From: Acidisoma silvae
Lineage (GTDB): Bacteria; Pseudomonadota; Alphaproteobacteria; Acetobacterales; Acetobacteraceae
Reading direction: 5' to 3'
DNA: 64,000 nt
Assembly: GCF_020618775.1 (NCBI RefSeq)
Contig: NZ_JAESVB010000002.1
Span: 496,001 to 560,000, forward strand
Part shown: positions 1 through 64,000 of the stretch, piece by piece
How positions within the stretch are numbered: position 1 is the first letter of the stretch
How the letters are laid out: each line of letters starts with the position of its first letter
The notes under the pieces: model-generated
The model's database searches: none
What the model was told of the DNA's origin: nothing
What the model saw: only the letters and a program-made list of their open reading frames with translations
Translations under genes and position numbers: made by a program

Positions 1-123
1 CAGCGAATAGGTTTCGCCCGCTGGCCCCGGCGTCGCGGTCAGCAGCGGCACGCCCTGCGCGCAAACATGATACGGCATCACGACCAACAGAACCGTGATG
101 ACGATGGCGCATGCCCACCGCAT
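1..123 (-). CDS. fliP: Flagellar export gate protein FliP (5' end only)
   Basis: Only the first 41 codons are in the window; the gene continues past the left edge. The start is the ATG at 123-121. The visible part is a hydrophobic signal-like segment (AIVITVLLVVMPYHVCA) followed by VPLLTATPGPAGETYSL, which resembles the start of mature FliP. FliP is a core inner-membrane component of the flagellar type III export gate, together with FliQ and FliR. It follows fliO directly (fliO ends at 125), the usual fliO-fliP order. The call rests on a short fragment plus context. Confidence 0.8.
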   Translation of the reverse strand, partial: MRWACAIVITVLLVVMPYHVCAQGVPLLTATPGPAGETYSL

Positions 124-124
124 C

Positions 125-412
125 TCAGCCCCGCCTGTCACGTTCTGGGCCGGATTCGACCGGCGCCAGCGGCACGATGCCGGATCGGGTCGCGGCCAAT
201 AGAAATTTTCGCCCGTCGACCTGCACCAGAAGCAAGGAGACTTGCAGACCCAGGCGCCGGCTGGCGAGAATCTCAATCGCGGCGTTATCGCAACCCGGCA
301 TTCGCTGCTGACGAAACCGGCGCGCAAGCAGGGCAGCGACGACAAGCAAGGCAAGAACGACTGCCATCGGCCAAAGCACCAGCGATGCATTGGCACCTGT
401 GCCCATCGTCAA
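125..412 (-). CDS. fliO: Flagellar biosynthesis protein FliO
   Basis: A 95-residue protein with one N-terminal membrane span (about residues 10-30, LVLWPMAVVLALLVVAALLA), then a basic stretch and a small cytoplasmic domain containing SRRLGLQVSLLLVQVDGRKF. This matches the FliO pattern of one span followed by a region in which the protein 'knows' a ligand called VxVxGRxxLL. FliO assists assembly of the FliP ring of the export gate. It overlaps the end of fliL by 4 nt and sits just before fliP, the canonical position. Sequence conservation of FliO is low, so context carries much of the weight. Confidence 0.8.
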   Translation of the reverse strand: MTMGTGANASLVLWPMAVVLALLVVAALLARRFRQQRMPGCDNAAIEILASRRLGLQVSLLLVQVDGRKFLLAATRSGIVPLAPVESGPERDRRG

Positions 413-900
413 TCCTGCGTCACGAGATTGGCGATATAGGCGGCCGTGAAAGGATTGGGCGGATTGTAGCGGAGATTTTTGTTCAGGATGTTGTTCACAA
501 TACTCAGCGTGCCGGTCATCAGCTCCGTCCGGCTTTGCTGGCTTTGCAGGCTTTGCGTCGTTTCATTCAGCAGCCGCGTGATGATGGCTGATTTGATGAC
601 CGGCTGCATTTCATCGAAAGCGACGAGCGCCGCCTGGTCATTGGTTGCGAATTTGACGGAGAAGACGACATAGGAGGTTGCAGGCAGACCGGGTTGCGGT
701 GGAATGCTGACGGTGACATCGGCCAGGGACGCGAAAAAGGTCGGCTTGATCACCGGTTTTTCCGGCTTACGAATAGCGGCCTGTGCATTGCCCGCTGCCG
801 GCGGCGCATGAAACAGCCATTGCGTGACGCCTAATGTTCCACCGATCCCGACAAGCAGAGAGACCAGCGCGACGGCGGCCGTAACCAGAATCTTGCGCAT
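409..900 (-). CDS. fliL: Flagellar basal body-associated protein FliL
   Basis: I start at the ATG at 900-898, giving MRKILVTAAVALVSLLVGIG with a positive end and one membrane span; an upstream ATG at 957 adds a non-signal-like 19 residues. The protein is 163 residues. After the span comes a periplasmic domain beginning KPTFFASLADVTVSIPPQP, the FliL-type strand that opens the SPFH-like fold. FliL surrounds the stator units and supports torque. It is the gene after flgK and overlaps fliO, so it is translated with the export gate genes. Confidence 0.85.
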   Translation of the reverse strand: MRKILVTAAVALVSLLVGIGGTLGVTQWLFHAPPAAGNAQAAIRKPEKPVIKPTFFASLADVTVSIPPQPGLPATSYVVFSVKFATNDQAALVAFDEMQPVIKSAIITRLLNETTQSLQSQQSRTELMTGTLSIVNNILNKNLRYNPPNPFTAAYIANLVTQD

Positions 901-965
901 CGCTTGCCCGCTCACCAATCCCCTCAGCTTTACCTGAGAGAAGTAAACAAACTGCAACTATCTCC

Positions 966-2912
966 CTATTGCACGGCTTGCAGAATGCTTTGAAACATCA
1001 TGCGCGTCGCCGATATGACCTGAGCCGCAGCCTGATAGGCCTGTTCATATTGGCTGAGCAGAACCGCTTGCTGATTGATATCGACACCGCCCACCGTTTG
1101 CAGATTGGTGGTCGCCGTCGTTACCTGCGCGGACGTGGTGCCCGACAGTGTGGTCGCCTGCTCGGCGGCACTGCCAAGACCCGTGCCGAGGCCAATGAAG
1201 GCCTGTTCCATCGTGCCGCTGCTGGTCGCCCCTGCGGCGGTCCACAGCGCCTGCATGCGTGTCGCATTGCTGCCGTCGCCGCTGCCGCCCACCGTCAATG
1301 TCATAACATCGCCCGCCGCCGGCGTGCCGGACATCGGCACTTGCCAATAGGTGCCGGCCGTGGCCCCCGTATCGGGATAGGCCAGTGCCAAAGTTGCAGT
1401 CGGGTTGCTGCCGCTGAGCGCGCCGCTGGCGATGGTTGTGGACGGATCGGCTGCGGTCGTGACCGTGAAATCCGTGGCACTGGTGAAGGTGATCTGCAGC
1501 GGCTGGCCGAAGACCGAAGACGGCACCACAACCGCGCCGGATGCCGGCGCATTCGTCACCGTGCTGCTGCCGGCTGTGATGGTGCCGCCATTGCCGTTGA
1601 CGATCGACCCGTCCGATCGCAGCGCGCCGGCGGTCGCGACATAGGGGTCCGCCGCCGCGACGGCATCGGGGCTCGACGCTGCCAGCGCAAAGCTCTGCGC
1701 CGCTGCGGGCGCGGGGTTGACCGTAAAAGCGTCACCGTCCGCCGGCGCGCCGGAGATCGCAACCGTTAGCCCTGCGAAACTCAGGCTGGCACCTTGCCCC
1801 AGGGCATAGGATTGCTGGCTGGCCTGATCCACAGCGCTCCATCCCTTGGCGCTGCTATAGGTCAGCGTGAACGGCCCGCCATCGGTCGGCAGGCTGCTGG
1901 CGTCCGTCAAAGCGGCGGTGACGGTCGCCCCACCGCTATTGCCGTCGGCCGGCGTGACGCTGGGCGGCGGCACCGCAAACAGCGCGCCGCCGGCGCCGCC
2001 ACTTGCCGTCACGCCCTGCGCCTGGCTGGTATTCACCGCGGAGGCGAAGATGGCGGCCAAGGCATTGAGGGATTGCAGAGCGGCCGCGCCCGCCTGCCAG
2101 CTGGCAATGTTGCCGCCGATGGCGCCGTCATTCGCCGTGGTCGCCAAAGGCACCGCTGCGGTGCCGACCGTAATGGCGGGCGCCGTGCTGGGCGTGCCCG
2201 GCTGCACGGTCAGGCTCTGCGCCCCGGCCTGGTTCAGCAGCATCGTGCCGCCGGTCGCCACCAGAACCTGCCCGTTACTGCCCTGGGGAATGACATTGAC
2301 CGACAGCAGGGAGGACAGGGAATTCAGCGCCGCCTCCTGCTGGTCCAGCAGGCTAGGGTCATTCGGGCTGGTACCCAGCCCCGTATTGATCACCGCCAAT
2401 TGCGTCAGCAGGCCATTTGCGGCGGCGACATTGCTTTGCAGCGCGGTCACCGCCCCTGCCTGGCTGCTCGTCATCGCGCTCGCCGCGCTCTGAAAACCGC
2501 CGGCGACGGATTGCGCGTCCGACAGCACCGTCTGCCTTTGCGCGGCACTGGTCGGGTTGCCGGCCAGCGCGCTGACGTCCTGAAAGAACTGATTGATCTG
2601 CGTCTGCACATCGCCGTTATTCGCCAGCGCACCGGCAAGCGCGGTGAGAGACGATGCGGTGACGGAGGCCGCCTGGCTGGCGCTGGTCGCTGTTCGCAGC
2701 TGGGCGGCGGCGAAACCATCGGCCGCGCGCGTCACCTGCGATGCAACACCGCTACCCGAACTCTGGTTAAACAGCGTCGAGAGCGTCAGCGATTCGACCG
2801 CATAGCCGGGCGTCGTCTGGTTGGAGACATTCTGCGACACCGTGCCGATGCCCTGCTCGAAGGCCTCGATACCGGTGAGCGCAATGTTCATCGCCGCATT
2901 CAGCCCGCTCAT
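966..2912 (-). CDS. flgK: Hook-filament junction protein FlgK
   Basis: A 648-residue protein. The N-terminus (ALTGIEAFEQGIGTVSQNVS, then NQTTPGYAVE) carries the rod/hook family motif in which an N-terminal helix leads to SNxxTPGY. The C-terminus (VDINQQAVLLSQYEQAYQAA then ISATRMMFQSIL) is the matching D0 helix of axial proteins. The central part is long and rich in Ala, Ser, Thr and Gly, as in surface-exposed axial domains. FlgK (HAP1) joins the hook to the filament together with FlgL, which is encoded at 22.1 kb. It lies after flgJ in the minus-strand operon. Confidence 0.93.
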   Translation of the reverse strand: MSGLNAAMNIALTGIEAFEQGIGTVSQNVSNQTTPGYAVESLTLSTLFNQSSGSGVASQVTRAADGFAAAQLRTATSASQAASVTASSLTALAGALANNGDVQTQINQFFQDVSALAGNPTSAAQRQTVLSDAQSVAGGFQSAASAMTSSQAGAVTALQSNVAAANGLLTQLAVINTGLGTSPNDPSLLDQQEAALNSLSSLLSVNVIPQGSNGQVLVATGGTMLLNQAGAQSLTVQPGTPSTAPAITVGTAAVPLATTANDGAIGGNIASWQAGAAALQSLNALAAIFASAVNTSQAQGVTASGGAGGALFAVPPPSVTPADGNSGGATVTAALTDASSLPTDGGPFTLTYSSAKGWSAVDQASQQSYALGQGASLSFAGLTVAISGAPADGDAFTVNPAPAAAQSFALAASSPDAVAAADPYVATAGALRSDGSIVNGNGGTITAGSSTVTNAPASGAVVVPSSVFGQPLQITFTSATDFTVTTAADPSTTIASGALSGSNPTATLALAYPDTGATAGTYWQVPMSGTPAAGDVMTLTVGGSGDGSNATRMQALWTAAGATSSGTMEQAFIGLGTGLGSAAEQATTLSGTTSAQVTTATTNLQTVGGVDINQQAVLLSQYEQAYQAAAQVISATRMMFQSILQAVQ

Positions 2913-2955
2913 GGGCTTATTCTCCCCGTCAGACCGCTATATTCGCGCCGGGCGG

Positions 2956-3774
2956 TCAAAACTTGTCCGGCTCATCCGCCAAAGCTTGCAAGCTCTGCTG
3001 CATGAGCGGCGAATGGGCGATGGCGATGATTTTGGCGGCATAGGCGCTGTCGCTCGCGAAACCGCCATTCTGCAAGGCAAGCGCGAAGCCTTCGACCGAA
3101 GCCTGCCCAACCACTTGCGGAAAACGCGACTGGATGAGCCGCGCATAATCCGCCAAGCTCGCATCTGCCGAGGCATAATCGCGAAACCGATCGGTCAACG
3201 GCACCAGCACGCCATTGATCATCTCATGCGTCGCGCGGTCGCTGGCCGGCTGACTGTCTGCCGCCTTGATGCCGAAGAGGTTATTGCCAGGGGCGGCAGC
3301 GCCCCAGCCGGTTTCCAGCGCCGCCTGAGCCAGCACGCCGACCGGCGGCACGCCGAGCAGGCTGGCCACGGCCTGCACCGCCGGCCAGATGGCTTTCGTG
3401 AGGAACCGCGCCTGCCGCGCCTGATCGGCATCGGTCTCCACATCGATCCCACCCTGCGGCAATGCGGTCGCCGAGACGATCGGTGTCGCGTTGCGAATGA
3501 CAGGCGTGGTCCCTTGGCCGCCAATCTGCCGCAGCGCTGCCTGCTCGATCTGCGCATCGTATTTGCCGAAATCCTTCTGCGCGATCTCCCAGAGGAACAT
3601 AGTCTGATAGGTCTCGCCGCCGGGGCCGAGCGCGCCGGCATCACCACCGGTGCGGGTCATCTCGGTCATCAGATTGTACCACAGGCTGCCGGCAAGCCTC
3701 TCCACCGTCTGCCCCAGTTGCGCGGTCTGCGTTGACGGTACCGGCGCCGTTGCATCGAGACTGCCGATCGTCAT
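2956..3774 (-). CDS. flgJ: Rod assembly protein and peptidoglycan hydrolase FlgJ
   Basis: A 272-residue two-domain protein. The N-terminal part (LAGSLWYNLMTEMTRTGGDA, then YQTMFLWEIAQKDFGKYDAQ) matches the FlgJ rod-capping domain. The C-terminal half (about residues 115-260) reads as a glucosaminidase-type muramidase, with ALETGWGAAAPGNNLFGIKA containing the conserved E-x-x-W-G and N-x-F-G-I-K elements. It opens a hole in the cell wall so the rod can cross. Alphaproteobacteria often have a FlgJ without the hydrolase part, so the full two-domain form is worth noting. The start codon overlaps the flgI stop. Confidence 0.9.
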   Translation of the reverse strand: MTIGSLDATAPVPSTQTAQLGQTVERLAGSLWYNLMTEMTRTGGDAGALGPGGETYQTMFLWEIAQKDFGKYDAQIEQAALRQIGGQGTTPVIRNATPIVSATALPQGGIDVETDADQARQARFLTKAIWPAVQAVASLLGVPPVGVLAQAALETGWGAAAPGNNLFGIKAADSQPASDRATHEMINGVLVPLTDRFRDYASADASLADYARLIQSRFPQVVGQASVEGFALALQNGGFASDSAYAAKIIAIAHSPLMQQSLQALADEPDKF

Positions 3775-4847
3775 CAGAACACCTTCACGGTGCCGGTAAT
3801 GGCACCCGCCAGTTTCAGCGCCTGGATGATGGCGATCAGATCAGCCGGCGTCGCCCCAACCGCGTTCAAGGCCTGCGCCACCTGGGCCAGCGTCGCGCGC
3901 TTGGGTAGATAGACGACCTCCGCCCTCCCTTGCCTTGCCTGCACCACCGTATTCTGCACGCCGACCGTGGTGCCATTGCTGAAAGGCCCTGGCTGGCTCA
4001 CGGCATTCTGCTGCTGAATGCTGACGGTCAGATTACCGTGGGATACCACGGCCGGCCCCAGCTCCACGCCCGCATTCATGACGATGGTGCCGCTTTGCGC
4101 ATCGACCGCGATGGTCGGCGCCTCATCGGCCGGCGTGATCGGCAGGCTCAGCAGATCGGCCAGGAATTTGACGGAGGCGCTGCCGCCATTATTGAGATCG
4201 ACCTCGCCGGGCGAGATGGCGGCCGCCGTGCCATAGCCGAGAAAGTGGTTGATCGTATCCTCGATCTGCTGCGCCATCTGATAGCCCGGCGTATTGACGA
4301 GCAGACGCGTCGCGCCGCCTTCCGCGAAACTCGCCGGAATGCCGACCGACATGATGACGCCACCGGGCAGGGAGCCCACCGTCGGCACATTGGTGGATGT
4401 GCTGGACCCATTGGAACTCACGGCAAAGCCGCTGACCAGCAGCGGCCCCTGCGCCTGGGCGTAGACCTGGCTATTGCCACCGCGCAGCGGCGTCGGCAGC
4501 AGCACGCCACCGGCGAGCGACGCTGCATTACCCACCGCCGAGACAATCGCATCCACATGCTGCCCGGCTGCCGTGAAAGCCGGCACTTCCGCCGTTACCA
4601 TCACGGATGCCACATCATTCGGCTGCATGACATTCACATTGGTCAATGTGATGCCCATATTGCGCAGCATGTTTAAAATGGTCTGCTGCGTATAAGGAAC
4701 CTGCGTCGTCTGGTCCCCGGTGCCGGACAGGCCCACCACCAGCCCATAGCCATAGAGCTGGTTCGACGGCGCACCGGCGACCGTCACCAATTGCCCGATC
4801 GTCGTGCGCTCGGCCGCGCAGACCGGGCCGCACAGCAGGCCGATCAC
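3774..4847 (-). CDS. flgI: P-ring protein FlgI
   Basis: A 357-residue protein from the GTG at 4847. It has the FlgI core QLYGYGLVVGLSGTGDQT near the N-terminus, then QTILNMLRNMGITL, and ends with the typical ALNAVGATPADLIAIIQALK. FlgI forms the periplasmic P ring around the rod. The start is uncertain: the frame stays open upstream and reads RQNLALLIAAVIGLLCGPVC, a convincing signal peptide, but contains no ATG, GTG or TTG before the signal peptide. The GTG start would leave only a very short hydrophobic segment. An ATT at 4892-4890, 5 nt after AGGTG, is a possible non-standard start overlapping flgH. Confidence 0.92.
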   Translation of the reverse strand: MIGLLCGPVCAAERTTIGQLVTVAGAPSNQLYGYGLVVGLSGTGDQTTQVPYTQQTILNMLRNMGITLTNVNVMQPNDVASVMVTAEVPAFTAAGQHVDAIVSAVGNAASLAGGVLLPTPLRGGNSQVYAQAQGPLLVSGFAVSSNGSSTSTNVPTVGSLPGGVIMSVGIPASFAEGGATRLLVNTPGYQMAQQIEDTINHFLGYGTAAAISPGEVDLNNGGSASVKFLADLLSLPITPADEAPTIAVDAQSGTIVMNAGVELGPAVVSHGNLTVSIQQQNAVSQPGPFSNGTTVGVQNTVVQARQGRAEVVYLPKRATLAQVAQALNAVGATPADLIAIIQALKLAGAITGTVKVF

Positions 4848-4855
4848 TGCTGCAA

Positions 4856-5560
4856 TCAGAAGGGCCAGATTTTGTCGAGAACCTGTTGTAATAGCGGCAC
4901 CTGATGGGAATCGTTGATAGGTCCGTTGCCGACATATTGCACATTCATGCCGGCGACATTGTTGGAACTGATCGTGGCATTGGCCGTGATATCCTGCGGG
5001 CTGGCATAGCCGGTTACCACGAGAGCCGTGACGTTTCCGTTTACATTCACATTCGTCCGCCCCTCCAAAGCCAGCGTGCCGTTCGGGTCCACCCGCGTCA
5101 CCACCGCTTCGATCTGGCCGCTGACGGTATTGGATGCGGCCTCCGTGCCGCTACCGGTATATTTATTCGCTGATGCCGTCGTGATCGTCGGTGAAAAGGG
5201 CGTTCCTGCCAGACTGCCGATATTCAATGGCACGCCAAAAAAACTGGTGACGGAATTGCTGACAGTGCCGGCGCGGGACAGCGATGTTGCGTCATTATTG
5301 CTGGCCGCCGTTGTCGTCACGATGTCGATGGCGACCAGATCGCCGGGCCGCCAGTCCCGCTTGGGCTCATAGATGGAGCCGGAACTGTTCGGCGGAAAGA
5401 TGGACCCGTTTTCGGCCAGCGGCCCGCGCGGCACGGCGATGGGGAATTCCGTTTCCGGCACCAGAGACCGCGAACTCGGCGCCTGAGTGGCGCAGCCATC
5501 CAAAAGAAGACACAGGACTAGACACAGGCTTTGCGATCCGCAGATCGCCCTTTTGGTCAT
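4856..5560 (-). CDS. flgH: L-ring lipoprotein FlgH
   Basis: A 234-residue lipoprotein. The signal peptide ends in the lipobox LLDGC (residues 19-23), so Cys23 should be lipidated and the protein anchored in the outer membrane. RDWRPGDLVAIDI is the FlgH strand after the N-terminal linker, and the end GNGPINDSHQVPLLQQVLDK matches the FlgH terminus. FlgH forms the L ring, the outer-membrane bushing for the rod. The ATG overlaps the flgG stop region by 4 nt. Confidence 0.92.
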   Translation of the reverse strand: MTKRAICGSQSLCLVLCLLLDGCATQAPSSRSLVPETEFPIAVPRGPLAENGSIFPPNSSGSIYEPKRDWRPGDLVAIDIVTTTAASNNDATSLSRAGTVSNSVTSFFGVPLNIGSLAGTPFSPTITTASANKYTGSGTEAASNTVSGQIEAVVTRVDPNGTLALEGRTNVNVNGNVTALVVTGYASPQDITANATISSNNVAGMNVQYVGNGPINDSHQVPLLQQVLDKIWPF

Positions 5561-6351
5561 GCACCCTGGGCCGCCTGCGCCAGGTAATTCATCTGATTGT
5601 CGACCGCCGCGATGACCTGCGTGCCAAGCTGATAGGCCCGCTCCGCCGCGATCATATTGACCATGGATTGTACGACATCGACATTGGAGGCTTCCAGGTA
5701 ATTCTGGTTGATCGAGCCGAGGCCATTGCTTTGCGGCGCGCCCGGCGTGGCCGTTCCGCTGGAGGATGTGCTGGCATAGAGATTATCGCCCAAAGGCTGC
5801 AAGCCTTGCGGATTGACGAAACTCGCAATCTGCAATTGCCCGACCTGACTGGCCTGCTGCGAGCCCGGCAGGGTGACCGAGACGGTGCCATCCGTGCCGA
5901 TGGTCACGCTGGTCGCATTGGCGGCGATGGTGATATTGGGCAGAACCTGATAGCCGCTGGAGGTCACCAACTGCCCGTTTTCGTTGAGCTGAAAACTACC
6001 GTCCCGCGTATAGGCGGTCTGCCCGTTTGGCAGCACGACCTGAAAATAGCCCGCACCATTGATCGCGACATTCAGCGGATTGCCCGTGCTGGTCAGCGAC
6101 CCCTGCGTCAGAATGGTGGCGACCGCCGCCGCCTTCACGCCGGTGCCGAGTTCCAGCCCAGAGGGATAGATGGTGGTGCCGGTGGATTGCGCGCCGGGCT
6201 GAATGCCGTTCTGATACAGCAGCGTCTGAAACTGCGCCGATTCCGCTTTGAACCCTGTCGTATTCACGTTGGAAAGATTGTCGGCAATCGTATCCATCAT
6301 GATCTGGCTGGCCTGCAATCCGGTCGCCATCGTGTCCAATGCGTGGTCCAT
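5557..6351 (-). CDS. flgG: Distal rod protein FlgG
   Basis: I start at the ATG at 6351, just after flgF ends (6356), giving a 264-residue protein beginning MDHALDTMATGLQASQIMMD. DNLSNVNTTGFKAESAQFQT is the strongly conserved FlgG rod motif. The C-terminal helix includes YLEASNVDVVQSMVNMIAAE. FlgG forms the distal rod and is the most conserved axial protein. An upstream ATG at 6399 would add 16 residues that overlap flgF and look unlike the family. Confidence 0.95.
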   Translation of the reverse strand: MDHALDTMATGLQASQIMMDTIADNLSNVNTTGFKAESAQFQTLLYQNGIQPGAQSTGTTIYPSGLELGTGVKAAAVATILTQGSLTSTGNPLNVAINGAGYFQVVLPNGQTAYTRDGSFQLNENGQLVTSSGYQVLPNITIAANATSVTIGTDGTVSVTLPGSQQASQVGQLQIASFVNPQGLQPLGDNLYASTSSSGTATPGAPQSNGLGSINQNYLEASNVDVVQSMVNMIAAERAYQLGTQVIAAVDNQMNYLAQAAQGA

Positions 6352-6355
6352 CGCC

Positions 6356-7096
6356 CTATCCTTGCGCCAGAACGGTATTGAGTGCGCGGCTATTGTCACT
6401 GCTCGTCTTCATCAGATTGGTCTGCATCTGATACGAGCGGCTGACATCGATCAGCTCCACCATGCTTTTGACGGAATCGACATTGCTGCCGTTGAGGTAG
6501 CCTTGCGACAGCTTGGCCGCCGGGCTCTGCTGTAATTGCGTCGGATCGGCGGGCAGAAACAGCGATCCGCTCAGCGCCCGCATCGCCCCGGCTGGCGTCG
6601 CGGCAAGGGCCAATTGCCCATAGGATGTGGTCTGGCCCGGCTGGCCGACCGGAACGCCGGAAATGGCGCCATCCGACCCAATGGTCAGGCTGGTGAGTTT
6701 CGGCAGGCTGATCGGGTTGCCGTCCGCCCCCAGCAAAGGGTTGCCGTCGCCATCAGCCAGCAGCCCTTCTGCCGAAATTTGCAGCGTGCCGTTGCGGGTC
6801 AGGGCCGTGCCGGAAGCCGTCTGCACTTCCAGCCAGCCGTCGCCGCCCAGGCCGACCGTTAACGGATTGCCCGTATGGGTCAAAGCACCTGGCCGCAAAT
6901 CCGGCCCCGGCGACAAAGCCACCACATCCGCGCCCGGCGGCGCATTGGCGCCCGCATAGGGCGCGGCCTGGGCCACGGCCTGCACGGCCTGATAGCCCGC
7001 CGTCTGCGTATTGGCCAGATTGGCGGACAAGGCATCCATCTTGGCGGAAATCGCCTGCAGGCTGGCCATGCCGGTGTAATAGCTGTCAGCGCTCAT
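6356..7096 (-). CDS. flgF: Proximal rod protein FlgF
   Basis: A 246-residue rod protein related to FlgG. It begins YYTGMASLQAISAKMDALSA and has NLANTQTAGYQAV in place of the SNxxTxGFK motif, an FlgF-like divergence. The C-terminus has YLNGSNVDSVKSMVELIDVS and ends in the axial D0 helix. It builds the proximal rod with FlgB and FlgC. It sits between flgE and flgG, the usual order in this operon type. Confidence 0.9.
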   Translation of the reverse strand: MSADSYYTGMASLQAISAKMDALSANLANTQTAGYQAVQAVAQAAPYAGANAPPGADVVALSPGPDLRPGALTHTGNPLTVGLGGDGWLEVQTASGTALTRNGTLQISAEGLLADGDGNPLLGADGNPISLPKLTSLTIGSDGAISGVPVGQPGQTTSYGQLALAATPAGAMRALSGSLFLPADPTQLQQSPAAKLSQGYLNGSNVDSVKSMVELIDVSRSYQMQTNLMKTSSDNSRALNTVLAQG

Positions 7097-7098
7097 GA

Positions 7099-8328
7099 TC
7101 AGATCTGAATCAGCTTGGTGAAGTTCTGCTGCTCGGCCTGCAACTCGGTCGCATTGGCCTGATAGGCCTGCTGGTATTGAATAAGATCGACCAGCGCCGA
7201 GGAGGTGGAGACATTGGATTGTTCCAGATTGCCGCTCAGCAAAGTGCCGGCCTGGCCAATGCCCGGCGTATTGATGACGGGATCGCCCGAGGTATTGGTC
7301 ACGGCGTACAGATTGCCGCTGACATTCTGCAGCCCTTGCGGATTGATGAAATTCGCCAGCGCCAGCGTGCCGATGGATTGGGTCTGGTTATTGCTATAGG
7401 TCGCTTCCACCGAACCGTCCGACGCGACCGAGGTGCTGAGATAATTACCGGGCGGATAGCCGTTATTCGTCGTGCCAGCGATGGCGAAGCTTTGCGCGCC
7501 GAGCGTGGTGCCGGTGAAATTCACCGCGACCGAGGAACCAGCCGAACCGTTCTGCCAGTCCACGGCGAACGTCGCCGGGCTGCCCGATGACAGCGCACCG
7601 CTGGAATTGAAGGTCAGCGTCGTGAGCAGCGACGGCGCGCTGATCACGCTTCCGCTGGCGCTGACCGGTTCGGCATAGACATTCCAGCTTGGCGTGCCGC
7701 CCGCCGTCGCCGGTGCTTCCTGCTGGAAATAGAGATTGACGGTATTGGGATTGCCAAGACTGTCATAGGAGACGGCAGAGGTAGTTTCGTTATAGGTGCT
7801 GCTATCGCCGGGCACCGGCGTCACCGGGGATGCGAATTGGCTGTCCGCCGCATTCAGACTGACGGTCAGCCCCAGTTTGGAGGTCGCATTGGCGGAAAGC
7901 GACCCGGTATTGACCGTCATCGGCTGCAACGTGCTGCTTTGCGTGCCCGTGGTGGCATCGATGGGATAGCCCATGACGGAAGCGCCGGTCGCCGTCACCA
8001 GCTGGCCGGCATTGCTGAGCTGAAAGGCGCCGTCGCGTGTATATTGCGTCGCCCCGTTATTATCGATGACGAAGTAACCGCTGCCCTGGATCATGCTGTC
8101 GAGGTTATTGCCGGTGGCGATCTGCGTCCCTTGGATGAGATTGGTATCGATGCCGGCGGATTGTGCGCCAATGCCGGGCACGCCGCTCTCGCCCACCGGA
8201 AAAACATCCGAGAACAAGGCCAATTGGCTCTTGAACCCCGTTGTATTGGCATTGGCGAGATTATTGGAAACGGCGTCCAGTCCGGTCTGGGCTGCCGTCA
8301 GCCCCGAAAAGGCGGTGTCCAGACTCAT
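7099..8328 (-). CDS. flgE: Flagellar hook protein FlgE
   Basis: A 409-residue axial protein. It begins MSLDTAFSGLTAAQTGLDAV, followed by SNNLANANTTGFKSQLALFS, the diagnostic hook motif. It has the Thr/Ser/Gly-rich middle typical of hook proteins and the C-terminal helix GNLEQSNVSTSSALVDLIQY. FlgE polymerises into the curved hook under the FlgD cap. It overlaps flgD by 4 nt upstream and is followed immediately by flgF. Confidence 0.95.
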   Translation of the reverse strand: MSLDTAFSGLTAAQTGLDAVSNNLANANTTGFKSQLALFSDVFPVGESGVPGIGAQSAGIDTNLIQGTQIATGNNLDSMIQGSGYFVIDNNGATQYTRDGAFQLSNAGQLVTATGASVMGYPIDATTGTQSSTLQPMTVNTGSLSANATSKLGLTVSLNAADSQFASPVTPVPGDSSTYNETTSAVSYDSLGNPNTVNLYFQQEAPATAGGTPSWNVYAEPVSASGSVISAPSLLTTLTFNSSGALSSGSPATFAVDWQNGSAGSSVAVNFTGTTLGAQSFAIAGTTNNGYPPGNYLSTSVASDGSVEATYSNNQTQSIGTLALANFINPQGLQNVSGNLYAVTNTSGDPVINTPGIGQAGTLLSGNLEQSNVSTSSALVDLIQYQQAYQANATELQAEQQNFTKLIQI

Positions 8329-9017
8329 GACGCATTGCCCCCGAGAACGGATTGGATTGAGGAAATGGGAATGGGTGCCGATTGGCCCTGCACATCGACG
8401 CTTTGGGTCGAGCCGGAGGCGCTGACGCCGTTTACCGTATAGACCGTATAGGGTGTAACCGAGACCGCCGTGCCGTCGGCACCGGCGGCGGACACCTGAT
8501 AGGTATAGGATTGGCCGGCAGAGCCGCCGCCCCAGGCGAAGCTTTGCTGCCCGGCCGGCAAGGCACCGAGGCTTTTGGTTCCGGCGACCGTGCCATTCGC
8601 ACCGATGATCGTCACCGTCACGTTTTGCGCCGCATCGGCCAGGGAAAAAGCGCCGGTGGCATTGCCCGAAGCGTCCGGCAGCAACGCATCGCCCGCGACC
8701 GTCACCTGCTTGCCGACCAGCGTGGATGCTACCGCCAGTTGCGAGGCCGCCTGTCCCGATTGAATGGCACTGACCGTGCTGTTGAGCTGATTGATGCCGG
8801 TGACCGTCGAAATCTGCGCGAATTCGGAGGCGAGCTGCGTCGGGTCGGCCGGCGATGTCGGTGACTGGTATTTCAATTGCGCCATCAACAATTGCAGGAA
8901 ATCCGCCTGGTTCATGGTCGCGGCGGAGCCCGAGGAAGCCGCCCCCGTCGCAGCCGTGGTGGAAGCGGCGGCCGCCGTCGCCGCTGTCGCGTTGGAAATA
9001 GCCAGATTGGTCATCAA
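8325..9017 (-). CDS. flgD: Hook-capping scaffold protein FlgD
   Basis: A 230-residue protein. After an Ala/Ser/Thr-rich leader it has the FlgD signature MNQADFLQLLMAQLKYQSPT (about residues 35-54), followed by DPTQLASEFAQISTVTGINQ. The C-terminal half has the Gly-rich tudor/Fn3-like region of FlgD. FlgD caps the growing hook and is discarded when the hook is finished. It overlaps flgC and flgE by 4 nt each, which suggests translational coupling. Confidence 0.93.
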   Translation of the reverse strand: MMTNLAISNATAATAAAASTTAATGAASSGSAATMNQADFLQLLMAQLKYQSPTSPADPTQLASEFAQISTVTGINQLNSTVSAIQSGQAASQLAVASTLVGKQVTVAGDALLPDASGNATGAFSLADAAQNVTVTIIGANGTVAGTKSLGALPAGQQSFAWGGGSAGQSYTYQVSAAGADGTAVSVTPYTVYTVNGVSASGSTQSVDVQGQSAPIPISSIQSVLGGNAS

Positions 9018-9460
9018 CTCACCTGGAATGCGCTGATCATCTGTTGATCGACACGGGTCGCCTGCTGCGGCACCGCGACGGAGGCGGAATAGCTGTTGGA
9101 CGCATTGATGAGATCGACCATCTGCCCGACCTGCGAGACATTGGAGCCGGTGACATAGCCCTGGGCATCGGCATAGGGACTGGATGGGTCATAGGTCTGC
9201 ACCGGCGGCGCGTTGCTCAGCACGGTGCCGACAATATTGACACCAAGCGACGCAACCTGCCCCGCCGGATCGGCGTCGTCGCCGGGTTCGGTATCGCTGG
9301 CATCGACCGGTCCCGCCTGAAAGACCACTTCATGCGCGCGATAAGGCGCATCGCCCGGTGCGGCGATGGAATTGGCATTGGCGAGATTGGACGCGATGGT
9401 GCTCAGACGGGCATTCTGCGCATTCATGGCACTGCCGGTAATGGCAAAAACATCCGCCAT
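9014..9460 (-). CDS. flgC: Proximal rod protein FlgC
   Basis: A 148-residue rod protein. It opens with AITGSAMNAQNARLSTIASN then LANANSIAAPGDAPYRA, the FlgC version of the rod motif, and contains YDPSSPYADAQGYVTGSNVS, very close to the FlgC pattern of P-x-H-P-x-A-D-x-x-G-Y-V. FlgC is part of the proximal rod. It lies one nucleotide after flgB and overlaps flgD, so the three rod/hook genes are tightly packed. Confidence 0.95.
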   Translation of the reverse strand: MADVFAITGSAMNAQNARLSTIASNLANANSIAAPGDAPYRAHEVVFQAGPVDASDTEPGDDADPAGQVASLGVNIVGTVLSNAPPVQTYDPSSPYADAQGYVTGSNVSQVGQMVDLINASNSYSASVAVPQQATRVDQQMISAFQVS

Positions 9461-9461
9461 C

Positions 9462-9827
9462 TTACAGGCCGCTCGGGTTGGGGCGCAGCGCCGTGATCAG
9501 GTCGGATGTCGACTGGCGCAGGAAGATCGACACCGACTGCATGCGTTCCGCCGTCTGCGCAGATTCCAGCCGCTCGCTGTCCAGAGAAACGTCATTCCCG
9601 TCCAGACCGACGGTCGCAGCCTCGCGATAGAGCGGCATGTCGGTATTATTCCCGTCCTGATCGGAGCTTCCCGGACTCAGCGCGGCGGCGATGGTGTCGC
9701 TGAAGGCAATATCCCTTGCCTTGAAGCCCGGCGTATCCGCATTGGCGATGTTATTGGCGAGCAGATCGCTACGCTGCTGCGCGGCATCCAGAACAGCACC
9801 ATAATATTGCGTGAATGCGACCGGCAT
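9462..9827 (-). CDS. flgB: Proximal rod protein FlgB
   Basis: I choose the ATG at 9827 (MPVAFTQYYGAVLDAAQQRS), preceded by AGGAGG-like sequence on the minus strand; an upstream ATG at 9863 adds 12 residues unlike FlgB. The protein is 121 residues. LLANNIANADTPGFKARDIA is the FlgB motif, and the end MQSVSIFLRQSTSDLITALR is the C-terminal helix. FlgB is the first rod gene and the first gene of the minus-strand operon, reading away from the control region at 9828-10172. Confidence 0.93.
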   Translation of the reverse strand: MPVAFTQYYGAVLDAAQQRSDLLANNIANADTPGFKARDIAFSDTIAAALSPGSSDQDGNNTDMPLYREAATVGLDGNDVSLDSERLESAQTAERMQSVSIFLRQSTSDLITALRPNPSGL

Positions 9828-9900
9828 AATGCCTCCTAGCGCCCTGGCCGTCTTGCTCTTCATTCAGAATTTATGAATTACGGTGAATACAAAATATCTA

Positions 9901-9915
9901 TTAATAATCTTTTAA
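9901..9915. promoter_or_regulatory. CtrA-type box TTAA-N7-TTAA
   Basis: The sequence reads TTAATAATCTTTTAA, an exact TTAA-7-TTAA match to the established CtrA recognition site of alphaproteobacteria. In several of these bacteria CtrA activates early flagellar genes. The position, 74-88 nt from the flgB start and inside the AT-rich control region, fits. AT-rich DNA raises the chance of an accidental match, so this is a candidate. Confidence 0.55.
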
Positions 9916-10033
9916 AAAATTGATGCGGCAATTCATCGCATTGCATTTTTCTAGTCAGAATTACGGTGCGACACAATCGCAATAACGCATCGAATTTTTA
10001 TGAATTATCATTGGAAACGATTTGTTTATCTTT

Positions 10034-10050
10034 TTGGCTCTATGACAGCA
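10034..10050 (+). promoter_or_regulatory. Sigma-54-like promoter upstream of fliE
   Basis: TTGGCTCTATGACAGCA has GG at 10036-10037 and GC at 10048-10049, exactly ten bases apart, as in the -24/-12 promoters read by RpoN. The flanking bases match the fuller consensus only in part. It would start transcription about 110 nt before fliE. Sigma-54 drives rod/hook genes in some alphaproteobacteria. Weak on its own. Confidence 0.3.
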
Positions 10051-10097
10051 ATCGACTGATAACAGTCCGCTTTTCCGCTGCTACGTGGTTCTGGTCA

Positions 10098-10123
10098 TCA
10101 TGACGTGTCATGATTTGTCATGA
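10098..10123. promoter_or_regulatory. Three TCATGA palindromes at exact 10-bp spacing
   Basis: TCATGA occurs at 10098-10103, 10108-10113 and 10118-10123. Each word is a perfect palindrome and the start-to-start distance is 10 bp, so all three face the same side of the helix. The second and third share the longer word TGTCATGA. The array lies 50-75 nt before the fliE start. It looks like a multi-site operator for a dimeric regulator; the protein is unknown. Confidence 0.5.
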
Positions 10124-10172
10124 CAGATTCCGTCCCGGACGCCCGTCCCGCTTTGCTGAACAGGTGATACAT

Positions 10173-10481
10173 ATGCTGGTGAATGGGGTGCCGTCCGTCT
10201 CGGCGATTATAGGGCTGGCGTCTACCGACCCGACAGCGCCGCAATCTGGAACAGGCACCGGCTCTTTCCTGCCCTTGGTTGACCAGGCATTGCAATCGGT
10301 CAGCGCGAACCAGAATGAGGCAGCGCAGGCCGAATCCGGCTTCGCGACCGGTGCCAACGGCGCCACGCTCGGCAAGGCCCTGGTTGCCAGCGACCGCGCA
10401 CAGATCGGGTGGAATGCCACCGTCGCTGTCCGCAATGAGGTCGTGGCGGCCTATCAATCTGTCATGAGCATGCAATTCTGA
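10173..10481 (+). CDS. fliE: MS ring-rod adapter FliE
   Basis: The ATG at 10173 is chosen because AGGTGA lies 5 nt upstream; an earlier ATG at 10110 would place the start inside the TCATGA array and add 21 non-FliE residues. The 102-residue product ends DRAQIGWNATVAVRNEVVAA then YQSVMSMQF, the conserved FliE C-terminus (R-N-K/E-V-x-A-Y-x-x-x-M). FliE links the MS ring to the rod and is the first gene of the rightward flagellar operon. Its stop overlaps the fliF ATG. Confidence 0.9.
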   Translation: MLVNGVPSVSAIIGLASTDPTAPQSGTGTGSFLPLVDQALQSVSANQNEAAQAESGFATGANGATLGKALVASDRAQIGWNATVAVRNEVVAAYQSVMSMQF

Positions 10482-12070
10482 TGCGTGACTGGCGAAAGAT
10501 CGTCGAGAGAATGCGCGGCTTCGCCGGGCGGCTGCCGATGATGGTGTGGCTCGGCGCGGTGGCCGTTGCCCTTGCGCTGGCCTGCGTCCTGTATCTTGAA
10601 ACCAGCGCCCCGCCTTTCGTCGCGCTCTATGACGGATTGTCGCCCGCCGATGGCGGCAAAATCATCGCGGCCCTGCAGAAACTCGGCATACCCTATCAAT
10701 TGCAGGCCGCCGGCAATGTCATTCTGGTGCCGCAGCCCCTGCTGGCCTCGGCCCGCTTGCAACTCGGCGCCCAGCAATTGCCGGCCAGCGGTGCCGCCAA
10801 TGCCTGGGACAAGCTGGAATCCGCGCCGATGACGGCGACCGACGGCGCGCAGGCGGCCATGGCAACGCAGGCGCTGCAAACCGCACTGCAGCAATCGATC
10901 GAAAGCCTCAGCGGCGTCAGAAGCGCCCAGGTCTTCATTGCCCAGCCCAAGGACACGCCCTTCCTGGCGGACCAGCCGAAGCCCAGCGCCTCCGTTATCA
11001 TCGAGGCCGATATGGCCGACGCCCAGGCCGTCGCACCCGCCATTCCGCCGCTCATCGCCGGCGCCGTGCCGGGCCTTGACGTCGGGCAGATCACGGTCTC
11101 AACCACCACAGGCCTGCGCCTCTATCCGGCCAGCGCCAACCCGTCCGACAAGCTGACCCAATTCGCCACCATCGGCCAGATCGAGGCTTTGGCCTCGGCC
11201 CAGGTGTCTCGCCTGCTCGGCCCCGTTCTGGGCCACGATCATTTCCGCGTCGCCGTCTCGGCCGATGTCGATTTCACCAGGATGACCACGCATCAGGTTC
11301 TGTATGGCCCCGATCAGATGATCGACCGCACGGAAAAAACCCAGACGACACAGACAGGTGCCAGCGCCGGCACCAGCGCCTTCGGCATCCCCGGCGCATT
11401 GTCCAACGAACCGCCGGCGGCGACAACGGCCGCGACCGCGCCACCACCGACGCCCGGTGCCGCAGGGTCCGCCCCCGCACCGGCCACGGACGCCACACCA
11501 GCATCCACAGCCCCTGCGCCACTGCCCTTGCCGCAGAAGACAAGCAATGGCGCGAACGAGACCTATCTGACGGACCGGCGGGAGAGCGACGTCACGCCGC
11601 CGGATTGGTTCGTCAAGGGCCTGGCCGTCTCCGTCGTCATCGACAAGGCCGGTCTCGGCAGCACGGATCGTGCGGCGATCCAGGCGGCTTTGGCCGGGGC
11701 GTTTTCCTATCCCCATGTCGCTGTGACCGTCCTGGCCTTGCCTTTCACACAGGCCCGCGCGGCCGGCCCGCCGCTGATGCTGCAAGAGGCGATCGGCCCG
11801 CTGTCTCATGCCGTGCTGGAAGTGCTGGGCGCGATCGCCCTGCTGTTCGGGCTTGCTTTGCCCATGGGACGGCGCATCGGCACGCTGGCGCTGATCCGCC
11901 GGCCGCTGACGCTGACCGCCATGTCGGCCGACCTTGCCGCAGCCGCAGCCGCGCCGCCGACGCCAGCTTTGCCGCGCCGGGTTGAATATACGTCGCTGCG
12001 GGAAGAGGCCGCCCGCAACGTTCCCGCCGTCGCGCGCCTGCTGCAAACATGGGTGGCCGAGAATGAGTGA
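10481..12070 (+). CDS. fliF: MS-ring protein FliF
   Basis: A 529-residue membrane ring protein. There is a first membrane span at about residues 20-40 (MMVWLGAVAVALALACVLYL), then PPFVALYDGLSPADGGKIIA, the FliF motif like LY..L...D...I...L. Ring-building motifs follow, including VRSAQVFIAQPKDTPFLADQ. A long Ala/Pro/Thr-rich loop (about residues 300-350) precedes the second span (VLEVLGAIALLFGLAL, about residue 447). The short C-terminus ends LLQTWVAENE, the FliG-binding tail. The motor is built on this ring. Confidence 0.94.
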   Translation: MRDWRKIVERMRGFAGRLPMMVWLGAVAVALALACVLYLETSAPPFVALYDGLSPADGGKIIAALQKLGIPYQLQAAGNVILVPQPLLASARLQLGAQQLPASGAANAWDKLESAPMTATDGAQAAMATQALQTALQQSIESLSGVRSAQVFIAQPKDTPFLADQPKPSASVIIEADMADAQAVAPAIPPLIAGAVPGLDVGQITVSTTTGLRLYPASANPSDKLTQFATIGQIEALASAQVSRLLGPVLGHDHFRVAVSADVDFTRMTTHQVLYGPDQMIDRTEKTQTTQTGASAGTSAFGIPGALSNEPPAATTAATAPPPTPGAAGSAPAPATDATPASTAPAPLPLPQKTSNGANETYLTDRRESDVTPPDWFVKGLAVSVVIDKAGLGSTDRAAIQAALAGAFSYPHVAVTVLALPFTQARAAGPPLMLQEAIGPLSHAVLEVLGAIALLFGLALPMGRRIGTLALIRRPLTLTAMSADLAAAAAAPPTPALPRRVEYTSLREEAARNVPAVARLLQTWVAENE

Positions 12071-13073
12071 GACCGCCATCCTCACCACCACGCTCAGCGG
12101 CGCGGAACGCGCGGCCCTGGTGCTGCGCGAATTGGGCGAGCCTTTGGCCGTCGATATCCTGCGCCATATGGACGAGACAACGATCACCAAGATCTCCCAG
12201 GTGATGACGTCTCTGCCCAAGGTCAATTTCGACCTGCGCGACCAGATCATCACAACCTTCGTGCAGGATTTCGGCATCGCCGATATCGGAGAAGATGGAT
12301 TCCGCTTTCTGACCACCGTTCTGACCTCAGCCCTGGGAGAGACCCAGGCCCGCACGATTCTGGAGCAATTGTCCCGCGCGGATTCCGAATCGCCCTTTCA
12401 GAAGATCGATGCGCAGACCCTGGCCATGCAAATGGGCAGCGAGCGGCCGCAAACCCTGGCGCTGCTGCTGGCCCATATTCCGCATGATACCGGCGCCGCC
12501 ATGCTCTCCTATCTCCCCGAGCAATTGGCGACCGACGCACTATACCGCTATACGCTGCTGGACGCCGTCTCGCCCGGTGCCATCAATGAACTTCGCGACA
12601 TGCTGGGCGAAATCATCGCCAACCATGCCGGCGGTCTGGGCCGGCAGCTGGCCAATCTCGGCGGCCCCAGGCAGGCGGCAGATATTCTGAACCTGCTCCA
12701 GAACGGCCTGTCCGAACGGATGATGGCGGCCCTGTTTGAAAAAGATACCGAAACCGCCGAGAAAATCCGCGAAAACCTGTTCACCTTCCTGGATCTGGTC
12801 AAGCTCAGCGACCGTGCCATTCAGATCCTGCTGCGCGAGGTGCCCAGCGAGCGGCTGGTGATTGCGCTGCGGCCCGTTGATGAGACCCTGCGCGCGAAAT
12901 TCTTCGGCAATATGTCCAGCCGCATGGTGGATCTTCTGAAGGAGGAACTGACCAATGGGCCGCCGCTGCGCCGGTCTGACGCCATGGCCGCGCAATCGGA
13001 AATCGTCACCATCGCGCTAAAGCTCGCCAATGACGGCCGCATCGTCATCAATGCGTCGGAGGATCTGATCTGA
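12063..13073 (+). CDS. fliG: Motor switch protein FliG
   Basis: A 336-residue protein starting at the ATG at 12063, overlapping the end of fliF by 8 nt. The N-terminal LSGAERAALVLRELGEPLAV resembles the FliG domain that binds FliF. The middle (ERPQTLALLLAHIPHDTGA) matches the EHPQ region that binds FliM. The C-terminal motor domain includes DRAIQILLREVPSERLVIAL and FFGNMSSRMVDLLKEEL, with the charged residues that contact the stator. The frame is open far upstream but that part overlaps fliF. Confidence 0.94.
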   Translation: MSETAILTTTLSGAERAALVLRELGEPLAVDILRHMDETTITKISQVMTSLPKVNFDLRDQIITTFVQDFGIADIGEDGFRFLTTVLTSALGETQARTILEQLSRADSESPFQKIDAQTLAMQMGSERPQTLALLLAHIPHDTGAAMLSYLPEQLATDALYRYTLLDAVSPGAINELRDMLGEIIANHAGGLGRQLANLGGPRQAADILNLLQNGLSERMMAALFEKDTETAEKIRENLFTFLDLVKLSDRAIQILLREVPSERLVIALRPVDETLRAKFFGNMSSRMVDLLKEELTNGPPLRRSDAMAAQSEIVTIALKLANDGRIVINASEDLI

Positions 13074-14260
13074 TGACGATGGTGCACCAGGCCATGCCTG
13101 TCGCTGCCGGCCAGGCTGCCGCCGGCCAGGCTGCCAGGGCTCAGCCGGAAACCATCCGGCCCGCGCTCTGGGACAGCGCCTTGTCACAGGCCGTCATGCG
13201 CAAGATCGGCGTCCTGGACAAGCATGGCCCGGCAGCGGCTTCGTTCGCCTTGGCCGACCAGACGGCGGCTGAATCCACCATTGATAATGCAACTAACATC
13301 ACCTCCGTTCTTGCGGCCATGTCGCCGGTCTCCGCTAACACAGGACCGGATGAGCCCCTTGCGCAGAAGGACCGGACAGCGAATGCCCCAGACACCCACC
13401 CGTCCGCGGTGATGGCCGCCGTGCCGGCACAGGTCGCGGATTCTGTAGGCGCATCCTCCACAACGGCCGTAGCAGCCAAGATGACGACGGCGACGGCGGC
13501 AACGACAAAAGCGGCCGATCTGCCGAGCGTCGCAAAACCGGCGGCTCACGCGACGGCATCCGCTGACAAAGCCGCCAGTGCTGACACCGACACCGACCCG
13601 GCACCGCCTCAGCCAAGCTTGGCTGGCGCCCCACGGGCCGAGGCAGCGATATCCACCAAGCTCACAGGCAATCCAAACCCGCCCCAGCCCCATATGCCGG
13701 CCAGCAACACGCCGCTGCGTTTGGCACGGACTGACGATAGCCCGGGCGATACCGCGCCCCCCGCCGCAGCGGCGGTCACATCCAGTCCGTCCCTTGTCGT
13801 GGCGTCTGCTGTGCCCTTGGCCCATGACCTTCATACTGTCCCGGCCAAGGCACCGATCCCGTCGGGTTCCGACACCAGCTTCCTGCCCGCAAGCGCCTTG
13901 CCTGCCGCTGTCGTCACCGTCGCCCGCTCCGGCCATGCCAGCGCCGTGCTGCGGCTTGACCCGCCGGGCCTGGGCAGCCTGTCCATCCATGTCACCCATG
14001 CAAGTGACGCCACCGTCAACCTCGTCTTCCTGCCGAGTAACGCGCAGACGGCACAGATTTTGACCGACAGCATGGATCATCTGAGACAGGCCATGGCCGG
14101 TGCCGGCCTGTCTTTGGGACAAGCGCAGATCGACCACGGTTCGGCGCAGAGCCAGGCCCAGGACCAAGGGCAGAAAGGCGCCGACCGCGCAGCCGGTCCG
14201 GCGACCGAAAAGATCGCGCCAGCCTCGCCTGCGGCGAACGGAGCCCGCGCCATTGCCTGA
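13073..14260 (+). CDS. fliK: Hook-length control protein FliK
   Basis: A 395-residue protein. About 270 N-terminal residues are Ala/Thr/Pro-rich and apparently disordered, as expected for the secreted molecular ruler. The C-terminal domain has SAVLRLDPPGLGSLSIHVTH then LRQAMAGAGLSLGQAQID, the conserved FliK pattern in which L-P-x-L-G-x-V/I-x-V is followed by L-x-x-x-L-x-x-x-G-L. This domain switches export from hook to filament proteins. It overlaps the fliG stop and lies before fliN. Confidence 0.88.
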   Translation: MTMVHQAMPVAAGQAAAGQAARAQPETIRPALWDSALSQAVMRKIGVLDKHGPAAASFALADQTAAESTIDNATNITSVLAAMSPVSANTGPDEPLAQKDRTANAPDTHPSAVMAAVPAQVADSVGASSTTAVAAKMTTATAATTKAADLPSVAKPAAHATASADKAASADTDTDPAPPQPSLAGAPRAEAAISTKLTGNPNPPQPHMPASNTPLRLARTDDSPGDTAPPAAAAVTSSPSLVVASAVPLAHDLHTVPAKAPIPSGSDTSFLPASALPAAVVTVARSGHASAVLRLDPPGLGSLSIHVTHASDATVNLVFLPSNAQTAQILTDSMDHLRQAMAGAGLSLGQAQIDHGSAQSQAQDQGQKGADRAAGPATEKIAPASPAANGARAIA

Positions 14261-14288
14261 TCAGCCAAATCGGGAAAGCCAAGACGGC

Positions 14289-14636
14289 ATGCCGTCACGC
14301 CCGGAACCGGAGGGCGGTGAGCGGGTGGAGCTGGAGCAGCTGCAACCTTTGGCGTCCAACACGCCAGCCATTCCCAGCCCGCCGCTGGTCGAGAAACTGC
14401 CGATCGTGCTGACGGTGGAACTGGGCCGTACCACCCTTTCCGTGAAAGAGCTGAAGACCCTGCGCAAAGGCCAGATCATCAGTCTGGATAAGGTCATCGG
14501 GGAAACGCTGGGCATTTTCGCCAATGGCCAGCGTCTCGCTGCCGGCGAGGTCGTTGCCGTGGCGCAGGACCATTATGGCGTGCGCGTCCTGTCGCTGGTC
14601 GAAGAGGCGGATCAGCCGAATGGCACACCGTTATGA
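14289..14636 (+). CDS. fliN: Motor switch protein FliN
   Basis: A 115-residue protein with the SpoA/FliN domain at the C-terminus: VLTVELGRTTLSVKELKTLR, KGQIISLDKVIGETLGIF and ALAGEVVAV-like AAGEVVAVAQDHYGVRVLSL. FliN forms the base of the C ring with FliM. I use the ATG at 14289; a TTG at 14253, 9 nt after GGAG and overlapping the fliK stop, would add 12 residues and is also possible. Its usual partner fliM is not beside it but lies alone at 31567-32790. Confidence 0.92.
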   Translation: MPSRPEPEGGERVELEQLQPLASNTPAIPSPPLVEKLPIVLTVELGRTTLSVKELKTLRKGQIISLDKVIGETLGIFANGQRLAAGEVVAVAQDHYGVRVLSLVEEADQPNGTPL

Positions 14637-14896
14637 AAGCAGCCAGCGTCGCGCTCGGCGGCTGGCTTGCTTTCGCCCAACTGGCGGGCCCGGCGGTTGT
14701 GTTGATGCTGGCGCTTGGCATCGTCACCGGCCTGCTACAGACGGCGACGCAGCTGCGCGACTCCGCGCTGCCCTTCATCGTCAAAATCATCGGCCTCGCC
14801 TGCCTGGCCACAATCGGCGGCGGCTTCATGATGACGGGCCTGGACAGTTACGCGTCCCGCCTGCTCAACGCCATTCCCGGCATCATCCATGAATGA
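14633..14896 (+). CDS. fliQ: Flagellar export gate protein FliQ
   Basis: An 87-residue protein with two membrane spans (about residues 17-38 and 49-72). GPAVVLMLALGIVTGLLQTA then TQLRDSALPFIVKIIGL matches the FliQ signature P-x-L-x-x-x-L-x-x-G-L-x-x-S/G-x-x-Q-x-x-T-Q-x-x-x-x-x-L-x-F-x-x-K. The length is right for FliQ (about 89). It overlaps fliN by 4 nt and flhA by 8 nt. It forms the export gate with FliP, FliR and FlhA. Confidence 0.92.
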   Translation: MKAASVALGGWLAFAQLAGPAVVLMLALGIVTGLLQTATQLRDSALPFIVKIIGLACLATIGGGFMMTGLDSYASRLLNAIPGIIHE

Positions 14897-16973
14897 GGCA
14901 GCGCTTGCGCGCGCGCCGCGGCGCATCACCCTCTCCGATCTGTCCGGCCCGATCGTCATTCTGCTGATCCTGGCCATGCTGGTGGTGCCGTTGCCGCCCG
15001 TCGCCATCTCCTTCCTCTTCGCGCTGAATATCTCGACCGGCCTCGTCATTCTGGCCGCCAGCCTCTACATCGCCTCGCCCGCCGATTTTTCGGCCTTCCC
15101 CTCGGTCCTGCTGGCGACGACGCTGATGCGGCTGGCCCTGAATGTCGCGACCGCCCGCGCCATCCTGCTGCATGGCGCCAGCGGGCCGGACGCCGCCGGG
15201 CGCGTGATCGAAGCCTTCGGGCAATTCGTGGTGGGCGGCAATTACGTCGTCGGCGGCATCGTCTTTTTCATCCTCATCATCATCAATTTCGTCGTCGTCA
15301 CGCGCGGCGCCAGCCGTGTCGCGGAGGTCAGCGCGCGCTTCATGCTGGACAGCCTGCCGGGGCGGCAGCTCGCCATCGATGCCGAGATCAATGCCGGCAT
15401 GCTGACGCCGCAGGCGGCGGAAAAGCGGCGTGAGCATTTGCGGCGGGAGGCCGATTTCTTCGGCGCCATGGACGGCGCCTCGAAATTCGTGCGCGGCGAT
15501 GTGGTGGCCGCCATGATCATCCTGGCCGTGAACATGGTCGGTGGATTGATCATCGGCACCTTGCAGGCTGGCCTGCCTTTGGCCGATGCCGCCCGCACCT
15601 ATACGCTGCTGACGGTGGGAGACGGCCTGGCCGCGCAGATTCCGTCCCTGACGATATCCATCGCGGCCGGCCTGGTCGTGACCCGCGTCGCTTCCAGCGA
15701 GGATCTGGGACAGCAGATCCGCAGCCAGATCAGCCGCTATCCGCAGGCGCTGGCCATTGCCGGCGCGGTCATGGCGACAATCGGCCTGGTGCCCGGCATG
15801 GCGCATCTGCCCTTTCTGCTCATCGCCCTCGCACTCGCGGTCATCGTCTGGCGCCTGCTGCGGGCGGAAAGCACACAGCAGACACCGCCAGCGGTCGCCG
15901 CCGGCATTGCGGGCGAGCCCCGCATCGATACGATCGGCGACGTCACCGGGGTCGATCCCGTGGGCATGGGCATCGGCTACGCGCTGACCCCTATGGTCGC
16001 GGCCGGCGAAGGCAAGCTGCTGCACCGCCTGACGGCCGTACGGCAGCGCTATGGGCGGAAGATGGGCTTCCTCATCCCGGCGGTTCATATCCGCGACAGC
16101 AGCGAACTGACACCGCATGGCTATCGCTTCACGCTGCGCGGTGCCGCCGTCGGCCATGGCGAGGCCTGGCCCGGGCAGTGGCTGGCCATCGAAGGGCCGA
16201 TGGTGACGGAACGGATGACGGCCGGGCGACCGATCCGCGACCCCGCCTTCGGCCAGGCCGCCATTTGGATCGCCCAGACCGCCATCCCGGAAGCCGAGGA
16301 GCGCGGCTATACCGTGGTCGATGCGCCGAGCGCGATTGCGACCCATTTCGCGGAAGTGCTGAAACGCCATGGCGCCGAACTGCTGGGACGCGCGCAGGTG
16401 GAGACGCTGATCGCACGCCTGGCCGAAACGGCGCCGCGTCTGGCGGAAGACCTGCGCACCAATCTGCCCATCGGCCTCATCCGCCAGGTGCTGCAAGCTC
16501 TGCTGAGCGAGGACGTCTCCATCCGCGATTTCGAGCGCATCGCGGAAGCCCTGGTTGATGCATCCACCACTACCGGAAAGGACAGCGAAGTTCTGCTGGC
16601 CGCCGTACGCCGGCATCTCGGCCGCTATCTGGTGACGCCCTTCCTGGGCCCGGACCTGACGCTGCGGGTGGCGGTGCTACAGCCGCCGCTGGAAGACCTT
16701 GTCGGCCGCAGCCTGCGCGCGGCGCGGGAGGCCGGGATCGGCCCCGAGGTCGAGACCGATACGGCCGTGCATCTGCGCGATGCCGCGCGCCACGCGGCTG
16801 CGGCGCTGACCGAACGGGGCCGCAAGCCCGTCATCGTCATTCAGGGCGCCTTGCGCCGCGCCGTCGCCAAAACCATCGGCTCCATCATTCCGGTTCTGGC
16901 GCTGGATGAAATCCCCGAGACCTTGGCCTTGCAGGTGGTCTTCACGGCCACGCCGGGGGGCAGCGATGGCTGA
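14889..16973 (+). CDS. flhA: Flagellar export gate protein FlhA
   Basis: A 694-residue protein of the FHIPEP family. The N-terminal half is a series of membrane spans; RFMLDSLPGRQLAIDAEINA at about residues 150-169 is the family signature for the cytoplasmic loop, followed by RREADFFGAMDGASKFVRGD. The C-terminal half is the cytosolic ring domain (VDPVGMGIGYALTPMV onward) that receives export substrates and chaperones. The product is complete with no interruption. The stop codon overlaps the first codons of the next gene, fliA. Confidence 0.96.
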   Translation: MNEAALARAPRRITLSDLSGPIVILLILAMLVVPLPPVAISFLFALNISTGLVILAASLYIASPADFSAFPSVLLATTLMRLALNVATARAILLHGASGPDAAGRVIEAFGQFVVGGNYVVGGIVFFILIIINFVVVTRGASRVAEVSARFMLDSLPGRQLAIDAEINAGMLTPQAAEKRREHLRREADFFGAMDGASKFVRGDVVAAMIILAVNMVGGLIIGTLQAGLPLADAARTYTLLTVGDGLAAQIPSLTISIAAGLVVTRVASSEDLGQQIRSQISRYPQALAIAGAVMATIGLVPGMAHLPFLLIALALAVIVWRLLRAESTQQTPPAVAAGIAGEPRIDTIGDVTGVDPVGMGIGYALTPMVAAGEGKLLHRLTAVRQRYGRKMGFLIPAVHIRDSSELTPHGYRFTLRGAAVGHGEAWPGQWLAIEGPMVTERMTAGRPIRDPAFGQAAIWIAQTAIPEAEERGYTVVDAPSAIATHFAEVLKRHGAELLGRAQVETLIARLAETAPRLAEDLRTNLPIGLIRQVLQALLSEDVSIRDFERIAEALVDASTTTGKDSEVLLAAVRRHLGRYLVTPFLGPDLTLRVAVLQPPLEDLVGRSLRAAREAGIGPEVETDTAVHLRDAARHAAAALTERGRKPVIVIQGALRRAVAKTIGSIIPVLALDEIPETLALQVVFTATPGGSDG

Positions 16974-17534
16974 GACCGCAACGCCCGTTCCACCGAGGCG
17001 GCACTGCAGGCGCTGTACGGCCATTGGATCAAGCGCACGGCCCTGCTGCTGAAGGCACGCATGCCCTGGGCGGATCTAGATGAGCTTCTGCAACTGGGCG
17101 CCATCGGCATGCTGGAAGCTGTGCAGCGCTTCGATACGACGCGCTCCATCGATTTTCAGGCTTTTGCCGCGCGGCGCATTCGCGGCGCGATGATCGACGG
17201 GCTGCGCCGGGACGGTGCCCTGCAACGCGGCGCCGTGCATCTGGAAACCGAGGCGATCGACGCCGCCACCTATCGCAATGGGCAGACACCGGCAGACCCG
17301 TTTCTGCTGCTGACCCAATCCGAAGACAAGACGCACCTTGCGGACGCCCTGCGCCACCTGCCGCCGCTCGAATACCGGGTTCTGGCGCTGCATTATTTCG
17401 AGGAGACGAATAATCGCGAGATCGCCGCCATTCTCGGCATCAGCGAAGGCTATGCGTCACGCATCCGCAAGCGTGCTCTGGCATTTCTGGCAGCACGTCT
17501 CACCGCTCTGACACAGGGAGCACCCGCACAATGA
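16966..17534 (+). CDS. fliA: Flagellar sigma-28 factor FliA, apparent frameshift near the 5' end
   Basis: The main body (ATG 17061 to 17534, 157 residues) has sigma region 2 (WADLDELLQLGAIGMLEAVQ then RFDTTRSIDFQAFAARRIRG) and region 4 (LPPLEYRVLALHYFEETNNR then EIAAILGISEGYASRIRK). The coding match starts earlier: TEAALQALYGHWIKRTALLL is encoded in the same frame before 17061, but that frame has no ATG, GTG or TTG. A good start, ATG at 16966 overlapping the flhA stop, opens MAETATPV in the next frame. Joining the two needs one extra base between about 16984 and 16995, giving 189 residues. Without it region 2.1 is cut. Sigma-28 transcribes late flagellar genes and is opposed by FlgM (30.8 kb). 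Confidence 0.82.
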
Positions 17535-18340
17535 CCGTCCTGCTCGGCCTGCTGATTTCGGTCGGTCTCATCCTGGGCAGCGTCATCATGGATGGCGACA
17601 ACCCGGCCGAACTGATCGGCGTTTCCGCCGCCATGATCGTGATCGGCGGCACCTTCGGCGCGGTCGTCACGCAATTCGGCGTCAGCCGCGCGCTGGTGGC
17701 GGTCAAGGCCGTTCTGGCTCTGCTGAAACCGGCGAAGACCGATATCCAGGCCTTCATCGGCGCGATTGCCGATTGGTCCAATCTGGCCCGGTCGCAAGGG
17801 TCGCTGGCGCTGGAAACCGTGCTCGGCAAAACCCCCGACCCGCTGCAGCAGAAAGGGTTGCAGATGATCATCGACAATACCACGCAGGAGGATCTGCGCT
17901 CCATCTTCAAAATCCTGTCCGACAACGACTTCCGAAAAGACATGATGGCGTCGGAGTTTTTTGAGGCAGCCGGCGGCTATGCGCCCACCATCGGCGTGCT
18001 GGGCGCGGTGCTGGGGCTGATCCATGTCATGACGCGGCTGGATCACCCGGATCAATTGGGCAGCGGCATCGCAACCGCCTTCGTCGCGACCGTCTATGGC
18101 GTCGGCTTCGCCAATATGGTGTTCCTGCCGCTCGGCGCCCGTCTGGCTGCCTTTGCGGAAAGCCGCAGGCGGGAACGGCAGATCGTCATCCAGGGCTTCA
18201 TGCTGCTGGCCGAAGGCAAGTCCGGCACGCTGATCCGCCAGAATCTACAAAGCTTCGTGCCGGAACCCGCGCCCAAAGCCGGCCGCAAGGGCAGCGCCGA
18301 TGACAGCACGCTCGGCGCCGCGGCGGGGCAGGCAGCATGA
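17531..18340 (+). CDS. motA: Flagellar stator protein MotA
   Basis: A 269-residue inner-membrane protein of the MotA/PomA family. Spans are visible at about residues 3-20 and 31-48 (VSAAMIVIGGTFGAVVTQFG) and a closing pair including GGYAPTIGVLGAVLGLIHVM and GIATAFVATVYGVGFANMVF. The cytoplasmic loop between spans 2 and 3 should contact FliG. The length resembles the shorter MotA/PomA type rather than the enteric one. It overlaps fliA and motB by 4 nt each. Confidence 0.92.
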   Translation: MTVLLGLLISVGLILGSVIMDGDNPAELIGVSAAMIVIGGTFGAVVTQFGVSRALVAVKAVLALLKPAKTDIQAFIGAIADWSNLARSQGSLALETVLGKTPDPLQQKGLQMIIDNTTQEDLRSIFKILSDNDFRKDMMASEFFEAAGGYAPTIGVLGAVLGLIHVMTRLDHPDQLGSGIATAFVATVYGVGFANMVFLPLGARLAAFAESRRRERQIVIQGFMLLAEGKSGTLIRQNLQSFVPEPAPKAGRKGSADDSTLGAAAGQAA

Positions 18341-19285
18341 GCAGCGGCGGGCATGACGAAGAGGGCAGCAAAAAGGCCGCCAATCACGAACGCTGGGTGA
18401 TCAGCTACGCCGATTTCATGACGCTGTTGTTTGCGCTGTTCGTCGTGCTCTTCGCGGCATCCTCGCGCAATCGCGCCAGGATGGAGGAGGAGGTGCGAGG
18501 GCTGGTGGCGGCTTTCCACGGCGTCAGTCCGACGGCCAGCAAGCTGCTGGGCGCGACCCAGGGCGTGATGACCCATCAGCCGTCGCCCATACCCAAACCG
18601 ACCGAGACGCCGGCGCCGCGCAGCCCGCATCAGCCGCAGCCCGCGCGGGAAGCGGCCCCTGTCAAACTGCCTGTGCCACCTCAGCCGCGCCGGGCGCAGT
18701 TGTCGCCGCAGCCGGCGGAACCCGCGCCCTTGGCACGCCTGCTGCCCAATAGCCCGTCCCATGCGGTTTTGAGCGAAGCCGTCTCGCACCAATTGGCCGA
18801 GGAATCCCCTCGCCCTCGAACGCGTCAAAGTGGCGTTGGAGACGGTGCTGAGCCCACTGACCAGTGGCCATCAGGTGTCGATCCATGCCTCGCCGCTGAC
18901 GCTGACCATCAATCTGGATGCGGCCGTACTGTTCGATTCAGGCCAGGCGGACCTGCTGCCGACAGCCCGCACGCTGCTGGCCCATGTCGCCGCCAGCCTG
19001 AAGGCTCTGCCACCGCCCTTCACCATCGAATTGCAGGGCTATACCGACAATGTGCCTATCACCACGGCGCAGTTCCGCTCCAACTGGTCGCTGTCGGCCG
19101 AACGCGCCGTCAGCGTCGTGCAGCTTTTCGTCGATGGCGGATTGGACGGCAACCGGCTGACCGCGCAGGGCTTCGGCGAGTTCGAGCCGATTGCCGATAA
19201 TGCGACCGATAGCGGGCGCGCCAAAAACCGCCGCGTCGTCATCGTCATCCGCGCGCCGGATGTGCAGTCACCTCCAGGACCATAG
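18337..19285 (+). pseudogene. motB: Flagellar stator protein MotB, split by a +1 frameshift
   Basis: The first part (from ATG 18337) has the membrane anchor WVISYADFMTLLFALFVVLF, including the proton-binding Asp of SYADFMT, followed by a Pro-rich linker. The peptidoglycan-binding OmpA domain (INLDAAVLFDSGQADLLPTA, ELQGYTDNVPI, NWSLSAERAVSVVQLF) is in the next frame, ending at 19285. The frames meet at a CCCC run (18806-18809): with one C fewer, the sequence reads AEESLALERVKVALETVL without a break, giving 315 residues. As given, the anchor frame runs on as unrelated sequence to 19200, so the stator would lack its wall anchor. It could be a true mutation, a phase-variable run or a sequencing error. 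Confidence 0.85.
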
Positions 19286-19302
19286 GCGGGAGAAATATCA
19301 TC

Positions 19303-19575
19303 ATGAGCAAAGCCATCACTGCTGGGGGCAAAAGTGTCGCAGGCACAGGTTTCCGGCGCAACCTGGTTGTGCTGGCGCTCGCCATTCTCTGGGCCGCCGC
19401 GCATCAGCCGGACCGGTTGGATATGCCAGACCTTTTGATATGGGTTCTGACCATTCTGACGGTCGCTTTGCTGATCCGGGCCGGTTTGGCGATCGTCGAA
19501 CCGGCGTTCACGCTCGCCGTCACGCTAGCCTGGCGGCATCCGTCCACGCCCACGCCGCCCAAGGACAGCGCATGA
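19303..19575 (+). CDS. Small two-span membrane protein of unknown function
   Basis: A 90-residue protein not recognised as any flagellar family. It has a basic start, a first hydrophobic segment (NLVVLALAILWAAA, about residues 21-34) and a second (LLIWVLTILTVALLIRAGLA, about 44-63), then a Pro/Thr-rich tail. GGGAG lies upstream of the ATG. Its stop overlaps the fliH start as ATGA, so it is translated with the flagellar genes between motB and fliH. A role in the stator or export apparatus is conceivable, but the only evidence is position. Confidence 0.6.
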   Translation: MSKAITAGGKSVAGTGFRRNLVVLALAILWAAAHQPDRLDMPDLLIWVLTILTVALLIRAGLAIVEPAFTLAVTLAWRHPSTPTPPKDSA

Positions 19576-20228
19576 GTTTCATCATCCGGTCAGCGGTGCC
19601 ACCACCCGACCCTGTGGCCGCATCGCCGGAGGATTGTGCGGCGGAGGAGGAATACCGCATCGCGGAGCGTGTGGCGGAGGGTATCGCGCGGCTGCGCGCC
19701 ACCGCTGAGGCCGAAGGCCGCGTTCAGGGCGCGGCGGAGGCGCGTGCGGCCATCGCGCCGATCCTGGCGCGACAGGAGCAGGACAGGGAATCAGCACTCA
19801 CCGCCCTGCGGCAGGTGACGGATCAATTGACGGCGCCGCTCGCCCGCCTGGAAGACGACTTGGCGAAACTGGTGACCGAACTCGCTTTGTCCCTGACCCA
19901 GCATATTCTGGGCGTCGCCGTCCGCATGAATATCGACAGTATCACAGCGCTGGTCACAACGCTTCTGGCCGAAGCGGTGGCGGAGCGTCGCGCCGGCCAG
20001 ACCGTCATACTGCATCTGCACCCCGAGGATCACAGGGCGCTGGCGGCCCAATTCTCAGCGCCGGGCCTTGAAATTCTGGTGCAGGACACGATTCTGCGCG
20101 GTGGTGCCCTGGTCGAATTGCGCGGCACAGACGGCGACCCGATCGACCGGCTGGAATGGGACGCGCGGCTTGATACGCGGCTGGCCGCGCTGCGCGCGGC
20201 CATGATGCCTGCGGACCAGACGGCATGA
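19572..20228 (+). CDS. fliH: Flagellar export ATPase regulator FliH
   Basis: A 218-residue protein from ATG 19572. The N-terminal half is Glu/Ala/Arg-rich and predicted as a long helix (IAERVAEGIARLRATAEAEG onward), like the FliH stalk with its small-residue repeats. The C-terminal half (LALSLTQHILGVAVRMNIDS, then ILHLHPEDHRALAAQF and LVELRGTDGDPIDRLEWDAR) resembles the FliH/YscL domain that binds FliI. It sits directly before fliI and overlaps it by 4 nt. The frame is open upstream over the preceding gene, which is not used. Confidence 0.82.
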   Translation: MSFIIRSAVPPPDPVAASPEDCAAEEEYRIAERVAEGIARLRATAEAEGRVQGAAEARAAIAPILARQEQDRESALTALRQVTDQLTAPLARLEDDLAKLVTELALSLTQHILGVAVRMNIDSITALVTTLLAEAVAERRAGQTVILHLHPEDHRALAAQFSAPGLEILVQDTILRGGALVELRGTDGDPIDRLEWDARLDTRLAALRAAMMPADQTA

Positions 20229-21568
20229 TCACCATCGCCGCCATCCGACGGTCTGTTGAAGACGCAAGCCGGGAGGCACTTAGCCGCGATCCAGTCCGCC
20301 GCATCGGCCGCGTTCTCCGCTCACAAGGCGATATCCTCCATGCCAGCGGCATCAAGGCGCCCATCGGATCGCGCTGCCTGATCGACCTGGGAAAGGGCGA
20401 GCAAAGGGAGGCCGAAGTCATCGGCTTCGATGCCGGGTCGCTGCTGCTCATGCCGGAACAGGGGCCGCGTGGCATTCCGCGCGGCGCGCGGGTTTTTGTC
20501 GTCAGCCACGCGCCCTCGCCCCTTGTCGGCGATGCCTTGCTGGGGCGCGTCATCGACGCGCGCGGCCGCCCACTGGACGGGAGGCCGCCGCCCGACGTCC
20601 GCCACCCCTGGCCGCTGCTGGGCCAATCCGTCAACCCCATGACGCGTCTGCGCATCGACACGGCTTTCGATACCGGCATCCGCGCCGTCAATGCGCTGGC
20701 CACACTCGGGCGGGGAATGCGGATGGGGCTTTTCGCCGGCAGCGGCGTCGGCAAGACCACGCTGCTGGGGATGCTGGCACAATATGCCAGCGCCGATGTC
20801 GTTGTCCTTGGGCTGATCGGCGAACGCGGCCGGGAAATACGGGAATTCGTCGAGGATCATCTGGGGCCGGCCCGCGCCCGCAGCGTGGTGGTGGCCGCCG
20901 CCGCCGATGACACCGCACTCGGCCGGCTGCACGGCGCCTATCGCGCCGCCGCCATTGCCGAATATTGGCGTGCCCAGGGCAAGCATGTGCTGCTGATGGT
21001 CGATTCCCTCACTCGCCTCGCCATGGCCTTGCGGGAAATCGGGCTGTCGGTGGGAGAGCCGCCGGCAACCAAGGGCTATCCGCCCTCGGTCTTCGCCGCC
21101 ATCGCCGCTTTCGTCGAGCGCGCCGGCAATGGCAGCACAGGCCAGGGGTCCATCACCGCGCTTTACACCGTGCTGGTGGAAGGCGACGACCATGTGGGAG
21201 ACCCGGTGGCCGATGCCGCGCGCTCGGTGCTGGACGGGCATATTCTGCTGTCGCGCAGCCTGTCGGACGCCGCGCTTTATCCGTCGATCGACATTTGCGC
21301 CTCCCTGTCCCGGCCTATGCCTGGGCTGGTCGATGCTGTGCATCTGCGACTAGCGGCGCGGTTCCGGACGCTCTGGGCGCGGCGGCAAGACAAGCAGGAT
21401 ATTATCGACCTCGGCGCCTATGCGCCCGGCCGAGACCTCGTTCTGGACGAGGCCCTGCGCCGGGAGGCGGCGATGACCGCGCTCATCCGGCAGGACGCGG
21501 GTGAAAGCGCTGGTCTGGCAGAGAGTCGCGCCCTCCTGGAAGCTGTTTTCGCGGAGGGCGCGGCATGA
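20225..21568 (+). CDS. fliI: Flagellar export ATPase FliI
   Basis: A 447-residue F1-beta-type ATPase. The Walker A motif is in GLFAGSGVGKTTLLGMLAQY (about residues 169-188), Walker B in VLLMVDSLTRLAMA, and GEPPATKGYPPSVFAAIAAF is the typical FliI/ATPase segment. The N-terminal beta-barrel (IGSRCLIDLG...) is also present. It energises release of export substrates and chaperones at the FlhA gate, with FliH and FliJ on either side in the operon. Confidence 0.96.
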   Translation: MITIAAIRRSVEDASREALSRDPVRRIGRVLRSQGDILHASGIKAPIGSRCLIDLGKGEQREAEVIGFDAGSLLLMPEQGPRGIPRGARVFVVSHAPSPLVGDALLGRVIDARGRPLDGRPPPDVRHPWPLLGQSVNPMTRLRIDTAFDTGIRAVNALATLGRGMRMGLFAGSGVGKTTLLGMLAQYASADVVVLGLIGERGREIREFVEDHLGPARARSVVVAAAADDTALGRLHGAYRAAAIAEYWRAQGKHVLLMVDSLTRLAMALREIGLSVGEPPATKGYPPSVFAAIAAFVERAGNGSTGQGSITALYTVLVEGDDHVGDPVADAARSVLDGHILLSRSLSDAALYPSIDICASLSRPMPGLVDAVHLRLAARFRTLWARRQDKQDIIDLGAYAPGRDLVLDEALRREAAMTALIRQDAGESAGLAESRALLEAVFAEGAA

Positions 21569-21987
21569 AGGCGCCGACGATCACGATCCTGCAACGTCTG
21601 GCCGACATTCAGTCCCTGGCGATTGCTGAGGAGATCGCGCGGCAGAACCGGATCATCGGTCAAGCGTCACAGCAACGCCAGTTGCTGGCAGCCTATCGCG
21701 AAACCCTGTCGCGCGGCTGGCGCAGCGGGCAGCCGGTGGAAGCCGGAACGGCACGGCGGGCGGTCGATTTCATCGTCGCCAGCGTCGCCGCCGACCGCCA
21801 GATCGACGAGATGGAGCAGCAGGCCCAGCAGGCGATGGCGGCGGCCCGCATGGCGGCGCTGGCTTTGCAGCAGCGCCAGGACAGGCTGGATGACGCGCGC
21901 CAGCGCGACATCCGGGCGGCAGATCGGGCCGCGGACATCCGGCGCGAACGCGCGCAGCCGCTGGTCCACAACAGGCGGCCGGCGTGA
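21565..21987 (+). CDS. fliJ: FliJ-like export chaperone
   Basis: A 140-residue, highly charged, almost fully helical protein with heptad-like spacing of Leu, Ala, Gln and Arg (LQRLADIQSLAIAEEIARQN; ALALQQRQDRLDDARQRDIR). FliJ is a coiled-coil stalk that sits in the FliI hexamer. Primary sequence of FliJ is poorly conserved, so the call depends on the coiled-coil nature, length and position overlapping the end of fliI. Confidence 0.68.
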   Translation: MKAPTITILQRLADIQSLAIAEEIARQNRIIGQASQQRQLLAAYRETLSRGWRSGQPVEAGTARRAVDFIVASVAADRQIDEMEQQAQQAMAAARMAALALQQRQDRLDDARQRDIRAADRAADIRRERAQPLVHNRRPA

Positions 21988-22050
21988 GGCCCGTCATGGT
22001 TCAGGAAAAATTCAGCACCGTCGGACGAAAAGAGACAGCAAACGAGAGAT

Positions 22051-22074
22051 GCCGCGCGATGCAGGCCGCGCGGC
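22051..22074 (+). promoter_or_regulatory. Hairpin just before the flgL ribosome binding site
   Basis: GCCGCGCG (22051-22058) and CGCGCGGC (22067-22074) form an 8-bp GC-only stem with an 8-nt loop. AGGAGG of flgL starts 3 nt later (22077-22082). No T run follows, so it is not a normal terminator. It may stabilise or tune the flgL message in the fliJ-flgL gap (103 nt). Confidence 0.35.
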
Positions 22075-22090
22075 GCAGGAGGCCAGTCCC

Positions 22091-23296
22091 ATGAGCGCGT
22101 CGCTTTACACCCATTTCCTGGCCAATATCACGCAGCAGGAAGCGACGGTGAACACGCTGGAGCAGCAGATCGCCAGCGGCTATGCCGTGCAGAGTGCCGC
22201 ACAAAACCCCGGGGCTTTCGCGACGGCGACGATCACCAATAACCAGATAACCGCGCTGACGACGCAAAACGCGACCCAAGCCAATATCCAGACCAAGCTC
22301 GGCACCGTCAGCGACAGCTACACCGCCGTCTCGACCCTCTACGATACGGTGCAGTCGGTCATCGAACAGGCCTTAAGCGGCAGCAGCAATGCGCAGGACA
22401 TGCAGGCCTTGTCGCAGCAGGTCTCTGCCGCCGGACAGCAATTGCTGGGCCTCGCCAATGGTACAGCGCCGGACGGCACCTATCTGTTCGGCGGGTCACG
22501 CAATATGCTGGTGCCGTTTCAGACCAATGCCGATGGCACAACGGTCTATCTCGGGGACGGCGGCCAGGGGCAGGCGGCGATTTCGCCGGATACCACGGCC
22601 AGCACGCTGGCCAGCGGCACGGTCTTTACCAATGCGCTGGCCGGCAACGGCTACAGCGTCATTTCCGCCGACGCGAACAATTCCGGCAGCGGCACGCTGC
22701 TGGCCACCGGCATCGTGCAGTCGGCCGCTGCCGCCAGCTTCCAATCCGGCACCACGCCCATCACGCTCAGCTTCGCCGAGGGCGATAGCGGCCTGACCTA
22801 CACGGCAAGCCAGGGTGACACGGTGCTCGCGACCGGCAGCGCCACATCGGGCACCACATTGCAACTGGCCGGGCAGAGTTTCCAGATCAACGGCACGCCG
22901 GATGCGGGCGACAGTTTCACCATCGCGCCCAGCCGTCCGCAGACGGCCTTTGCCCTGCTGCAAAGCATTGCAAGCGCTTTGAGCGCGACCGGCAGTTCCT
23001 CGGCCGACCGCGCGCAGACGACGCAGGCGCTGAACGGCGCGCTGTCGACCCTCGCGCAATATCAGCAGACTCTGCTGACAGCCCAGGCGCAAAATGGCGT
23101 GACCTTGCAAGCCATCGCCAGTGCCGGCACCAGCAACAGCAATCAATCGACGCAATTGCAGCTGACGGTGCAGAATGCCGTCGGTGTCGATATGCCCAGC
23201 GCGCTGACCCAGCTGAACGAGACCATCACCGCCGTCGCCGCCGCCGGAAAATCCTTCGCCGCCGTGCAGAACCTCAGCCTGTTTCAGTATCTGTGA
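22091..23296 (+). CDS. flgL: Hook-filament junction protein FlgL
   Basis: A 401-residue flagellin-family protein starting at ATG 22091 with AGGAGG 8 nt upstream. The N-terminus (YTHFLANITQQEATVNTLEQ then QIASGYAVQSAAQNPGAFAT) is the flagellin D0/D1 signature with IASG in place of LSSG. DGTYLFGGSRNMLVPFQTN is the FlgL-type G-T-Y-L-F-x-G segment. The C-terminus ends SALTQLNETITAVAAAGKSF. It joins hook and filament with FlgK. The open frame extends upstream over fliJ but is not used. Confidence 0.92.
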   Translation: MSASLYTHFLANITQQEATVNTLEQQIASGYAVQSAAQNPGAFATATITNNQITALTTQNATQANIQTKLGTVSDSYTAVSTLYDTVQSVIEQALSGSSNAQDMQALSQQVSAAGQQLLGLANGTAPDGTYLFGGSRNMLVPFQTNADGTTVYLGDGGQGQAAISPDTTASTLASGTVFTNALAGNGYSVISADANNSGSGTLLATGIVQSAAAASFQSGTTPITLSFAEGDSGLTYTASQGDTVLATGSATSGTTLQLAGQSFQINGTPDAGDSFTIAPSRPQTAFALLQSIASALSATGSSSADRAQTTQALNGALSTLAQYQQTLLTAQAQNGVTLQAIASAGTSNSNQSTQLQLTVQNAVGVDMPSALTQLNETITAVAAAGKSFAAVQNLSLFQYL

Positions 23297-23306
23297 GGCC
23301 GGGCGC

Positions 23307-26300
23307 ATGTCGGACGCCATTTTCATTGCCGGCTATTATCGCAGCGGCACGTCGGCGCTTTCCGGCATGCTGCAGAAATTGGGCGTCACCATCCATAACG
23401 ACGCCGACCCGAATGAGCATAACCCACGCGGCTTCTATGAAATTCCCGAGCTGATCGAGTTCGACGTCGATCTGTTCAATCGCCTCGGCATGCAATGGGC
23501 CGATCTGCGCAGCCTGCCACCCGACTGGCATGAACGGGCCGATATGCCCGGGTTTCTGTCCCGGCTGGGCGAAATCATCCGCCGGCGCTTCGCGCAGGAA
23601 CCGCTCTGGGCAATCAAGCATCCGCATCTCTGCCGGCTTTTGCCGCTGTATGAGCGGGCGGCGCGGGAAGCGGGCCACCGTCCGCATGCGCTTCATATCA
23701 GCCGCGACCCCTGGACCGTCGCCGCCAGTCAGCACAAAAAGAACGGCCTGTCGCGCTCTCACGCTTTGCTGCTGTGGGCAAGTTACAGCATCGCAGCGGA
23801 ACGGCAGACGCGCGGCCTGAAACGCAGTTGGCTGACTTATGCACAGCTGCTGAAAGCCCCTCTCGATCAGGTCAGGAAGATCGAGGACGATCTGGGGCTG
23901 GCTTTGATCGATCGGCGCCCGCAAGGTCGTCGCGAGGCGATCGCGACCCTCACGCTGCAGCTTGATCGCAGCAAGCCGGTGGATCAGGACCGGATGCTGA
24001 CGCCGCTGCATCGGCTTGTGGATGGCATGTGGCAGGCCTTGCAGGACGAGGATGCGACAGACACGACCTGGGACGGTTTCGCGCAATCCTGCGCCGAAAT
24101 GGTCGATTTCGTCGTCGAACTGGCCGAGAGCAAAGGGCCGGTTCTGCCCTGGGTCAGCCATCAGCCCGCGCCCTTGGCCAAGACGGCCGAGGGTTCGGCG
24201 GCGGGGCTGCGCCCGGCCGAGCGGCTGGACGCGGGCGCCCGCGCCAGGCTGGCAGCGCTGGCCGCCGAAAGCGGCGCGCTGCCGCGTCTTTGCGTCATCA
24301 TCGTGGCGCCTACGGCGCGTGCGCATGCCATCGCCGAAAGCCTGCAATCGCTGCGTCAGCAATGGCACGCGCCCACGGCGATTAGGCTGCTCACCAGCGA
24401 GGATAGCGACCTGCCCGATCTCGTCACGACGCGGGTGGCCGCCGAGGCCGGTGCGATCACCGCCGCGCTCTGTGCCATGGCGAATGCTCTGGCAGAGAGC
24501 GCCGACTATGTCGCCGTTCTCAATGCTGGCGACATCATCTCGCCCGATGCCTGTCTGCGCTTCGCCCTGGAGGCGCAGCGCACGGCGGCCGATATGCTCT
24601 ATTGCGACGAAATCGTGCCGCGCGATACCGGCCCCTGGATCAGGCACAAGCCGGCCTGGGAACCCACGCGCCTGCGCCAGTCGCCCTTCATCGGCGACTG
24701 GGTCTGGTATGGCACAGAGGCCCTGGCGCGTATCGGCGGTTTCGATCCAGCCTTTGCCGGGGCTGAGGAATTCGACCTCCATTTGCGACTGAGCGAGGCC
24801 GGCGCCACGGTTGTGCGTCTGCCGGAGGCGCTGTTCACCCGCAGTGCGCTCAGCCGGCGCGACAATATCCCCTCCACGCTTTTCATGGCGCGGGCCGAAG
24901 GCGCCATCGCCGCCAGCCTGGCGCGCTCGGGACTGGACGGGGCGGTGGTGGCGCGGCCTTTTCCGGGCCTGTATCGCCATCACCGCAAGGTCGCCGATCC
25001 CGGCACATCCACCATCCTGCTCTGCGATCAGGCCGAGGTCGCCGCCATCGACCATTGGCTGCGCGCCATGTTGATGACCACGGTGCTGACCGGGCCGATC
25101 ATCCTGGCGGGCGCCGACCTGCCATTCGCGACCGCGACCTTTTTTCAGCAGATCGCCGATAAGGCCGAAGCCCTGGAACACAAGGTTCTGGCCGTGGCGC
25201 CCGCCCCTGGGCTGACCACCGGCGATGCGCTGCGTCACGCCCTGGCTTTAGTACTGACGGCGCATGTCGCCATCATCGACGCCCGCGCTCAGGCCCAGGC
25301 GCCCGAATGGCGGGAAGGCTTGCGCAGCCGGCTGGCCGATCCGCGCGTCGGGCTTGTCGGCGCCCGCACGCTGGCCCCCCTGCTGGCGGACCGCACGCGC
25401 TTTACCGTGCAAGGGCCGATCATCATCGGCGCCGATAGCCGCATGGGGGCGGGCCACCTGTCGGATGACCCAGGCCCGGGCGGCTGGCTGGCCGTGGACC
25501 AGGAGGCGAGCGCCCTGGCCCCGCCGGCTTTGCTGGCCAGACGGCACGTGCTGGCCGGTTGCGACATCCCCAGCCTTTCTGGCGACGCGCTGTGGATCGA
25601 TCTCGGCGCGCAGATCCGGGCCGCCGGCCATGCGCTGGTCTGGACGCCCGATGTCTCCTTCATCATCGCCGGGCAGACCATCCGCGCCGATTACGAGGGC
25701 CAGTTCCGCCTGGGCAGCCCGGTCGCCCGCAGCTTGCCCTGGGAGGATCCCTTCCATCATCCGGCTTTGTCGCTGCATGGCGATCTGCTGGCACCGGAAC
25801 AGCGGCCGGGCCTTGTCCGCGCAACGCCAGCCGACAGAAGCAGCCTGCTGCTCAGCGGCCCTCCGGTAGCCGGCCAACCGGTCTTCAACGCCGCCCGCGC
25901 CTTGCGGGGTGCCGGTCTCATCGCAGCCTCCTGGACAGCGGATATCGTCATGCCCGGCGAACTCGGCCGCCGCGCGCCCAGTCTGTGGCTGCGCATCAAT
26001 CCGGAGGATGGCGCTATTCCGCATGCGCCGGCTTTTGACGCCATCTTCACCCGCGCGCCGCACCCTGACAGCAAGCCGGTGCTGACGGCGGCCGACAGGC
26101 TTTACGCGACCTCGTCCGGCTTGCAGGCACAGCTGCGCAAACTGCTGCCGCCCAGCCGGCCCGTGACGCTATGGCAACCAGCTCTGTCTCGCCCGATCTG
26201 GCAGGACCTGGCCATCGGCAGCGGCATCAACAGCCGCCCGCGCATTCTGTGGATCGACGAAGGCATCGGGCCGCCCTGGCTCATCGACCTTATCAACGAG

Positions 26301-26750
26301 ACGCAAAAAGATGCCCTCTGGATCGTCATCGAGCGGCCTGGCGGCATCTATACCGGCGGCGTCACCCGCCTGCGCGCGCCCGACAGCGAGGAAGCCTGGG
26401 CTGCCGAACTCGGCGCGCTCGCGCCGCATCTGCTCGTCCGGCCGGTGGACCAGGACCAGGACGCGGCAGCCGATTGCTATGTCACCCTGATGGCCGCCGC
26501 TGCCGGCTGCCGGCTGCTGCTGGATGACCGGCTGGACCACCCGGACAGCCTGCCGGCGCAACGCCTGCCCAACCGGCTGGCCGCCTGGCAGCGCGCCATC
26601 CGCACGGCCCTCGAGGATTTTCCGCAGACATTGACCCAGGGCAAGGAAACGCGGGCAGCCGCGCTATCTCTGCCGGCCATGGAGGAGACCACGCCACCCT
26701 GGGCGGTGTTTCCGGCCTCTGCCCTGCGAGCGCCACGGGCCGCGGAATGA
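23307..26750 (+). CDS. Sulfotransferase-glycosyltransferase fusion in the flagellar cluster
   Basis: A 1147-residue multidomain protein. Residues 1 to about 220 look like a sulfotransferase: AGYYRSGTSAL (8-18) is the 5'-phosphosulfate loop for PAPS, and SRDPWTVAASQHKKNG (132 onward) is the 3'-phosphate segment. Residues about 325-560 resemble a GT2 glycosyltransferase (LNAGDIISPDACLRF at 405; YCDEIV at 432; GGFDPAFAGAEEFDLHLRLS near 477). Residues about 600-800 look like a second, degenerate GT2 half (VGLVGARTL near 681, HALVWTPDVSFI near 775). The last 300 residues are less clear, possibly GT4-like. It lies between flgL and flgA in the same direction, so modification of flagellin or another axial protein is the natural inference, unproven. 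Confidence 0.7.
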   Translation: MSDAIFIAGYYRSGTSALSGMLQKLGVTIHNDADPNEHNPRGFYEIPELIEFDVDLFNRLGMQWADLRSLPPDWHERADMPGFLSRLGEIIRRRFAQEPLWAIKHPHLCRLLPLYERAAREAGHRPHALHISRDPWTVAASQHKKNGLSRSHALLLWASYSIAAERQTRGLKRSWLTYAQLLKAPLDQVRKIEDDLGLALIDRRPQGRREAIATLTLQLDRSKPVDQDRMLTPLHRLVDGMWQALQDEDATDTTWDGFAQSCAEMVDFVVELAESKGPVLPWVSHQPAPLAKTAEGSAAGLRPAERLDAGARARLAALAAESGALPRLCVIIVAPTARAHAIAESLQSLRQQWHAPTAIRLLTSEDSDLPDLVTTRVAAEAGAITAALCAMANALAESADYVAVLNAGDIISPDACLRFALEAQRTAADMLYCDEIVPRDTGPWIRHKPAWEPTRLRQSPFIGDWVWYGTEALARIGGFDPAFAGAEEFDLHLRLSEAGATVVRLPEALFTRSALSRRDNIPSTLFMARAEGAIAASLARSGLDGAVVARPFPGLYRHHRKVADPGTSTILLCDQAEVAAIDHWLRAMLMTTVLTGPIILAGADLPFATATFFQQIADKAEALEHKVLAVAPAPGLTTGDALRHALALVLTAHVAIIDARAQAQAPEWREGLRSRLADPRVGLVGARTLAPLLADRTRFTVQGPIIIGADSRMGAGHLSDDPGPGGWLAVDQEASALAPPALLARRHVLAGCDIPSLSGDALWIDLGAQIRAAGHALVWTPDVSFIIAGQTIRADYEGQFRLGSPVARSLPWEDPFHHPALSLHGDLLAPEQRPGLVRATPADRSSLLLSGPPVAGQPVFNAARALRGAGLIAASWTADIVMPGELGRRAPSLWLRINPEDGAIPHAPAFDAIFTRAPHPDSKPVLTAADRLYATSSGLQAQLRKLLPPSRPVTLWQPALSRPIWQDLAIGSGINSRPRILWIDEGIGPPWLIDLINETQKDALWIVIERPGGIYTGGVTRLRAPDSEEAWAAELGALAPHLLVRPVDQDQDAAADCYVTLMAAAAGCRLLLDDRLDHPDSLPAQRLPNRLAAWQRAIRTALEDFPQTLTQGKETRAAALSLPAMEETTPPWAVFPASALRAPRAAE

Positions 26751-27436
26751 GACAGGCGGCCGCAAGCCTCGTGCTGTTTTGTCTAGCGGCATCCGGCAGC
26801 GCCCTGGCCAATGCGTCGCGTCACGAAGATCCCAGTGCCGTCACCAGCGCCGTGCGGCAGGCCGCGGCACAGACGGCACCCGCCCAGGCGGCCATCACCC
26901 TCGGCCCGGTTGCCGCCGCGCAGTATATGCCGGCCTGCACGGTGCCACTCAGCGTCACCATCAGCGGCATGGAACCCTATCAGCAGGCGGCGGTGCATTG
27001 CGCGGCACCGATCTGGACGCTGTATGTCAGCGTCACCGTCGACAGCCGCATGGCGATCGTGGTCGCCGCCCAGCCCATTGCCGGCGGCAGCGCGATTACG
27101 CCCGATGATGTCACGCTCCAGGACGAACCTTTATCGCTCTATGCCGGCCGGCAGGTCTATCGCCATATCCAGGACGTAACCGGCGCCATTGCCGTGCTGT
27201 CTTTGCCGCGCGGCGCTATCCTGACCAGCACCACCGTGCAGCAGCCCGTCGTGGTGCAGGCCGGCCAGACCATTGCCGTCGATGTGCGGAGCGGCGCTGT
27301 CGACGTGACGCTGGAAGCCCGCGCCGAGCAATCGGGGCGCATCGGCGACAGCATCATGGTCGCCAATCCAACCACCGGAAAACGGTTCCAGGCGACGGTC
27401 ACGCCGAATGGCGCCGTCGTCCAATTGGGATCTTAG
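26747..27436 (+). CDS. flgA: P-ring assembly chaperone FlgA
   Basis: A 229-residue exported protein. The N-terminus (SLVLFCLAASGSALANA) is a signal peptide with cleavage likely after ALANA. The C-terminal half has the SAF fold: QPIAGGSAITPDDVTLQDEP, LPRGAILTSTTVQQPVVVQA and VRSGAVDVTLEARAEQSG, followed by GDSIMVANPTTGKRFQATV, the FlgA terminal motif. FlgA chaperones FlgI in the periplasm. Here it is far from flgI, placed before flagellin, and overlaps the fusion gene by 4 nt. Confidence 0.9.
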   Translation: MRQAAASLVLFCLAASGSALANASRHEDPSAVTSAVRQAAAQTAPAQAAITLGPVAAAQYMPACTVPLSVTISGMEPYQQAAVHCAAPIWTLYVSVTVDSRMAIVVAAQPIAGGSAITPDDVTLQDEPLSLYAGRQVYRHIQDVTGAIAVLSLPRGAILTSTTVQQPVVVQAGQTIAVDVRSGAVDVTLEARAEQSGRIGDSIMVANPTTGKRFQATVTPNGAVVQLGS

Positions 27437-27437
27437 G

Positions 27438-27464
27438 GAAAACATTGGTCGGTCCTGCCGAATA
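27438..27464 (+). promoter_or_regulatory. Sigma-28-type promoter of flagellin
   Basis: GAAA (27438-27441), exactly 15 nt, then GCCGAATA (27457-27464). This is close to the sigma-28 consensus TAAA-N15-GCCGATAA with correct spacing. It starts just after the flgA stop and ends 35 nt before the flagellin ATG, which has AAGGAG at 27487-27492. Flagellin is a classic FliA target, so position and sequence agree. Confidence 0.65.
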
Positions 27465-27498
27465 GAGGGCACGGCAACCCGAACCCAAGGAGCGTAAG

Positions 27499-28965
27499 AT
27501 GTCCGCCGTCGGCTCGATCCTGACCAACCAGGGCGCCTTGAATGCCCTGAACTCGATTACCGCCACCAACAATCTCAACAATTCGCTGGAACAGCAGCTC
27601 TCCAGCGGCTTGTCGATCAATTCGCCCGCGGACAATCCGGCAGGCTATATCACGGCGCAGGGCTTTACCTCCCAGTTGAACGGGCTGACCCAGGCCGTTT
27701 CCAATGCCAATCAGGGCGTCAGCCTGCTACAAACGGCGGAAGGCGCCTTGCAGCAGCAGATCGGCGTCGTGCAGCAGCTCAATTCCATTGCCGTGCAGGC
27801 CGCCAACGGCACGCAGAGCGCGTCGGAATCCCAATCGTTGCAGAATGTGGTGACGCAATTGACCGGGCAGGTCACCACCATTGCGTCCCAGACGCAGTTC
27901 AACAATATCAGCTTGTTGGACGGCACCTTCAGCGGCGTTCAGTTTCAGGTCGGCGCCAACGAGGGCCAGACGCTGAGCCTGAGCATCGGCAATACCAGCG
28001 CCAATACCATCGGCCTCAACCAGTCCTCGGCTTCGGCCGCCATTTTCGGCGCCGGCAAGACGACGGGCGTGCTGACGACCTTCGCCGCCGCCAATGCTGC
28101 GACGGCGGGCGCCTTCGCGGCCGGCAATGTCAGCTATACCGGCAATAACGGCTATACCGGCACCATCACGGCCGCCGCCAATAGTTCCGCCGCCGCGCTG
28201 GCCACCAAGATCAACAATCTTGCCAGCAAGACGGGCGTGACCGCCCAGGCGACCAATAGCGTGACCTTGAAAGCGACCGCCGGCACGAACGGTTTTGCTT
28301 TCAAAATTCAGGGCAGCGGCAGCGCGCAGACGATCAACGCGACGACGGTGTCGGCGCTGGCGGCGCAGATCAATGGCCAGACCGGGACGACGGGCATTTC
28401 CGCCACTGTCTCGACCAATGGCGCCTCGATCTCGCTCACTCAGGCGAATGGCAAGAATATCGTCATTACCGGCGTCACCTCGGGCAGCCTCAGCGCCTCG
28501 GCCCAAGGCACAAGCGCCACGCATAATGTCCTCAAATCCACAGCAGGTTCGGCCAGCGGCGTCATTCAGGGCCAGGTCGAAGTGCAATCCAGCGCTGCCT
28601 TCAGCGTCACCAACGGCAACGCCATCGGGTTGAGCGGGGGATCGAAATTGACATCCCTTGCCGATATCAATGTCACGACGACGGCTGGCGCCGATACCGC
28701 CATCAATGTCGTGAAATTCGCGCTTCAGGGCCTGAACAACCAGGGCGGCGTGCTGGGCGCGGCGCAGCAAAGGCTGACAGCGAGCATCAATAATCTCAAT
28801 ACCAGTAGCCAGAACGTCACCAGCGCGCTTGGCGTCGTGCAGGATGCGAATATCCCGCAGGTCAGCAACCAGCTGACACAGGCGCAGATTCAGGCGCAGG
28901 CCGGCGTGGCGGCGCTGAAAAGCTCCACCACCCTGCAGCAATCCTATCTGTCTCTGCTACCGTAA
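27499..28965 (+). CDS. fliC: Flagellin
   Basis: A 488-residue flagellin. The N-terminal D0/D1 region (NQGALNALNSITATNNLNNS, LEQQLSSGLSINSPADNPAG) carries the LSSGLxIxSxxDxPAG signature, and the C-terminus (LGVVQDANIPQVSNQLTQAQ then IQAQAGVAALKSSTTLQQSY) is the matching D0 helix. The Ser/Thr/Ala/Asn-rich middle (about residues 180-400) is the surface domain and offers many possible glycosylation sites. It is driven by a sigma-28-type promoter at 27438-27464 and followed by a hairpin. It is the only flagellin gene in the window. Confidence 0.95.
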   Translation: MSAVGSILTNQGALNALNSITATNNLNNSLEQQLSSGLSINSPADNPAGYITAQGFTSQLNGLTQAVSNANQGVSLLQTAEGALQQQIGVVQQLNSIAVQAANGTQSASESQSLQNVVTQLTGQVTTIASQTQFNNISLLDGTFSGVQFQVGANEGQTLSLSIGNTSANTIGLNQSSASAAIFGAGKTTGVLTTFAAANAATAGAFAAGNVSYTGNNGYTGTITAAANSSAAALATKINNLASKTGVTAQATNSVTLKATAGTNGFAFKIQGSGSAQTINATTVSALAAQINGQTGTTGISATVSTNGASISLTQANGKNIVITGVTSGSLSASAQGTSATHNVLKSTAGSASGVIQGQVEVQSSAAFSVTNGNAIGLSGGSKLTSLADINVTTTAGADTAINVVKFALQGLNNQGGVLGAAQQRLTASINNLNTSSQNVTSALGVVQDANIPQVSNQLTQAQIQAQAGVAALKSSTTLQQSYLSLLP

Positions 28966-28971
28966 CGACCT

Positions 28972-29005
28972 GATGCGACTGGGATTGACACCTCCCAGTC
29001 GCATC
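28972..29005 (+). terminator. Hairpin after flagellin
   Basis: GATGCGACTGGGA (28972-28984) and TCCCAGTCGCATC (28993-29005) form a perfect 13-bp stem with an 8-nt loop, 7 nt after the flagellin stop. There is no clear T run after it, so it may act as a partial terminator or protect the 3' end of the abundant flagellin message rather than stop all transcription into fliD. Confidence 0.65.
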
Positions 29006-29030
29006 TCCCGCAAGCCCCAAAGGTGAGGCG

Positions 29031-30419
29031 ATGGCCACAGTCAGCTCCCTGAGCTCCGCCGCGATACAAAGCCAAATATCGCTCTATCAGGCGCGGTTGC
29101 AGGCGCCCATCACGCAGCTCAAAAGCCAGATCACCACCGAAACGGCGCAGGTCTCGGCCTGGGGCGCGATCCAGGGAACAATCTCATCCCTGTCGAAAGC
29201 GCTCGGCGGCATCAGCGATGTCAGCACGCTGTCGTCCCGCGCTGCCACCTCCACCAGTTCGGCCACGGCGACCGTCACGGCCGGCAATGCGGCGGCCATC
29301 GGCACCTACACCCTGGCGAATGTTCACAAGGCAACGGCCGAGACGATTTATACCGGGCTGAAAAGCAGCGCCTCGGCCTCTATCGGCGGCAGCGCCGGGT
29401 CGCTGACCTTCGTGCAGAACGGCATCACCGCAAGCATTGCCCTGGGCTCCGGCAGCCTGACCTTGAACGGGGTCGCCGCCGCCATCAACAAGGCCGGTGA
29501 CGGCGTGACGGCCAGCGTCGTTACATCAACGGCCGGCGCGCGGCTGGTGCTGCAAAGCAGCGCCACCGGCACCGCCCAAGCCTTTTCCGTCAGCGGCACA
29601 GGCGCGCTGGCGGCCTTCGACTACAATCCCGCAGGCAATAGCAGCGCCGCGACCGGGGAATGGACCGTGGCGCAGGCCGCGACGAATGCCACCTTCACGC
29701 TGAACGGCGTGCCGGTCTCCAATGCCGATAATAGCCTGACCGATATCATTCAGGGGCTGACCATCAACCTGACCGGATCGGGCAGCACCACGCTGTCCGT
29801 CAGCAGTTCCACAACAGGCCTGACCACGGCGCTGTCATCGGTCGCGACATCGCTGAATGCGGCGATTTCCAGCATCGCCAGCCAGATCAAATACGTGGCG
29901 GCGACCGGCAGCGGATCGGCGGCCACCGCCGCAACCGCCGGCCCACTGCTTGGCAATTTCACCGCCACCAATCTTTCCAACCAATTGCTGACCGCCATTT
30001 CCGGGGCGGCCGCCTCCGGCATCAGCGCCAATGCCATGGGATTGACCGTCAGCAGTTCCGGCGCTGTCTCCTTTGACAGCAGCACCTTCAGCGCCAGCTA
30101 CGCGAAAAACCCGGCGGCCGTACAGAAACTCGTGGCGCAAATCTATGGTGCGCTGAAAAACATCACCACCGGCGCGATCGGCGACAGCAGTGCCACGAGC
30201 GGCGGCAGCGGCGCCATCGGCGCGCAGACGACATCCCTGAATGCGCAGGTCACTTCCATCAATGCTGAGATCGCGCAGATCACGAAATCAAATACCGCGC
30301 AGCTGGAAAACCTCATCAACGAATATACGCTCGCGGAAACCAAAGCCTCTTCCGCATCGGTCACGCAGGCCTATCTGAGCATCTTCCTCGGCGCCTCCAC
30401 CGGGTCAGGCAGTGAGTGA
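29031..30419 (+). CDS. fliD: Filament cap protein FliD
   Basis: A 462-residue protein. The N-terminus (YQARLQAPITQLKSQITTET then QVSAWGAIQGTISSLSKAL) is the FliD coiled-coil start, and STSSATATVTAGNAAAIGTY with TLANVHKAT fits the FliD N-domain. The middle has ATNATFTLNGVPVSNADNSL then TDIIQGLTINLTG, a clear FliD motif. The C-terminus is again helical (ITKSNTAQLENLINEYTLAE). FliD is the pentameric cap that folds flagellin at the tip. No own sigma-28 promoter is visible; it may depend on read-through from flagellin. Confidence 0.92.
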   Translation: MATVSSLSSAAIQSQISLYQARLQAPITQLKSQITTETAQVSAWGAIQGTISSLSKALGGISDVSTLSSRAATSTSSATATVTAGNAAAIGTYTLANVHKATAETIYTGLKSSASASIGGSAGSLTFVQNGITASIALGSGSLTLNGVAAAINKAGDGVTASVVTSTAGARLVLQSSATGTAQAFSVSGTGALAAFDYNPAGNSSAATGEWTVAQAATNATFTLNGVPVSNADNSLTDIIQGLTINLTGSGSTTLSVSSSTTGLTTALSSVATSLNAAISSIASQIKYVAATGSGSAATAATAGPLLGNFTATNLSNQLLTAISGAAASGISANAMGLTVSSSGAVSFDSSTFSASYAKNPAAVQKLVAQIYGALKNITTGAIGDSSATSGGSGAIGAQTTSLNAQVTSINAEIAQITKSNTAQLENLINEYTLAETKASSASVTQAYLSIFLGASTGSGSE

Positions 30420-30420
30420 C

Positions 30421-30798
30421 ATGATCACCGACACCGCCAACCGCTATCGGGAAAGCCTGTTCGACAGCGGCGCCAGCATCGACTGGCTGCGGCCGGGCTG
30501 GCGTGCGCTGCGTCTTTACGCCCGCAAGGCCAAAGAGGCGATTGAGGCAGGCGATAGGCTGGCTAAGGCGGATATGCTGTCGCGCGCGGATCAGCTTCTG
30601 ACCGTCATGACCGGCATTCTCAACACGGATGATGGCAGCCCGCTTGGACAATCGCTGGCCCGCATCTACAGCGCCTTGCGTCTGGCACTGCTCGACGCCA
30701 ATATCGAGAACAGTCTTGAGCCGCTGGATGATTTCGATCGCGCCTTGCGTGTTCTCGACAGTGAATTCTTAAGAACTTCTCAATTATTAGTCTCATGA
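30421..30798 (+). CDS. fliS: Flagellin export chaperone FliS
   Basis: A 125-residue helical protein from ATG 30421, one nt after the fliD stop; a GTG at 30412 would overlap fliD. RADQLLTVMTGILNTDDGSP then LGQSLARIYSALRLALLDAN follows the FliS pattern of helices with conserved L-x-x-L-Y-x-x-x-x and L-x-x-A-N. FliS binds the C-terminal helix of flagellin in the cytoplasm. It overlaps flgM by 4 nt. Confidence 0.82.
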   Translation: MITDTANRYRESLFDSGASIDWLRPGWRALRLYARKAKEAIEAGDRLAKADMLSRADQLLTVMTGILNTDDGSPLGQSLARIYSALRLALLDANIENSLEPLDDFDRALRVLDSEFLRTSQLLVS

Positions 30799-31115
30799 CC
30801 ATGACCAGCGGTATTCGCCCTTTTTCGAACGACGCTTCCGCCGGTGACGTTTCCGGCCTTGGGGGCTCTGCCGCCCATGGTCAAACGCCCACCGGTGCCA
30901 CAACCGGCCAGGCTAAGGCCGAGAATGAAGCGGTGACACTGACGCAAAGTGCGAAAACCTCGGCCCAGCTTCTGGCCCATGCGCGACAGGCACCAGGCGT
31001 CGATGCGTCTGTCGTCGCCAGACTGCAATCGGCCGTGCAGGACGATTCCTTTCAGGTTTCCCCGGACCAGCTGGCAAATGCCATCGCCGCTGCCCATGTG
31101 CAACTGAAGCCCTGA
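30795..31115 (+). CDS. flgM: Anti-sigma-28 factor FlgM
   Basis: A 106-residue protein. The first half is a disordered Gly/Ser/Thr region, and the second half (VTLTQSAKTSAQLLAHARQA, VDASVVARLQSAVQDDSFQV, SPDQLANAIAAAH) follows the FlgM sigma-28-binding motif with V-D-x-x-x-V-x-x-L-x-x-A-I-x-x-x-x-x-x-V-x-x-x-x-x-A. FlgM holds FliA until it is exported through the finished hook. It is co-transcribed with fliD and fliS, so its level tracks late gene expression. Confidence 0.85.
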   Translation: MTMTSGIRPFSNDASAGDVSGLGGSAAHGQTPTGATTGQAKAENEAVTLTQSAKTSAQLLAHARQAPGVDASVVARLQSAVQDDSFQVSPDQLANAIAAAHVQLKP

Positions 31116-31129
31116 CCGAAAGACCGGAT

Positions 31130-31570
31130 ATGGCAAAAGGGTTCGCCGATCTCGACGGCTTTGACCATGCCTTGCAGGCTGCGGAAGCCACATTGCATGG
31201 CGTAACCCAGACCCTTGCCGCCTTGCAGGATCTGCTGCTGACCGCACAACCGCCGGCCATTGCCGATAGCGCGCATCAGCTTGACCATGCGCTGATTGCC
31301 GCAGGCCCCGCGCTGGACCGGCTGAAAGCCTATTTTCCAGCTTTCGCCACCCGGAACTTTTCGGAACTCGCGACCCTGCTGCATGGTCGCGGTGCGTCTG
31401 ACCTCGGCCGGCGGGTGGAGACCCTCGCCGCAGCGCTGCGTGCCGTCGTGACGCGCAGCCTGTCCGGGCAAAAGCAAGCAGAAGGTCTGGCGCGATCCCT
31501 GGCCGTTTCCCTCAAGCAATTGCACGCTACCGGCGCCTTCAGCCTGGAGGGACTTCTGGCGCAGGCTTAA
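31130..31570 (+). CDS. flgN: FlgN-like chaperone (tentative)
   Basis: A 146-residue, helix-rich soluble protein directly after flgM. FlgN, the chaperone for FlgK and FlgL, usually occupies this position. The helical pattern, length (FlgN about 140) and context fit, but no decisive motif is visible. The 3' end converges with fliM and overlaps it by 4 nt. Confidence 0.5.
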   Translation: MAKGFADLDGFDHALQAAEATLHGVTQTLAALQDLLLTAQPPAIADSAHQLDHALIAAGPALDRLKAYFPAFATRNFSELATLLHGRGASDLGRRVETLAAALRAVVTRSLSGQKQAEGLARSLAVSLKQLHATGAFSLEGLLAQA

Positions 31571-32790
31571 GCCATATCCTCCACGCTGCCGGTCAGATCG
31601 ATGACCTTCAGCCCATAACGCCCATTGCCCGTTGTCACGATCTCCCCTTGCCCCAGCGGCCTGCCGCTGATCGACAAGGCCAGCGGCGCCTCGATCGGCT
31701 GGTCAAGCCTGATCAACGCGCCCACCTTCAAATCGCTGAGGGCGCCGACGGTCATCACCGTCTTCCCTAACGCGACTGTCAGATCGACACGCACAAGATC
31801 GACCACCGACCGCATCGCCTGACGCGGGTCGCCCACAACCTTATGGGCAGGGCGCGGTTCCATCGGCTTTTCCAGCGGGCGCTGCGCCCGCGACAGAAAC
31901 AGATCGCTCGGCCCGGCAATCGGGCGGCAGCAGACCGCGCCGTCAGCCTGTCCGTAATCGGCATGGAACAAATCAAGCCCCGTGGAGGATGCAACCGCGT
32001 AAGGCAGCAGTGTCAGGGGCAAGATCTGGCCGATGGCCAATCGCCGCACGGTGCCAAGCGGCAGCGGCAGGCGGGCAATATCGAAAGCGATATCGACCAG
32101 GGTCGTGGCCGTCAGATGCGCCATGGTCGCGGTCCAGCGATGATCGACCAGGGCTGATCCGATCAGCCAGGTCTGGGAATTGATCCTGATTTCGAAAGGT
32201 TCCAACGCGGCATAGGGAATGATGACGCGCATGGAGCCGATGCCGAGCGACGTCTCGAAAATGCCAGTCGTCGATATCATCCAATCCTTCTTATCGGCGA
32301 TGGCCAGCATATTCACGGCCGTTTCATACTGGACGATCTTCCAATTCAGCGGCGTGAAGCTGGCCAGCACGTCGGTGATACCGTCCAGCGTCAGCTCGAT
32401 CATCTGCTTGCCGATCCTGATTTCCATCGCCGACAGGTCGTGCCGCGTGACGAAATCGGATGTCGTGGCACCGAACATGGCGTCGACCACCGTGCCGATC
32501 AGCTCGCCTTCGGCGGCGATGATGATGCGTCCATGCAAAGGTGCCAGATCGGCAATGCCGGCCAGCATGACATCGGGCAAAGCCGACAGAGCCGCTTCAT
32601 GGCTGATAACGGCATTGACGCAGCTGAGCAGCTGTACCGGGGAGCGCATGCGCTGCGAGAGCGAGAAGGCAATCTTGCGCATGATGGGATCGGACAGGCC
32701 TTCCATGACCGTCGAGCGTAGCTGGGCCGTCAAGGCGGAGGCGAGAAGATCCACGGGTTCAGACTCAGCCGCGCCGTTCAGAAGACCCAT
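31567..32790 (-). CDS. fliM: Motor switch protein FliM
   Basis: A 407-residue protein. The N-terminal SALTAQLRSTVMEGLSDPIM region precedes a CheC-like middle domain (VDAMFGATTSDFVTRHDLSA, then MEIRIGKQMIELTLDGI), with the FliM sequence F-G-x-x-x. The C-terminal SpoA domain (RVDLTVALGKTVMTVGALSD then LKVGALIRLDQPIEAPLAL, QGEIVTTGNGRYGLKVIDL) is homologous to FliN. FliM binds phosphorylated CheY and flips rotation. It is separated from fliN by 17 kb and faces away from the chemotaxis operon with which it shares a 156-nt divergent gap. Confidence 0.92.
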   Translation of the reverse strand: MGLLNGAAESEPVDLLASALTAQLRSTVMEGLSDPIMRKIAFSLSQRMRSPVQLLSCVNAVISHEAALSALPDVMLAGIADLAPLHGRIIIAAEGELIGTVVDAMFGATTSDFVTRHDLSAMEIRIGKQMIELTLDGITDVLASFTPLNWKIVQYETAVNMLAIADKKDWMISTTGIFETSLGIGSMRVIIPYAALEPFEIRINSQTWLIGSALVDHRWTATMAHLTATTLVDIAFDIARLPLPLGTVRRLAIGQILPLTLLPYAVASSTGLDLFHADYGQADGAVCCRPIAGPSDLFLSRAQRPLEKPMEPRPAHKVVGDPRQAMRSVVDLVRVDLTVALGKTVMTVGALSDLKVGALIRLDQPIEAPLALSISGRPLGQGEIVTTGNGRYGLKVIDLTGSVEDMA

Positions 32791-32835
32791 GGATTTATCC
32801 GCCGGAAGATTTTGCCATCCGTTTACGGCCTGATG

Positions 32836-32863
32836 CTATCGGCAGAAATTTACTGTAATGTTA
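32836..32863 (-). promoter_or_regulatory. Sigma-28-like promoter for fliM
   Basis: Read on the minus strand: TAAC (32863-32860), 16 nt, then GCCGATAG (32843-32836). The -10 word matches sigma-28 GCCGATAA in 7 of 8 positions; the -35 part and spacing are slightly off. It would begin transcription about 40 nt before fliM. On the other side, TCAA (32878-32881) with TTCCATAG 15 nt later could be a much weaker element for the che operon. Confidence 0.42.
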
Positions 32864-32946
32864 ACGCATCTTTTCAGTCAAAATTAACTGCGCGCTTTCC
32901 ATAGAAGGACGGACGGCAGACAGCAGCGGCGCAAGGCCAGACAGCG

Positions 32947-33318
32947 ATGGCAAGTATTTTGATACTGGATGATCAGGCCGCCATCGTGATGACCCTGGCA
33001 CAGATTCTATCGAAGGCGGGACATGACGTCACCACCGGCAGCAATGGCCGGGAAGGGATGACCGAATTGAGCAATGGACTGAAGCCATCGCTGATCCTGA
33101 CCGACCTCAATATGCCTGAGATGGACGGCATCGCATTCATCCGCGAAGCCCGCAAGACGCCCGTTCACAAATTCACCCCCATCATCGTGCTCAGCGGCGA
33201 ATCCGACGGCCGCAAACGGGACGAGGCGCGCGCCGCCGGCGCTTCCGGCTGGCTGACGAAACCGCCGCAGCCCAATCAGCTGCTCTATGTCGTCAAGCAA
33301 TTTCTACCGTCAAAATAA
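32947..33318 (+). CDS. cheY: Chemotaxis response regulator, CheY-type
   Basis: A 123-residue single receiver domain. The acidic pair is Asp8-Asp9 (LILDDQ), the phosphate-accepting Asp is residue 53 in LILTDLNMPEMDG, and the conserved Lys is in GWLTKPPQP. The loop reads LSGESD, with Ser in the usual Ser/Thr position. It is the first gene of the che operon. Together with the second CheY at 33694 it suggests one motor-binding regulator and one phosphate sink, or different partners. Confidence 0.85.
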   Translation: MASILILDDQAAIVMTLAQILSKAGHDVTTGSNGREGMTELSNGLKPSLILTDLNMPEMDGIAFIREARKTPVHKFTPIIVLSGESDGRKRDEARAAGASGWLTKPPQPNQLLYVVKQFLPSK

Positions 33319-33414
33319 GGTGACTTGAACGCCGGCATGGCACGCGGGCGAGCAGCACAAGGAAAAAATTAGGGAATGGCGCCTACACTCCATCGGCCAA
33401 GAGGATAAAACGCC

Positions 33415-33687
33415 ATCGACACGCTGCACCTGCCCGCCAATCTTGACCTGACCGCCGTGGCGTCGCTGCACCGGCAATTGCTGGCCGCACGTGGGCATGA
33501 TTTGCAGGTCGATGCGACAAGACTGACGCGCATCGGCGGTCTGGGGCTGCAGCTTTTGCTCGCAGCACAATCAGCCTGGAAAGCGGATGGTCGCCGCTTT
33601 GGGGTCGAAAATCTGTCGCAGGAGGCTGAGGCCGGATTGTCCCTGCTGGGCCTTCCTGCCGATGCTTTCTTGGATGACGAAGGATAA
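33415..33687 (+). CDS. STAS-domain protein without a normal start codon
   Basis: The frame encodes IDTLHLPANLDLTAVASLHR then QLLAARGHDLQVDATRLTRI and LGLQLLLAAQSAWKADGRRF, a STAS fold with the usual first strand (L-P-x-x-L-D-L). The first strand begins at 33415 with ATC; the frame has a stop at 33406 and no ATG, GTG or TTG before the GTG at 33457, which would delete the first strand. I therefore start at ATC 33415 (91 residues) with AGGA 9 nt upstream. A base change in an ATG is a simple alternative. STAS proteins often accompany che operons in alphaproteobacteria; the role here is unknown. Confidence 0.65.
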   Translation: MDTLHLPANLDLTAVASLHRQLLAARGHDLQVDATRLTRIGGLGLQLLLAAQSAWKADGRRFGVENLSQEAEAGLSLLGLPADAFLDDEG

Positions 33688-33693
33688 GGCCTG

Positions 33694-34059
33694 ATGGCTT
33701 TGACTGTTCTGACGGTCGATGATTCCCGCACCATGCGGGATATGCTGAAACATTCGCTGATTGCCGCCGGCTTTCGCGTTCTTCAGGCGGAAGACGGCAT
33801 CGACGGATTGGATGTTCTGAAACGCGAGACGGCGGATGTCATCGTGACCGACGTCAATATGCCCCGTCTGGACGGGTTCGGCTTTATCGAAGCGCTGCGG
33901 CGGGATGCCGAAAAGCGCATGACGCCGATCCTGGTGCTGACCACCGAAGCTGACCCTGACAAGAAAAGCCGTGCCAAGGCGGCCGGCGCCACCGGCTGGA
34001 TCATCAAGCCCTTCGATCCGGCCAAGCTTGTCGATGCCATCCGCCGCGTCTCCGCCTGA
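33694..34059 (+). CDS. cheY: Chemotaxis response regulator CheY
   Basis: A 121-residue receiver domain. Asp9-Asp10 (LTVDDS), phospho-acceptor Asp53 in VIVTDVNMPRLDG, Thr in LTTEADPD and Lys in IIKPFDP are all present, and the domain is a canonical CheY of the motor-binding type. It sits 9 nt before cheA, the usual place for the kinase's main output protein. Confidence 0.92.
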   Translation: MALTVLTVDDSRTMRDMLKHSLIAAGFRVLQAEDGIDGLDVLKRETADVIVTDVNMPRLDGFGFIEALRRDAEKRMTPILVLTTEADPDKKSRAKAAGATGWIIKPFDPAKLVDAIRRVSA

Positions 34060-34068
34060 GGTCTGATC

Positions 34069-36135
34069 ATGACAGCGGACCCTATGGCGGAAATCAGAGA
34101 GGTCTTCTTTCAGGAATGTGAAGATCAGATCTCCGAACTTGAAATGGGCCTGCTGCGCATGGAGATCGGCCAAGGCGATGCCGAGACCGTCAATGCCGTC
34201 TTTCGCGCCGTTCATTCCATCAAGGGCGGGGCCGGCATTTTCGCGCTCGATACGCTGGTGCGTTTCGCGCATGGTTTCGAAACCTGCCTTGATCGGGTGC
34301 GGAGCGGCCGGCTCGCCATCGATCCTGCGGGCATGGCCCTGCTGCTGCGATCCGCCGATGCGCTGACCGATCTTGTCCGCGCGGCACGCAACGGCGAAGG
34401 GGCACAGGACGCCCGCGCGCAGGCCTTGGCGACCGAGCTTGAACGGCTGGCCGCCAAGGGCGATGCCAAACCACCCTCCGCTCCAACCCTGCCCAGAGCC
34501 GCGCCGGCAAGCAGCCCGCTCCGCACCTGGATCATCCGCTTCACGCCCAAGGCCGCTCTCTACGCGCATGCCAATGAAACAGCGCTGCTGCTGCGGGAAT
34601 TGTCGCGTCTCGGCACGGCCGAGGTCGAGATCGACAGCAGCGCCCTGCCTGACCTGACGGAGATGGACCCGGAAGACGCCTATCTGTCCTGGACCGTGAC
34701 GCTGGCGACGCATCACGATGCCGCAACCCTGCGCGCGGTCTTCGATTTCGTGGAAGACGATTGTGATCTCGATATCTTCGAGCGTCCCGATTTCGCCTTT
34801 CAGGACTGGGACAATACGGCGGCCGCCGAATCCGCACCGCAACCGATGCCAGCTGCTGCGATTGAAACCTTGCCCCCGCATCCGGTCGAGGCGATGGCAG
34901 CCCAGGCGGAAAGCGCCGGCACGGTCGGTGCCACCATCCGGGTCGATCTGGATCGCGTCGACCGGATGATCGATCTGGTCGGCGAACTCGTCATCACCGA
35001 AGCCATGGTCAGCCAGCGCGTGCTGGAAGCGGGGCTTGCCCGCACCTCGGCCATCGCCATGGCCCTGGAGGAGCTGGAGGCTCTGACGCGTGAAATTCAA
35101 GACAGCGTCATGGCCATTCGCGCCCAGCCGGTGCGCGCCGTCTTTCAGCGCATACCGCGTCTGGTCCGCGAATTGGCAGCCCAAACCGGCAAGCAGGTGC
35201 GGCTGGTCACCGAAGGCGAAGGCACCGAGGTCGATAAGACCGTCATTGAGCGCATTGCCGATCCGCTGACGCATATGATCCGCAATGCCATCGACCATGG
35301 GTTGGAATCGCCCGAAGCGCGGATTGCCGCCGGCAAGCCAGCCGAGGGACTGGTCCGTCTGGTGGCGCTGCATCGGTCGGGCCGCATCATCATCGAAGTC
35401 TCCGACAATGGCGCCGGCATCAATCGTGCCCGCGTGCGCCAGAAAGCGATCGACCATGGACTGATCAACACTGATGCGCCACTGACCGACGACGAGATCG
35501 ACAATCTGATCTTCCTGCCTGGTTTTTCCACCGCCAGCGCGGTGTCGGATATTTCTGGCCGTGGCGTGGGCATGGATGTGGTGCGCCGCGCCGTCCAGGC
35601 CATGGGCGGCCGCATTTCCATCGCCTCGAAGCCCGGTCAGGGCTCCACCTTCACGCTCAGCCTGCCGCTGACGCTGGCGGTGCTGGACGGCATGGTGGTG
35701 AAGACCGCTGACCAGACGCTGATCGTGCCGCTGGCCTCGGTGCTGGAAACGCTGCGGCCCGATGGCGCGGATATCCATCCGCTGGACAATCGCACCGCCG
35801 TGCTGGCCCTGCGCGGCGGCTATGTGCCCATCATCGATATCGCCGATGTGCTGGAATTCGGCAGCCGCATCGGCCAGCCGGAGCAGGGCGTCGCCCTGCT
35901 GGTGGAAAGCGAGGGCGGCGGCCGGGCCATTCTTCTGGTCGATGAAATCCAGGGTCAGCGGCAGGTCGTTATCAAAAGCATCGAGGCGAATTATCGCGCG
36001 GTCTACGGCATCGCCGCTGCCACCGTGATGGGGGACGGCCATGTCGCGCTGATCCTGGATGTCGACACCATCGTCTCCGCGACCCGGGAGTCCAGCCGGC
36101 TGGAGGCCCCGCGCAGCTTGTCCCAAGTCTTCTGA
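34069..36135 (+). CDS. cheA: Chemotaxis histidine kinase CheA
   Basis: A 688-residue kinase. The phosphotransfer domain has [15 protein letters not shown] with His49. A middle region (about residues 145-240) resembles the CheY-docking or linker domain. A dimerisation helix pair follows ([20 protein letters not shown], about 300-319). The catalytic domain has the N box [13 protein letters not shown]1 VSDNGAGIN and G2 [11 protein letters not shown]. The C-terminal CheW-like domain ends the protein. It phosphorylates CheY and CheB in response to receptors, which are not encoded in the window. Confidence 0.96.
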
Positions 36136-36137
36136 CC

Positions 36138-36611
36138 ATGCGACCCGGTCAGGCCATCATCGCCGCCGACAATCCGATGCGGAAATTGATCGCCTTTCGC
36201 GTCGGCCGGCAGGAATTCAGCGTCGACGTGACCGCGGTGCGGGAGATCAGGGGCTGGACATCGGCCACCATGCTGCCGAAGGCGCCGCGCTATATCCGTG
36301 GCGTCATCAACCTACGGGGCGCCGTTCTGCCCATCGTTGATTTCGCCCTTCGTCTCGGCCTGCCAGCGTCCGAGCCGACGGCGCGCAACGTCATCATCGT
36401 CGTGCAGGTCGGTCCGAAGCAGATCGGAATTTTGGTCGATGCCGTCTCGGACATCATCACACTGGCACAGAGCCGCATCCAGCCGCCGCCGGATATCGCA
36501 TCCGAAACGGTCAGCGATTTCGTGCGCGGCCTCATCGCGCTCGATGGGCGCATGATCAGCCTGATAGCGCTTGACCTCGTTCTGCCACCGGACAGCGCGG
36601 TGGCCGCCTGA
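36138..36611 (+). CDS. cheW: Chemotaxis coupling protein CheW (first copy)
   Basis: A 157-residue Che[21 protein letters not shown] then [20 protein letters not shown] and [20 protein letters not shown] are classic CheW motifs, as is [12 protein letters not shown]. It links receptors to CheA. The start could also be the ATG at 36177, 13 codons downstream. It overlaps cheR by 1 nt. A second CheW follows at 39444 with the same motifs, so the array may have two coupling proteins. Confidence 0.95.
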
Positions 36612-37477
36612 TGGAAAGCCAAGACCTTGTGCAGAACGCCGAATTTCCGTTCAAACCCGCCGATTTTCGCACCATCGCGCGGCTGTTGCAGGCCGAAGCC
36701 GGCATCGCGCTTGGCGATAACAAAGCCAATCTCGTCTATTCCCGCCTCGCCAAACGCCTGCGCGCTTTAAAACTGCGCACGTTCCGGGATTATTGCACGC
36801 TGCTTGAAGGCCCGCAGGGTGCCGCCGAGCTTGGCGAAATGATTGCCGCGCTGACCACCAACGTGACGCGCTTCTTTCGTGAGCCGCATCATTTCGATCA
36901 TCTGAGAACCCAGCTGATGCCGGCGCTGATCACCGCCGCGCGCAAGGGCCAGCGAATCCGCTTCTGGTCTTCCGCCTGTTCCAGCGGGCAGGAAGCCTAT
37001 TCCATCGCCATGACCGTGCTCTCCGTCATGCCGGACGCAGCACGCCATGACGTGAAGATCATCGCGACCGATATCGACCCGAAGATGATCGCCTGCGCGG
37101 AAGCTGGTCTCTACGCGGAAGCCGCTATGGACTCCGTGCCGGCCCTCCTGCGATCCCGCTGGTTCGTCATCGGCGATAACGGGCAGCATCAGGTGGGCGA
37201 CGACCTGCGCGCAATTTTATCCTTCCGGCGCCTCAACCTCATCGGCAGTTGGCCCTTAGCCGGACAGTTCCAAGCCATCTTCTGCCGCAACGTGGTGATC
37301 TATTTCGACCAGGAGACCCAGGCCCGGCTGTGGGAGCGGATGGTGCCGGCGCTGGCTGCTGAGGGCGCGCTCTATATCGGCCATTCCGAACGCATAACCG
37401 GCCCAGCCGCCTCCGCTTTACGGCATGACGGCATCACGACCTATCGCCTGACCGCTTATGCGTCCGCGCCGGCATGA
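36611..37477 (+). CDS. cheR: Chemotaxis receptor methyltransferase CheR
   Basis: A 288-residue SAM-dependent methyltransferase. The N-terminal helical domain ([20 protein letters not shown]) recognises receptors. [32 protein letters not shown] (SAM binding), [11 protein letters not shown] and [12 protein letters not shown] are the CheR motifs, and GHSERI is the closing one. It methylates receptor glutamates with SAM. The stop overlaps cheB by 4 nt. Confidence 0.96.
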
Positions 37478-38508
37478 CCATCCGTGTCCTCATCGTCGAT
37501 GACTCACCCACCATGCGCGGCGTCATCGCGGCAAGGCTGCGTGCCGATACGGCCATCACGGTGATCGGTCATGCTGCCGGCCCGCTGGAGGCGCGGCAGG
37601 CCATCAAGACACTCAATCCCGATGTGGTGACGCTCGATATCGAAATGCCGGGCATGGATGGGCTGGAATTTTTGGACAAAATCATGCGGCTGCGGCCGAC
37701 GCCCGTGGTCATGATCTCGTCCCTCACCCAGCGCGGTGCCGATGCCACGCTCCGGGCGCTCGAAATCGGCGCCTTCGACTGCATCGCCAAGCCCAGCCCG
37801 GCAGCGCCTGATGGTTTCGACAGGCTGACCGAGGTGGTGAAGGCGGCCGCCGCCTTCCGCCCGCGTCCGCGCACGCTGGCCCCCGCTCCGCAGCCGGATG
37901 CCGCGGATTTCCAGCCGGATGGGCGCATCGTCGCCATCGGCGCCTCCACCGGCGGGGTAGAGGCCCTCATCGCCGTATTGTCGCGCTTTCCGGCCAATTG
38001 CCCGCCCACCATCGTTACGCAGCATATGCCGCCAAGTTTCACGCGCAGCTTCGCGCAGAGGCTGAACCGGCTTTGCGCCCCAACCGTGGCCGAGGCCGCC
38101 GATGGCGCGCGCCTGCTGCCCGGCACCATTCATCTGGCGCCCGGTGACCATCACCTGACGCTCAGCCAGTCTGGGCCCCTGCGTTGCCGTCTCAATACCG
38201 GCCCCAAGGTCAATGGCCATCGCCCCTCGGCCGATGTCATGTTCGCTTCCGTCCTGCGCGCAGTCGGTCAGGCCGCCATCGGCGTCATCCTGACCGGCAT
38301 GGGCCGGGACGGCGCAGAGGAACTGCTCGCCCTGCGGCAGGCGGGTTGCGAGACCATCGGTCAGGATGAAGCCACCAGCATCGTCTATGGCATGCCCCGC
38401 GTGGCTTTCGAACTCGGCGCCATCAGCCGGCAGCTGCCCTTGGCGCAGATCGGCGACCACATTATCCGCATGGCGAACAGCCAGCGCCACCCGGCGCGGA
38501 CGGCATGA
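37474..38508 (+). CDS. cheB: Chemotaxis receptor methylesterase CheB
   Basis: A 344-residue two-domain protein. The receiver domain has [12 protein letters not shown] and phospho-Asp55 in [16 protein letters not shown]. The methylesterase domain has the catalytic triad elements: Ser in [12 protein letters not shown], His in [12 protein letters not shown] and Asp in [13 protein letters not shown]. It removes methyl groups and deamidates receptors when phosphorylated by CheA. It overlaps cheR and cheD by 4 nt. Confidence 0.96.
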
Positions 38509-39059
38509 CCGGCGCTTCACGCATCCATGTCGTTCAGGGCGAGCAGCATGTCAGCAACCATCCGGATGCCATGCTCACCACCATTCTCGGCTCCTGCATC
38601 GCCGCCTGCCTGTGGGATCCCGTCAGCGGCTATGGCGGCATGAACCATTTTCTTCTTCCCGGTGTGGACAGCCGCCCGCCGGATGCGCGCGACGCAGGCC
38701 CATCGGCCCGCTACGGCGCCCATGCCATGGAACTGCTGGTTAATGCGCTGCTGGCGGCCGGCGCCCGGCGGCAGAACCTGCGCGCCAAGCTGTTCGGCGG
38801 CGCTCGCATGATTCAGGGCCTGACCGATATCGGCCATCTCAATGCCGATTTCGCCGAGACCTTCCTGCGGACGGAAGGCATCACCTTCGATGGCGGCAGC
38901 CTGCGCGGTCAGTTCGGCCGGCGTGTGCAGTTCTGGCCGGCCAGCGGCAAGGCAAGGCAGGTGCTCCTGCAAGGTGATAGCCGGCCAATGTTCGAGGACG
39001 AGCGCCGTGCCGCGACCCTGCCGCCGGATCGCCGCGCCGGCGCCGTCGCATTGTTTTAG
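38505..39059 (+). CDS. cheD: Chemoreceptor glutamine deamidase CheD
   Basis: A 184-residue protein. [20 protein letters not shown] contains the catalytic Cys region (G-S-C-I/V) and [10 protein letters not shown] has the catalytic His (G-x-N-H-F/Y-x-L-P), with [16 protein letters not shown] later in the fold. CheD deamidates receptor Gln residues and can interact with CheC-type phosphatases. It follows cheB as in many alphaproteobacterial operons. Confidence 0.94.
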
Positions 39060-39072
39060 CGAAAGCCAGACC

Positions 39073-39420
39073 GTGGACAGACCAACGCAGCTTGTGCCGA
39101 TTTTGGACGCCATCGCCGGAGAATTGCGCGAACTTGGCCTGACCATCGACCGCCTTCAGACCATGCTCAGCCCCGCTTTGTTCGATATCGCGGCCGACCG
39201 GGACACGGTGCGCGACGCGCAGATGCTGGATCTGATGTCCCAGCGCCTCAGCGAAATCTCGTGCTTTATGGTCTCGCTCAATCTCGTCATCCCTGCCGGC
39301 TATGCCGTTAACCCTTCCGCTGCCTTGCAGGCGGTAAAGCTGGCGCAGCTAGCCCATCGGCTGCGCGGCGAGGCAGACGCAGGCAGCGACTATGCGTCAG
39401 GGGATGTCGATCTTTTCTGA
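39073..39420 (+). CDS. Small helical protein after cheD, CheT-like candidate
   Basis: A 115-residue protein from the GTG at 39073; the frame is open further left but overlaps cheD. It is Leu/Asp-rich and mostly helical (ILDAIAGELRELGLTIDRLQ; RDAQMLDLMSQRLSEISCFM). In Sinorhizobium-type che operons the gene after cheD is cheT, a short helical CheZ-like protein. Position, size and an acidic helix with D-x-x-x-Q-x-L-D-L-x-x-Q fit that idea. No cheZ gene is seen here, so a phosphatase-type role is possible. This is inference only. Confidence 0.5.
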   Translation: MDRPTQLVPILDAIAGELRELGLTIDRLQTMLSPALFDIAADRDTVRDAQMLDLMSQRLSEISCFMVSLNLVIPAGYAVNPSAALQAVKLAQLAHRLRGEADAGSDYASGDVDLF

Positions 39421-39443
39421 GACCGCATGGAGGAGACGAAGCG

Positions 39444-39935
39444 ATGTCAAAACACGCTCAGGACGCAGCGGCACGGCAAAGCGAGCGCGCCGACCAGCTT
39501 CTGTCGGTTCGCCTGGGCGATCAGGAATTTGCTCTGAACATCATGGATATCAGGGAAATCCGTGGCTGGATCGCCTCAACCCCACTCCCCCATGCGCCCG
39601 ACTATATCAGGGGTATGATCAATCTGCGCGGACAGGCCCTGGCCATCGTCGATCTGGCGCGACGTCTGGGCCTGCCGGCCAGCGTACCGACACCGGCCTC
39701 CGTCGTCGTGGTGGTGGAATGGGAGGAGAAGACCTTGGGCCTCCTGGTCGATGCCGTGTCCGACATCATCACCGTCACCGACGCCATGCGCCAGCCGACA
39801 CCGGATACGGGTGACGCCACCGCTCCGACCTATGTCGAGAGCCTGGTGATGATCGACCAGAGCATCATCGGCATTCTGTCGCTGTCGGCGGTCATCCCCC
39901 GGCCGCAGATGCAACTGACATTCGAAGACGCCTGA
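39444..39935 (+). CDS. cheW: Chemotaxis coupling protein CheW (second copy)
   Basis: A 163-residue CheW. LLSVRLGDQEFALNIMDIRE then IRGWIASTPLPHAPDYIRGM and INLRGQALAIVDLARRLGLP align with the first copy, and [12 protein letters not shown] repeats the same family motif. AGGAG lies upstream of the ATG. It is the last gene of the che operon and converges with the hydrolase gene; the two stops sit in a small hairpin (39930-39944, GCCTGA-gcg-TCAGGC). Confidence 0.94.
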   Translation: MSKHAQDAAARQSERADQLLSVRLGDQEFALNIMDIREIRGWIASTPLPHAPDYIRGMINLRGQALAIVDLARRLGLPASVPTPASVVVVVEWEEKTLGLLVDAVSDIITVTDAMRQPTPDTGDATAPTYVESLVMIDQSIIGILSLSAVIPRPQMQLTFEDA

Positions 39936-39938
39936 GCG

Positions 39939-40961
39939 TCAGGCAGCGCGGCGCTCCAGCCAATCGGCGGCGCGATGATGCGCGCCAGAGGGCAGCGGCT
40001 GCCCGGGATTCATCAGCCAATGCACGACGTCCAGCGTCACCGTGCTGCCGGCGAGGTCGCGATGCAGCAGATGATAGCCGTCCGGGTAATAGGCGAAGAC
40101 GCGATGGCCACGGCGCTTCTTCTGCTCCAGGCGCCAGCAGGTCGCCATGGCACGCTTGGGCACCAACTGGTCCTTGCCGCCATACAGAAACAAAGTCGGC
40201 GGCCGGTGATGGCCGGCGCTGCTCAGCGCCGCATCCATCAGATCAGCCAGGCCCTTCAGGGCATGAATGCTGGCGGAGGGCCGCCGCAGGCTGGGATGGC
40301 GCATCGCCTTGATGGCTTCGTGATTGTCGCTCGGCTTGATGCCGAGGCGATCCGCGCTCAGCCGCAGCCAGGGGATCGTCTTATGCGCCCACCACAGCGA
40401 CAGCCGATGCAGCGCGGCCATTTCCGTGCGGCCCCAGACGGCCGGCGCGCTCAGCACATAGCCGGAGACGGCGAGACCCGGATTGCGGGCAGCCAATACC
40501 ATCAGCACGGCGGCGCCCATGCTCTCGCCCGCCAGAAACAGCTTCGCCTTTGGGAAGCGCGCGCGCACCACGCGCACCATTTCTTCCGCGTCGGCCACCA
40601 GCGGTTCGGTGCCATGCCAGCGGCCATTGCCGGGGGCCGCGCCAAATCCGCGCTGATCGGGCGCGATGATGGCGATGCCGGAAGCGGTAAAATGCGCCGA
40701 GGGCGCTTCCCAGGCATCGGCACTGTCATTGATGCCGTGCAGGGCCAGCAGCACGGTATGCGGCGCTTCCGCCGGCAGCCATTCGCGGAAAGGCAGCATG
40801 ACGCCATCCGCCATGGTGAAGGCGCCGTCGATCTTCCTTGGCCGCGCCCGGCCCGCCTGCGCTCTCTGCGCGCGTTTCGCCCGGACGAAAGCCGGCAAGC
40901 TGCGGGCGCCGGGCCGGTCTGCCGTCGGGAAGGCTGCGATATTGCCGAGAGGATCGTGCAT
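39939..40961 (-). CDS. Alpha/beta hydrolase, monoacylglycerol lipase-like
   Basis: A 340-residue serine hydrolase. After a basic N-terminal tail of about 50 residues it has VLLALHGINDSADAWEAPSA (oxyanion region), IIAPDQRGFGAAPGNGRWHG, nucleophile Ser in FLAGESMGAAVLMVLAARNP, Asp in FLYGGKDQLVPKRA and His in DGYHLLHRD. The pattern is that of monoacylglycerol lipase/lysophospholipase (Hydrolase_4) proteins. The substrate is unknown. It is an independent unit, with an inverted repeat at 41006-41021 in its presumed promoter. Confidence 0.85.
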   Translation of the reverse strand: MHDPLGNIAAFPTADRPGARSLPAFVRAKRAQRAQAGRARPRKIDGAFTMADGVMLPFREWLPAEAPHTVLLALHGINDSADAWEAPSAHFTASGIAIIAPDQRGFGAAPGNGRWHGTEPLVADAEEMVRVVRARFPKAKLFLAGESMGAAVLMVLAARNPGLAVSGYVLSAPAVWGRTEMAALHRLSLWWAHKTIPWLRLSADRLGIKPSDNHEAIKAMRHPSLRRPSASIHALKGLADLMDAALSSAGHHRPPTLFLYGGKDQLVPKRAMATCWRLEQKKRRGHRVFAYYPDGYHLLHRDLAGSTVTLDVVHWLMNPGQPLPSGAHHRAADWLERRAA

Positions 40962-41005
40962 GATCCTGTCTGCCTAGCATCGGGACGGTCAGCCGCATAG
41001 AAAAA

Positions 41006-41021
41006 TGACATGAGATTGTCA
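41006..41021. promoter_or_regulatory. Inverted repeat TGACA-N6-TGTCA upstream of the hydrolase
   Basis: TGACA (41006-41010) and TGTCA (41017-41021) are perfect inverted arms 6 nt apart, 45-60 nt before the hydrolase ATG at 40961. On the minus strand GTGACA followed 17 nt later by TATGCG could be a weak promoter overlapping it. It may be an operator; the regulator is unknown. Confidence 0.3.
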
Positions 41022-41109
41022 CATGGCGGCATCACGAGGATTCCGACTTGCGCAGCCAACCAGCGGACTTAGGGCGGCTTCGCGGCCGCCCCAGGCCTTG
41101 AGCCGCCGA

Positions 41110-41625
41110 TCAGCTTTGGCCGGAAGAGCCTGTCTCGTTGCCTGATTCCGGGCGCGTGCGCCGCTCGTCCATAAACTGGTCGAACTCCGCCTTGTCCTTG
41201 GCAAATCGCAGCCGGTCCAGAAAGCTGGTGAATTCGGCCTGCTCTTCTTCCAGGCGACGCAGCGTCGCCATGCGGTAATCGTCAAAAGCCTGATTGCCGC
41301 TGGATCCGCCACCTGGGCGACCTGGCCCGCTGCCGCGCCGGCCCCAGGCGCCGAACGGGGCGCCGGATGGGCCGCCGCCCCAGCATCCGCCCCGGAAACC
41401 CTGGCCGCCGCCGCCGGGCTCCATGCCGAAGACCAGACGGCCGAAGCGCCTGTTGCAGACCGCGAAGACCAGAAACAGGACACCGATGGGCCACCACAGT
41501 GCAAAGCCGATGATGGCCCCCGCTATCATGAAGGGCCGGGATATGGCCCAGAGCGCATAGGCTCGCGCATCATCCCGCCAGATCGGGCCTTGCCCGAATA
41601 CGCCTTGGTTCGCCGCGCCAGACAT
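41110..41625 (-). CDS. DUF2852 family membrane protein
   Basis: A 171-residue protein. One strongly hydrophobic stretch (about residues 31-57, RPFMIAGAIIGFALWWPIGV then LFLVFAV) is followed by a Gly-rich segment and a charged C-terminal helix region: FDDYRMATLRRLEEEQAEFT then SFLDRLRFAKDKAEFDQFMD. This last part is the DUF2852 signature common in alphaproteobacteria. The function of the family is not known. It lies downstream of a TetR gene in the same direction but has its own promoter and operator at 41646-41690. Confidence 0.85.
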   Translation of the reverse strand: MSGAANQGVFGQGPIWRDDARAYALWAISRPFMIAGAIIGFALWWPIGVLFLVFAVCNRRFGRLVFGMEPGGGGQGFRGGCWGGGPSGAPFGAWGRRGSGPGRPGGGSSGNQAFDDYRMATLRRLEEEQAEFTSFLDRLRFAKDKAEFDQFMDERRTRPESGNETGSSGQS

Positions 41626-41645
41626 GTTCTTTTTGGCTCCATGTG

Positions 41646-41690
41646 AATGTAAGCTACATTTACATTAGGATCGAGCCGTGACGTCGTCAA
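41646..41690 (-). promoter_or_regulatory. Promoter and palindromic operator of the DUF2852 gene
   Basis: On the minus strand TTGACG (41690-41685) and TAATGT (41667-41662) are 17 nt apart, a housekeeping-type promoter. Directly after it, AATGTA-agc-TACATT (41646-41660) is a perfect 6-bp inverted repeat, and TACATT occurs once more at 41661-41666. A repressor bound here would block the -10 and start site. The adjacent TetR protein is the obvious candidate. Confidence 0.55.
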
Positions 41691-41714
41691 GATGATTGCA
41701 GAGCAGCAAAAGAC

Positions 41715-42347
41715 CTATCGCGGACTGCCCGCCAGGCCGAGGCTTTGCAGATAGACGAGAATGCCAGCTTCCAGCAGATCGTCCGGCGACATCGGCAGCG
41801 TGCGGCGGCTGCCGTCCCGCCGCCCGAACAGGGCCGCGACACCATGCGCCATGGCCCAGAGATGCAGGGCGACCATCAGCGGCGGCGGCCGCTCCCCCTT
41901 GGGCAAAGTCGCTGCCACAGCCTCGGCCGCCTCACGCATGACCGCGAAAGCGCGTTCGCTGGCCGACAAGAGTCCGGCATGGTCTTCCGGGTTGAGTCTT
42001 GCCTCGAACATAGCGGCATAAAAAGCCGGCTCACTGCGGGCAAAGTCGAGATAGGCGCGGCCGATGGCTTCCAGGCCCCGCACCGGTGTCGGACGGCCGC
42101 CGGCCCAGGCGCGCAGCAGTGTTTCCGCCAAATGCTCGTAGCCGCGCAGGGCCACTTCGGCGAGCAAGGCATCCGCGTCCCTGAAGTGGCGATAAGGCGC
42201 AGCCGGGCTGACACCCGCCCGTCGCGCCGCCTCCGCGATCGTGAAACCGGCCGGGCCTCGCTCGGCAATCAGCACCTGCGCGGCTTCGATCAGCGCTTCG
42301 CGCAGATTGCCGTGGTGATAGCCCCGCCTTTGACCTGACCAGCTCAT
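41715..42347 (-). CDS. TetR-family transcriptional regulator
   Basis: A 210-residue protein. YHHGNLREALIEAAQVLIAE then RGPAGFTIAEAARRAGVSPA and APYRHFRDADALLAEVALRG is a TetR helix-turn-helix, with the recognition helix in VSPAAPYRHF. The C-terminal ligand-binding half (GLEAIGRAYLDFARSEPAFY then AAMFEARL) belongs to the TetR_C WHG type. The operator in front of the DUF2852 gene, 90 nt downstream, is its likely target. It is not the missing phosphonate regulator, which is usually GntR-type. Confidence 0.9.
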   Translation of the reverse strand: MSWSGQRRGYHHGNLREALIEAAQVLIAERGPAGFTIAEAARRAGVSPAAPYRHFRDADALLAEVALRGYEHLAETLLRAWAGGRPTPVRGLEAIGRAYLDFARSEPAFYAAMFEARLNPEDHAGLLSASERAFAVMREAAEAVAATLPKGERPPPLMVALHLWAMAHGVAALFGRRDGSRRTLPMSPDDLLEAGILVYLQSLGLAGSPR

Positions 42348-42386
42348 CCCCGCCCCTTACGCCAAGACAGGCGGTTTGGCACGCCC

Positions 42387-42869
42387 TCAGGCCGTCTGCT
42401 CTTCCTTCGGCGCCTCGCAGATATCGACCCATTCTCCGCCGACCAACCCGGCCAAACGGTCGGGCGCGATGCGCAAGGCGGCGTTGATGGCGCCCGCCGC
42501 CGGCACGACCTCGTCAAAGGCCCGCAGGGACAGATCGCAATAAATCGGCAGAGTGCGCGGCAGACCGAAAGGGCAGACGCCGCCGACGGGATGACCGGTC
42601 ATCTCCATCACTTCCTCGGCATTCAGCATGCGCGGCTTGCCGCCCAAAATCGCGCGCGCCTTGCGGTTGTCGAGGCGGGTGGTGCCGCTGGTGACGATCA
42701 GCATCGGCCGGTCACCCACCCGCAGGCTCAGGGTTTTGGCAATCTGCGCAGGCTCCACGCCATGCGCTTCCGCTGCCTGCGCCACCGTCGCCGTCACGCT
42801 GTCCAACTCGATGATGGCGATATCCGGGGCTTTCTCGGCCAGGAAGCGACGCACAGCCTCAATCGTCAT
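42387..42869 (-). CDS. YbaK/EbsC-family aminoacyl-tRNA deacylase
   Basis: A 160-residue single-domain protein from the ATG at 42869 (MTIEAVRRFLAEKAPDIAII); an upstream ATG adds 7 residues. QIAKTLSLRVGDRPMLIVTS has the conserved Lys of the YbaK/ProX fold, and EEVMEMTGHPVGGVCPFGLP carries the G-x-x-x-G-G-V-x-P-F-G motif. CDLSLRAFDEVVPAAGAINA follows. These proteins hydrolyse mischarged tRNA in trans. It diverges from phnD. Confidence 0.88.
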   Translation of the reverse strand: MTIEAVRRFLAEKAPDIAIIELDSVTATVAQAAEAHGVEPAQIAKTLSLRVGDRPMLIVTSGTTRLDNRKARAILGGKPRMLNAEEVMEMTGHPVGGVCPFGLPRTLPIYCDLSLRAFDEVVPAAGAINAALRIAPDRLAGLVGGEWVDICEAPKEEQTA

Positions 42870-42938
42870 TCGTCCACTCTCTCTTCGCATAACAGTCGCG
42901 GGACTATCCCGCGCGGCATAACTCAGGGCAAGCCGCAG

Positions 42939-42965
42939 GCGTCATGGCTTATTCATCTAGATGTC
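42939..42965 (+). promoter_or_regulatory. phnD control region: weak PHO-type repeat and TCTAGA operator
   Basis: GCGTCAT (42939-42945), 4 nt, then TATTCAT (42950-42956) has the 7-4-7 layout of a PHO box but only 9 of 14 consensus matches. It overlaps TTCATCTAGATGTC (42952-42965). The reverse complement of that, GACATCTAGATGAA, matches GACGTCTAGATGAA before phnG (46810-46823) at 13 of 14 positions. The shared word marks a likely common regulator of both phn transcription units. Confidence 0.5.
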
Positions 42966-43051
42966 AAAAAGATCCTTGGATCTTCGGGCTAGAGAGCGAA
43001 CAGACCGCGCCGCCTCCCACCACGGCGCGTAAAGCCAAGGAACCCGTCCCT

Positions 43052-43960
43052 ATGCGCAAACTGCTCCAGGGCGCCGCCTGTTCGGCGCTTTTCGGCTTCG
43101 CGACGCTCGTCGCGTCCAGCGCTTCCGCGCTGGCAGCCAGCCCCTGCCCGGGCGGCGTCATCCATTACGGCGTCATCCCCTATGATGCCTCGGCCGCCTT
43201 CGTGCCGCTGTATCACAAGATCGCGGACCTCATCTCCAAGCAGATGGGCTGCCCGGTCGATCTGGAAATCGGTACCAGCTACAATGCGACCATCGAAGCC
43301 ATGCGCGCCGGCAAGGTCGACATCGCCGAATTCGGTCCGCTGAGCTATATCCTGGCGTCCAAGATCGCCGGCGCGCAGGTCGTCGCGACCTATGCCAAGC
43401 CGGACGGCACGCCCGATACCTATACCGCCAGCGTCGTCACCTGGCCGGGCTCCGGCATCACCACCCTGAAGGGCGTTGCCGGCCATACTTTCGCCTATTC
43501 CGACCCCGCTTCGACCTCCGGCCATCTTTTCCCGGCCTATGCGCTGAAGAGCGCCGGCATCGACCCCGACCATGGCGTTCAGGCCGTTTATGCCGGCAGC
43601 CATACGGCGAGCTATGAGGCCCTGCTGCATCACAAGGTGCAGGCCGGCGAAATCAACAGCCAGGAAATCATTTCTGCCCAGGTCGCCGGCATCTATCAGC
43701 CGTCCGACTTCGTGACGCTGTGGACCAGCGCCCCGATTCCTGATGACCCGGTGACGGTGCGCGGCAATCTGCCCGCCGCCTACAAGGCCAAGCTCGCCGA
43801 TGTGCTCGGTCATCTCGACCTTTCCAGCATCCCGGCGGCCGAGCTCAAGATCACCGGCCTTAAGGGCAAAGGTTACGTCGCCATCGATGACAAGGCCTAT
43901 GACGGCATCCGCAGCCTCGTCTCGGTGCTGCATCTTGACCTCGCCAAGATGGGTTCATGA
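43052..43960 (+). CDS. phnD: Phosphonate ABC transporter binding protein PhnD
   Basis: A 302-residue periplasmic binding protein starting at ATG 43052, where the frame gives a proper signal peptide (LLQGAACSALFGFATLVASS, cleavage near ALAAS). IHYGVIPYDASAAFVPLYHK, VDLEIGTSYNATIEAMRAGK and VDIAEFGPLSYILASKIAG are PhnD features, and AYSDPASTSGHLFPAYALKS is the ligand-pocket segment with S-x-S-G/TSGH. It delivers phosphonates to PhnCE. It overlaps phnC by 4 nt. Confidence 0.93.
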   Translation: MRKLLQGAACSALFGFATLVASSASALAASPCPGGVIHYGVIPYDASAAFVPLYHKIADLISKQMGCPVDLEIGTSYNATIEAMRAGKVDIAEFGPLSYILASKIAGAQVVATYAKPDGTPDTYTASVVTWPGSGITTLKGVAGHTFAYSDPASTSGHLFPAYALKSAGIDPDHGVQAVYAGSHTASYEALLHHKVQAGEINSQEIISAQVAGIYQPSDFVTLWTSAPIPDDPVTVRGNLPAAYKAKLADVLGHLDLSSIPAAELKITGLKGKGYVAIDDKAYDGIRSLVSVLHLDLAKMGS

Positions 43961-44727
43961 GCCAACCGCTCATTGAGGTTTCCGGCCTGGCCATGCGCTA
44001 CCCCACGGGGCGCATGGCTTTGACGGATGCAAGCCTGACGGTGAACGCCGGCGAATTGGTCGTCATTCTGGGCGCCAATGGCTGCGGCAAGTCAACGCTG
44101 CTGCGCTGCGTCGCCGGCATGCTGCAGCCGACAGCCGGCCGCGTCACCGTTGCCGGCAGCCCGATCTCGAACTTGACGGGGCAACGTCTGGCCGACGCGC
44201 GCATGGCGCTCGGCATGGTGTTTCAGAACGCGAATCTGGTGAAGCGCCGCAGCGTCATCGCCAATGTCATGGCCGGCACGCTGGGCCGGCACCGGAACTG
44301 GAAGACGGCGCTCGGCTTGCTGCCGCACAGCGAAAGGCCCTTCGCGGAACGCTGCCTGGACGAAGTGGGCTTGCTCGGCTTCGCCGACCAGCGCGCCGGC
44401 ACGCTGTCCGGCGGTCAGGCGCAGCGGTGCTCCGTCGCGCGCGCGCTCGCTCAACGCCCGCTGGCTTTGCTGGCGGATGAGCCGGTGGCCGCCTTGGACC
44501 CGGAAGCCGCCGAAGGACTGATGAGCCTGCTGAAGCGCCTGGCGCATGAGGACGGATTGGGCATTCTCTGCGTGCTGCATCAGCCCGATCTGGCGCGCCG
44601 CCATGCCGACCGCATTCTCGGCATGAAAGACGGCCGCGTGCTGTTCGACGAAAAGCCCAGCGATGTGCAGGAAGTCGCCGTCTCGGCCCTTTACGCCAAA
44701 GCGCCGCTCGAAACCCTGCCCGCGTGA
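43957..44727 (+). CDS. phnC: Phosphonate ABC transporter ATPase PhnC
   Basis: A 256-residue ABC ATPase. Walker A is GANGCGKST, the signature is LSGGQAQRCSVARALAQRPL, Walker B is ALLADEPVAALDPEAAE and the switch His is in CVLHQPDLARRHADRI. MVFQNANLVKRRSVIANVMA then GTLGRHRNWKTALGLL is characteristic of PhnC. It energises uptake of phosphonates by PhnE. Order phnD-C-E matches a standard phn transporter. Confidence 0.94.
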   Translation: MSQPLIEVSGLAMRYPTGRMALTDASLTVNAGELVVILGANGCGKSTLLRCVAGMLQPTAGRVTVAGSPISNLTGQRLADARMALGMVFQNANLVKRRSVIANVMAGTLGRHRNWKTALGLLPHSERPFAERCLDEVGLLGFADQRAGTLSGGQAQRCSVARALAQRPLALLADEPVAALDPEAAEGLMSLLKRLAHEDGLGILCVLHQPDLARRHADRILGMKDGRVLFDEKPSDVQEVAVSALYAKAPLETLPA

Positions 44728-44759
44728 ACCGGCTGCCCGGAATAGGTTGAATTGACATC

Positions 44760-45572
44760 ATGCTGAACACCGCTTCCGTGAACGACGTGCTGCCCGGTGC
44801 TGCCCAGGCGCGACGGCGCCTGCATCCCATGACCTTCGTGCTGCTTTTTCTGGGTGCGGCGCTGTTCCTGCAATCGGCCTTCGTGGTCCATGCCCGGCCG
44901 CAGGATCTGATCACGGGTGCCGCCGGCATCGCCGATATCCTGCACCGCTCCTTCCCGCCGGATTTCGCGGGCCTGCCTGACGCGCTGTGGCCGGCGCTTG
45001 AGACGATCGACATGGGCATTTTCGGCACGGCTATTGCCCTGGTCTTCGCCCTGCCGCTGGCGCTGATCGCGGCGCGCAATACCACGCCGGCCAAGCCGCT
45101 TTATTTCCTGGCGCGCGGCCTCATCGCGCTGGCTCGCGTCGTGCCCGATCTGGTCTGGGCGCTGATCTTCGTCACCGCCGTCGGCCTCGGCCCCTTCCCC
45201 GGCGCGCTCGCCATCGTCATCCACAGCCTTGGCATGATGGGGCGGCTGTTCGCTGAAACCATCGAGGATATCGACATGGGGCCGGTGGAAGCATTGACCA
45301 TGACGGGCGCCAGCCGCCTCGCCGTTTTCAGCCATGGCGTTATCCCGACCGTGATGCCGTCGCTGCTCGGCATTACGCTCTATCGTCTGGATGAGAATAT
45401 CCGTTCCTCGCTCATCCTTGGCTTCGTCGGCGCCGGCGGCATCGGCTTTCAGCTTCTGACGGCGATGAACCTGTTCCAGTATCGCACCGTCTCCATGCTG
45501 CTCGTGCTGACCTTCATCATCGTCGTCGGTGCCGAGCGCATCTCCGCTGCCTTGCGGCAGCGGATTGCATAG
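44760..45572 (+). CDS. phnE: Phosphonate ABC transporter permease PhnE
   Basis: A 270-residue permease with about six spans. MTFVLLFLGAALFLQSAFVV is the first; ETIDMGIFGTAIALVFALPL, ARVVPDLVWALIFVTAVGLG and LGFVGAGGIGFQLLTAMNLF are later membrane parts. The inner-membrane coupling motif EALTMTGASRLAVFSHGVIP (E-A-x-x-x-x-G) is present. The 32-nt gap after phnC contains no obvious promoter. Only one phnE is present here. Confidence 0.93.
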   Translation: MLNTASVNDVLPGAAQARRRLHPMTFVLLFLGAALFLQSAFVVHARPQDLITGAAGIADILHRSFPPDFAGLPDALWPALETIDMGIFGTAIALVFALPLALIAARNTTPAKPLYFLARGLIALARVVPDLVWALIFVTAVGLGPFPGALAIVIHSLGMMGRLFAETIEDIDMGPVEALTMTGASRLAVFSHGVIPTVMPSLLGITLYRLDENIRSSLILGFVGAGGIGFQLLTAMNLFQYRTVSMLLVLTFIIVVGAERISAALRQRIA

Positions 45573-45584
45573 GCAGGCGACCGG

Positions 45585-46730
45585 TCAATGCAGGCGGGCA
45601 GCCCCTTCGGCCGAGAGATAGGCCAGCTTCCCGCCGGCAATGGTCGCGACGATACGCGGGGCAGGCTCGGTGCTGACCACCACCAGATCGCCGCGCAGGC
45701 CGGGCGCGATGCGACCGCGATCGGCCAGCCCCGCCGCCTTCGCCGGATTGGCCGAGATCAGCGCCCAACGCTCAGCCAAGCCGTTCTCGCCATGACGCTC
45801 AGCCATGATGAAGGCAGCGCGCAGCATCGCCGGGTAGAAATAATCGCTCGTCAGAATATCGCAGAAACCGGCTTCCACCGTCTCGGCCGCGCCGGACCAG
45901 CCCATATGCGATCCGCCGCGCACGACATTGGGACTGCCCATGATGACGTGATCGCCGGCCTCGGTCGCGGCCTTTGCCACCTCGATGCTCATGGGGAAGT
46001 CGGAAATGCGGGCACCCATGGCACGGAAAGCGTCGCGATCCGCGACGGTCGCATCATCATGGCTCGCCATGGGCAGACCGGCCTGGCGGGCGGCTTCCGC
46101 CAGACGCGCCATGGCCGCCGGCACCTGATCCGCCAGCTTGCCGATTTCGGTCGCATGCGCCCGAAAGGCATCGAGTTTCATGCCCGCGCGCTCGCTGTAT
46201 TTCGCACCGGCCGCGTCATTGCCCATCTTCCGCAGAATGGTCGGCGTGTGATCGTTGATGGAAAACAGATGCACATCGCCGTTCTCGATGCCCCGCAGGG
46301 CGAGATCGAGCGCCGGCAGGTTGTAGGTTTCCCAGCGCAGATGAATGCGCATGTCGCAGCTCTGACGCGGACGATTGGCGCGCAGCGCCGCCAACAGGCT
46401 AGTCCAGGTTTCGGCGCTGCGCAGCCCCTGCTCCCAGGACAAGGTCACGCCATGAAAGGTTGTGGTGATGCCGTTGGCGAGCAGCTGCGCCTCGGTCTCG
46501 GCCACCGCCAGATCCATCGGGAAGCTGACGCCGGGGCGCGGCTGCACCTGCCGCTCGAAGGCGTCGCCATGCAGGTCGATGATGCCGGGCAGAACCAGCA
46601 GGCCGGAGGCATCGATGCGGCGCCCAGCGCCGGACGCCTCGGCAATAAGGCCGTCCCGCACACCGATATCGGCGGCGACCAGCCCCTGATCGGCCAGCAG
46701 GGCGCGTCCACCCGTGATCGCAAGTTCCAT
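45585..46730 (-). CDS. phnM: PhnM-like amidohydrolase, extra copy on the opposite strand
   Basis: A 381-residue amidohydrolase-superfamily protein. LVLPGIIDLHGDAFERQVQP then RPGVSFPMDLAVAETEAQLL carries the H-x-x-x-x-E-R motif of PhnM, and MASHDDATVADRDAFRAMGA, GSPNVVRGGSHMGWSGAA and CDILTSDYFYPAMLRAAFIM are typical. In C-P lyase pathways PhnM removes pyrophosphate from the ribose phosphonate 5-triphosphate intermediate. A second phnM lies in the operon at 51305. This copy is divergent from phnG and convergent with phnE, and differs clearly (for example LHGDAFER here, LHTDNLER there), so it may act on another substrate. Confidence 0.85.
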   Translation of the reverse strand: MELAITGGRALLADQGLVAADIGVRDGLIAEASGAGRRIDASGLLVLPGIIDLHGDAFERQVQPRPGVSFPMDLAVAETEAQLLANGITTTFHGVTLSWEQGLRSAETWTSLLAALRANRPRQSCDMRIHLRWETYNLPALDLALRGIENGDVHLFSINDHTPTILRKMGNDAAGAKYSERAGMKLDAFRAHATEIGKLADQVPAAMARLAEAARQAGLPMASHDDATVADRDAFRAMGARISDFPMSIEVAKAATEAGDHVIMGSPNVVRGGSHMGWSGAAETVEAGFCDILTSDYFYPAMLRAAFIMAERHGENGLAERWALISANPAKAAGLADRGRIAPGLRGDLVVVSTEPAPRIVATIAGGKLAYLSAEGAARLH

Positions 46731-46761
46731 GACTTAGCCTTCCTTTTTCGTCGTCCGGTCG

Positions 46762-46779
46762 ATGTCAATCGATTGTCAT
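46762..46779 (+). promoter_or_regulatory. PHO-box-like direct repeat upstream of phnG
   Basis: ATGTCAA (46762-46768), TCGA, TTGTCAT (46773-46779): two 7-mers related to CTGTCAT with the 4-nt spacer and 11-bp period of a PhoB binding site. It lies between the divergent extra phnM (starts at 46730) and phnG (starts at 46836). In many bacteria PhoB activates phn operons under phosphate limitation. Confidence 0.5.
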
Positions 46780-46803
46780 TGACTTTAACCGGACAGGTCG
46801 TAA

Positions 46804-46823
46804 TGTCTAGACGTCTAGATGAA
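46804..46823 (+). promoter_or_regulatory. Tandem TCTAGA operator in front of phnG
   Basis: TGTCTAGACGTCTAGATGAA holds two TCTAGA palindromes (46806-46811 and 46814-46819) at 8-bp spacing. The right part, GACGTCTAGATGAA (46810-46823), is repeated with one mismatch in reverse orientation before phnD (42952-42965). It sits downstream of the PHO-type element and 13 nt before the phnG ATG, a good place for a repressor. PhnF-type GntR regulators control such operons elsewhere; no phnF gene is in the window. Confidence 0.55.
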
Positions 46824-46835
46824 TTCTGGGTGACG

Positions 46836-47291
46836 ATGTTGACACAGGACTTCTTGAACCGCCGCCGCACTTGGATGGCGACCCTTGCCCGGGCGGAGCG
46901 TTCGGCGATCGAGGCGCAGCTATCGGCAGAGCCGGCCTTGCCTGACCATACCCGCCTGCGAGGCCCGGAAGCCGGTCTCGTCATGGTGCGGGGCCGTATG
47001 GGCGGCAGCGGCGCGCCCTTCAATCTCGGAGAGATGACAGTCACGCGCTGCACCATCCGCAATGCGCGCGGCCAGATCGGCCATGCCTATATCGCCGGGC
47101 GCGACGGGCAGAAGGCGGAACTGGCAGCCGCCCTGGATGCCGCCCTGCAAGACCCGGACGATGGTGCTGGGCTTGAGGCAAGGGTGATCGCGCCTTTGGC
47201 TGAAGCCTTGACCCAGGCGGACAAGGCGATACGCGCAGAGGCGGAAGCCACGCGCGTCGATTTCTTCACTTTGGCGACGATGCGGTCATGA
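46836..47291 (+). CDS. phnG: C-P lyase core subunit PhnG
   Basis: A 151-residue protein from ATG 46836; the frame is open far to the left across the extra phnM but that part is not coding here. RRRTWMATLARAERSAIEAQ begins like PhnG, and GRMGGSGAPFNLGEMTVTRC then TIRNARGQIGHAYIAGRD is the family core. With PhnH, I and L it forms the complex that attaches phosphonate to the ribose of ATP. First gene of the phnG-N operon, overlapping phnH by 4 nt. Confidence 0.94.
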   Translation: MLTQDFLNRRRTWMATLARAERSAIEAQLSAEPALPDHTRLRGPEAGLVMVRGRMGGSGAPFNLGEMTVTRCTIRNARGQIGHAYIAGRDGQKAELAAALDAALQDPDDGAGLEARVIAPLAEALTQADKAIRAEAEATRVDFFTLATMRS

Positions 47292-47860
47292 CGCTCGAAA
47301 AACCCGGCTTTATCGATCCCGTCGCCGAAGCGCAGGCCTGCTTCCGCCTGGTGCTGCGCACCATGTCGAGCCCCGGCCAAATCGTCACGCTGGCGACCGA
47401 TGTCGCGACACCGCCGCTGGCTCCCGCCACCGCCGCCGTGCTGCTGACGCTGGTGGATGCCGAAGTCTCGCTCTGGCTGGATGAGCCCCTGGCCGATAGC
47501 TGGGACTGGCTGGCCTTCCATGCCGGCGTCGTGCGTGCCGCGGATATCGGCACGGCCGCTTTCCTCTGCACGACCGCACTGCCGCCACTGGCCGATGTGT
47601 TCGCCGGTACCGATGACGCACCGGAAACGGGTGCCACCATCATCCTGCAAGTGCCCGCGCTGGACGGCGGCCCGAAGCTGACCCTCTACGGCCCCGGTCT
47701 GGAAACGCCGATCGTGATCGCGCCGCAGGGTCTGCCTGCGGATTTCATCGCCCAATGGGAGCAGAACCACCGCCTTTTTCCGCGCGGTGTCGATCTGCTG
47801 CTCTGTGCGGGTTCTTCATTCTGTGCCCTGCCGCGAAGCGTCAGGATCGGGGAAGGCTGA
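47288..47860 (+). CDS. phnH: C-P lyase core subunit PhnH
   Basis: A 190-residue protein. PGFIDPVAEAQACFRLVLRT then MSSPGQIVTL matches the PhnH start (F-R-x-x-M-x-x-x-x-x-P-G), and RFPRGVDLLL-type NHRLFPRGVDLLLCAGSSFC then ALPRSVRI is the PhnH ending with F-P-x-G-x-D. PhnH is a subunit of the PhnGHIJ complex. ATG overlaps the phnG stop. Confidence 0.94.
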   Translation: MTLEKPGFIDPVAEAQACFRLVLRTMSSPGQIVTLATDVATPPLAPATAAVLLTLVDAEVSLWLDEPLADSWDWLAFHAGVVRAADIGTAAFLCTTALPPLADVFAGTDDAPETGATIILQVPALDGGPKLTLYGPGLETPIVIAPQGLPADFIAQWEQNHRLFPRGVDLLLCAGSSFCALPRSVRIGEG

Positions 47861-47864
47861 GACA

Positions 47865-48983
47865 ATGGCTTATGTTGCCGTCAAAGGGGGTGAGCGTGCG
47901 ATCGACGCCGCTCATGACTGGCTTGCGCGCACAAGACGCGGTGAGACAGCGGTGCCCGAGATCAAGACCGATCAGATCGCGGAACAGCTTGGCCGCGCCG
48001 TCGATCGCGTCATGGCCGAAGGCTCCTGCTACGACCGTGATCTGGCGGCGCTGGCCATCAAACAGGCCCAGGGCGATCTGATCGAGGCCGCCTTCCTGCT
48101 CCGCGCCTATCGCACCACCTTGCCACGCTTCGCCTCCTCCCGCCCGGTCGAGACGAGTGCGATGCTGATCCATCGCCGCATCTCGGCCATCTACAAGGAT
48201 CTGCCGGGTGGCCAGGTGCTGGGGCCGACCTATGACTATACGCATCGCCTGCTGGATTTCGCGCTGGCTGCTGACGCCGACAGCGCCATGGTGCCAGCGG
48301 CGGTGCCATCATCCACCGAAGCGGATCAGTCACCGCCTGCCGTCACGCCGCGCGTGCTGGATATGCTGCAAGCTGAAGGGCTAATGGGCGCCGAACCACA
48401 GAGCGACGCTGTGCCCGGCGATATCACCCGCGAACCGATGTCCTTTCCGGCCGGACGCGATATCCGTTTGCAGGCGCTGGCCCGGGGCGACGAAGGCTTT
48501 CTGCTGGCACTCGGCTATTCCACCCAGCGGGGCTACGGCAATAGCCATCCCTTCGTCGGCGAACTGCGCATGGGTGATGTCTCCATCGAAATCGAACCGC
48601 CCGAGCTTGGCTTTGCCATCGATATCGGCCGCATCACGCTGACGGAATGCGAGATGGTCAATCAATTCGGAGGATCGAAGACGGAACCGCCGCAATTCAC
48701 GCGCGGCTACGGCCTGTGCTTCGGCCATGGCGAGCGCAAGGCCATGGGCATGGCCCTGGTCGATCGTGCCATGCGCGCCGAGGAGTTGGGGGAAGACGCG
48801 GATGCGCCGGCCCAGGACATCGAATTCGTTTTGTACCACAGCGACAATATCGAGGCGACCGGCTTCGTCGAGCATCTGAAGCTGCCGCATTACGTCGATT
48901 TTCAGAGTGAACTCGAAACGATCCGTCAGATCCGGCGGCGTGCCGAGACAAAACCTGACACGGGTGCAGGAGAGCCGCAATGA
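47865..48983 (+). CDS. phnI: C-P lyase core subunit PhnI
   Basis: A 372-residue protein starting at ATG 47865, 4 nt after the phnH stop, giving MAYVAVKGGERAIDAAHDWL. Family motifs include LAALAIKQAQGDLIEAAFLL then RAYRTTLPRF, RRISAIYKDLPGGQVLGPTY, LGYSTQRGYGNSHPFVGELR and YHSDNIEATGFVEHLKLPHY. PhnI, with PhnG and PhnL, forms ribose-1-phosphonate triphosphate from ATP and phosphonate. It overlaps phnJ by 4 nt. Confidence 0.95.
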   Translation: MAYVAVKGGERAIDAAHDWLARTRRGETAVPEIKTDQIAEQLGRAVDRVMAEGSCYDRDLAALAIKQAQGDLIEAAFLLRAYRTTLPRFASSRPVETSAMLIHRRISAIYKDLPGGQVLGPTYDYTHRLLDFALAADADSAMVPAAVPSSTEADQSPPAVTPRVLDMLQAEGLMGAEPQSDAVPGDITREPMSFPAGRDIRLQALARGDEGFLLALGYSTQRGYGNSHPFVGELRMGDVSIEIEPPELGFAIDIGRITLTECEMVNQFGGSKTEPPQFTRGYGLCFGHGERKAMGMALVDRAMRAEELGEDADAPAQDIEFVLYHSDNIEATGFVEHLKLPHYVDFQSELETIRQIRRRAETKPDTGAGEPQ

Positions 48984-49825
48984 ACGGCTATAACTTCGCC
49001 TATCTGGACGAGCCGACCAAGCGCATGATCCGCCGCGCCATCCTGAAGGCCGTCGCGATCCCCGGCCATCAGGTGCCCTTCGGCGCACGCGAAATGCCTT
49101 TGCCCTATGGCTGGGGCACCGGCGGCATCCAGGTGACGGCGGCCATTCTGGGCGCGGACGACGTGCTGAAAGTCATCGACCAGGGCGCCGACGATACCAC
49201 GAACGCTGTCTCCATTCGCCGCTTCTTCTCCCACGTCGCCGGCGTTGAAACGACGACGCGGACGAGGGACGCGACGGTTATTCAGACCCGCCATCGCATT
49301 CCGGAAACGCCGCTGACTGGCGACCAGATCCTGGTCTATCAGGTGCCGCTGCCGGAGCCGCTGGCGAAGCTGGAACCCAGCCGCGCCGAGACGAAGCAGA
49401 TGCATGCGCTGGCCGATTACGGGCTGATGCATGTGAAGCTGTATGAGGATATCGCGCGCTTCGGCCATGTCACCATTTCCTATGACTATCCGGTGATGGT
49501 GAACGGTCGCTATCTGATGTCGCCCTCGCCCATCCCCGCCTTCGACACGCTGAAGATGAACCGCATGCCGGCACTGCAATTGTTCGGCGCGGGGCGCGAA
49601 AAACGCATCTACGCCGTGCCGCCCTATACCACCGTGCGGCCGCTGGATTTCGACGATCATCCCTTCAGCCTGACCCGCGCGCCTCATGCCTGCGCGCTAT
49701 GCGGTGCGACGAACAGCTATCTGGATGAGGTCGTGACCGACGATCGCGGCAGCCGCATGTTCGTCTGCTCCGACACCGATTACTGCGCCGACAGACGCGG
49801 TGAGATGGAAGGAGACGCGTCATGA
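48980..49825 (+). CDS. phnJ: Radical SAM C-P lyase PhnJ
   Basis: A 281-residue protein that breaks the carbon-phosphorus bond. YNFAYLDEPTKRMIRRAILK then AVAIPGHQVPFGAREMPLPY and GWGTGGIQVTAAILG are the highly conserved PhnJ opening. The C-terminal Cys set is C-x2-C-x21-C-x5-C (CALC near residue 238, then CSDTDYC), the same spacing as in the characterised enzyme: three ligands for the iron-sulfur cluster and a catalytic Cys. All key residues are present, so the enzyme should be active. Confidence 0.96.
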   Translation: MNGYNFAYLDEPTKRMIRRAILKAVAIPGHQVPFGAREMPLPYGWGTGGIQVTAAILGADDVLKVIDQGADDTTNAVSIRRFFSHVAGVETTTRTRDATVIQTRHRIPETPLTGDQILVYQVPLPEPLAKLEPSRAETKQMHALADYGLMHVKLYEDIARFGHVTISYDYPVMVNGRYLMSPSPIPAFDTLKMNRMPALQLFGAGREKRIYAVPPYTTVRPLDFDDHPFSLTRAPHACALCGATNSYLDEVVTDDRGSRMFVCSDTDYCADRRGEMEGDAS

Positions 49826-50595
49826 CCCTTCCCCTCCTTGAAGCGCATGACCTGCAACTGCAATTCGGGTCCATTCGCGCGCTGGACCATGTCTCCATGG
49901 CGCTTTGGCCGGGTGAGGTGCTAGCCATCGTCGGCGAAAGCGGCTCCGGCAAGACGACGCTGCTGAAAGTGCTGTCCGGCAGCGACAAGCCCGATGCCGG
50001 TCAGGTTCTGTATCGCGATCCGGAACTGGCGCTGCACGACGTCCATGCCATGGGCGCGCCACAATTGCGCGCCCTGCATCGCTCCGACTGGGGGTTTGTG
50101 CAACAGAACCCGCGCGACGCGCTGCGCATGGGCGTTTCGGCCGGCGGCAATGTCGGCGAGCGGCTGATGGCGCAGGGAGACCGAAACTACGGCAATATCC
50201 GTCAGGTCGCGCTGGACTGGCTGGCCCAGGTCGAAATCGACGGCCGCCGGATAGACGATCTGCCGCGCACCTTCTCGGGCGGTATGCTGCAACGCCTGCA
50301 AATTGCGCGCACGCTCGCGACCCATCCGCGTCTGGTCTTCATGGATGAACCGACCGGCGGGCTGGATGTCTCGGTGCAGGCAAAACTGCTCGACCTTATC
50401 CGCTCCCTCGTCTCCCGCCTCGGCCTCGCCGTCATTCTGGTGACGCATGATATCGCCGTCGCGCGGCTGCTGGCCGGGCGCATTCTGGTCATGCGGCGCG
50501 GCCAGGTGGTGGAAACGGGCTTGACCGATCAGGTGCTGGACGATCCGCAGCATCCCTATACGCAGCTTCTCGTCAGTTCGGTGCTCCAGGCATGA
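49822..50595 (+). CDS. phnK: C-P lyase ABC protein PhnK
   Basis: A 257-residue ABC-type ATPase. Walker A is GESGSGKTTLLKVLSG, signature FSGGMLQRLQIARTLATHPR, Walker B LVFMDEPTGGLDVSVQAKLL. WGFVQQNPRDALRMGVSAGG then NVGERLMAQGDRNYGNIR is typical of PhnK. PhnK binds the PhnGHIJ core complex and is not a transporter part. It overlaps its neighbours by 4 nt. Confidence 0.95.
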   Translation: MTLPLLEAHDLQLQFGSIRALDHVSMALWPGEVLAIVGESGSGKTTLLKVLSGSDKPDAGQVLYRDPELALHDVHAMGAPQLRALHRSDWGFVQQNPRDALRMGVSAGGNVGERLMAQGDRNYGNIRQVALDWLAQVEIDGRRIDDLPRTFSGGMLQRLQIARTLATHPRLVFMDEPTGGLDVSVQAKLLDLIRSLVSRLGLAVILVTHDIAVARLLAGRILVMRRGQVVETGLTDQVLDDPQHPYTQLLVSSVLQA

Positions 50596-51308
50596 TGAAC
50601 ACGGCCGGCCATCCCATGCTGAAAACCCATGGCGTCCACAAATCCTTCACCCTGCATCTGCAAGGCGGCACCACCATGCCGGTGCTGGAGAATGTGGAGC
50701 TGACCGTCAATTCCGGCGAATGCGTCGTGCTGTCCGGCCCGTCCGGCGCCGGCAAGTCCACCCTCATGCGCAGCCTTTACGGCAATTACCGCGTGGGCGA
50801 GGGCAGCATCCTCATCCGCCACCAGGATAGTTGGGTTGATCTGGCGACCGCCGATCCGCGCAGCATCCTGGCCGTGCGTCGCGATACGCTGGGCTATGTC
50901 AGCCAGTTCCTGCGCGTGGTGCCGCGCGTGCCGACCATCGAAATCGTGGCCGAGGCCCTGACGCTGCGTGGCGCCGATCATGCGGAAGCCGTCACCCGCG
51001 CCCGCACCCTGCTGCTGCGCCTTAACCTGCCGGAGCGGCTGCATAACCTGCCCCCGGCCACCTTCTCGGGCGGTGAGCAGCAGCGCGTGAACCTCGCGCG
51101 CGGCTTCATCGGCGGCCATCCTATTTTGCTTCTGGACGAACCGACAGCCTCACTTGATGCTATTAACCGTGATGCGGTCGTGGGATTGGTGGCGGAGGCG
51201 AAAGCCGCTGGCACCGCAATCCTCGGCATCGTCCATGACCTGCCGACGCGCGACGCCATCGCGGATCGCTTGTTCAAACTTTACCCCGCGCAGATGGCCG
51301 CCGCATGA
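50592..51308 (+). CDS. phnL: C-P lyase ABC protein PhnL
   Basis: A 238-residue ABC-type ATPase. Walker A is GPSGAGKSTLMRSLYGNYRV, signature FSGGEQQRVNLARGFIGGHP, Walker B ILLLDEPTASLDAINRD. KSFTLHLQGGTTMPVLENVE and LGYVSQFLRVVPRVPTIEIV are PhnL family features. It supports the first steps of the C-P lyase pathway. It is in the tightly overlapping phnGHIJKLMN series. Confidence 0.95.
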   Translation: MMNTAGHPMLKTHGVHKSFTLHLQGGTTMPVLENVELTVNSGECVVLSGPSGAGKSTLMRSLYGNYRVGEGSILIRHQDSWVDLATADPRSILAVRRDTLGYVSQFLRVVPRVPTIEIVAEALTLRGADHAEAVTRARTLLLRLNLPERLHNLPPATFSGGEQQRVNLARGFIGGHPILLLDEPTASLDAINRDAVVGLVAEAKAAGTAILGIVHDLPTRDAIADRLFKLYPAQMAAA

Positions 51309-52441
51309 CCCAAATTGTTTTAACAAACGCCACCATCGTTCTTGAGGACAGTGTTGTTCAGGGCACGGTCGTCGTGCAGGACGGCCTGATCCGGGATATT
51401 TTTTCCGGCAAGGTCGTGGCCGCAGGCGCTGTCGATCTGGACGGCGATATTCTGATGCCCGGCATCATCGACCTGCATACCGACAATCTGGAGCGGCAGG
51501 TGTTGCCGCGCCCCGGCGCGCGATGGCCGTCCCGCTCGGCCTTTCTGGCGCATGACGCACAATGCGCGGTCGCCGGCGTCACCACGGTTTTCGACGCGCT
51601 TTGTGTCGGTAACCTCAATTTCGACGACGAAGACCGTATTCAGACCTTTCAGGACGGGGTCAAGGACCTGACGGCGCTGGCTGAAACCGGTCTGTTCAAG
51701 GCCGATCACCTGCTGCATCTGCGCTGCGAAATGCCGGCCAAGGACATGCTGCGGATGGCGGCCCCGGTGCTGGATCATCCGCTGATGCGCATGGTCAGCC
51801 TGATGGACCATACGCCCGGCGTTGGCCAATATGCCGACCTCGAGCGCTACCGCAAGCGCCGTGGCATCGACGGTTCCTCTCTCGCCCGGATCGACGCCGA
51901 AATCGCGGAATTGCAGGCGCAACGCGCTCGTCTGCGCGCGCCCAACCGTCAGGCGCTGCTGGAACTGGTCCGTGCGCGCAATCTTGTTATCGCCAGCCAT
52001 GATGACGAGACGATTGAGGAGGTGGAGGCGAACGCCGCAGACGGCATCAATATCAGCGAATTCCCGGTCCGGCTGGCGGCCGCAACCCATGCCAAGGCTA
52101 TGGGCATGACGGTCATCGCAGGCGCGCCCAATATCGTGCGCGGCGGATCCCATTCCGGCAATGTCTCGGCCGCCGACATGATTGCCGCCGATGCCGTGGA
52201 CGCTCTCGCCTCGGATTACGTGCCGCCCGCTTTGCTGGAAGCCGCCTTCGCCATCGCCGATAGCGGCGTGCCGCTGCACCGCGCGATCGGCTTCGTCACC
52301 ACCGGTCCTGCGCGGATGGCCAAACTGAATGACCGTGGGCGCATCGCGCCGGGACTGCGTGCGGACTTGGTGCGGGTACGCCGGGTTGCCGGTCTAACGG
52401 CCGCCGTCTCCGTCTGGCGCCAAGGCAGCCGGGTCGCATGA
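51305..52441 (+). CDS. phnM: Ribose phosphonate triphosphate diphosphatase PhnM
   Basis: A 378-residue amidohydrolase. LMPGIIDLHTDNLERQVLPR then PGARWPSRSAFLAHDAQCAV is the classical PhnM motif with metal-binding His residues; VSLMDHTPGVGQYADLERYR and IASHDDETIEEVEANAADGI follow, then GAPNIVRGGSHSGNVSA and LASDYVPPALLEAAF. It converts the 5-triphosphate of the ribose phosphonate to the 5-phosphate. It is the operon copy; the divergent copy at 45585 lacks some of these exact residues. Confidence 0.95.
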   Translation: MTQIVLTNATIVLEDSVVQGTVVVQDGLIRDIFSGKVVAAGAVDLDGDILMPGIIDLHTDNLERQVLPRPGARWPSRSAFLAHDAQCAVAGVTTVFDALCVGNLNFDDEDRIQTFQDGVKDLTALAETGLFKADHLLHLRCEMPAKDMLRMAAPVLDHPLMRMVSLMDHTPGVGQYADLERYRKRRGIDGSSLARIDAEIAELQAQRARLRAPNRQALLELVRARNLVIASHDDETIEEVEANAADGINISEFPVRLAAATHAKAMGMTVIAGAPNIVRGGSHSGNVSAADMIAADAVDALASDYVPPALLEAAFAIADSGVPLHRAIGFVTTGPARMAKLNDRGRIAPGLRADLVRVRRVAGLTAAVSVWRQGSRVA

Positions 52442-53001
52442 CCGGGCGGCTGGTCTTGATCGTCGGCCCATCGGGTTCCGGCAAGGATACGCTGCTCGCT
52501 GGCGCTGCGGGGGCGCTGGGGGACAATCCGCATTTCGTCTTCGCTCGCCGCACTGTGACCCGTGAAGCAGCCTTCGAGGATCATGACACAGCGACGGTCG
52601 CGGATTTCCTGGCGCGCCGTGCGGCGGGCGAATTCGCGCTTTTCTGGGAAGCGCATGGCCTGCATTACGGCATTCCGCATAGCGCCATCGGCGCCTTGAC
52701 GGCGGGCCATATCGTCGTCGCCAATGTGTCGCGTTCGGTGGTCAGGGACGCCGCCGAACGCTACCCCGTCAGCGTCATCGAAATCACGGCGCCTGAAGCG
52801 GTCCGTGCCGCACGGCTGGCAGACCGCCGCCGGGAATCATCGGCAGCGATCGACGCACGTCTTGCCCGCGACATGGGGATGGAGGGCATTACCCCCCATC
52901 GCATCGTCAATGACGGCACGATCGCGGAAGGGGTTGCGGCACTCGCGCGGCAGTTTACCGCACTGGCCGCCGAGGCCCTGCCCGAACTGATGCGGCACTG
53001 A
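52438..53001 (+). CDS. phnN: Ribose 1,5-bisphosphate phosphokinase PhnN
   Basis: A 187-residue P-loop kinase of the guanylate kinase type. LVLIVGPSGSGKDTLLAGAA is the Walker A loop, FARRTVTREAAFEDHDTATV and FALFWEAHGLHYGIPHSAIG are PhnN motifs. It makes PRPP from ribose 1,5-bisphosphate, closing the C-P lyase pathway. Last gene of the phn operon, overlapping phnM by 4 nt and converging with the DUF892 gene. Confidence 0.93.
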   Translation: MTGRLVLIVGPSGSGKDTLLAGAAGALGDNPHFVFARRTVTREAAFEDHDTATVADFLARRAAGEFALFWEAHGLHYGIPHSAIGALTAGHIVVANVSRSVVRDAAERYPVSVIEITAPEAVRAARLADRRRESSAAIDARLARDMGMEGITPHRIVNDGTIAEGVAALARQFTALAAEALPELMRH

Positions 53002-53022
53002 GCAGGGCCATAGGCGCGATGC

Positions 53023-53514
53023 TTACGCCGCTTTGACGAGGGTATTGATTTCGGCATTGGAAAGCTTGGTCAGCAGACTGTCCGCTTTCTTCTCTTCCGC
53101 CAGCGTCTTTTCCAGGATGGTGACGATATCGGCCTTCCCAAGAGACTTGGCCCAGGCGATGAGCGAGCCGTAGCGCGCCATCTCGTAATGCTCCACGGCC
53201 TGGGCGCAGGCCGCCAAACCGGCATCACGCACGGCGCTGGGCTCCTTCGCTTCGTCCAGAAGCTCCTCGCATTCCTCGATCAGACCATTGATCGCCTCGC
53301 AGGTGACGGTCTGCGCCCGTTTGCCGAGGATCTCAAAAACCTGCTGCAAACGCTCGATATGATGCTGCGTTTCCTCACGGTGCTCCGTGAAGGCTTCGCG
53401 CAGATGCGGGCTATGCGCTGCCTTAGCCATCTTGGGCAGTGCTTTGGAGATCTGGCGTTCGGCGTAATAGACGTCTTTCAGAAAATGCAGGAACAGGTCA
53501 TTCATCGTGTTCAT
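53023..53514 (-). CDS. DUF892 ferritin-like protein (YciE/YciF family)
   Basis: A 163-residue all-helical protein from the ATG at 53514, preceded by AAGGA. MNDLFLHFLKDVYYAERQIS then KALPKMAKAAHSPHLREAFT and EHREETQHHIERLQQVFEIL give the family's E...E-x-x-H pattern for a di-iron-like bundle; EHYEMARYGSLIAWAKSLGK repeats it in the second helix pair. These proteins are associated with stress and are widely found, but the biochemical role is unclear. The frame is open upstream over an unrelated region. Confidence 0.9.
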   Translation of the reverse strand: MNTMNDLFLHFLKDVYYAERQISKALPKMAKAAHSPHLREAFTEHREETQHHIERLQQVFEILGKRAQTVTCEAINGLIEECEELLDEAKEPSAVRDAGLAACAQAVEHYEMARYGSLIAWAKSLGKADIVTILEKTLAEEKKADSLLTKLSNAEINTLVKAA

Positions 53515-53739
53515 AAGACATTCCTTTTGACAGAATCTTTCACGGTGCGTCATCATCGCTGATGATTTCACCCTCGCGTGCAGCGGCAGATGGTCTTGGG
53601 CGGCCAGCGGCCCAAGCCCCCAAGGCTTCACGCTGCAGTGTGTACAGAACTGGACGAACCGGTCTGAGGCCGAGCCGCTCTTCCCAGACACACACCCGTT
53701 TGCGATGCTGTCCGCTTGAACAGGGCGAGGGTGACGCGG

Positions 53740-54750
53740 ATGACGATGCGAACCGAAACGGGCATCTTCCGGCTGGGTGATCTGCCGCTGCAATCGGGGA
53801 AGCTTTTACCCGACGCGCAGATCACCTGGGCCAGCTACGGCACCCTGTCGCCGAACCGCGACAATGTCATCGTCTATCCCACCAGCTACGGCGCGCAGCA
53901 TACCGGCACAGAATGGGCCATTGGCGCGGACAGCCTGTTCGACCCCGCGCGCTGGTTCGTCGTCATCCCCAATATGTTCGGCAATGGCCTGTCTTCCAGC
54001 CCGTCGAACACGCCGGATTACCCGGACCTGGTCACGACCGCCGATAATGTCCTGGCTCAGCGCCGGTTGCTGACGCAGGTCTTCGGCATCACCCAGGTGG
54101 CGGCGGTCTATGGCTTCTCCATGGGCGCGCAGCAGGCCTATCACTGGGCGGCCCTGGCGCCGGAGGCCGTGGACCGCGCCATCATCGTCTGTGGCAGCGC
54201 CCGCACCTCCCCCCATAATCAGGTCTTCCTCGCCTCCCTGATGGCGACGCTGGAGGCCGCACCCGAACATCTGGGCCAGGGCCGCTTTTCGGCTGAGCCC
54301 AAGCTAGCCCGCCGCGCCTTTACCCGCATCTATGCCGGCTGGGCCATGAGCCAGGCCTGGTATCGCGCCGGGCTGCACCTGTCCTCGATCGGTGCCGCCG
54401 ACCTGGACAGCTTCCTGGACGATCATTGGGAGCCTGGTTTTTCTCTGGCGGCCTGCGACCTCTATGCGCAGCTCCGCACCTGGTATGCGGGCGATATCAG
54501 CGCCAGCGACCTATACGGGCGGGACAACGCGGCGGCGCTCGCCGCCATCCAGGCCAAGGTCCTGCTGATGCCGGGCGAAACCGATCTGTATTTTCCGCCC
54601 GAGGATAGTGCGATCGAGTTGCGGTCCCTAAAGCACGGAAAGCTGGCCCCCATCCCCAGCATCTGGGGCCATGTCGCCGGCGCGCCATCCAATCTGCCGG
54701 AGGAAAAGGCTTTCCTCCGTGCGACGGTGCGGGACTGGCTGGAGCATTAA
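53740..54750 (+). CDS. MetX-like alpha/beta hydrolase
   Basis: A 336-residue protein from ATG 53740 with GCGAGGG just upstream (a TTG at 53716 is a less likely start). DAQITWASYGTLSPNRDNVI then VYPTSYGAQHT, NMFGNGLSSSPSNTPDYPDL, nucleophile Ser in YGFSMGAQQAYHWAALAPEA, Asp in LLMPGETDLYFPPEDS and His in IWGHVAGAP give a complete triad in the homoserine O-acetyltransferase branch. The usual GGSMGG of true MetX reads GFSMGA here, so it may act on another acyl acceptor or ester. Confidence 0.82.
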   Translation: MTMRTETGIFRLGDLPLQSGKLLPDAQITWASYGTLSPNRDNVIVYPTSYGAQHTGTEWAIGADSLFDPARWFVVIPNMFGNGLSSSPSNTPDYPDLVTTADNVLAQRRLLTQVFGITQVAAVYGFSMGAQQAYHWAALAPEAVDRAIIVCGSARTSPHNQVFLASLMATLEAAPEHLGQGRFSAEPKLARRAFTRIYAGWAMSQAWYRAGLHLSSIGAADLDSFLDDHWEPGFSLAACDLYAQLRTWYAGDISASDLYGRDNAAALAAIQAKVLLMPGETDLYFPPEDSAIELRSLKHGKLAPIPSIWGHVAGAPSNLPEEKAFLRATVRDWLEH

Positions 54751-54823
54751 CAGACCCTAACGTGGCATCCGCCGCCCTGGTCGGCTAAGGCAGCGGCCTC
54801 ACTGCTATCGGACCCTGTCTATA

Positions 54824-55306
54824 ATGGCTGATTATCACACCGCGCTCCGCCGTTTCATCGGCAATACGCTGTATGAGACCTTCGAGCATCTCGTCATGCT
54901 GGTGCTGACCCTGGTCATCGTCATCCTGATCGGCTTTGCGACCTGGCACCTGGTCATGGCCACGATCGGCCTGATCCAGACCGGGGAGTTGGACCCTGCC
55001 AACCCGGTCGTCTATCCGGCGATCTTTGGCATGTTCTTCACGGTGCTGATCGGCCTGGAGTTCAAGCGCTCCTTCCTGATCGTGACCTCCAGCCAGGCCA
55101 GCATCGTCCGCATCCGCTCCATCATCCTCATCGGCCTGCTGGCGACGCTCCGAAAGTTCATCGTCCTCGATCTGAAGGAGATCAATGTCGGTGAAACAAT
55201 CGCCGTCGCGGCCGCGATTTTGGCCCTCGGCCTGGTCTATTGGCTAGTGCGTGATCAGGAGCGGCGGGCGACGGAAGCCCATGTGCCCGATACCCCCATT
55301 GGGTAA
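54824..55306 (+). CDS. psiE: PsiE-family phosphate-starvation-inducible membrane protein
   Basis: A 160-residue protein with four hydrophobic segments (about residues 20-45, 62-80, 98-110 and 128-145). LYETFEHLVMLVLTLVIVIL, GMFFTVLIGLEFKRSFL and RSIILIGLLATLRKFIVLDL are typical of PsiE-like (Pfam PsiE) proteins. In E. coli psiE is induced by phosphate limitation; its function is unknown. No PHO-type repeat is visible in the 73-nt gap before this gene. Confidence 0.78.
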   Translation: MADYHTALRRFIGNTLYETFEHLVMLVLTLVIVILIGFATWHLVMATIGLIQTGELDPANPVVYPAIFGMFFTVLIGLEFKRSFLIVTSSQASIVRIRSIILIGLLATLRKFIVLDLKEINVGETIAVAAAILALGLVYWLVRDQERRATEAHVPDTPIG

Positions 55307-55366
55307 CGACGCCACTCTCCTGTAGAAGGACGGGGTCAATCGTCCGAGCGAAGGAGCCATAAGGCC

Positions 55367-55807
55367 GTGCTACGTTTCATAGACCCCGTTCTCTCCCCCG
55401 ACCTTCTCGCCGTCCTGCGCGAAATGGGTCACGGCGACGAAATCGCCATCGTCGACTGCAATTTCCCGGCCGCCACCATGGGTGAGCGCGTGCTGCGGGC
55501 CGATGGCGTCTCCGCCACCCATCTGTCCGAAGCCATTCTCAAGCTCATGCCGCTCGACGATTTTGTCGAGGACAGTGCCTTCGTCATGCGTCAGGTTCAT
55601 GCACCCGACGAGCTTGCCCCGGTTTGCGTGGAGTTCGAGGGACTAGTCAAACAGTATAGCCAAGGACAGTTCGGCGTCGTCGCGCTGGAGCGCTTCGCCT
55701 TCTATGACCGCGTGCGCAGCAGCTTCGCCGTGGTGCAGACGGCCGAGCGCCGCCTGTACGGAAATCTTATTCTCAAAAAGGGCGTTCTGCGTCCCGGCGA
55801 AGGCTAA
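55367..55807 (+). CDS. RbsD/FucU-family sugar mutarotase
   Basis: A 146-residue protein beginning at a GTG at 55367 with AAGG 4 nt upstream. LSPDLLAVLREMGHGDEIAI then VDCNFPA carries the catalytic His22 and Asp24 region of the RbsD/FucU fold (G-H-G-D-x-I-x-I-x-D-x-N-F-P). MRQVHAPDELAPVCVEFEGL and ERFAFYDRVRSSFAVVQTAE then RRLYGNLILKKGV complete the family pattern, closest to FucU (L-fucose mutarotase). It interconverts sugar anomers. It is a single-gene unit ending in a strong hairpin. Confidence 0.88.
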   Translation: MLRFIDPVLSPDLLAVLREMGHGDEIAIVDCNFPAATMGERVLRADGVSATHLSEAILKLMPLDDFVEDSAFVMRQVHAPDELAPVCVEFEGLVKQYSQGQFGVVALERFAFYDRVRSSFAVVQTAERRLYGNLILKKGVLRPGEG

Positions 55808-55822
55808 GCCACGAGTCGCCCG

Positions 55823-55867
55823 CGCGAATGCAAGGGTTAGGAAAGTTTAGCCGCCCTTGCGTTCGCG
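55823..55867 (+). terminator. Hairpin after the mutarotase gene
   Basis: CGCGAATGCAAGGG (55823-55836) pairs with CCCTTGCGTTCGCG (55854-55867): 14 pairs with one G-T wobble and a 17-nt loop, 15 nt after the stop. No clear T run follows. It likely ends the mutarotase transcript. The rest of the gap to 56082 (about 215 nt) is AT-rich around 55920-55960, as expected for the prkA promoter, but I see no certain box. Confidence 0.5.
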
Positions 55868-56082
55868 GCAGCGCAGCAAAATCGATATGTGCAAGGCTTT
55901 GATATCGGCCCCATTTGTCAAAAAAGTTAAATAATTTAGGCCAGTACAAAATCTTGTTGATGAAAATTCCAAACCCATTGCGCTAGGCTCCATTGCTACC
56001 GCCAAGTTTCCTGACATTGGCTTTAGCCAAAGGAGACTTGTCGACGGCACCTGCCCTTTAAAAATGGCTGGAGAGCGCGCGC

Positions 56083-58032
56083 ATGATGGATAAACCGCAT
56101 AACGTCTTCTCGCTTCATGCGACCCTGCGGGATCGCACGCGCGAGGTTGAGATGAGCCTTGCGGATTATCTGAAAGCCTGCCGGGATGATCCGCGATGCT
56201 ACGCCAGCCCGGCGGAACGCATGCTGCGGGCAATCGGCGAACCCGAAATCATCGATACCTCCCGAGAGTCGCGGGCGGGACGCATCTTCCTCAATCGCAC
56301 GATCCGCGTCTATCCGGCCTTTGCCGAGTTTCATGGCATGGAAGAGACGATCGAGCGCATCGTCGGCTTCTTCCGCCACGCGGCGCAGGGCCTGGAGGAG
56401 CGCAAGCAGGTTCTGTATCTGCTCGGTCCCGTCGGTGGCGGCAAATCCTCCCTCGGCGAGCGGTTGAAATCGCTGATGGAGAAAGAGCCGATCTATGTGT
56501 TGAAAGCAGGAGACGATCTGAGCCCTGTGTTTGAGAGCCCGCTCGGTCTTTTCGATCCTGACACGATGGCGCAAACGCTGCTCGAAAATTATAATATACC
56601 GCGCCGGGTGCTGACCGGCATTGCCAGCCCCTGGGCGCTGAAGCGGCTGGAGGAATGGGACGGCGACCTGGAGCGGTTTCGGGTGGTGAAACTCTACCCG
56701 TCGCGCCGCAAGCAATTCGCCATCGCCAAGACGGAACCGGGCGATGACAATAATCAGGATATTTCGGCACTCGTCGGCAAGGTCGATATCCGCAAGCTGG
56801 AAACCTATAGCCAGAACGACCCGGACGCCTATGGCTTCTCCGGCGGGCTGAGCCGCGCCAATCAAGGCATGCTTGAATTCGTCGAAATGTTCAAAGCGCC
56901 GATCAAGATGCTGCATCCGCTGCTGACGGCGACGCAGGAAGGCAATTACGTCGGCACCGAGAATATCGGCGCCATTCCGTTCCAGGGCATTATTCTGGCC
57001 CATTCCAACGAAGCCGAGTGGCAGAGTTTCCGTAACAACCGCACGAATGAAGCTTTTCTCGATCGTGTCTGCGTCGTGAAAGTTCCGTACTGCCTGCGGG
57101 TCACGGAAGAGAGTAAAATTTATGAAAAGCTGATTTCCAGCTCCGCGCTGATCGAAGCGCCCTGCGCGCCCCATACGCTGGAAATGCTGGCCCGCTTCGC
57201 GGTGCTGTCACGGCTGAAGCCGCATGCCAATTCACGCCCCTTCGCCAAGATGCGCGTCTATGACGGGGAAAACATTCGCGAGACCGACCCCAAGGTCAAG
57301 ACGATGCAGGAATACAAGGACGCCGCCGGCGTCGATGAAGGGATGGACGGAATCTCAACCCGCTTCGCCTATAAGGTTCTGTCGGAGACCTTCAACTACT
57401 CCTCCGCCGAAATCGCGGCAGACCCTGTGCATCTGATGTATGTTCTGGAACAGTCCATCCGGCGCGAGCAATTCCCGCCCGAGACCGAAGCCACCTATAT
57501 CGCGACCATTAAGGATGAACTGGCATCGCGCTATGCCGAATTCATCGGCAATGAAATCCAGAAAGCCTATCTGGAAAGCTACGGCGACTACGGCCAGAAC
57601 CTGTTCGACCGGTATCTGGACTATGCCGATGCCTGGATCGAGGATCAGGACTTCAAGGATCCCGATACCGGGCAGATGCTCAATCGTGAATTGCTGAATG
57701 GTGAACTGACGAAGATCGAAAAGCCGGCGGGCATCGCCAACCCCAAGGACTTCCGTAACGAAGTGGTGAAGTTCGCGCTGCGCACGCGTGCCAATAACGG
57801 CGGGCAAAATCCGTCCTGGACGAGTTACGAAAAAATCCGCGAAGTCATCGAAAAGCGGATGTTCAGCCAGGTGGAGGATTTGCTGCCTGTCATCAGCTTC
57901 GGCTCCAAGAAGGATAATGATACGGAGCGGAAGCATAATGATTTCGTCAGCCGGATGACCTCGCGCGGTTATACCGAGCGCCAGGTCCGCCGTCTGGTGG
58001 AATGGTATATGCGCGTGAAACAGTCAGCGTGA
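56083..58032 (+). CDS. prkA: PrkA-type serine protein kinase (YeaG)
   Basis: A 649-residue protein with an AAA domain: Walker A in LLGPVGGGKSSLGERLKSLM (about residues 114-133), then a long region typical of PrkA (SGGLSRANQGMLEFVEMFKA then PIKMLHPLLTATQEGNYVG; NIGAIPFQGIILAHSNEAEW, QSFRNNRTNEAFLDRVCVVK). The C-terminal kinase-like part is present. PrkA/YeaG is a stress-related Ser/Thr kinase acting with YeaH and SpoVR, as here. Start at ATG 56083 with GGAG 8-10 nt upstream. Confidence 0.95.
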   Translation: MMDKPHNVFSLHATLRDRTREVEMSLADYLKACRDDPRCYASPAERMLRAIGEPEIIDTSRESRAGRIFLNRTIRVYPAFAEFHGMEETIERIVGFFRHAAQGLEERKQVLYLLGPVGGGKSSLGERLKSLMEKEPIYVLKAGDDLSPVFESPLGLFDPDTMAQTLLENYNIPRRVLTGIASPWALKRLEEWDGDLERFRVVKLYPSRRKQFAIAKTEPGDDNNQDISALVGKVDIRKLETYSQNDPDAYGFSGGLSRANQGMLEFVEMFKAPIKMLHPLLTATQEGNYVGTENIGAIPFQGIILAHSNEAEWQSFRNNRTNEAFLDRVCVVKVPYCLRVTEESKIYEKLISSSALIEAPCAPHTLEMLARFAVLSRLKPHANSRPFAKMRVYDGENIRETDPKVKTMQEYKDAAGVDEGMDGISTRFAYKVLSETFNYSSAEIAADPVHLMYVLEQSIRREQFPPETEATYIATIKDELASRYAEFIGNEIQKAYLESYGDYGQNLFDRYLDYADAWIEDQDFKDPDTGQMLNRELLNGELTKIEKPAGIANPKDFRNEVVKFALRTRANNGGQNPSWTSYEKIREVIEKRMFSQVEDLLPVISFGSKKDNDTERKHNDFVSRMTSRGYTERQVRRLVEWYMRVKQSA

Positions 58033-58042
58033 GCCAAAGCCC

Positions 58043-59323
58043 TTGGAGATCATCGACCGCCGACGCAATCCCCATGGCAAGAACCTGGAAAATCGCCAGC
58101 GCGTGCTGGCGCGCGCACGCGCCGCCGTCGCGCGTGCCGCGCGGGCGGCGATCGACCAGGGAACCATTCGCGAAGTCGGGCATGATCAGAGTGTCGTCAT
58201 CCCGGCCGACAGTCTGAACGAACCGAGCTTTCATACCGTCTTCACCAAAGGCCAGCGCCAGATCGTCTTTTCCGGCAATAAGGAATTTTCGACCGGCGAT
58301 CGGCTGACACGACCGCCCGGCGGCCAAGGCCAGGGTGGTGCCGGCGAAGGCGGCCAGGGCAATGGTGACGGGCAGGACGGTTTCCGCTTTGTGCTGACCC
58401 GCGACGAATTCCTGGATCTGTTCTTCGAGGATCTGGAATTGCCGGACCTCGTCAAGAGCCAGATCGTCGCGACCGAAACCATGACGCCGCAGCGCACGGG
58501 GCTTAGCGTTGATGGCTCCCCGTCGCAGATCGACATGGCCCGCAGCATGCGGCAGTCCATGGCCCGGCGGATCGGGCTGAAACGCCCGAAGACGCCTGAA
58601 ATTTTGGCGATGGAAGCGGAAATCGCGGCGCTCGAAAAAGGCCGCGACAATCCCGAACGCCTGCGCGCCCTGAAGGATGAACTGGCGACCGCACTGATGC
58701 GCCAGCGCCGCATCCCCTGGATCGATCCGGTCGATCTGCGCTATCGCCGCTTTACGCAAGTGCCCAAGCCCAGCGCCAGGGCTGTGATGTTTTGCCTGAT
58801 GGACGTCTCGGGCTCCATGTCGGAGCCGATGAAGGATCTCGCCAAGCGCTTTTTCCTGCTTCTGCATGTGTTTCTGGAGCGGCGCTACAAGCATGTCGAT
58901 CTGGTCTTCATCCGTCATACCGAGACGGCGGAGGAAGTGGACGAGAATACCTTCTTCACCGATCCGCGCACCGGCGGCACGGTCGTATCCTCCGCGCTGA
59001 CGGAGTTCCTGAAAATCCAGAAGCAGCGCTACCCGCAGGACAGCTGGAACATCTATGTCGCGCAAGCTTCCGACGGCGACAATTCCAGCAGCGATACCCA
59101 GAAATCGACCGCCATGCTGGAAAACGATATCCTGCCGGTTGTGCAGTATTTCGCCTATATCGAAGTCGGCACCATGGCTGTCATCCGCGGCGATACCGAT
59201 CTGTGGCGCGGCTACAGCCCGATTGCGCAACGCGACAGTCGGCTTGCCATGAGCCGCGTTTCCGACCGGCGCGATATTTTCTCGGTCTTTCGACATCTCT
59301 TTGCTCGCAAGGTGGCCGCGTGA
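58043..59323 (+). CDS. yeaH: DUF444 protein YeaH
   Basis: A 426-residue protein beginning at a TTG at 58043 (MEIIDRRRNPHGKNLENRQR), 10 nt after prkA. FSGNKEFSTGDRLTRPPGGQ precedes a Gly-rich stretch; FVLTRDEFLDLFFEDLELPD and VMFCLMDVSGSMSEPMKDLA (a VWA-like metal site, D-x-S-G-S) follow, then FIRHTETAEEVDENTFFTDP and RTGGTVVSSALTEFLKI. YeaH works with the YeaG kinase in the starvation response. It overlaps spoVR by 4 nt. Confidence 0.95.
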   Translation: MEIIDRRRNPHGKNLENRQRVLARARAAVARAARAAIDQGTIREVGHDQSVVIPADSLNEPSFHTVFTKGQRQIVFSGNKEFSTGDRLTRPPGGQGQGGAGEGGQGNGDGQDGFRFVLTRDEFLDLFFEDLELPDLVKSQIVATETMTPQRTGLSVDGSPSQIDMARSMRQSMARRIGLKRPKTPEILAMEAEIAALEKGRDNPERLRALKDELATALMRQRRIPWIDPVDLRYRRFTQVPKPSARAVMFCLMDVSGSMSEPMKDLAKRFFLLLHVFLERRYKHVDLVFIRHTETAEEVDENTFFTDPRTGGTVVSSALTEFLKIQKQRYPQDSWNIYVAQASDGDNSSSDTQKSTAMLENDILPVVQYFAYIEVGTMAVIRGDTDLWRGYSPIAQRDSRLAMSRVSDRRDIFSVFRHLFARKVAA

Positions 59324-60849
59324 CCGAAAACCACCTGCTCTATGAGGGCGCTGACTGGGATTTCCCGACCATCCAGCGCAGCTATGACGCGATCGAAAAG
59401 ATCGCCTGCGAGGAACTGGGGCTGGAAGTTTACCCCAATCGCATCGAAATCATCACGGCTGAGCAGATGCTCGACGTCTATACGGCGCATGGCATGCCAC
59501 TCACCTATCGTCATTGGTCCTATGGCAAGCGCTTTCTGCAACATGAGCAGAGCTATAAGCGCGGCTATTCAAGCCTCGCCTATGAGGTGGTGATCAATTC
59601 CAACCCTTGCATCAGCTATCTGATGGAGGAAAATACCGCGACGATGCAGGCGCTGGTCATCGCCCATGCCGCCTTCGGCCATAACCATTTCTTCCGCAAC
59701 AATCATCTGTTCCGGCAATGGACGGAAGCCTCCGCGATCATCGACTATCTGGAATTCGCGCGCGGCTATATCGCCTCCTGCGAGGACCAGCATGGGGCCG
59801 CCGCCGTCGAACGTGTCATCGACGCCGCCCATGCCCTGTCACGCCATGGCGTGCATCGCCACGGCGGCGCGCGTCCGCTGAACCTGAAGGTGGACCAGAA
59901 GCGGGAGCGCGAGCGGCGGGAGCATGATGAGCGCGTCTTCGACGACCTGTGGCGCACGGTGCCGGGTGGCAAGCCGAAGCATACGTCGGACAGCGCCTCA
60001 GACCGCCGCCGGCGCCTGGGCCTGCCGGAAGAAAATCTGCTCTATTTCATCGAGAAGGTGGCGCCGCGCCTGCAATCCTGGCAGCGGGAGATCATCCGCA
60101 TCGTCCGCCTGATCGCGCAGTATTTCTACCCGCAGCCGCAGGCCAAGCTGATGAACGAAGGCTGCGCCACCTGGGTGCATCAGCGCATCATGCAGCGGCT
60201 GCATGAAACAGGACAGATCAACGACGCGGCCTTCCTGGAAGTGCTGCATTCGACCAGCAATGTCATCTACCAGCCGGATTTCGACAGCCCAGGTGGTGGG
60301 CCGGGCTTCAACCCCTATGCGCTCGGCTATGCCATGATGACCGATATCGCGCGTGTTTGCGCCAATCCGACCGAGGAAGACCGCCGCTGGTTCCCCGATA
60401 TCGCCGGCAACGGCGACCCTGTCGGCACGCTGCGCTATGCCTGGGCCAATTTCCGCGACGAGAGTTTCGTCCTGCAATATCTTTCGCCCGCCGTCATCCG
60501 GCAGTTCCGCATGTTCCGCCTGCTAGATGACACCGCGGATTCAGCCCTCGTCGTCGATGCCATTCATGACGATGCCGGCTATCGCGCCGTGCGCCGGTCG
60601 CTGGCCGCCAGCTACGACCCGGCCTTGCATGACGCGGATGTACAGGTCGTCGATGTCGATCTGGCCGGCGACCGCAAGCTGCTGCTGCAACACCGCACCA
60701 AGCCGGGCGAGTTGCTCTCGACGCGCGATGCCGAGGCGACGCTGCGGCACGTCGCCTTTCTATGGGGCTATGAAGTGCGGCTACAGGAGGTCGATACCGA
60801 AACCGAGGCCATCCTCTCCACCCATACGGCCAACCCGCCGCCCACGTGA
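59320..60849 (+). CDS. SpoVR family protein
   Basis: A 509-residue protein from a GTG at 59320 overlapping the yeaH stop. DWDFPTIQRSYDAIEKIACE, YPNRIEIITAEQMLDVYTAH, PLTYRHWSYGKRFLQHEQSY and IAHAAFGHNHFFRNNHLFRQ are the SpoVR signature, with NEGCATWVHQRIMQRLHETG later. In E. coli ycgB is the homologue, in the same RpoS-linked network as yeaGH. The product is unrelated to sporulation here, since this is not a spore former. Third and last gene of the stress operon. Confidence 0.95.
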   Translation: MTENHLLYEGADWDFPTIQRSYDAIEKIACEELGLEVYPNRIEIITAEQMLDVYTAHGMPLTYRHWSYGKRFLQHEQSYKRGYSSLAYEVVINSNPCISYLMEENTATMQALVIAHAAFGHNHFFRNNHLFRQWTEASAIIDYLEFARGYIASCEDQHGAAAVERVIDAAHALSRHGVHRHGGARPLNLKVDQKRERERREHDERVFDDLWRTVPGGKPKHTSDSASDRRRRLGLPEENLLYFIEKVAPRLQSWQREIIRIVRLIAQYFYPQPQAKLMNEGCATWVHQRIMQRLHETGQINDAAFLEVLHSTSNVIYQPDFDSPGGGPGFNPYALGYAMMTDIARVCANPTEEDRRWFPDIAGNGDPVGTLRYAWANFRDESFVLQYLSPAVIRQFRMFRLLDDTADSALVVDAIHDDAGYRAVRRSLAASYDPALHDADVQVVDVDLAGDRKLLLQHRTKPGELLSTRDAEATLRHVAFLWGYEVRLQEVDTETEAILSTHTANPPPT

Positions 60850-60957
60850 TCCGCGCGACAAACCCTTCACAAGCTGGTCACACGCAGGCGTGAGCCTTGC
60901 TGAACGCGGAATGCACCCCAACTGGGTTACAGAAATGTCACCTTGGGGGAAACGGCC

Positions 60958-61113
60958 ATGCGGCTTCTTCTGATTATTCTGATCCTGCTGCTGCTGTTCG
61001 GCGGCGGCTATGGCTTCGTCGGCGGCGGCTTCGGCGGCAGCTATGGCTACGGCCTGGGCGGCGGGCTCGGCCTGATCGTCATCATCATTATTGTTTTGCT
61101 TGTTCTTGGGTAG
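60958..61113 (+). CDS. DUF3309-like membrane micro-protein
   Basis: A 51-residue protein. It opens with MRLLLIILILLLLFGGGYGF, has a Gly/Tyr-rich middle (GGGFGGSYGYGLGGGLG) and closes with LIVIIIIVLLVLG. Two hydrophobic strands around a Gly-rich linker are the pattern of the DUF3309 family, common in alphaproteobacteria. GGGGGA lies 8 nt before the ATG. The ribosome site is preceded by CCCCAA (60917-60922), which could pair with TTGGGG at the site. Function unknown. Confidence 0.75.
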   Translation: MRLLLIILILLLLFGGGYGFVGGGFGGSYGYGLGGGLGLIVIIIIVLLVLG

Positions 61114-61135
61114 ACGCTTCAGATTGAGATTGAGT

Positions 61136-61215
61136 ACCGTCATTCCCGCGAAAGCGGGAATCTTCTTTGCTACAGGCTGCAACAAAAAGATGCCCGCTTT
61201 CGCGGGAATGACGGT
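61136..61215. repeat. Dispersed inverted repeat (CCGTCATTCCCGCGAAAGCGGG type)
   Basis: An 80-nt element whose ends are complementary: ACCGTCATTCCCGCGAAAGC (61136-61155) against the mirror GCTTTCGCGGGAATGACGGT (61196-61215), with inner extensions GGGaATCTT and AAGATgCCC. Each arm has its own small hairpin CCCGCGAAAGCGGG. Words of this kind occur as dispersed repeats in many proteobacteria. It lies between the micro-protein and the reductase gene and may end transcription from both sides. Confidence 0.75.
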
Positions 61216-61252
61216 TGATGGCGATGCGATCGCACTCTGAACTACCTTTGGC

Positions 61253-61282
61253 GGCAGCGCGCGCCGTCATGAGCGCGCTGCC
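61253..61282. terminator. GC hairpin after the ferredoxin reductase gene
   Basis: GGCAGCGCGC (61253-61262) and GCGCGCTGCC (61273-61282) form a perfect 10-bp stem with a 10-nt loop, 18 nt downstream of the reductase stop on the minus strand. No T run is present. With the repeat at 61136-61215 it makes a double barrier between the convergent genes. Confidence 0.45.
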
Positions 61283-61300
61283 GTCTGTCTGACGTGACGC

Positions 61301-62314
61301 TCAGCCCGGCACGCCCTGGCTGGTCGAATACTCGAAATGCAGCGCCTTGCCCGGATGCACGATAGGGTGAATGGCATGCGCCGCCATCGCCCCTTCCGCG
61401 AAACCCTGAAGAATAAGCTTTAGCTTTCCGGGATAGGTTGCGACATCGCCGATAGCGAGGACGCCCGGCATGGTGGTCTCGCAGGTGGCCGGCGTCACCG
61501 GCAGATGATGGCGTTCCAGCGCCAGCCCCCAGTCGGCAATCGGCCCCAGATCCATCGACAGGCCAAAGAAGGGCAGCAGCACATCGGCGGGCAGCACCTT
61601 CTGCTCACCCTGTAGCGTTGCAACCACAACGCCGCTCAGGTTGCCCTGGCCGCCTTCCAGCCCCTGCAACTGATAGGGGATGACCATTTCGATTTCGCCC
61701 TTGGCCGCCGCCTCATCCAGCCGCGCCGCCATTTCCGGTGCTGCGCGGAATTTCGGCCGGCGATGCACGACGGCGATGGAGGCTGCGATATCCTTCAGCG
61801 CCAAGGCCCAGTCCACCGCCGAATCACCGCCGCCCGCGATGACGACGCGCTTGCCACGAAAATCCTCGCGCCGGCGAACGTAATATTGCACGCCGCCCGT
61901 CGCCTCATAGGCCTCCAGCCCGCCCATCGGCGGCCGGTTGGGGCCGAAAGCACCGGCGCCGGCCGCGATGATCACGGCCTTCGCCTTCACCTGATCGCCC
62001 TTGTCGGTGGAAAGCGTGAAGGCCCCGGCCGCGCCGCTCAGCCCCGTCACGCGACGGCCGAGCAGGCGCGGCGCGTCGAAAGGCGCGATCTGCTTTTCCA
62101 GTTGCGTGATGAGGTCGGCGGCTTCGATCGCGGGATGGGCGGGAATGTCGTAGATCGGCTTTTCCGGATAAAGCGCGGTGCATTGGCCGCCCACCTCGTC
62201 CAGCGCGTCGATCAGCACGGCGCGCATTTTCAGCATGCCGCATTCGAAAACCGCGAAAAGCCCGGCCGGCCCCGCGCCCACGATCGCCACATCCGTATCC
62301 AAGACCTGAGCCAT
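61301..62314 (-). CDS. Ferredoxin/flavodoxin-NADP reductase (thioredoxin reductase-like)
   Basis: A 337-residue FAD/NAD(P) protein. DVAIVGAGPAGLFAVFECGM is the FAD-binding loop, GGQCTALYPEKPIYDIPAHP is the motif separating this group (no C-x-x-C as in real thioredoxin reductase), KRVVIAGGGDSAVDWALALK is the NADP loop and MPGVLAIGDVATYPGKLKLI binds FAD again. It belongs to the YumC-type ferredoxin-NADP reductases. Transcribed away from tsaE, with the 85-nt gap holding both promoters. Confidence 0.92.
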   Translation of the reverse strand: MAQVLDTDVAIVGAGPAGLFAVFECGMLKMRAVLIDALDEVGGQCTALYPEKPIYDIPAHPAIEAADLITQLEKQIAPFDAPRLLGRRVTGLSGAAGAFTLSTDKGDQVKAKAVIIAAGAGAFGPNRPPMGGLEAYEATGGVQYYVRRREDFRGKRVVIAGGGDSAVDWALALKDIAASIAVVHRRPKFRAAPEMAARLDEAAAKGEIEMVIPYQLQGLEGGQGNLSGVVVATLQGEQKVLPADVLLPFFGLSMDLGPIADWGLALERHHLPVTPATCETTMPGVLAIGDVATYPGKLKLILQGFAEGAMAAHAIHPIVHPGKALHFEYSTSQGVPG

Positions 62315-62399
62315 CCTGCGCCCGTTCCCCGTTCAAACCGTCCCGGTAAATAGGCTCTGGCCTTCCGGTCCGTCCAGCCTTGGGGCATGGTCCCGGCCC

Positions 62400-62873
62400 A
62401 TGACCGGCAGTACCTCTCCCTCGCTCGACCTTCAGCTGCATACGCTCGATGAGACGGAAGCCCTGGCGGGGCGGATCGCAGCTCAGCTGTGCCCCGGTGA
62501 CGTCGTTCTGCTGTCAGGCCCGCTCGGCGCCGGCAAATCCGCCCTCGCCCGCGCCGTTATCCGCGCGGCATCCGGCGACCCCACTCTGGACGTGCCCAGC
62601 CCCAGTTTCACCCTGGTGCAGAGCTATGAGACGCCGAAGGGCATGGTCCATCACTATGACCTGTGGCGGGTTGAACCCGGGCCGGACCTGCGCGAACTCG
62701 GCCTGGACGACGCCTTCAATGACATAACCTTGATCGAATGGCCCGACCGGCTGGAAGCCTATACGCCGGCCGATGCGCTTGAAATTACGCTCAATCCGCA
62801 TGCGGATGGCCTGCGGGACGCCCGTCTTTCCGGCTGGCCGGATCGCCTTCATCGCCTTATGGACCAGCCATGA
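62400..62873 (+). CDS. tsaE: tRNA threonylcarbamoyladenosine synthesis ATPase TsaE
   Basis: A 157-residue P-loop protein. LLSGPLGAGKSALARAVIRA is Walker A; LDVPSPSFTLVQSYETPKGM then VHHYDLWRVEPGPDLRELGL and TLIEWPDRLEAYTPADALEI are TsaE motifs (S-P-T/S-F, H-x-D-x-Y/W-R, E-W). It works with TsaB and TsaD to put t6A on tRNA. It overlaps the next gene by 4 nt. Often an amgK-type kinase gene sits between tsaE and murU; here it does not. Confidence 0.93.
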   Translation: MTGSTSPSLDLQLHTLDETEALAGRIAAQLCPGDVVLLSGPLGAGKSALARAVIRAASGDPTLDVPSPSFTLVQSYETPKGMVHHYDLWRVEPGPDLRELGLDDAFNDITLIEWPDRLEAYTPADALEITLNPHADGLRDARLSGWPDRLHRLMDQP

Positions 62874-63631
62874 CCCAAACAGCCTTCTCGCCTGTCCAAG
62901 TCCCGCGCACCGCCATGCTTCTGGCGGCGGGCCTCGGCACCCGCATGCGCCCGCTCACCGTGAAGACGGCGAAGCCGCTGCTGCCCTTGGGCGGCCGGGC
63001 GCTGCTCGATCACGCGCTGGACCGGCTGGCCGATGCGGGCGTGGAAACGGTCGTCGTAAATACCCATTGGCAGGCGGAAACGGTGGAAGCCCATCTCGCC
63101 GCCCGCACGGGCGGCCCCGCCGTCATCGTCCAGCGCGAAGACAGCCTGCGCGACACCGGGGGCGCCGTGGCGTCGGCACTCGCGGCCGGCCATTTGGGGC
63201 AAGATCCTTTTTACGTCATCAATGGCGATGCCTTCTGGCTGGACGGGCCTATCCCCGCGTTGCTGCGCCTGGCCAGCGCCTTGGAAATCGAAACCGCCAA
63301 GGGCGTGCTGCTGCTACAGCGGACCACGCAGGTCGCCAGCGCCACGGGTGCGGGGGATTTCGCGCTCGACGTCTGGGGCCATCCGCGCCGTCCGACGGAG
63401 CATGAGCAGGTTCCCTATATCTATGCCGGCATCCAGATTCTCTCGCCCGACCTGTTCCAGGATCTGCCGCCGGATCGCTTCAGCCTGAACCTGATCTGGG
63501 ATCGCGCCATCGCGGCCGATACGCTGCGCGCCATTGTGCATGACGGCGTCTGGTTCCACCTCTCCACCCCGCCCGATCTGGCCCGTGCCGAGGTCGAGCT
63601 GCGGGAACATGCGGCAGGCAATCGCCGGTGA
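62870..63631 (+). CDS. murU: MurU-like sugar-phosphate nucleotidyltransferase
   Basis: A 253-residue protein. TAMLLAAGLGTRMRPLTVKT then AKPLLPLGGRALLDHALDRL is the nucleotidyltransferase signature with the G-x-G-T-R-M loop, and YVINGDAFWLDG holds the metal-binding Asp. It closely fits the MurU group that forms UDP-MurNAc in peptidoglycan recycling. That pathway also needs the kinase AmgK, which is not next to it. It overlaps tsaE and addB by 4 nt. Confidence 0.85.
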   Translation: MTQTAFSPVQVPRTAMLLAAGLGTRMRPLTVKTAKPLLPLGGRALLDHALDRLADAGVETVVVNTHWQAETVEAHLAARTGGPAVIVQREDSLRDTGGAVASALAAGHLGQDPFYVINGDAFWLDGPIPALLRLASALEIETAKGVLLLQRTTQVASATGAGDFALDVWGHPRRPTEHEQVPYIYAGIQILSPDLFQDLPPDRFSLNLIWDRAIAADTLRAIVHDGVWFHLSTPPDLARAEVELREHAAGNRR

Positions 63632-64000
63632 AACCGCTCGGCCTCTGGTCCATTCCCAGCGGCCAGCCGTTTCTGGATGCCCTGGCCGAACGCTGGCTGC
63701 GCGACCACGGTTCGGCGCCACTGGCCCAGGGGCTCATCCTGCTGCCGACGCGCCGCGCCGCCCGCGCGCTGACGGAAGCCTTTCTGCGTGCGACGGACGG
63801 CAAGCCCCTGCTGCTGCCGCGCATCTCGGCCATCGGCGCGTCGGACGAAGTGCCGCTGGCGCTCGGCCCCGCCGCCCTCGCGCTGCCGCCGGCCATGCCG
63901 GAAGCCCAGCGGCTGGCGACGCTGTCCCGCCTCATCATCGCGCTGGAACAGGCGAGCGGCGCTCTCAGCCCCAGCCTGGATGCGACCTGGCGCCTGGCCC
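63628..64000 (+). CDS. addB: Double-strand break repair protein AddB (5' part)
   Basis: The GTG at 63628 overlaps the murU stop and opens a frame running off the right edge (124 codons visible). The start KPLGLWSIPSGQPFLDALAE then RWLRDHG and LILLPTRRAARALTEAFLRA resembles alphaproteobacterial AddB (I-P-x-G-x-P-F-L-D-x-L-A; L-L-P-T-R-R-A). AddB with AddA forms a RecBCD-like helicase-nuclease. The order tsaE-murU-addB is common in this class. Confidence 0.85.
   Translation, partial: MKPLGLWSIPSGQPFLDALAERWLRDHGSAPLAQGLILLPTRRAARALTEAFLRATDGKPLLLPRISAIGASDEVPLALGPAALALPPAMPEAQRLATLSRLIIALEQASGALSPSLDATWRLA

Follow-up and report, generated by a model that had tools for sequence, protein, structure and literature searches.

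What does a flagellar operon do with a single protein that carries motifs of both a sulfotransferase and glycosyltransferases (GTs)? The question is raised by a window of 64,000 nucleotides from Acidisoma silvae (the whole stretch of DNA that was analysed), in which the original prediction placed a 1147-residue reading frame between flgL and flgA and proposed that its product adds a sugar to flagellin or hook protein and sulfates it. The frame (23307–26750, + strand, 1147 aa) is present without internal stop, follows the end of flgL (23296) after a gap of 10 nt and shares 4 nt with flgA, the overlap that had been described. Pfam matches give the order of neighbours as MotA, MotB plug, FliH, FliI-type ATPase, FlgL, the enzyme, FlgA, flagellin and FliD. 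Our preferred answer, with a probability of roughly 0.68, is an Fgt-like flagellar modification enzyme in which the first GT2 domain was exchanged for a PAPS-dependent sulfotransferase and which would decorate flagellin or one of the hook-associated proteins with a sulfated sugar.

Domain architecture of the enzyme

The argument draws on the following features of the window.

22091–23296, + strand: flgL, directly upstream of the enzyme gene, with a Pfam Flagellin_N match
23307–24176, + strand: sulfotransferase-like domain (residues 1–290), assigned from motifs and Sulfotransfer_3
24204–25031, + strand: GT2a domain (about residues 300–575), motifs kept
25014–25706, + strand: degenerate GT2b-like domain (about residues 570–800), second Asp of DxD missing
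25839–26636, + strand: degenerate GT-B-like C-terminal part (about residues 845–1110), assigned from alignment with the C-termini of L125 and L124
26747–27436, + strand: flgA, whose first 4 nt are also the last 4 of the enzyme gene
27499–28965, + strand: flagellin gene, candidate acceptor, with very scarce charged residues

From its sequence, the N-terminal domain looks like a PAPS-dependent sulfotransferase of the Sulfotransfer_3 type. Both motifs named in the original prediction are found, AGYYRSGTSAL at residues 8–18 and SRDPWTVAASQHKKN at residues 132–146, and the 5' PAPS-loop YYR[ST]GTS (residues 10–16), KHPH (104–107), the 3'-phosphate motif with R133 and S141, and KN (145–146) each occur in 29/29 aligned sequences. 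An Arg/Ser pair binding the 3'-phosphate with a spacing of 8 is a feature of cytosolic sulfotransferases. The largest share of invariant positions also lies in this region (56/280, compared with 34/265, 16/260 and 27/297 in the others; these counts were made without L091, which has an internal stop, and L100, which reaches a contig end, both being included in the 29-row motif counts). Domain searches were favourable for the orthologues, with Sulfotransfer_3 matched by 26/27 of them at E values of 0.1 or lower (1e-7 for the best), but the window protein itself stayed below the cut-off, scoring 23 bits where 27 are required (E 1e-4). A plasmid gene annotated as a sulfotransferase shares 34% identity with the domain (E 8e-29); plasmid records among the 20 matches listed carried a GT2 protein or sulfotransferase/hypothetical genes, and no record in the plasmid collection covered 80% of the protein. 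Viral relatives of the sulfotransferase, sought to deepen the alignment, were not found. APS kinase is present in 25/26 carrier genomes (G418 shows none) but is common anyway, occurring in 11/14 control genomes.

Structure prediction yielded models too poor to confirm either the sulfotransferase or the GT2 fold, with a mean pLDDT of 38.5 for the full-length protein (AlphaFold2 from 3 sequences, unusable) and 55.4 for the sulfotransferase domain. Using the latter, low-confidence model, Foldseek returned nothing with an E value of 0.001 or below, and VIA-align placed tyrosylprotein sulfotransferases (TPST) at Z 5.1–5.4 (3ap3: 109 residues at 3.2 Å), tied with other P-loop proteins, kinases and designed ones, at Z 5.1–6.1. 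Weak fold matches of this kind, together with available tyrosines (10 in FlgL, 4 in flagellin), could be read as signs that the domain sulfates protein directly, e.g., on tyrosine, or has lost sulfate transfer and serves in binding, and that the glycosyltransferase alone modifies the flagellum. We regard this as very unlikely: the TPST matches are no better than those to unrelated P-loop proteins, the PAPS-site motifs are invariant within the best conserved part of the protein, and sequence relatives of the domain are fused to or located beside GTs (L035, L131, and L128).

GT2a retains NAGD (406–409) in 27/29 sequences, with AAGD in L101 and L102, and DE (434–435), GDWVWY (463–468) and EE (487–488) in 29/29 each; its profile matches are to tandem GT2 proteins. 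The following half, which the original prediction had called GT2-like and degenerate, is exactly that, matching the second domain of tandem GT2 proteins and lacking DxD in 29/29. The predicted list of domains (sulfotransferase, GT2, GT2-like) stands but overlooked the last ~300 residues. These align with a GT-B-like part of related proteins. The C-termini of L125 and L124 match Pfam Glyco_trans_1_2 below cut-off, and a Pfam search of the window protein gave no relevant match in its C-terminal part. Pfam GT2 models likewise remain below cut-off on the window protein (E 0.0007 to 0.06, isolated region), and sequence searches of the PDB found no significant match, the best profile match being a chondroitin synthase across the GT2a region (E 0.23, not significant). 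The joining of sulfotransferase-like and GT2 domains in one polypeptide is nevertheless supported by motifs and profiles.

Position after flgL and link to one flagellum type

The gene occupies a conserved slot. In 28/28 full-length relatives, which span four genera (g1, g92, g82, and g120) and two MAG contigs (L031, labelled Acetobacteraceae, and L032, labelled Paracoccaceae), flgL lies directly upstream with gaps of 10–39 nt; flgA is next in 27/28, the contig of the 28th (L100) ending, and an in-frame flgA start at −4 occurs in 21/28. These are not 28 independent events, because near-identical loci (e.g., L101/L102) were counted separately. The survey of neighbours upholds the flagellar role originally proposed, and the full-length relatives do not lie away from flagellar genes.

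Flagellin is less constant: it is downstream on the same strand in 17/28 relatives (3 of the 28 contigs end), on the opposite strand in L032, and was not found within 7–8 kb downstream in L031, L072, L073, L097, L099, L101, and L102. This arrangement, with FlgL and FlgA as the constant neighbours in all lineages, would fit the same chemistry acting only on a hook-associated or hook protein, most likely FlgL, and not on flagellin. The Ser/Thr-rich middle of flagellin, part of the original argument, is real (28.4% S+T in residues 151–400) but not distinctive; since other axial proteins of the region are comparably rich (FliD 29.9%, FlgL 24.9%, FlgE 24.2%, FlgK 23.1%), we discarded it as an argument, and their richness likewise leaves room for a hook acceptor. 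In Pseudomonas (P. syringae), however, as described in PMC3927599, fgt1 and fgt2 lie within the flgL–fliD cluster upstream of fliC, the same flgL–fliC region in which our enzyme sits, and yet Fgt1 acts on a flagellin serine. The slot thus does not name the acceptor, and we consider a restriction to hook proteins rather unlikely.

Presence of the gene follows one type of flagellum. Among 299 family genomes, 10 have a FlgI that shares at least 60% identity with that of the window, and the same 10 (11 loci) are the ones that carry the full-length gene; it is present in 0/224 genomes with only the other FlgI type, which among the matches listed is at most 42% identical to the window's. In a set of 160 genomes, 4 have this FlgL and all 4 have the enzyme. 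In the same-genus genomes G002–G004, neither the full-length gene nor a FlgI with an E value of 1e-30 or lower is present, and G245, which has both flagellum types, carries a single enzyme gene, beside the 60% FlgI type. In a class draw of 289 genomes, the enzyme and FlgI at E up to 1e-75 were each found in the window's own genome only, and therefore no outgroup flagellum of that type was found there. Plasmid relatives of FlgL were limited to 4 Cupriavidus records at 25–28% identity.

As judged from sequence comparisons, the enzyme appears tied to one rare flagellum type and a flagellar role is supported, because the position after flgL in all relatives, the co-occurrence with flagellum type and a co-linearity with flagellar multi-GT proteins point the same way. 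The constant position and the 10/10 versus 0/224 distribution also make it highly improbable that the substrate is a surface polysaccharide and the gene merely rides in the flagellar operon, although related sulfotransferase and GT2 genes stand in apparent polysaccharide clusters (L128, L131), and Sinorhizobium, as described in PMC5498481, has sulfated surface polysaccharides and the LPS sulfotransferase LpsS.

Kinship with multi-GT proteins and other fusions

Residues ~310–1119 are co-linear with large multi-GT proteins that a different proteobacterial family encodes in its flgL/fliC region. In hhalign, residues 319–1115 aligned with 330–1164 of the flgL-adjacent L124 (probability 99.5, E 4e-23, 767 columns) and 311–1119 with 317–1158 of the fliC-adjacent L125 (probability 99.7, E 6e-26, 773 columns). 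These two were also the best GT-region matches outside the own genome in 150 genomes of the phylum; the phylum matches other than G873 C1, two in G068, and G000 C32 were followed up. Where L124 and L125 begin with a GT2, the window protein begins with the sulfotransferase-like domain. FgtA is the flagellin glycosyltransferase of P. aeruginosa. The likeness to the Fgt type is read from the flagellar slot and from a GT2-GT2-GT-B order co-linear with the flgL/fliC-adjacent L124, L125, and L133; the enzyme differs in the N-terminal sulfotransferase and in the degenerate GT-B part.

Such large single-polypeptide GTs are not unusual (L124, L125, L133), contrary to the earlier statement that flagellar glycosylation genes are usually separate proteins. 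That statement is also countered by enterobacterial flagellin islands, where, according to PMC4875605, GT41 is fused to a methyltransferase domain, so that a flagellin locus likewise encodes a GT and a glycan-decorating domain in one protein. GT family and decoration differ from ours, and the main text of PMC4875605 contains no word that starts with 'sulf'.

In a tree of 44 GT regions, the 9 enzyme rows grouped with 4 rows of flagellar GTs, apart from the 31 others (support 95/76, not starred). The tree omits L019, which fell below threshold, a further GT row with too little coverage, and the 1422-aa protein of L140. Tandem GT2 modules are commonly found away from flagellar genes: 18 of the 31 other rows were checked and none adjoins flagellar genes, although L142 has a FlgC-like match at a distance of about 7 kb, and the remaining 13 showed no flagellar markers in about 1.5 kb on each side. 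Non-flagellar L126 weakly matches the C-terminal part (E 9e-4), and its grouping with the enzyme was not rejected (p-AU 0.16).

Two proteins, L035 (G011) and L131 (G850), carry an N-terminal sulfotransferase-like domain followed by tandem GT2 in the same order as the enzyme, with flagellar markers absent from the 19 and 16 kb examined around them. Holding the L131 GT together with the enzyme clade was rejected (p-AU 0.0009; a test of L131 only, the L035 GT being outside the tree), which points to a separate fusion. Since sulfotransferase–GT2 fusions also exist off flagella, the new part is the flagellar linkage and not the fusion.

Proposed mechanism and implications

In the preferred reading, the GT2-GT2-GT-B proteins linked to flgL/fliC would have supplied the scaffold, on which the N-terminal GT2 would have been swapped for a sulfotransferase. 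The enzyme would be produced together with FlgL and FlgA, possibly through translational coupling, and, as no signal peptide is evident, would probably act in the cytoplasm before export of its acceptor. GT2a would then attach a sugar to Ser/Thr residues, either in flagellin or in one of the hook-associated proteins (FlgL, for example), with GT2b and the GT-B-like part as putative scaffold or acceptor-binding modules, and the sulfotransferase domain would subsequently move sulfate from PAPS to the attached sugar.

Bacterial flagellar glycans carry many known decorations. In the literature searched we found no report of sulfated bacterial flagellin, and three papers that mention both sulfotransferase and flagella treat them in unconnected contexts. 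The archaellin glycan of Halobacterium salinarum is sulfated and resembles the modification predicted here as a sulfated glycan on a swimming filament. That system is archaeal and N-linked, with an unrelated filament, and uses separate sulfotransferases, which according to PMC11980604 and PMC6591318 serve the N-glycan of archaellins and other glycoproteins.

More tentatively, the Fgt-like enzyme, its first GT traded for a sulfotransferase, may lay an obligatory sulfated glycan on a lineage-specific second flagellum (Acetobacteraceae-like), the sulfates providing filament surface charge and solubility in acid. Sulfate suggests itself as a charge source because the flagellin is almost without charged residues and because sulfate, unlike carboxylates, is ionised at low pH; the hook protein showed no difference in charge (FlgE 9.1 versus 9.7), in a comparison with few canonical proteins (flagellin 1, FlgG 3, FlgI 12). 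If true, this would be a route to charging a filament in acidic habitats. With a predicted sulfotransferase fixed in a flagellar operon and in one flagellum type, flagellar sulfation becomes directly testable, and the enzyme would provide an example of a catalytic-module swap on a flagellar GT scaffold.

A fused sulfotransferase-glycosyltransferase gene among flagellar genes

The enzyme gene lies in a 5.4 Mb assembly of 82 contigs, starting 10 nt after the end of flgL and overlapped by 4 nt at its 3' end by the start of flgA. Its surroundings contain Pfam matches to MotA, the MotB plug, FliH, a FliI-type ATPase, FlgL, FlgA, flagellin and FliD, together with the chemotaxis genes cheD and cheW, and these neighbours and the ORF coordinates bear out the position between flgL and flgA given in the original prediction. 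Parts of the protein are listed here, with motif counts for the window protein and its 28 full-length relatives.

23307-26750, + strand: enzyme ORF, 1147 residues, stop-free
Residues 1-290: sulfotransferase (ST)-like domain, Sulfotransfer_3 and PAPS-site motifs
Residues ~300-575: first GT2 domain (GT2a), NAGD in 27/29, DE, GDWVWY and EE in 29/29
Residues ~570-800: second GT2-like domain (GT2b), second Asp of DxD absent in 29/29
Residues ~845-1110: C-terminal part, aligns with C-termini of large flagellar glycosyltransferases (GTs)

The predicted union of ST-like and GT2 domains in one protein is upheld by these motifs, as is the degenerate nature of the second GT2-like part. The Sulfotransfer_3 match of the window protein falls under the Pfam cut-off, while the domain is found at E ≤0.1 in 26 of 27 orthologues (best 1e-7) and a Paracoccus plasmid gene annotated as a sulfotransferase is 34% identical to the ST-like region (E 8e-29). 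PAPS-site motifs are present in all 29 sequences, and invariant positions are proportionally most frequent in the ST region (56/280). For residues ~845-1110 the Pfam search gave no relevant match; the large flagellar GTs with which they align match Glyco_trans_1_2 weakly.

Elsewhere in the window, motB (18337-19285, + strand) is apparently frameshifted, with plug and OmpA-like domains in different frames, either genuinely or through assembly error; single-frame genes with both domains occur at four other loci (L031, L033, L065, L066). Beyond the chemotaxis genes, 42944-49822 encodes phosphonate uptake and C-P lyase functions (PhnG, H, I, J).

Conserved position and flagellum type

The full-length relatives are L031, L032 and a set of 26 loci spread over 25 further genomes, with 33-62% identity to the window protein across 26 aligned relatives. 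L031, from a bog MAG labelled Acetobacteraceae, is 55% identical over the whole length and closer than L032, the other named relative; on this basis the window's family is taken to be Acetobacteraceae. L032 carries the contig label Paracoccaceae, but its enzyme groups in the tree with those of two genera in the window's family, g82 and g120, reflecting either a mislabelled MAG or transfer. One copy (L091, genome G430) has an internal stop after residue 1018, past which the match goes on in frame.

The proposed survey of neighbours in related genomes showed the flagellar position to be kept: flgL lies directly upstream in 28/28 relatives (gap 10-39 nt), and flgA follows in 27, L100 being at a contig end. 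In 21/28, flgA could start in frame at -4 nt. A same-strand flagellin gene lies downstream in 17/28 relatives, is on the opposite strand in L032, and was not found within 7-8 kb downstream in seven; in three the contig ends.

The full-length enzyme occurred in 10 genomes (11 loci) from a draw of 299 family genomes. In an equally large family draw with the same genome labels, 234 genomes had a FlgI match at E ≤1e-30. Those in which FlgI reached 60% identity or more to the window's were precisely the 10 enzyme genomes, at the 11 enzyme loci, counts that are not independent because the genomes are related. FlgI of the remaining genomes was at most 42% identical among the matches listed. G212 has two systems with this FlgI type and two enzymes; its two copies of the flagellar cluster (L070 on C3, L071 on C6) each have their own ST-GT gene. 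G245 has both flagellum types and a single enzyme, adjoining the 60% FlgI. Two genera mix genomes with the enzyme (g82: G245, G276; g120: G418, G479) and without it (g82: G085, G160, G208; g120: G123, G179, G221, G311), and the enzyme tracks flagellum type; FlgI in L102 (g120) is 61% identical to the window's. The same-genus genomes G002-G004 lack both the enzyme and this FlgI, and beyond the window's own genome neither was found among 289 class genomes.

Kinship of the glycosyltransferase region

A GT-region profile matched 11 of 150 phylum genomes, including the window's own and one of its family. The best two matches outside its own genome were from family f173, which from the look of its genes is probably Pseudomonadaceae: a 1186-aa protein encoded ~97 nt downstream of flgL (L124) and a 1176-aa protein whose gene precedes fliC and fliD (L125). 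Further f173 matches lie directly before fliC-fliD (L133) and ~8.5 kb before fliC (L130); flagellar markers were absent around the other six loci of this search (L126-L129, L131, L132). By hhalign, nearly the entire GT part of the enzyme is co-linear with L124 and L125, whereas their N-terminus is a canonical GT2 and that of the enzyme a sulfotransferase. A tree of 44 GT regions split nine enzyme rows and four f173 flagellar rows from 31 others (support 95/76), a placement on one side of a branch that is suggestive only. Grouping the enzyme with the non-flagellar L126 was not rejected (p-AU 0.16). Uniting the enzyme with the ST-GT2 fusion L131, likewise non-flagellar, was rejected (p-AU 0.0009).

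ST-GT2-GT2 fusions also occur in L035 and L131, and the apparent polysaccharide cluster L128 (4735-8113) has overlapping separate ST and tandem-GT2 genes, an unfused equivalent of the enzyme. The pair thus recurs both fused and separate, which supports the view that the two act jointly on a glycan and makes their fusion nothing new in itself. An ST-WbsX fusion was found in L051/L145. The window's own genome further encodes a 1019-aa tandem GT2 protein (L038, 8174-11230), with close relatives in same-genus G001, G003 and G004 (L039, L008, L013); around it, FliI- and CheY-like cross-matches occur and flagellar genes are absent. In L142, from a genome without this flagellum type, a gene for a 1170-aa tandem GT2 protein has a FlgC-like match ~7 kb away, near 19710.

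Proposed function and charge of flagellar proteins

From the gene layout, the enzyme would be made together with FlgL and FlgA. One of its GT domains retains its motifs, as the predicted ST does its PAPS site. Its gene occupies the slot of known flagellin GTs: in Pseudomonas syringae, fgt1 and fgt2 lie in the flgL-fliD cluster upstream of fliC, and Fgt1 rhamnosylates a flagellin serine (PMC3927599). The acceptor is likely flagellin or a hook-associated protein. APS kinase was found in 25/26 carriers versus 11/14 controls, and PAPS supply in carriers is plausible.

A non-exhaustive literature search found no report of sulfated bacterial flagellin; three matches concerned a motor protein screen, an Actinoplanes sporangium polysaccharide and a Sinorhizobium surface polysaccharide. 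The text of PMC4875605 on enterobacterial flagellin islands describes methyl-, acetyl- and formyltransferases and contains no word starting 'sulf'; these islands also encode proteins that join a GT to a methyltransferase.

Three flagellar proteins of the window have strikingly few charged residues.

7099-8328: hook protein, K+R 1.0%, D+E 5.6%
22091-23296: FlgL, K+R 1.2%, D+E 4.7%
27499-28965: flagellin, K+R 2.3%, D+E 2.0%

Charged residues (D+E+K+R) average 3.9% in carrier flagellins (range 2.8-6.2, n=18), compared with 7.3% in a canonical flagellin of the family, the only one found, and 17% in the L125 flagellin. Charged residues in carriers versus canonical systems were 8.0 versus 17.6 for FlgG (n=3 and 3), 11.9 versus 19.9 for FlgH (n=3 and 2) and 13.9 versus 17.8 for FlgI (n=3 and 12), and were not lower for FlgE (9.1 versus 9.7, n=2 and 3). 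Since carrier flagellins hold so few charged residues, the acid-proof charge that sulfate would give is an attractive, though unproven, purpose of the modification.
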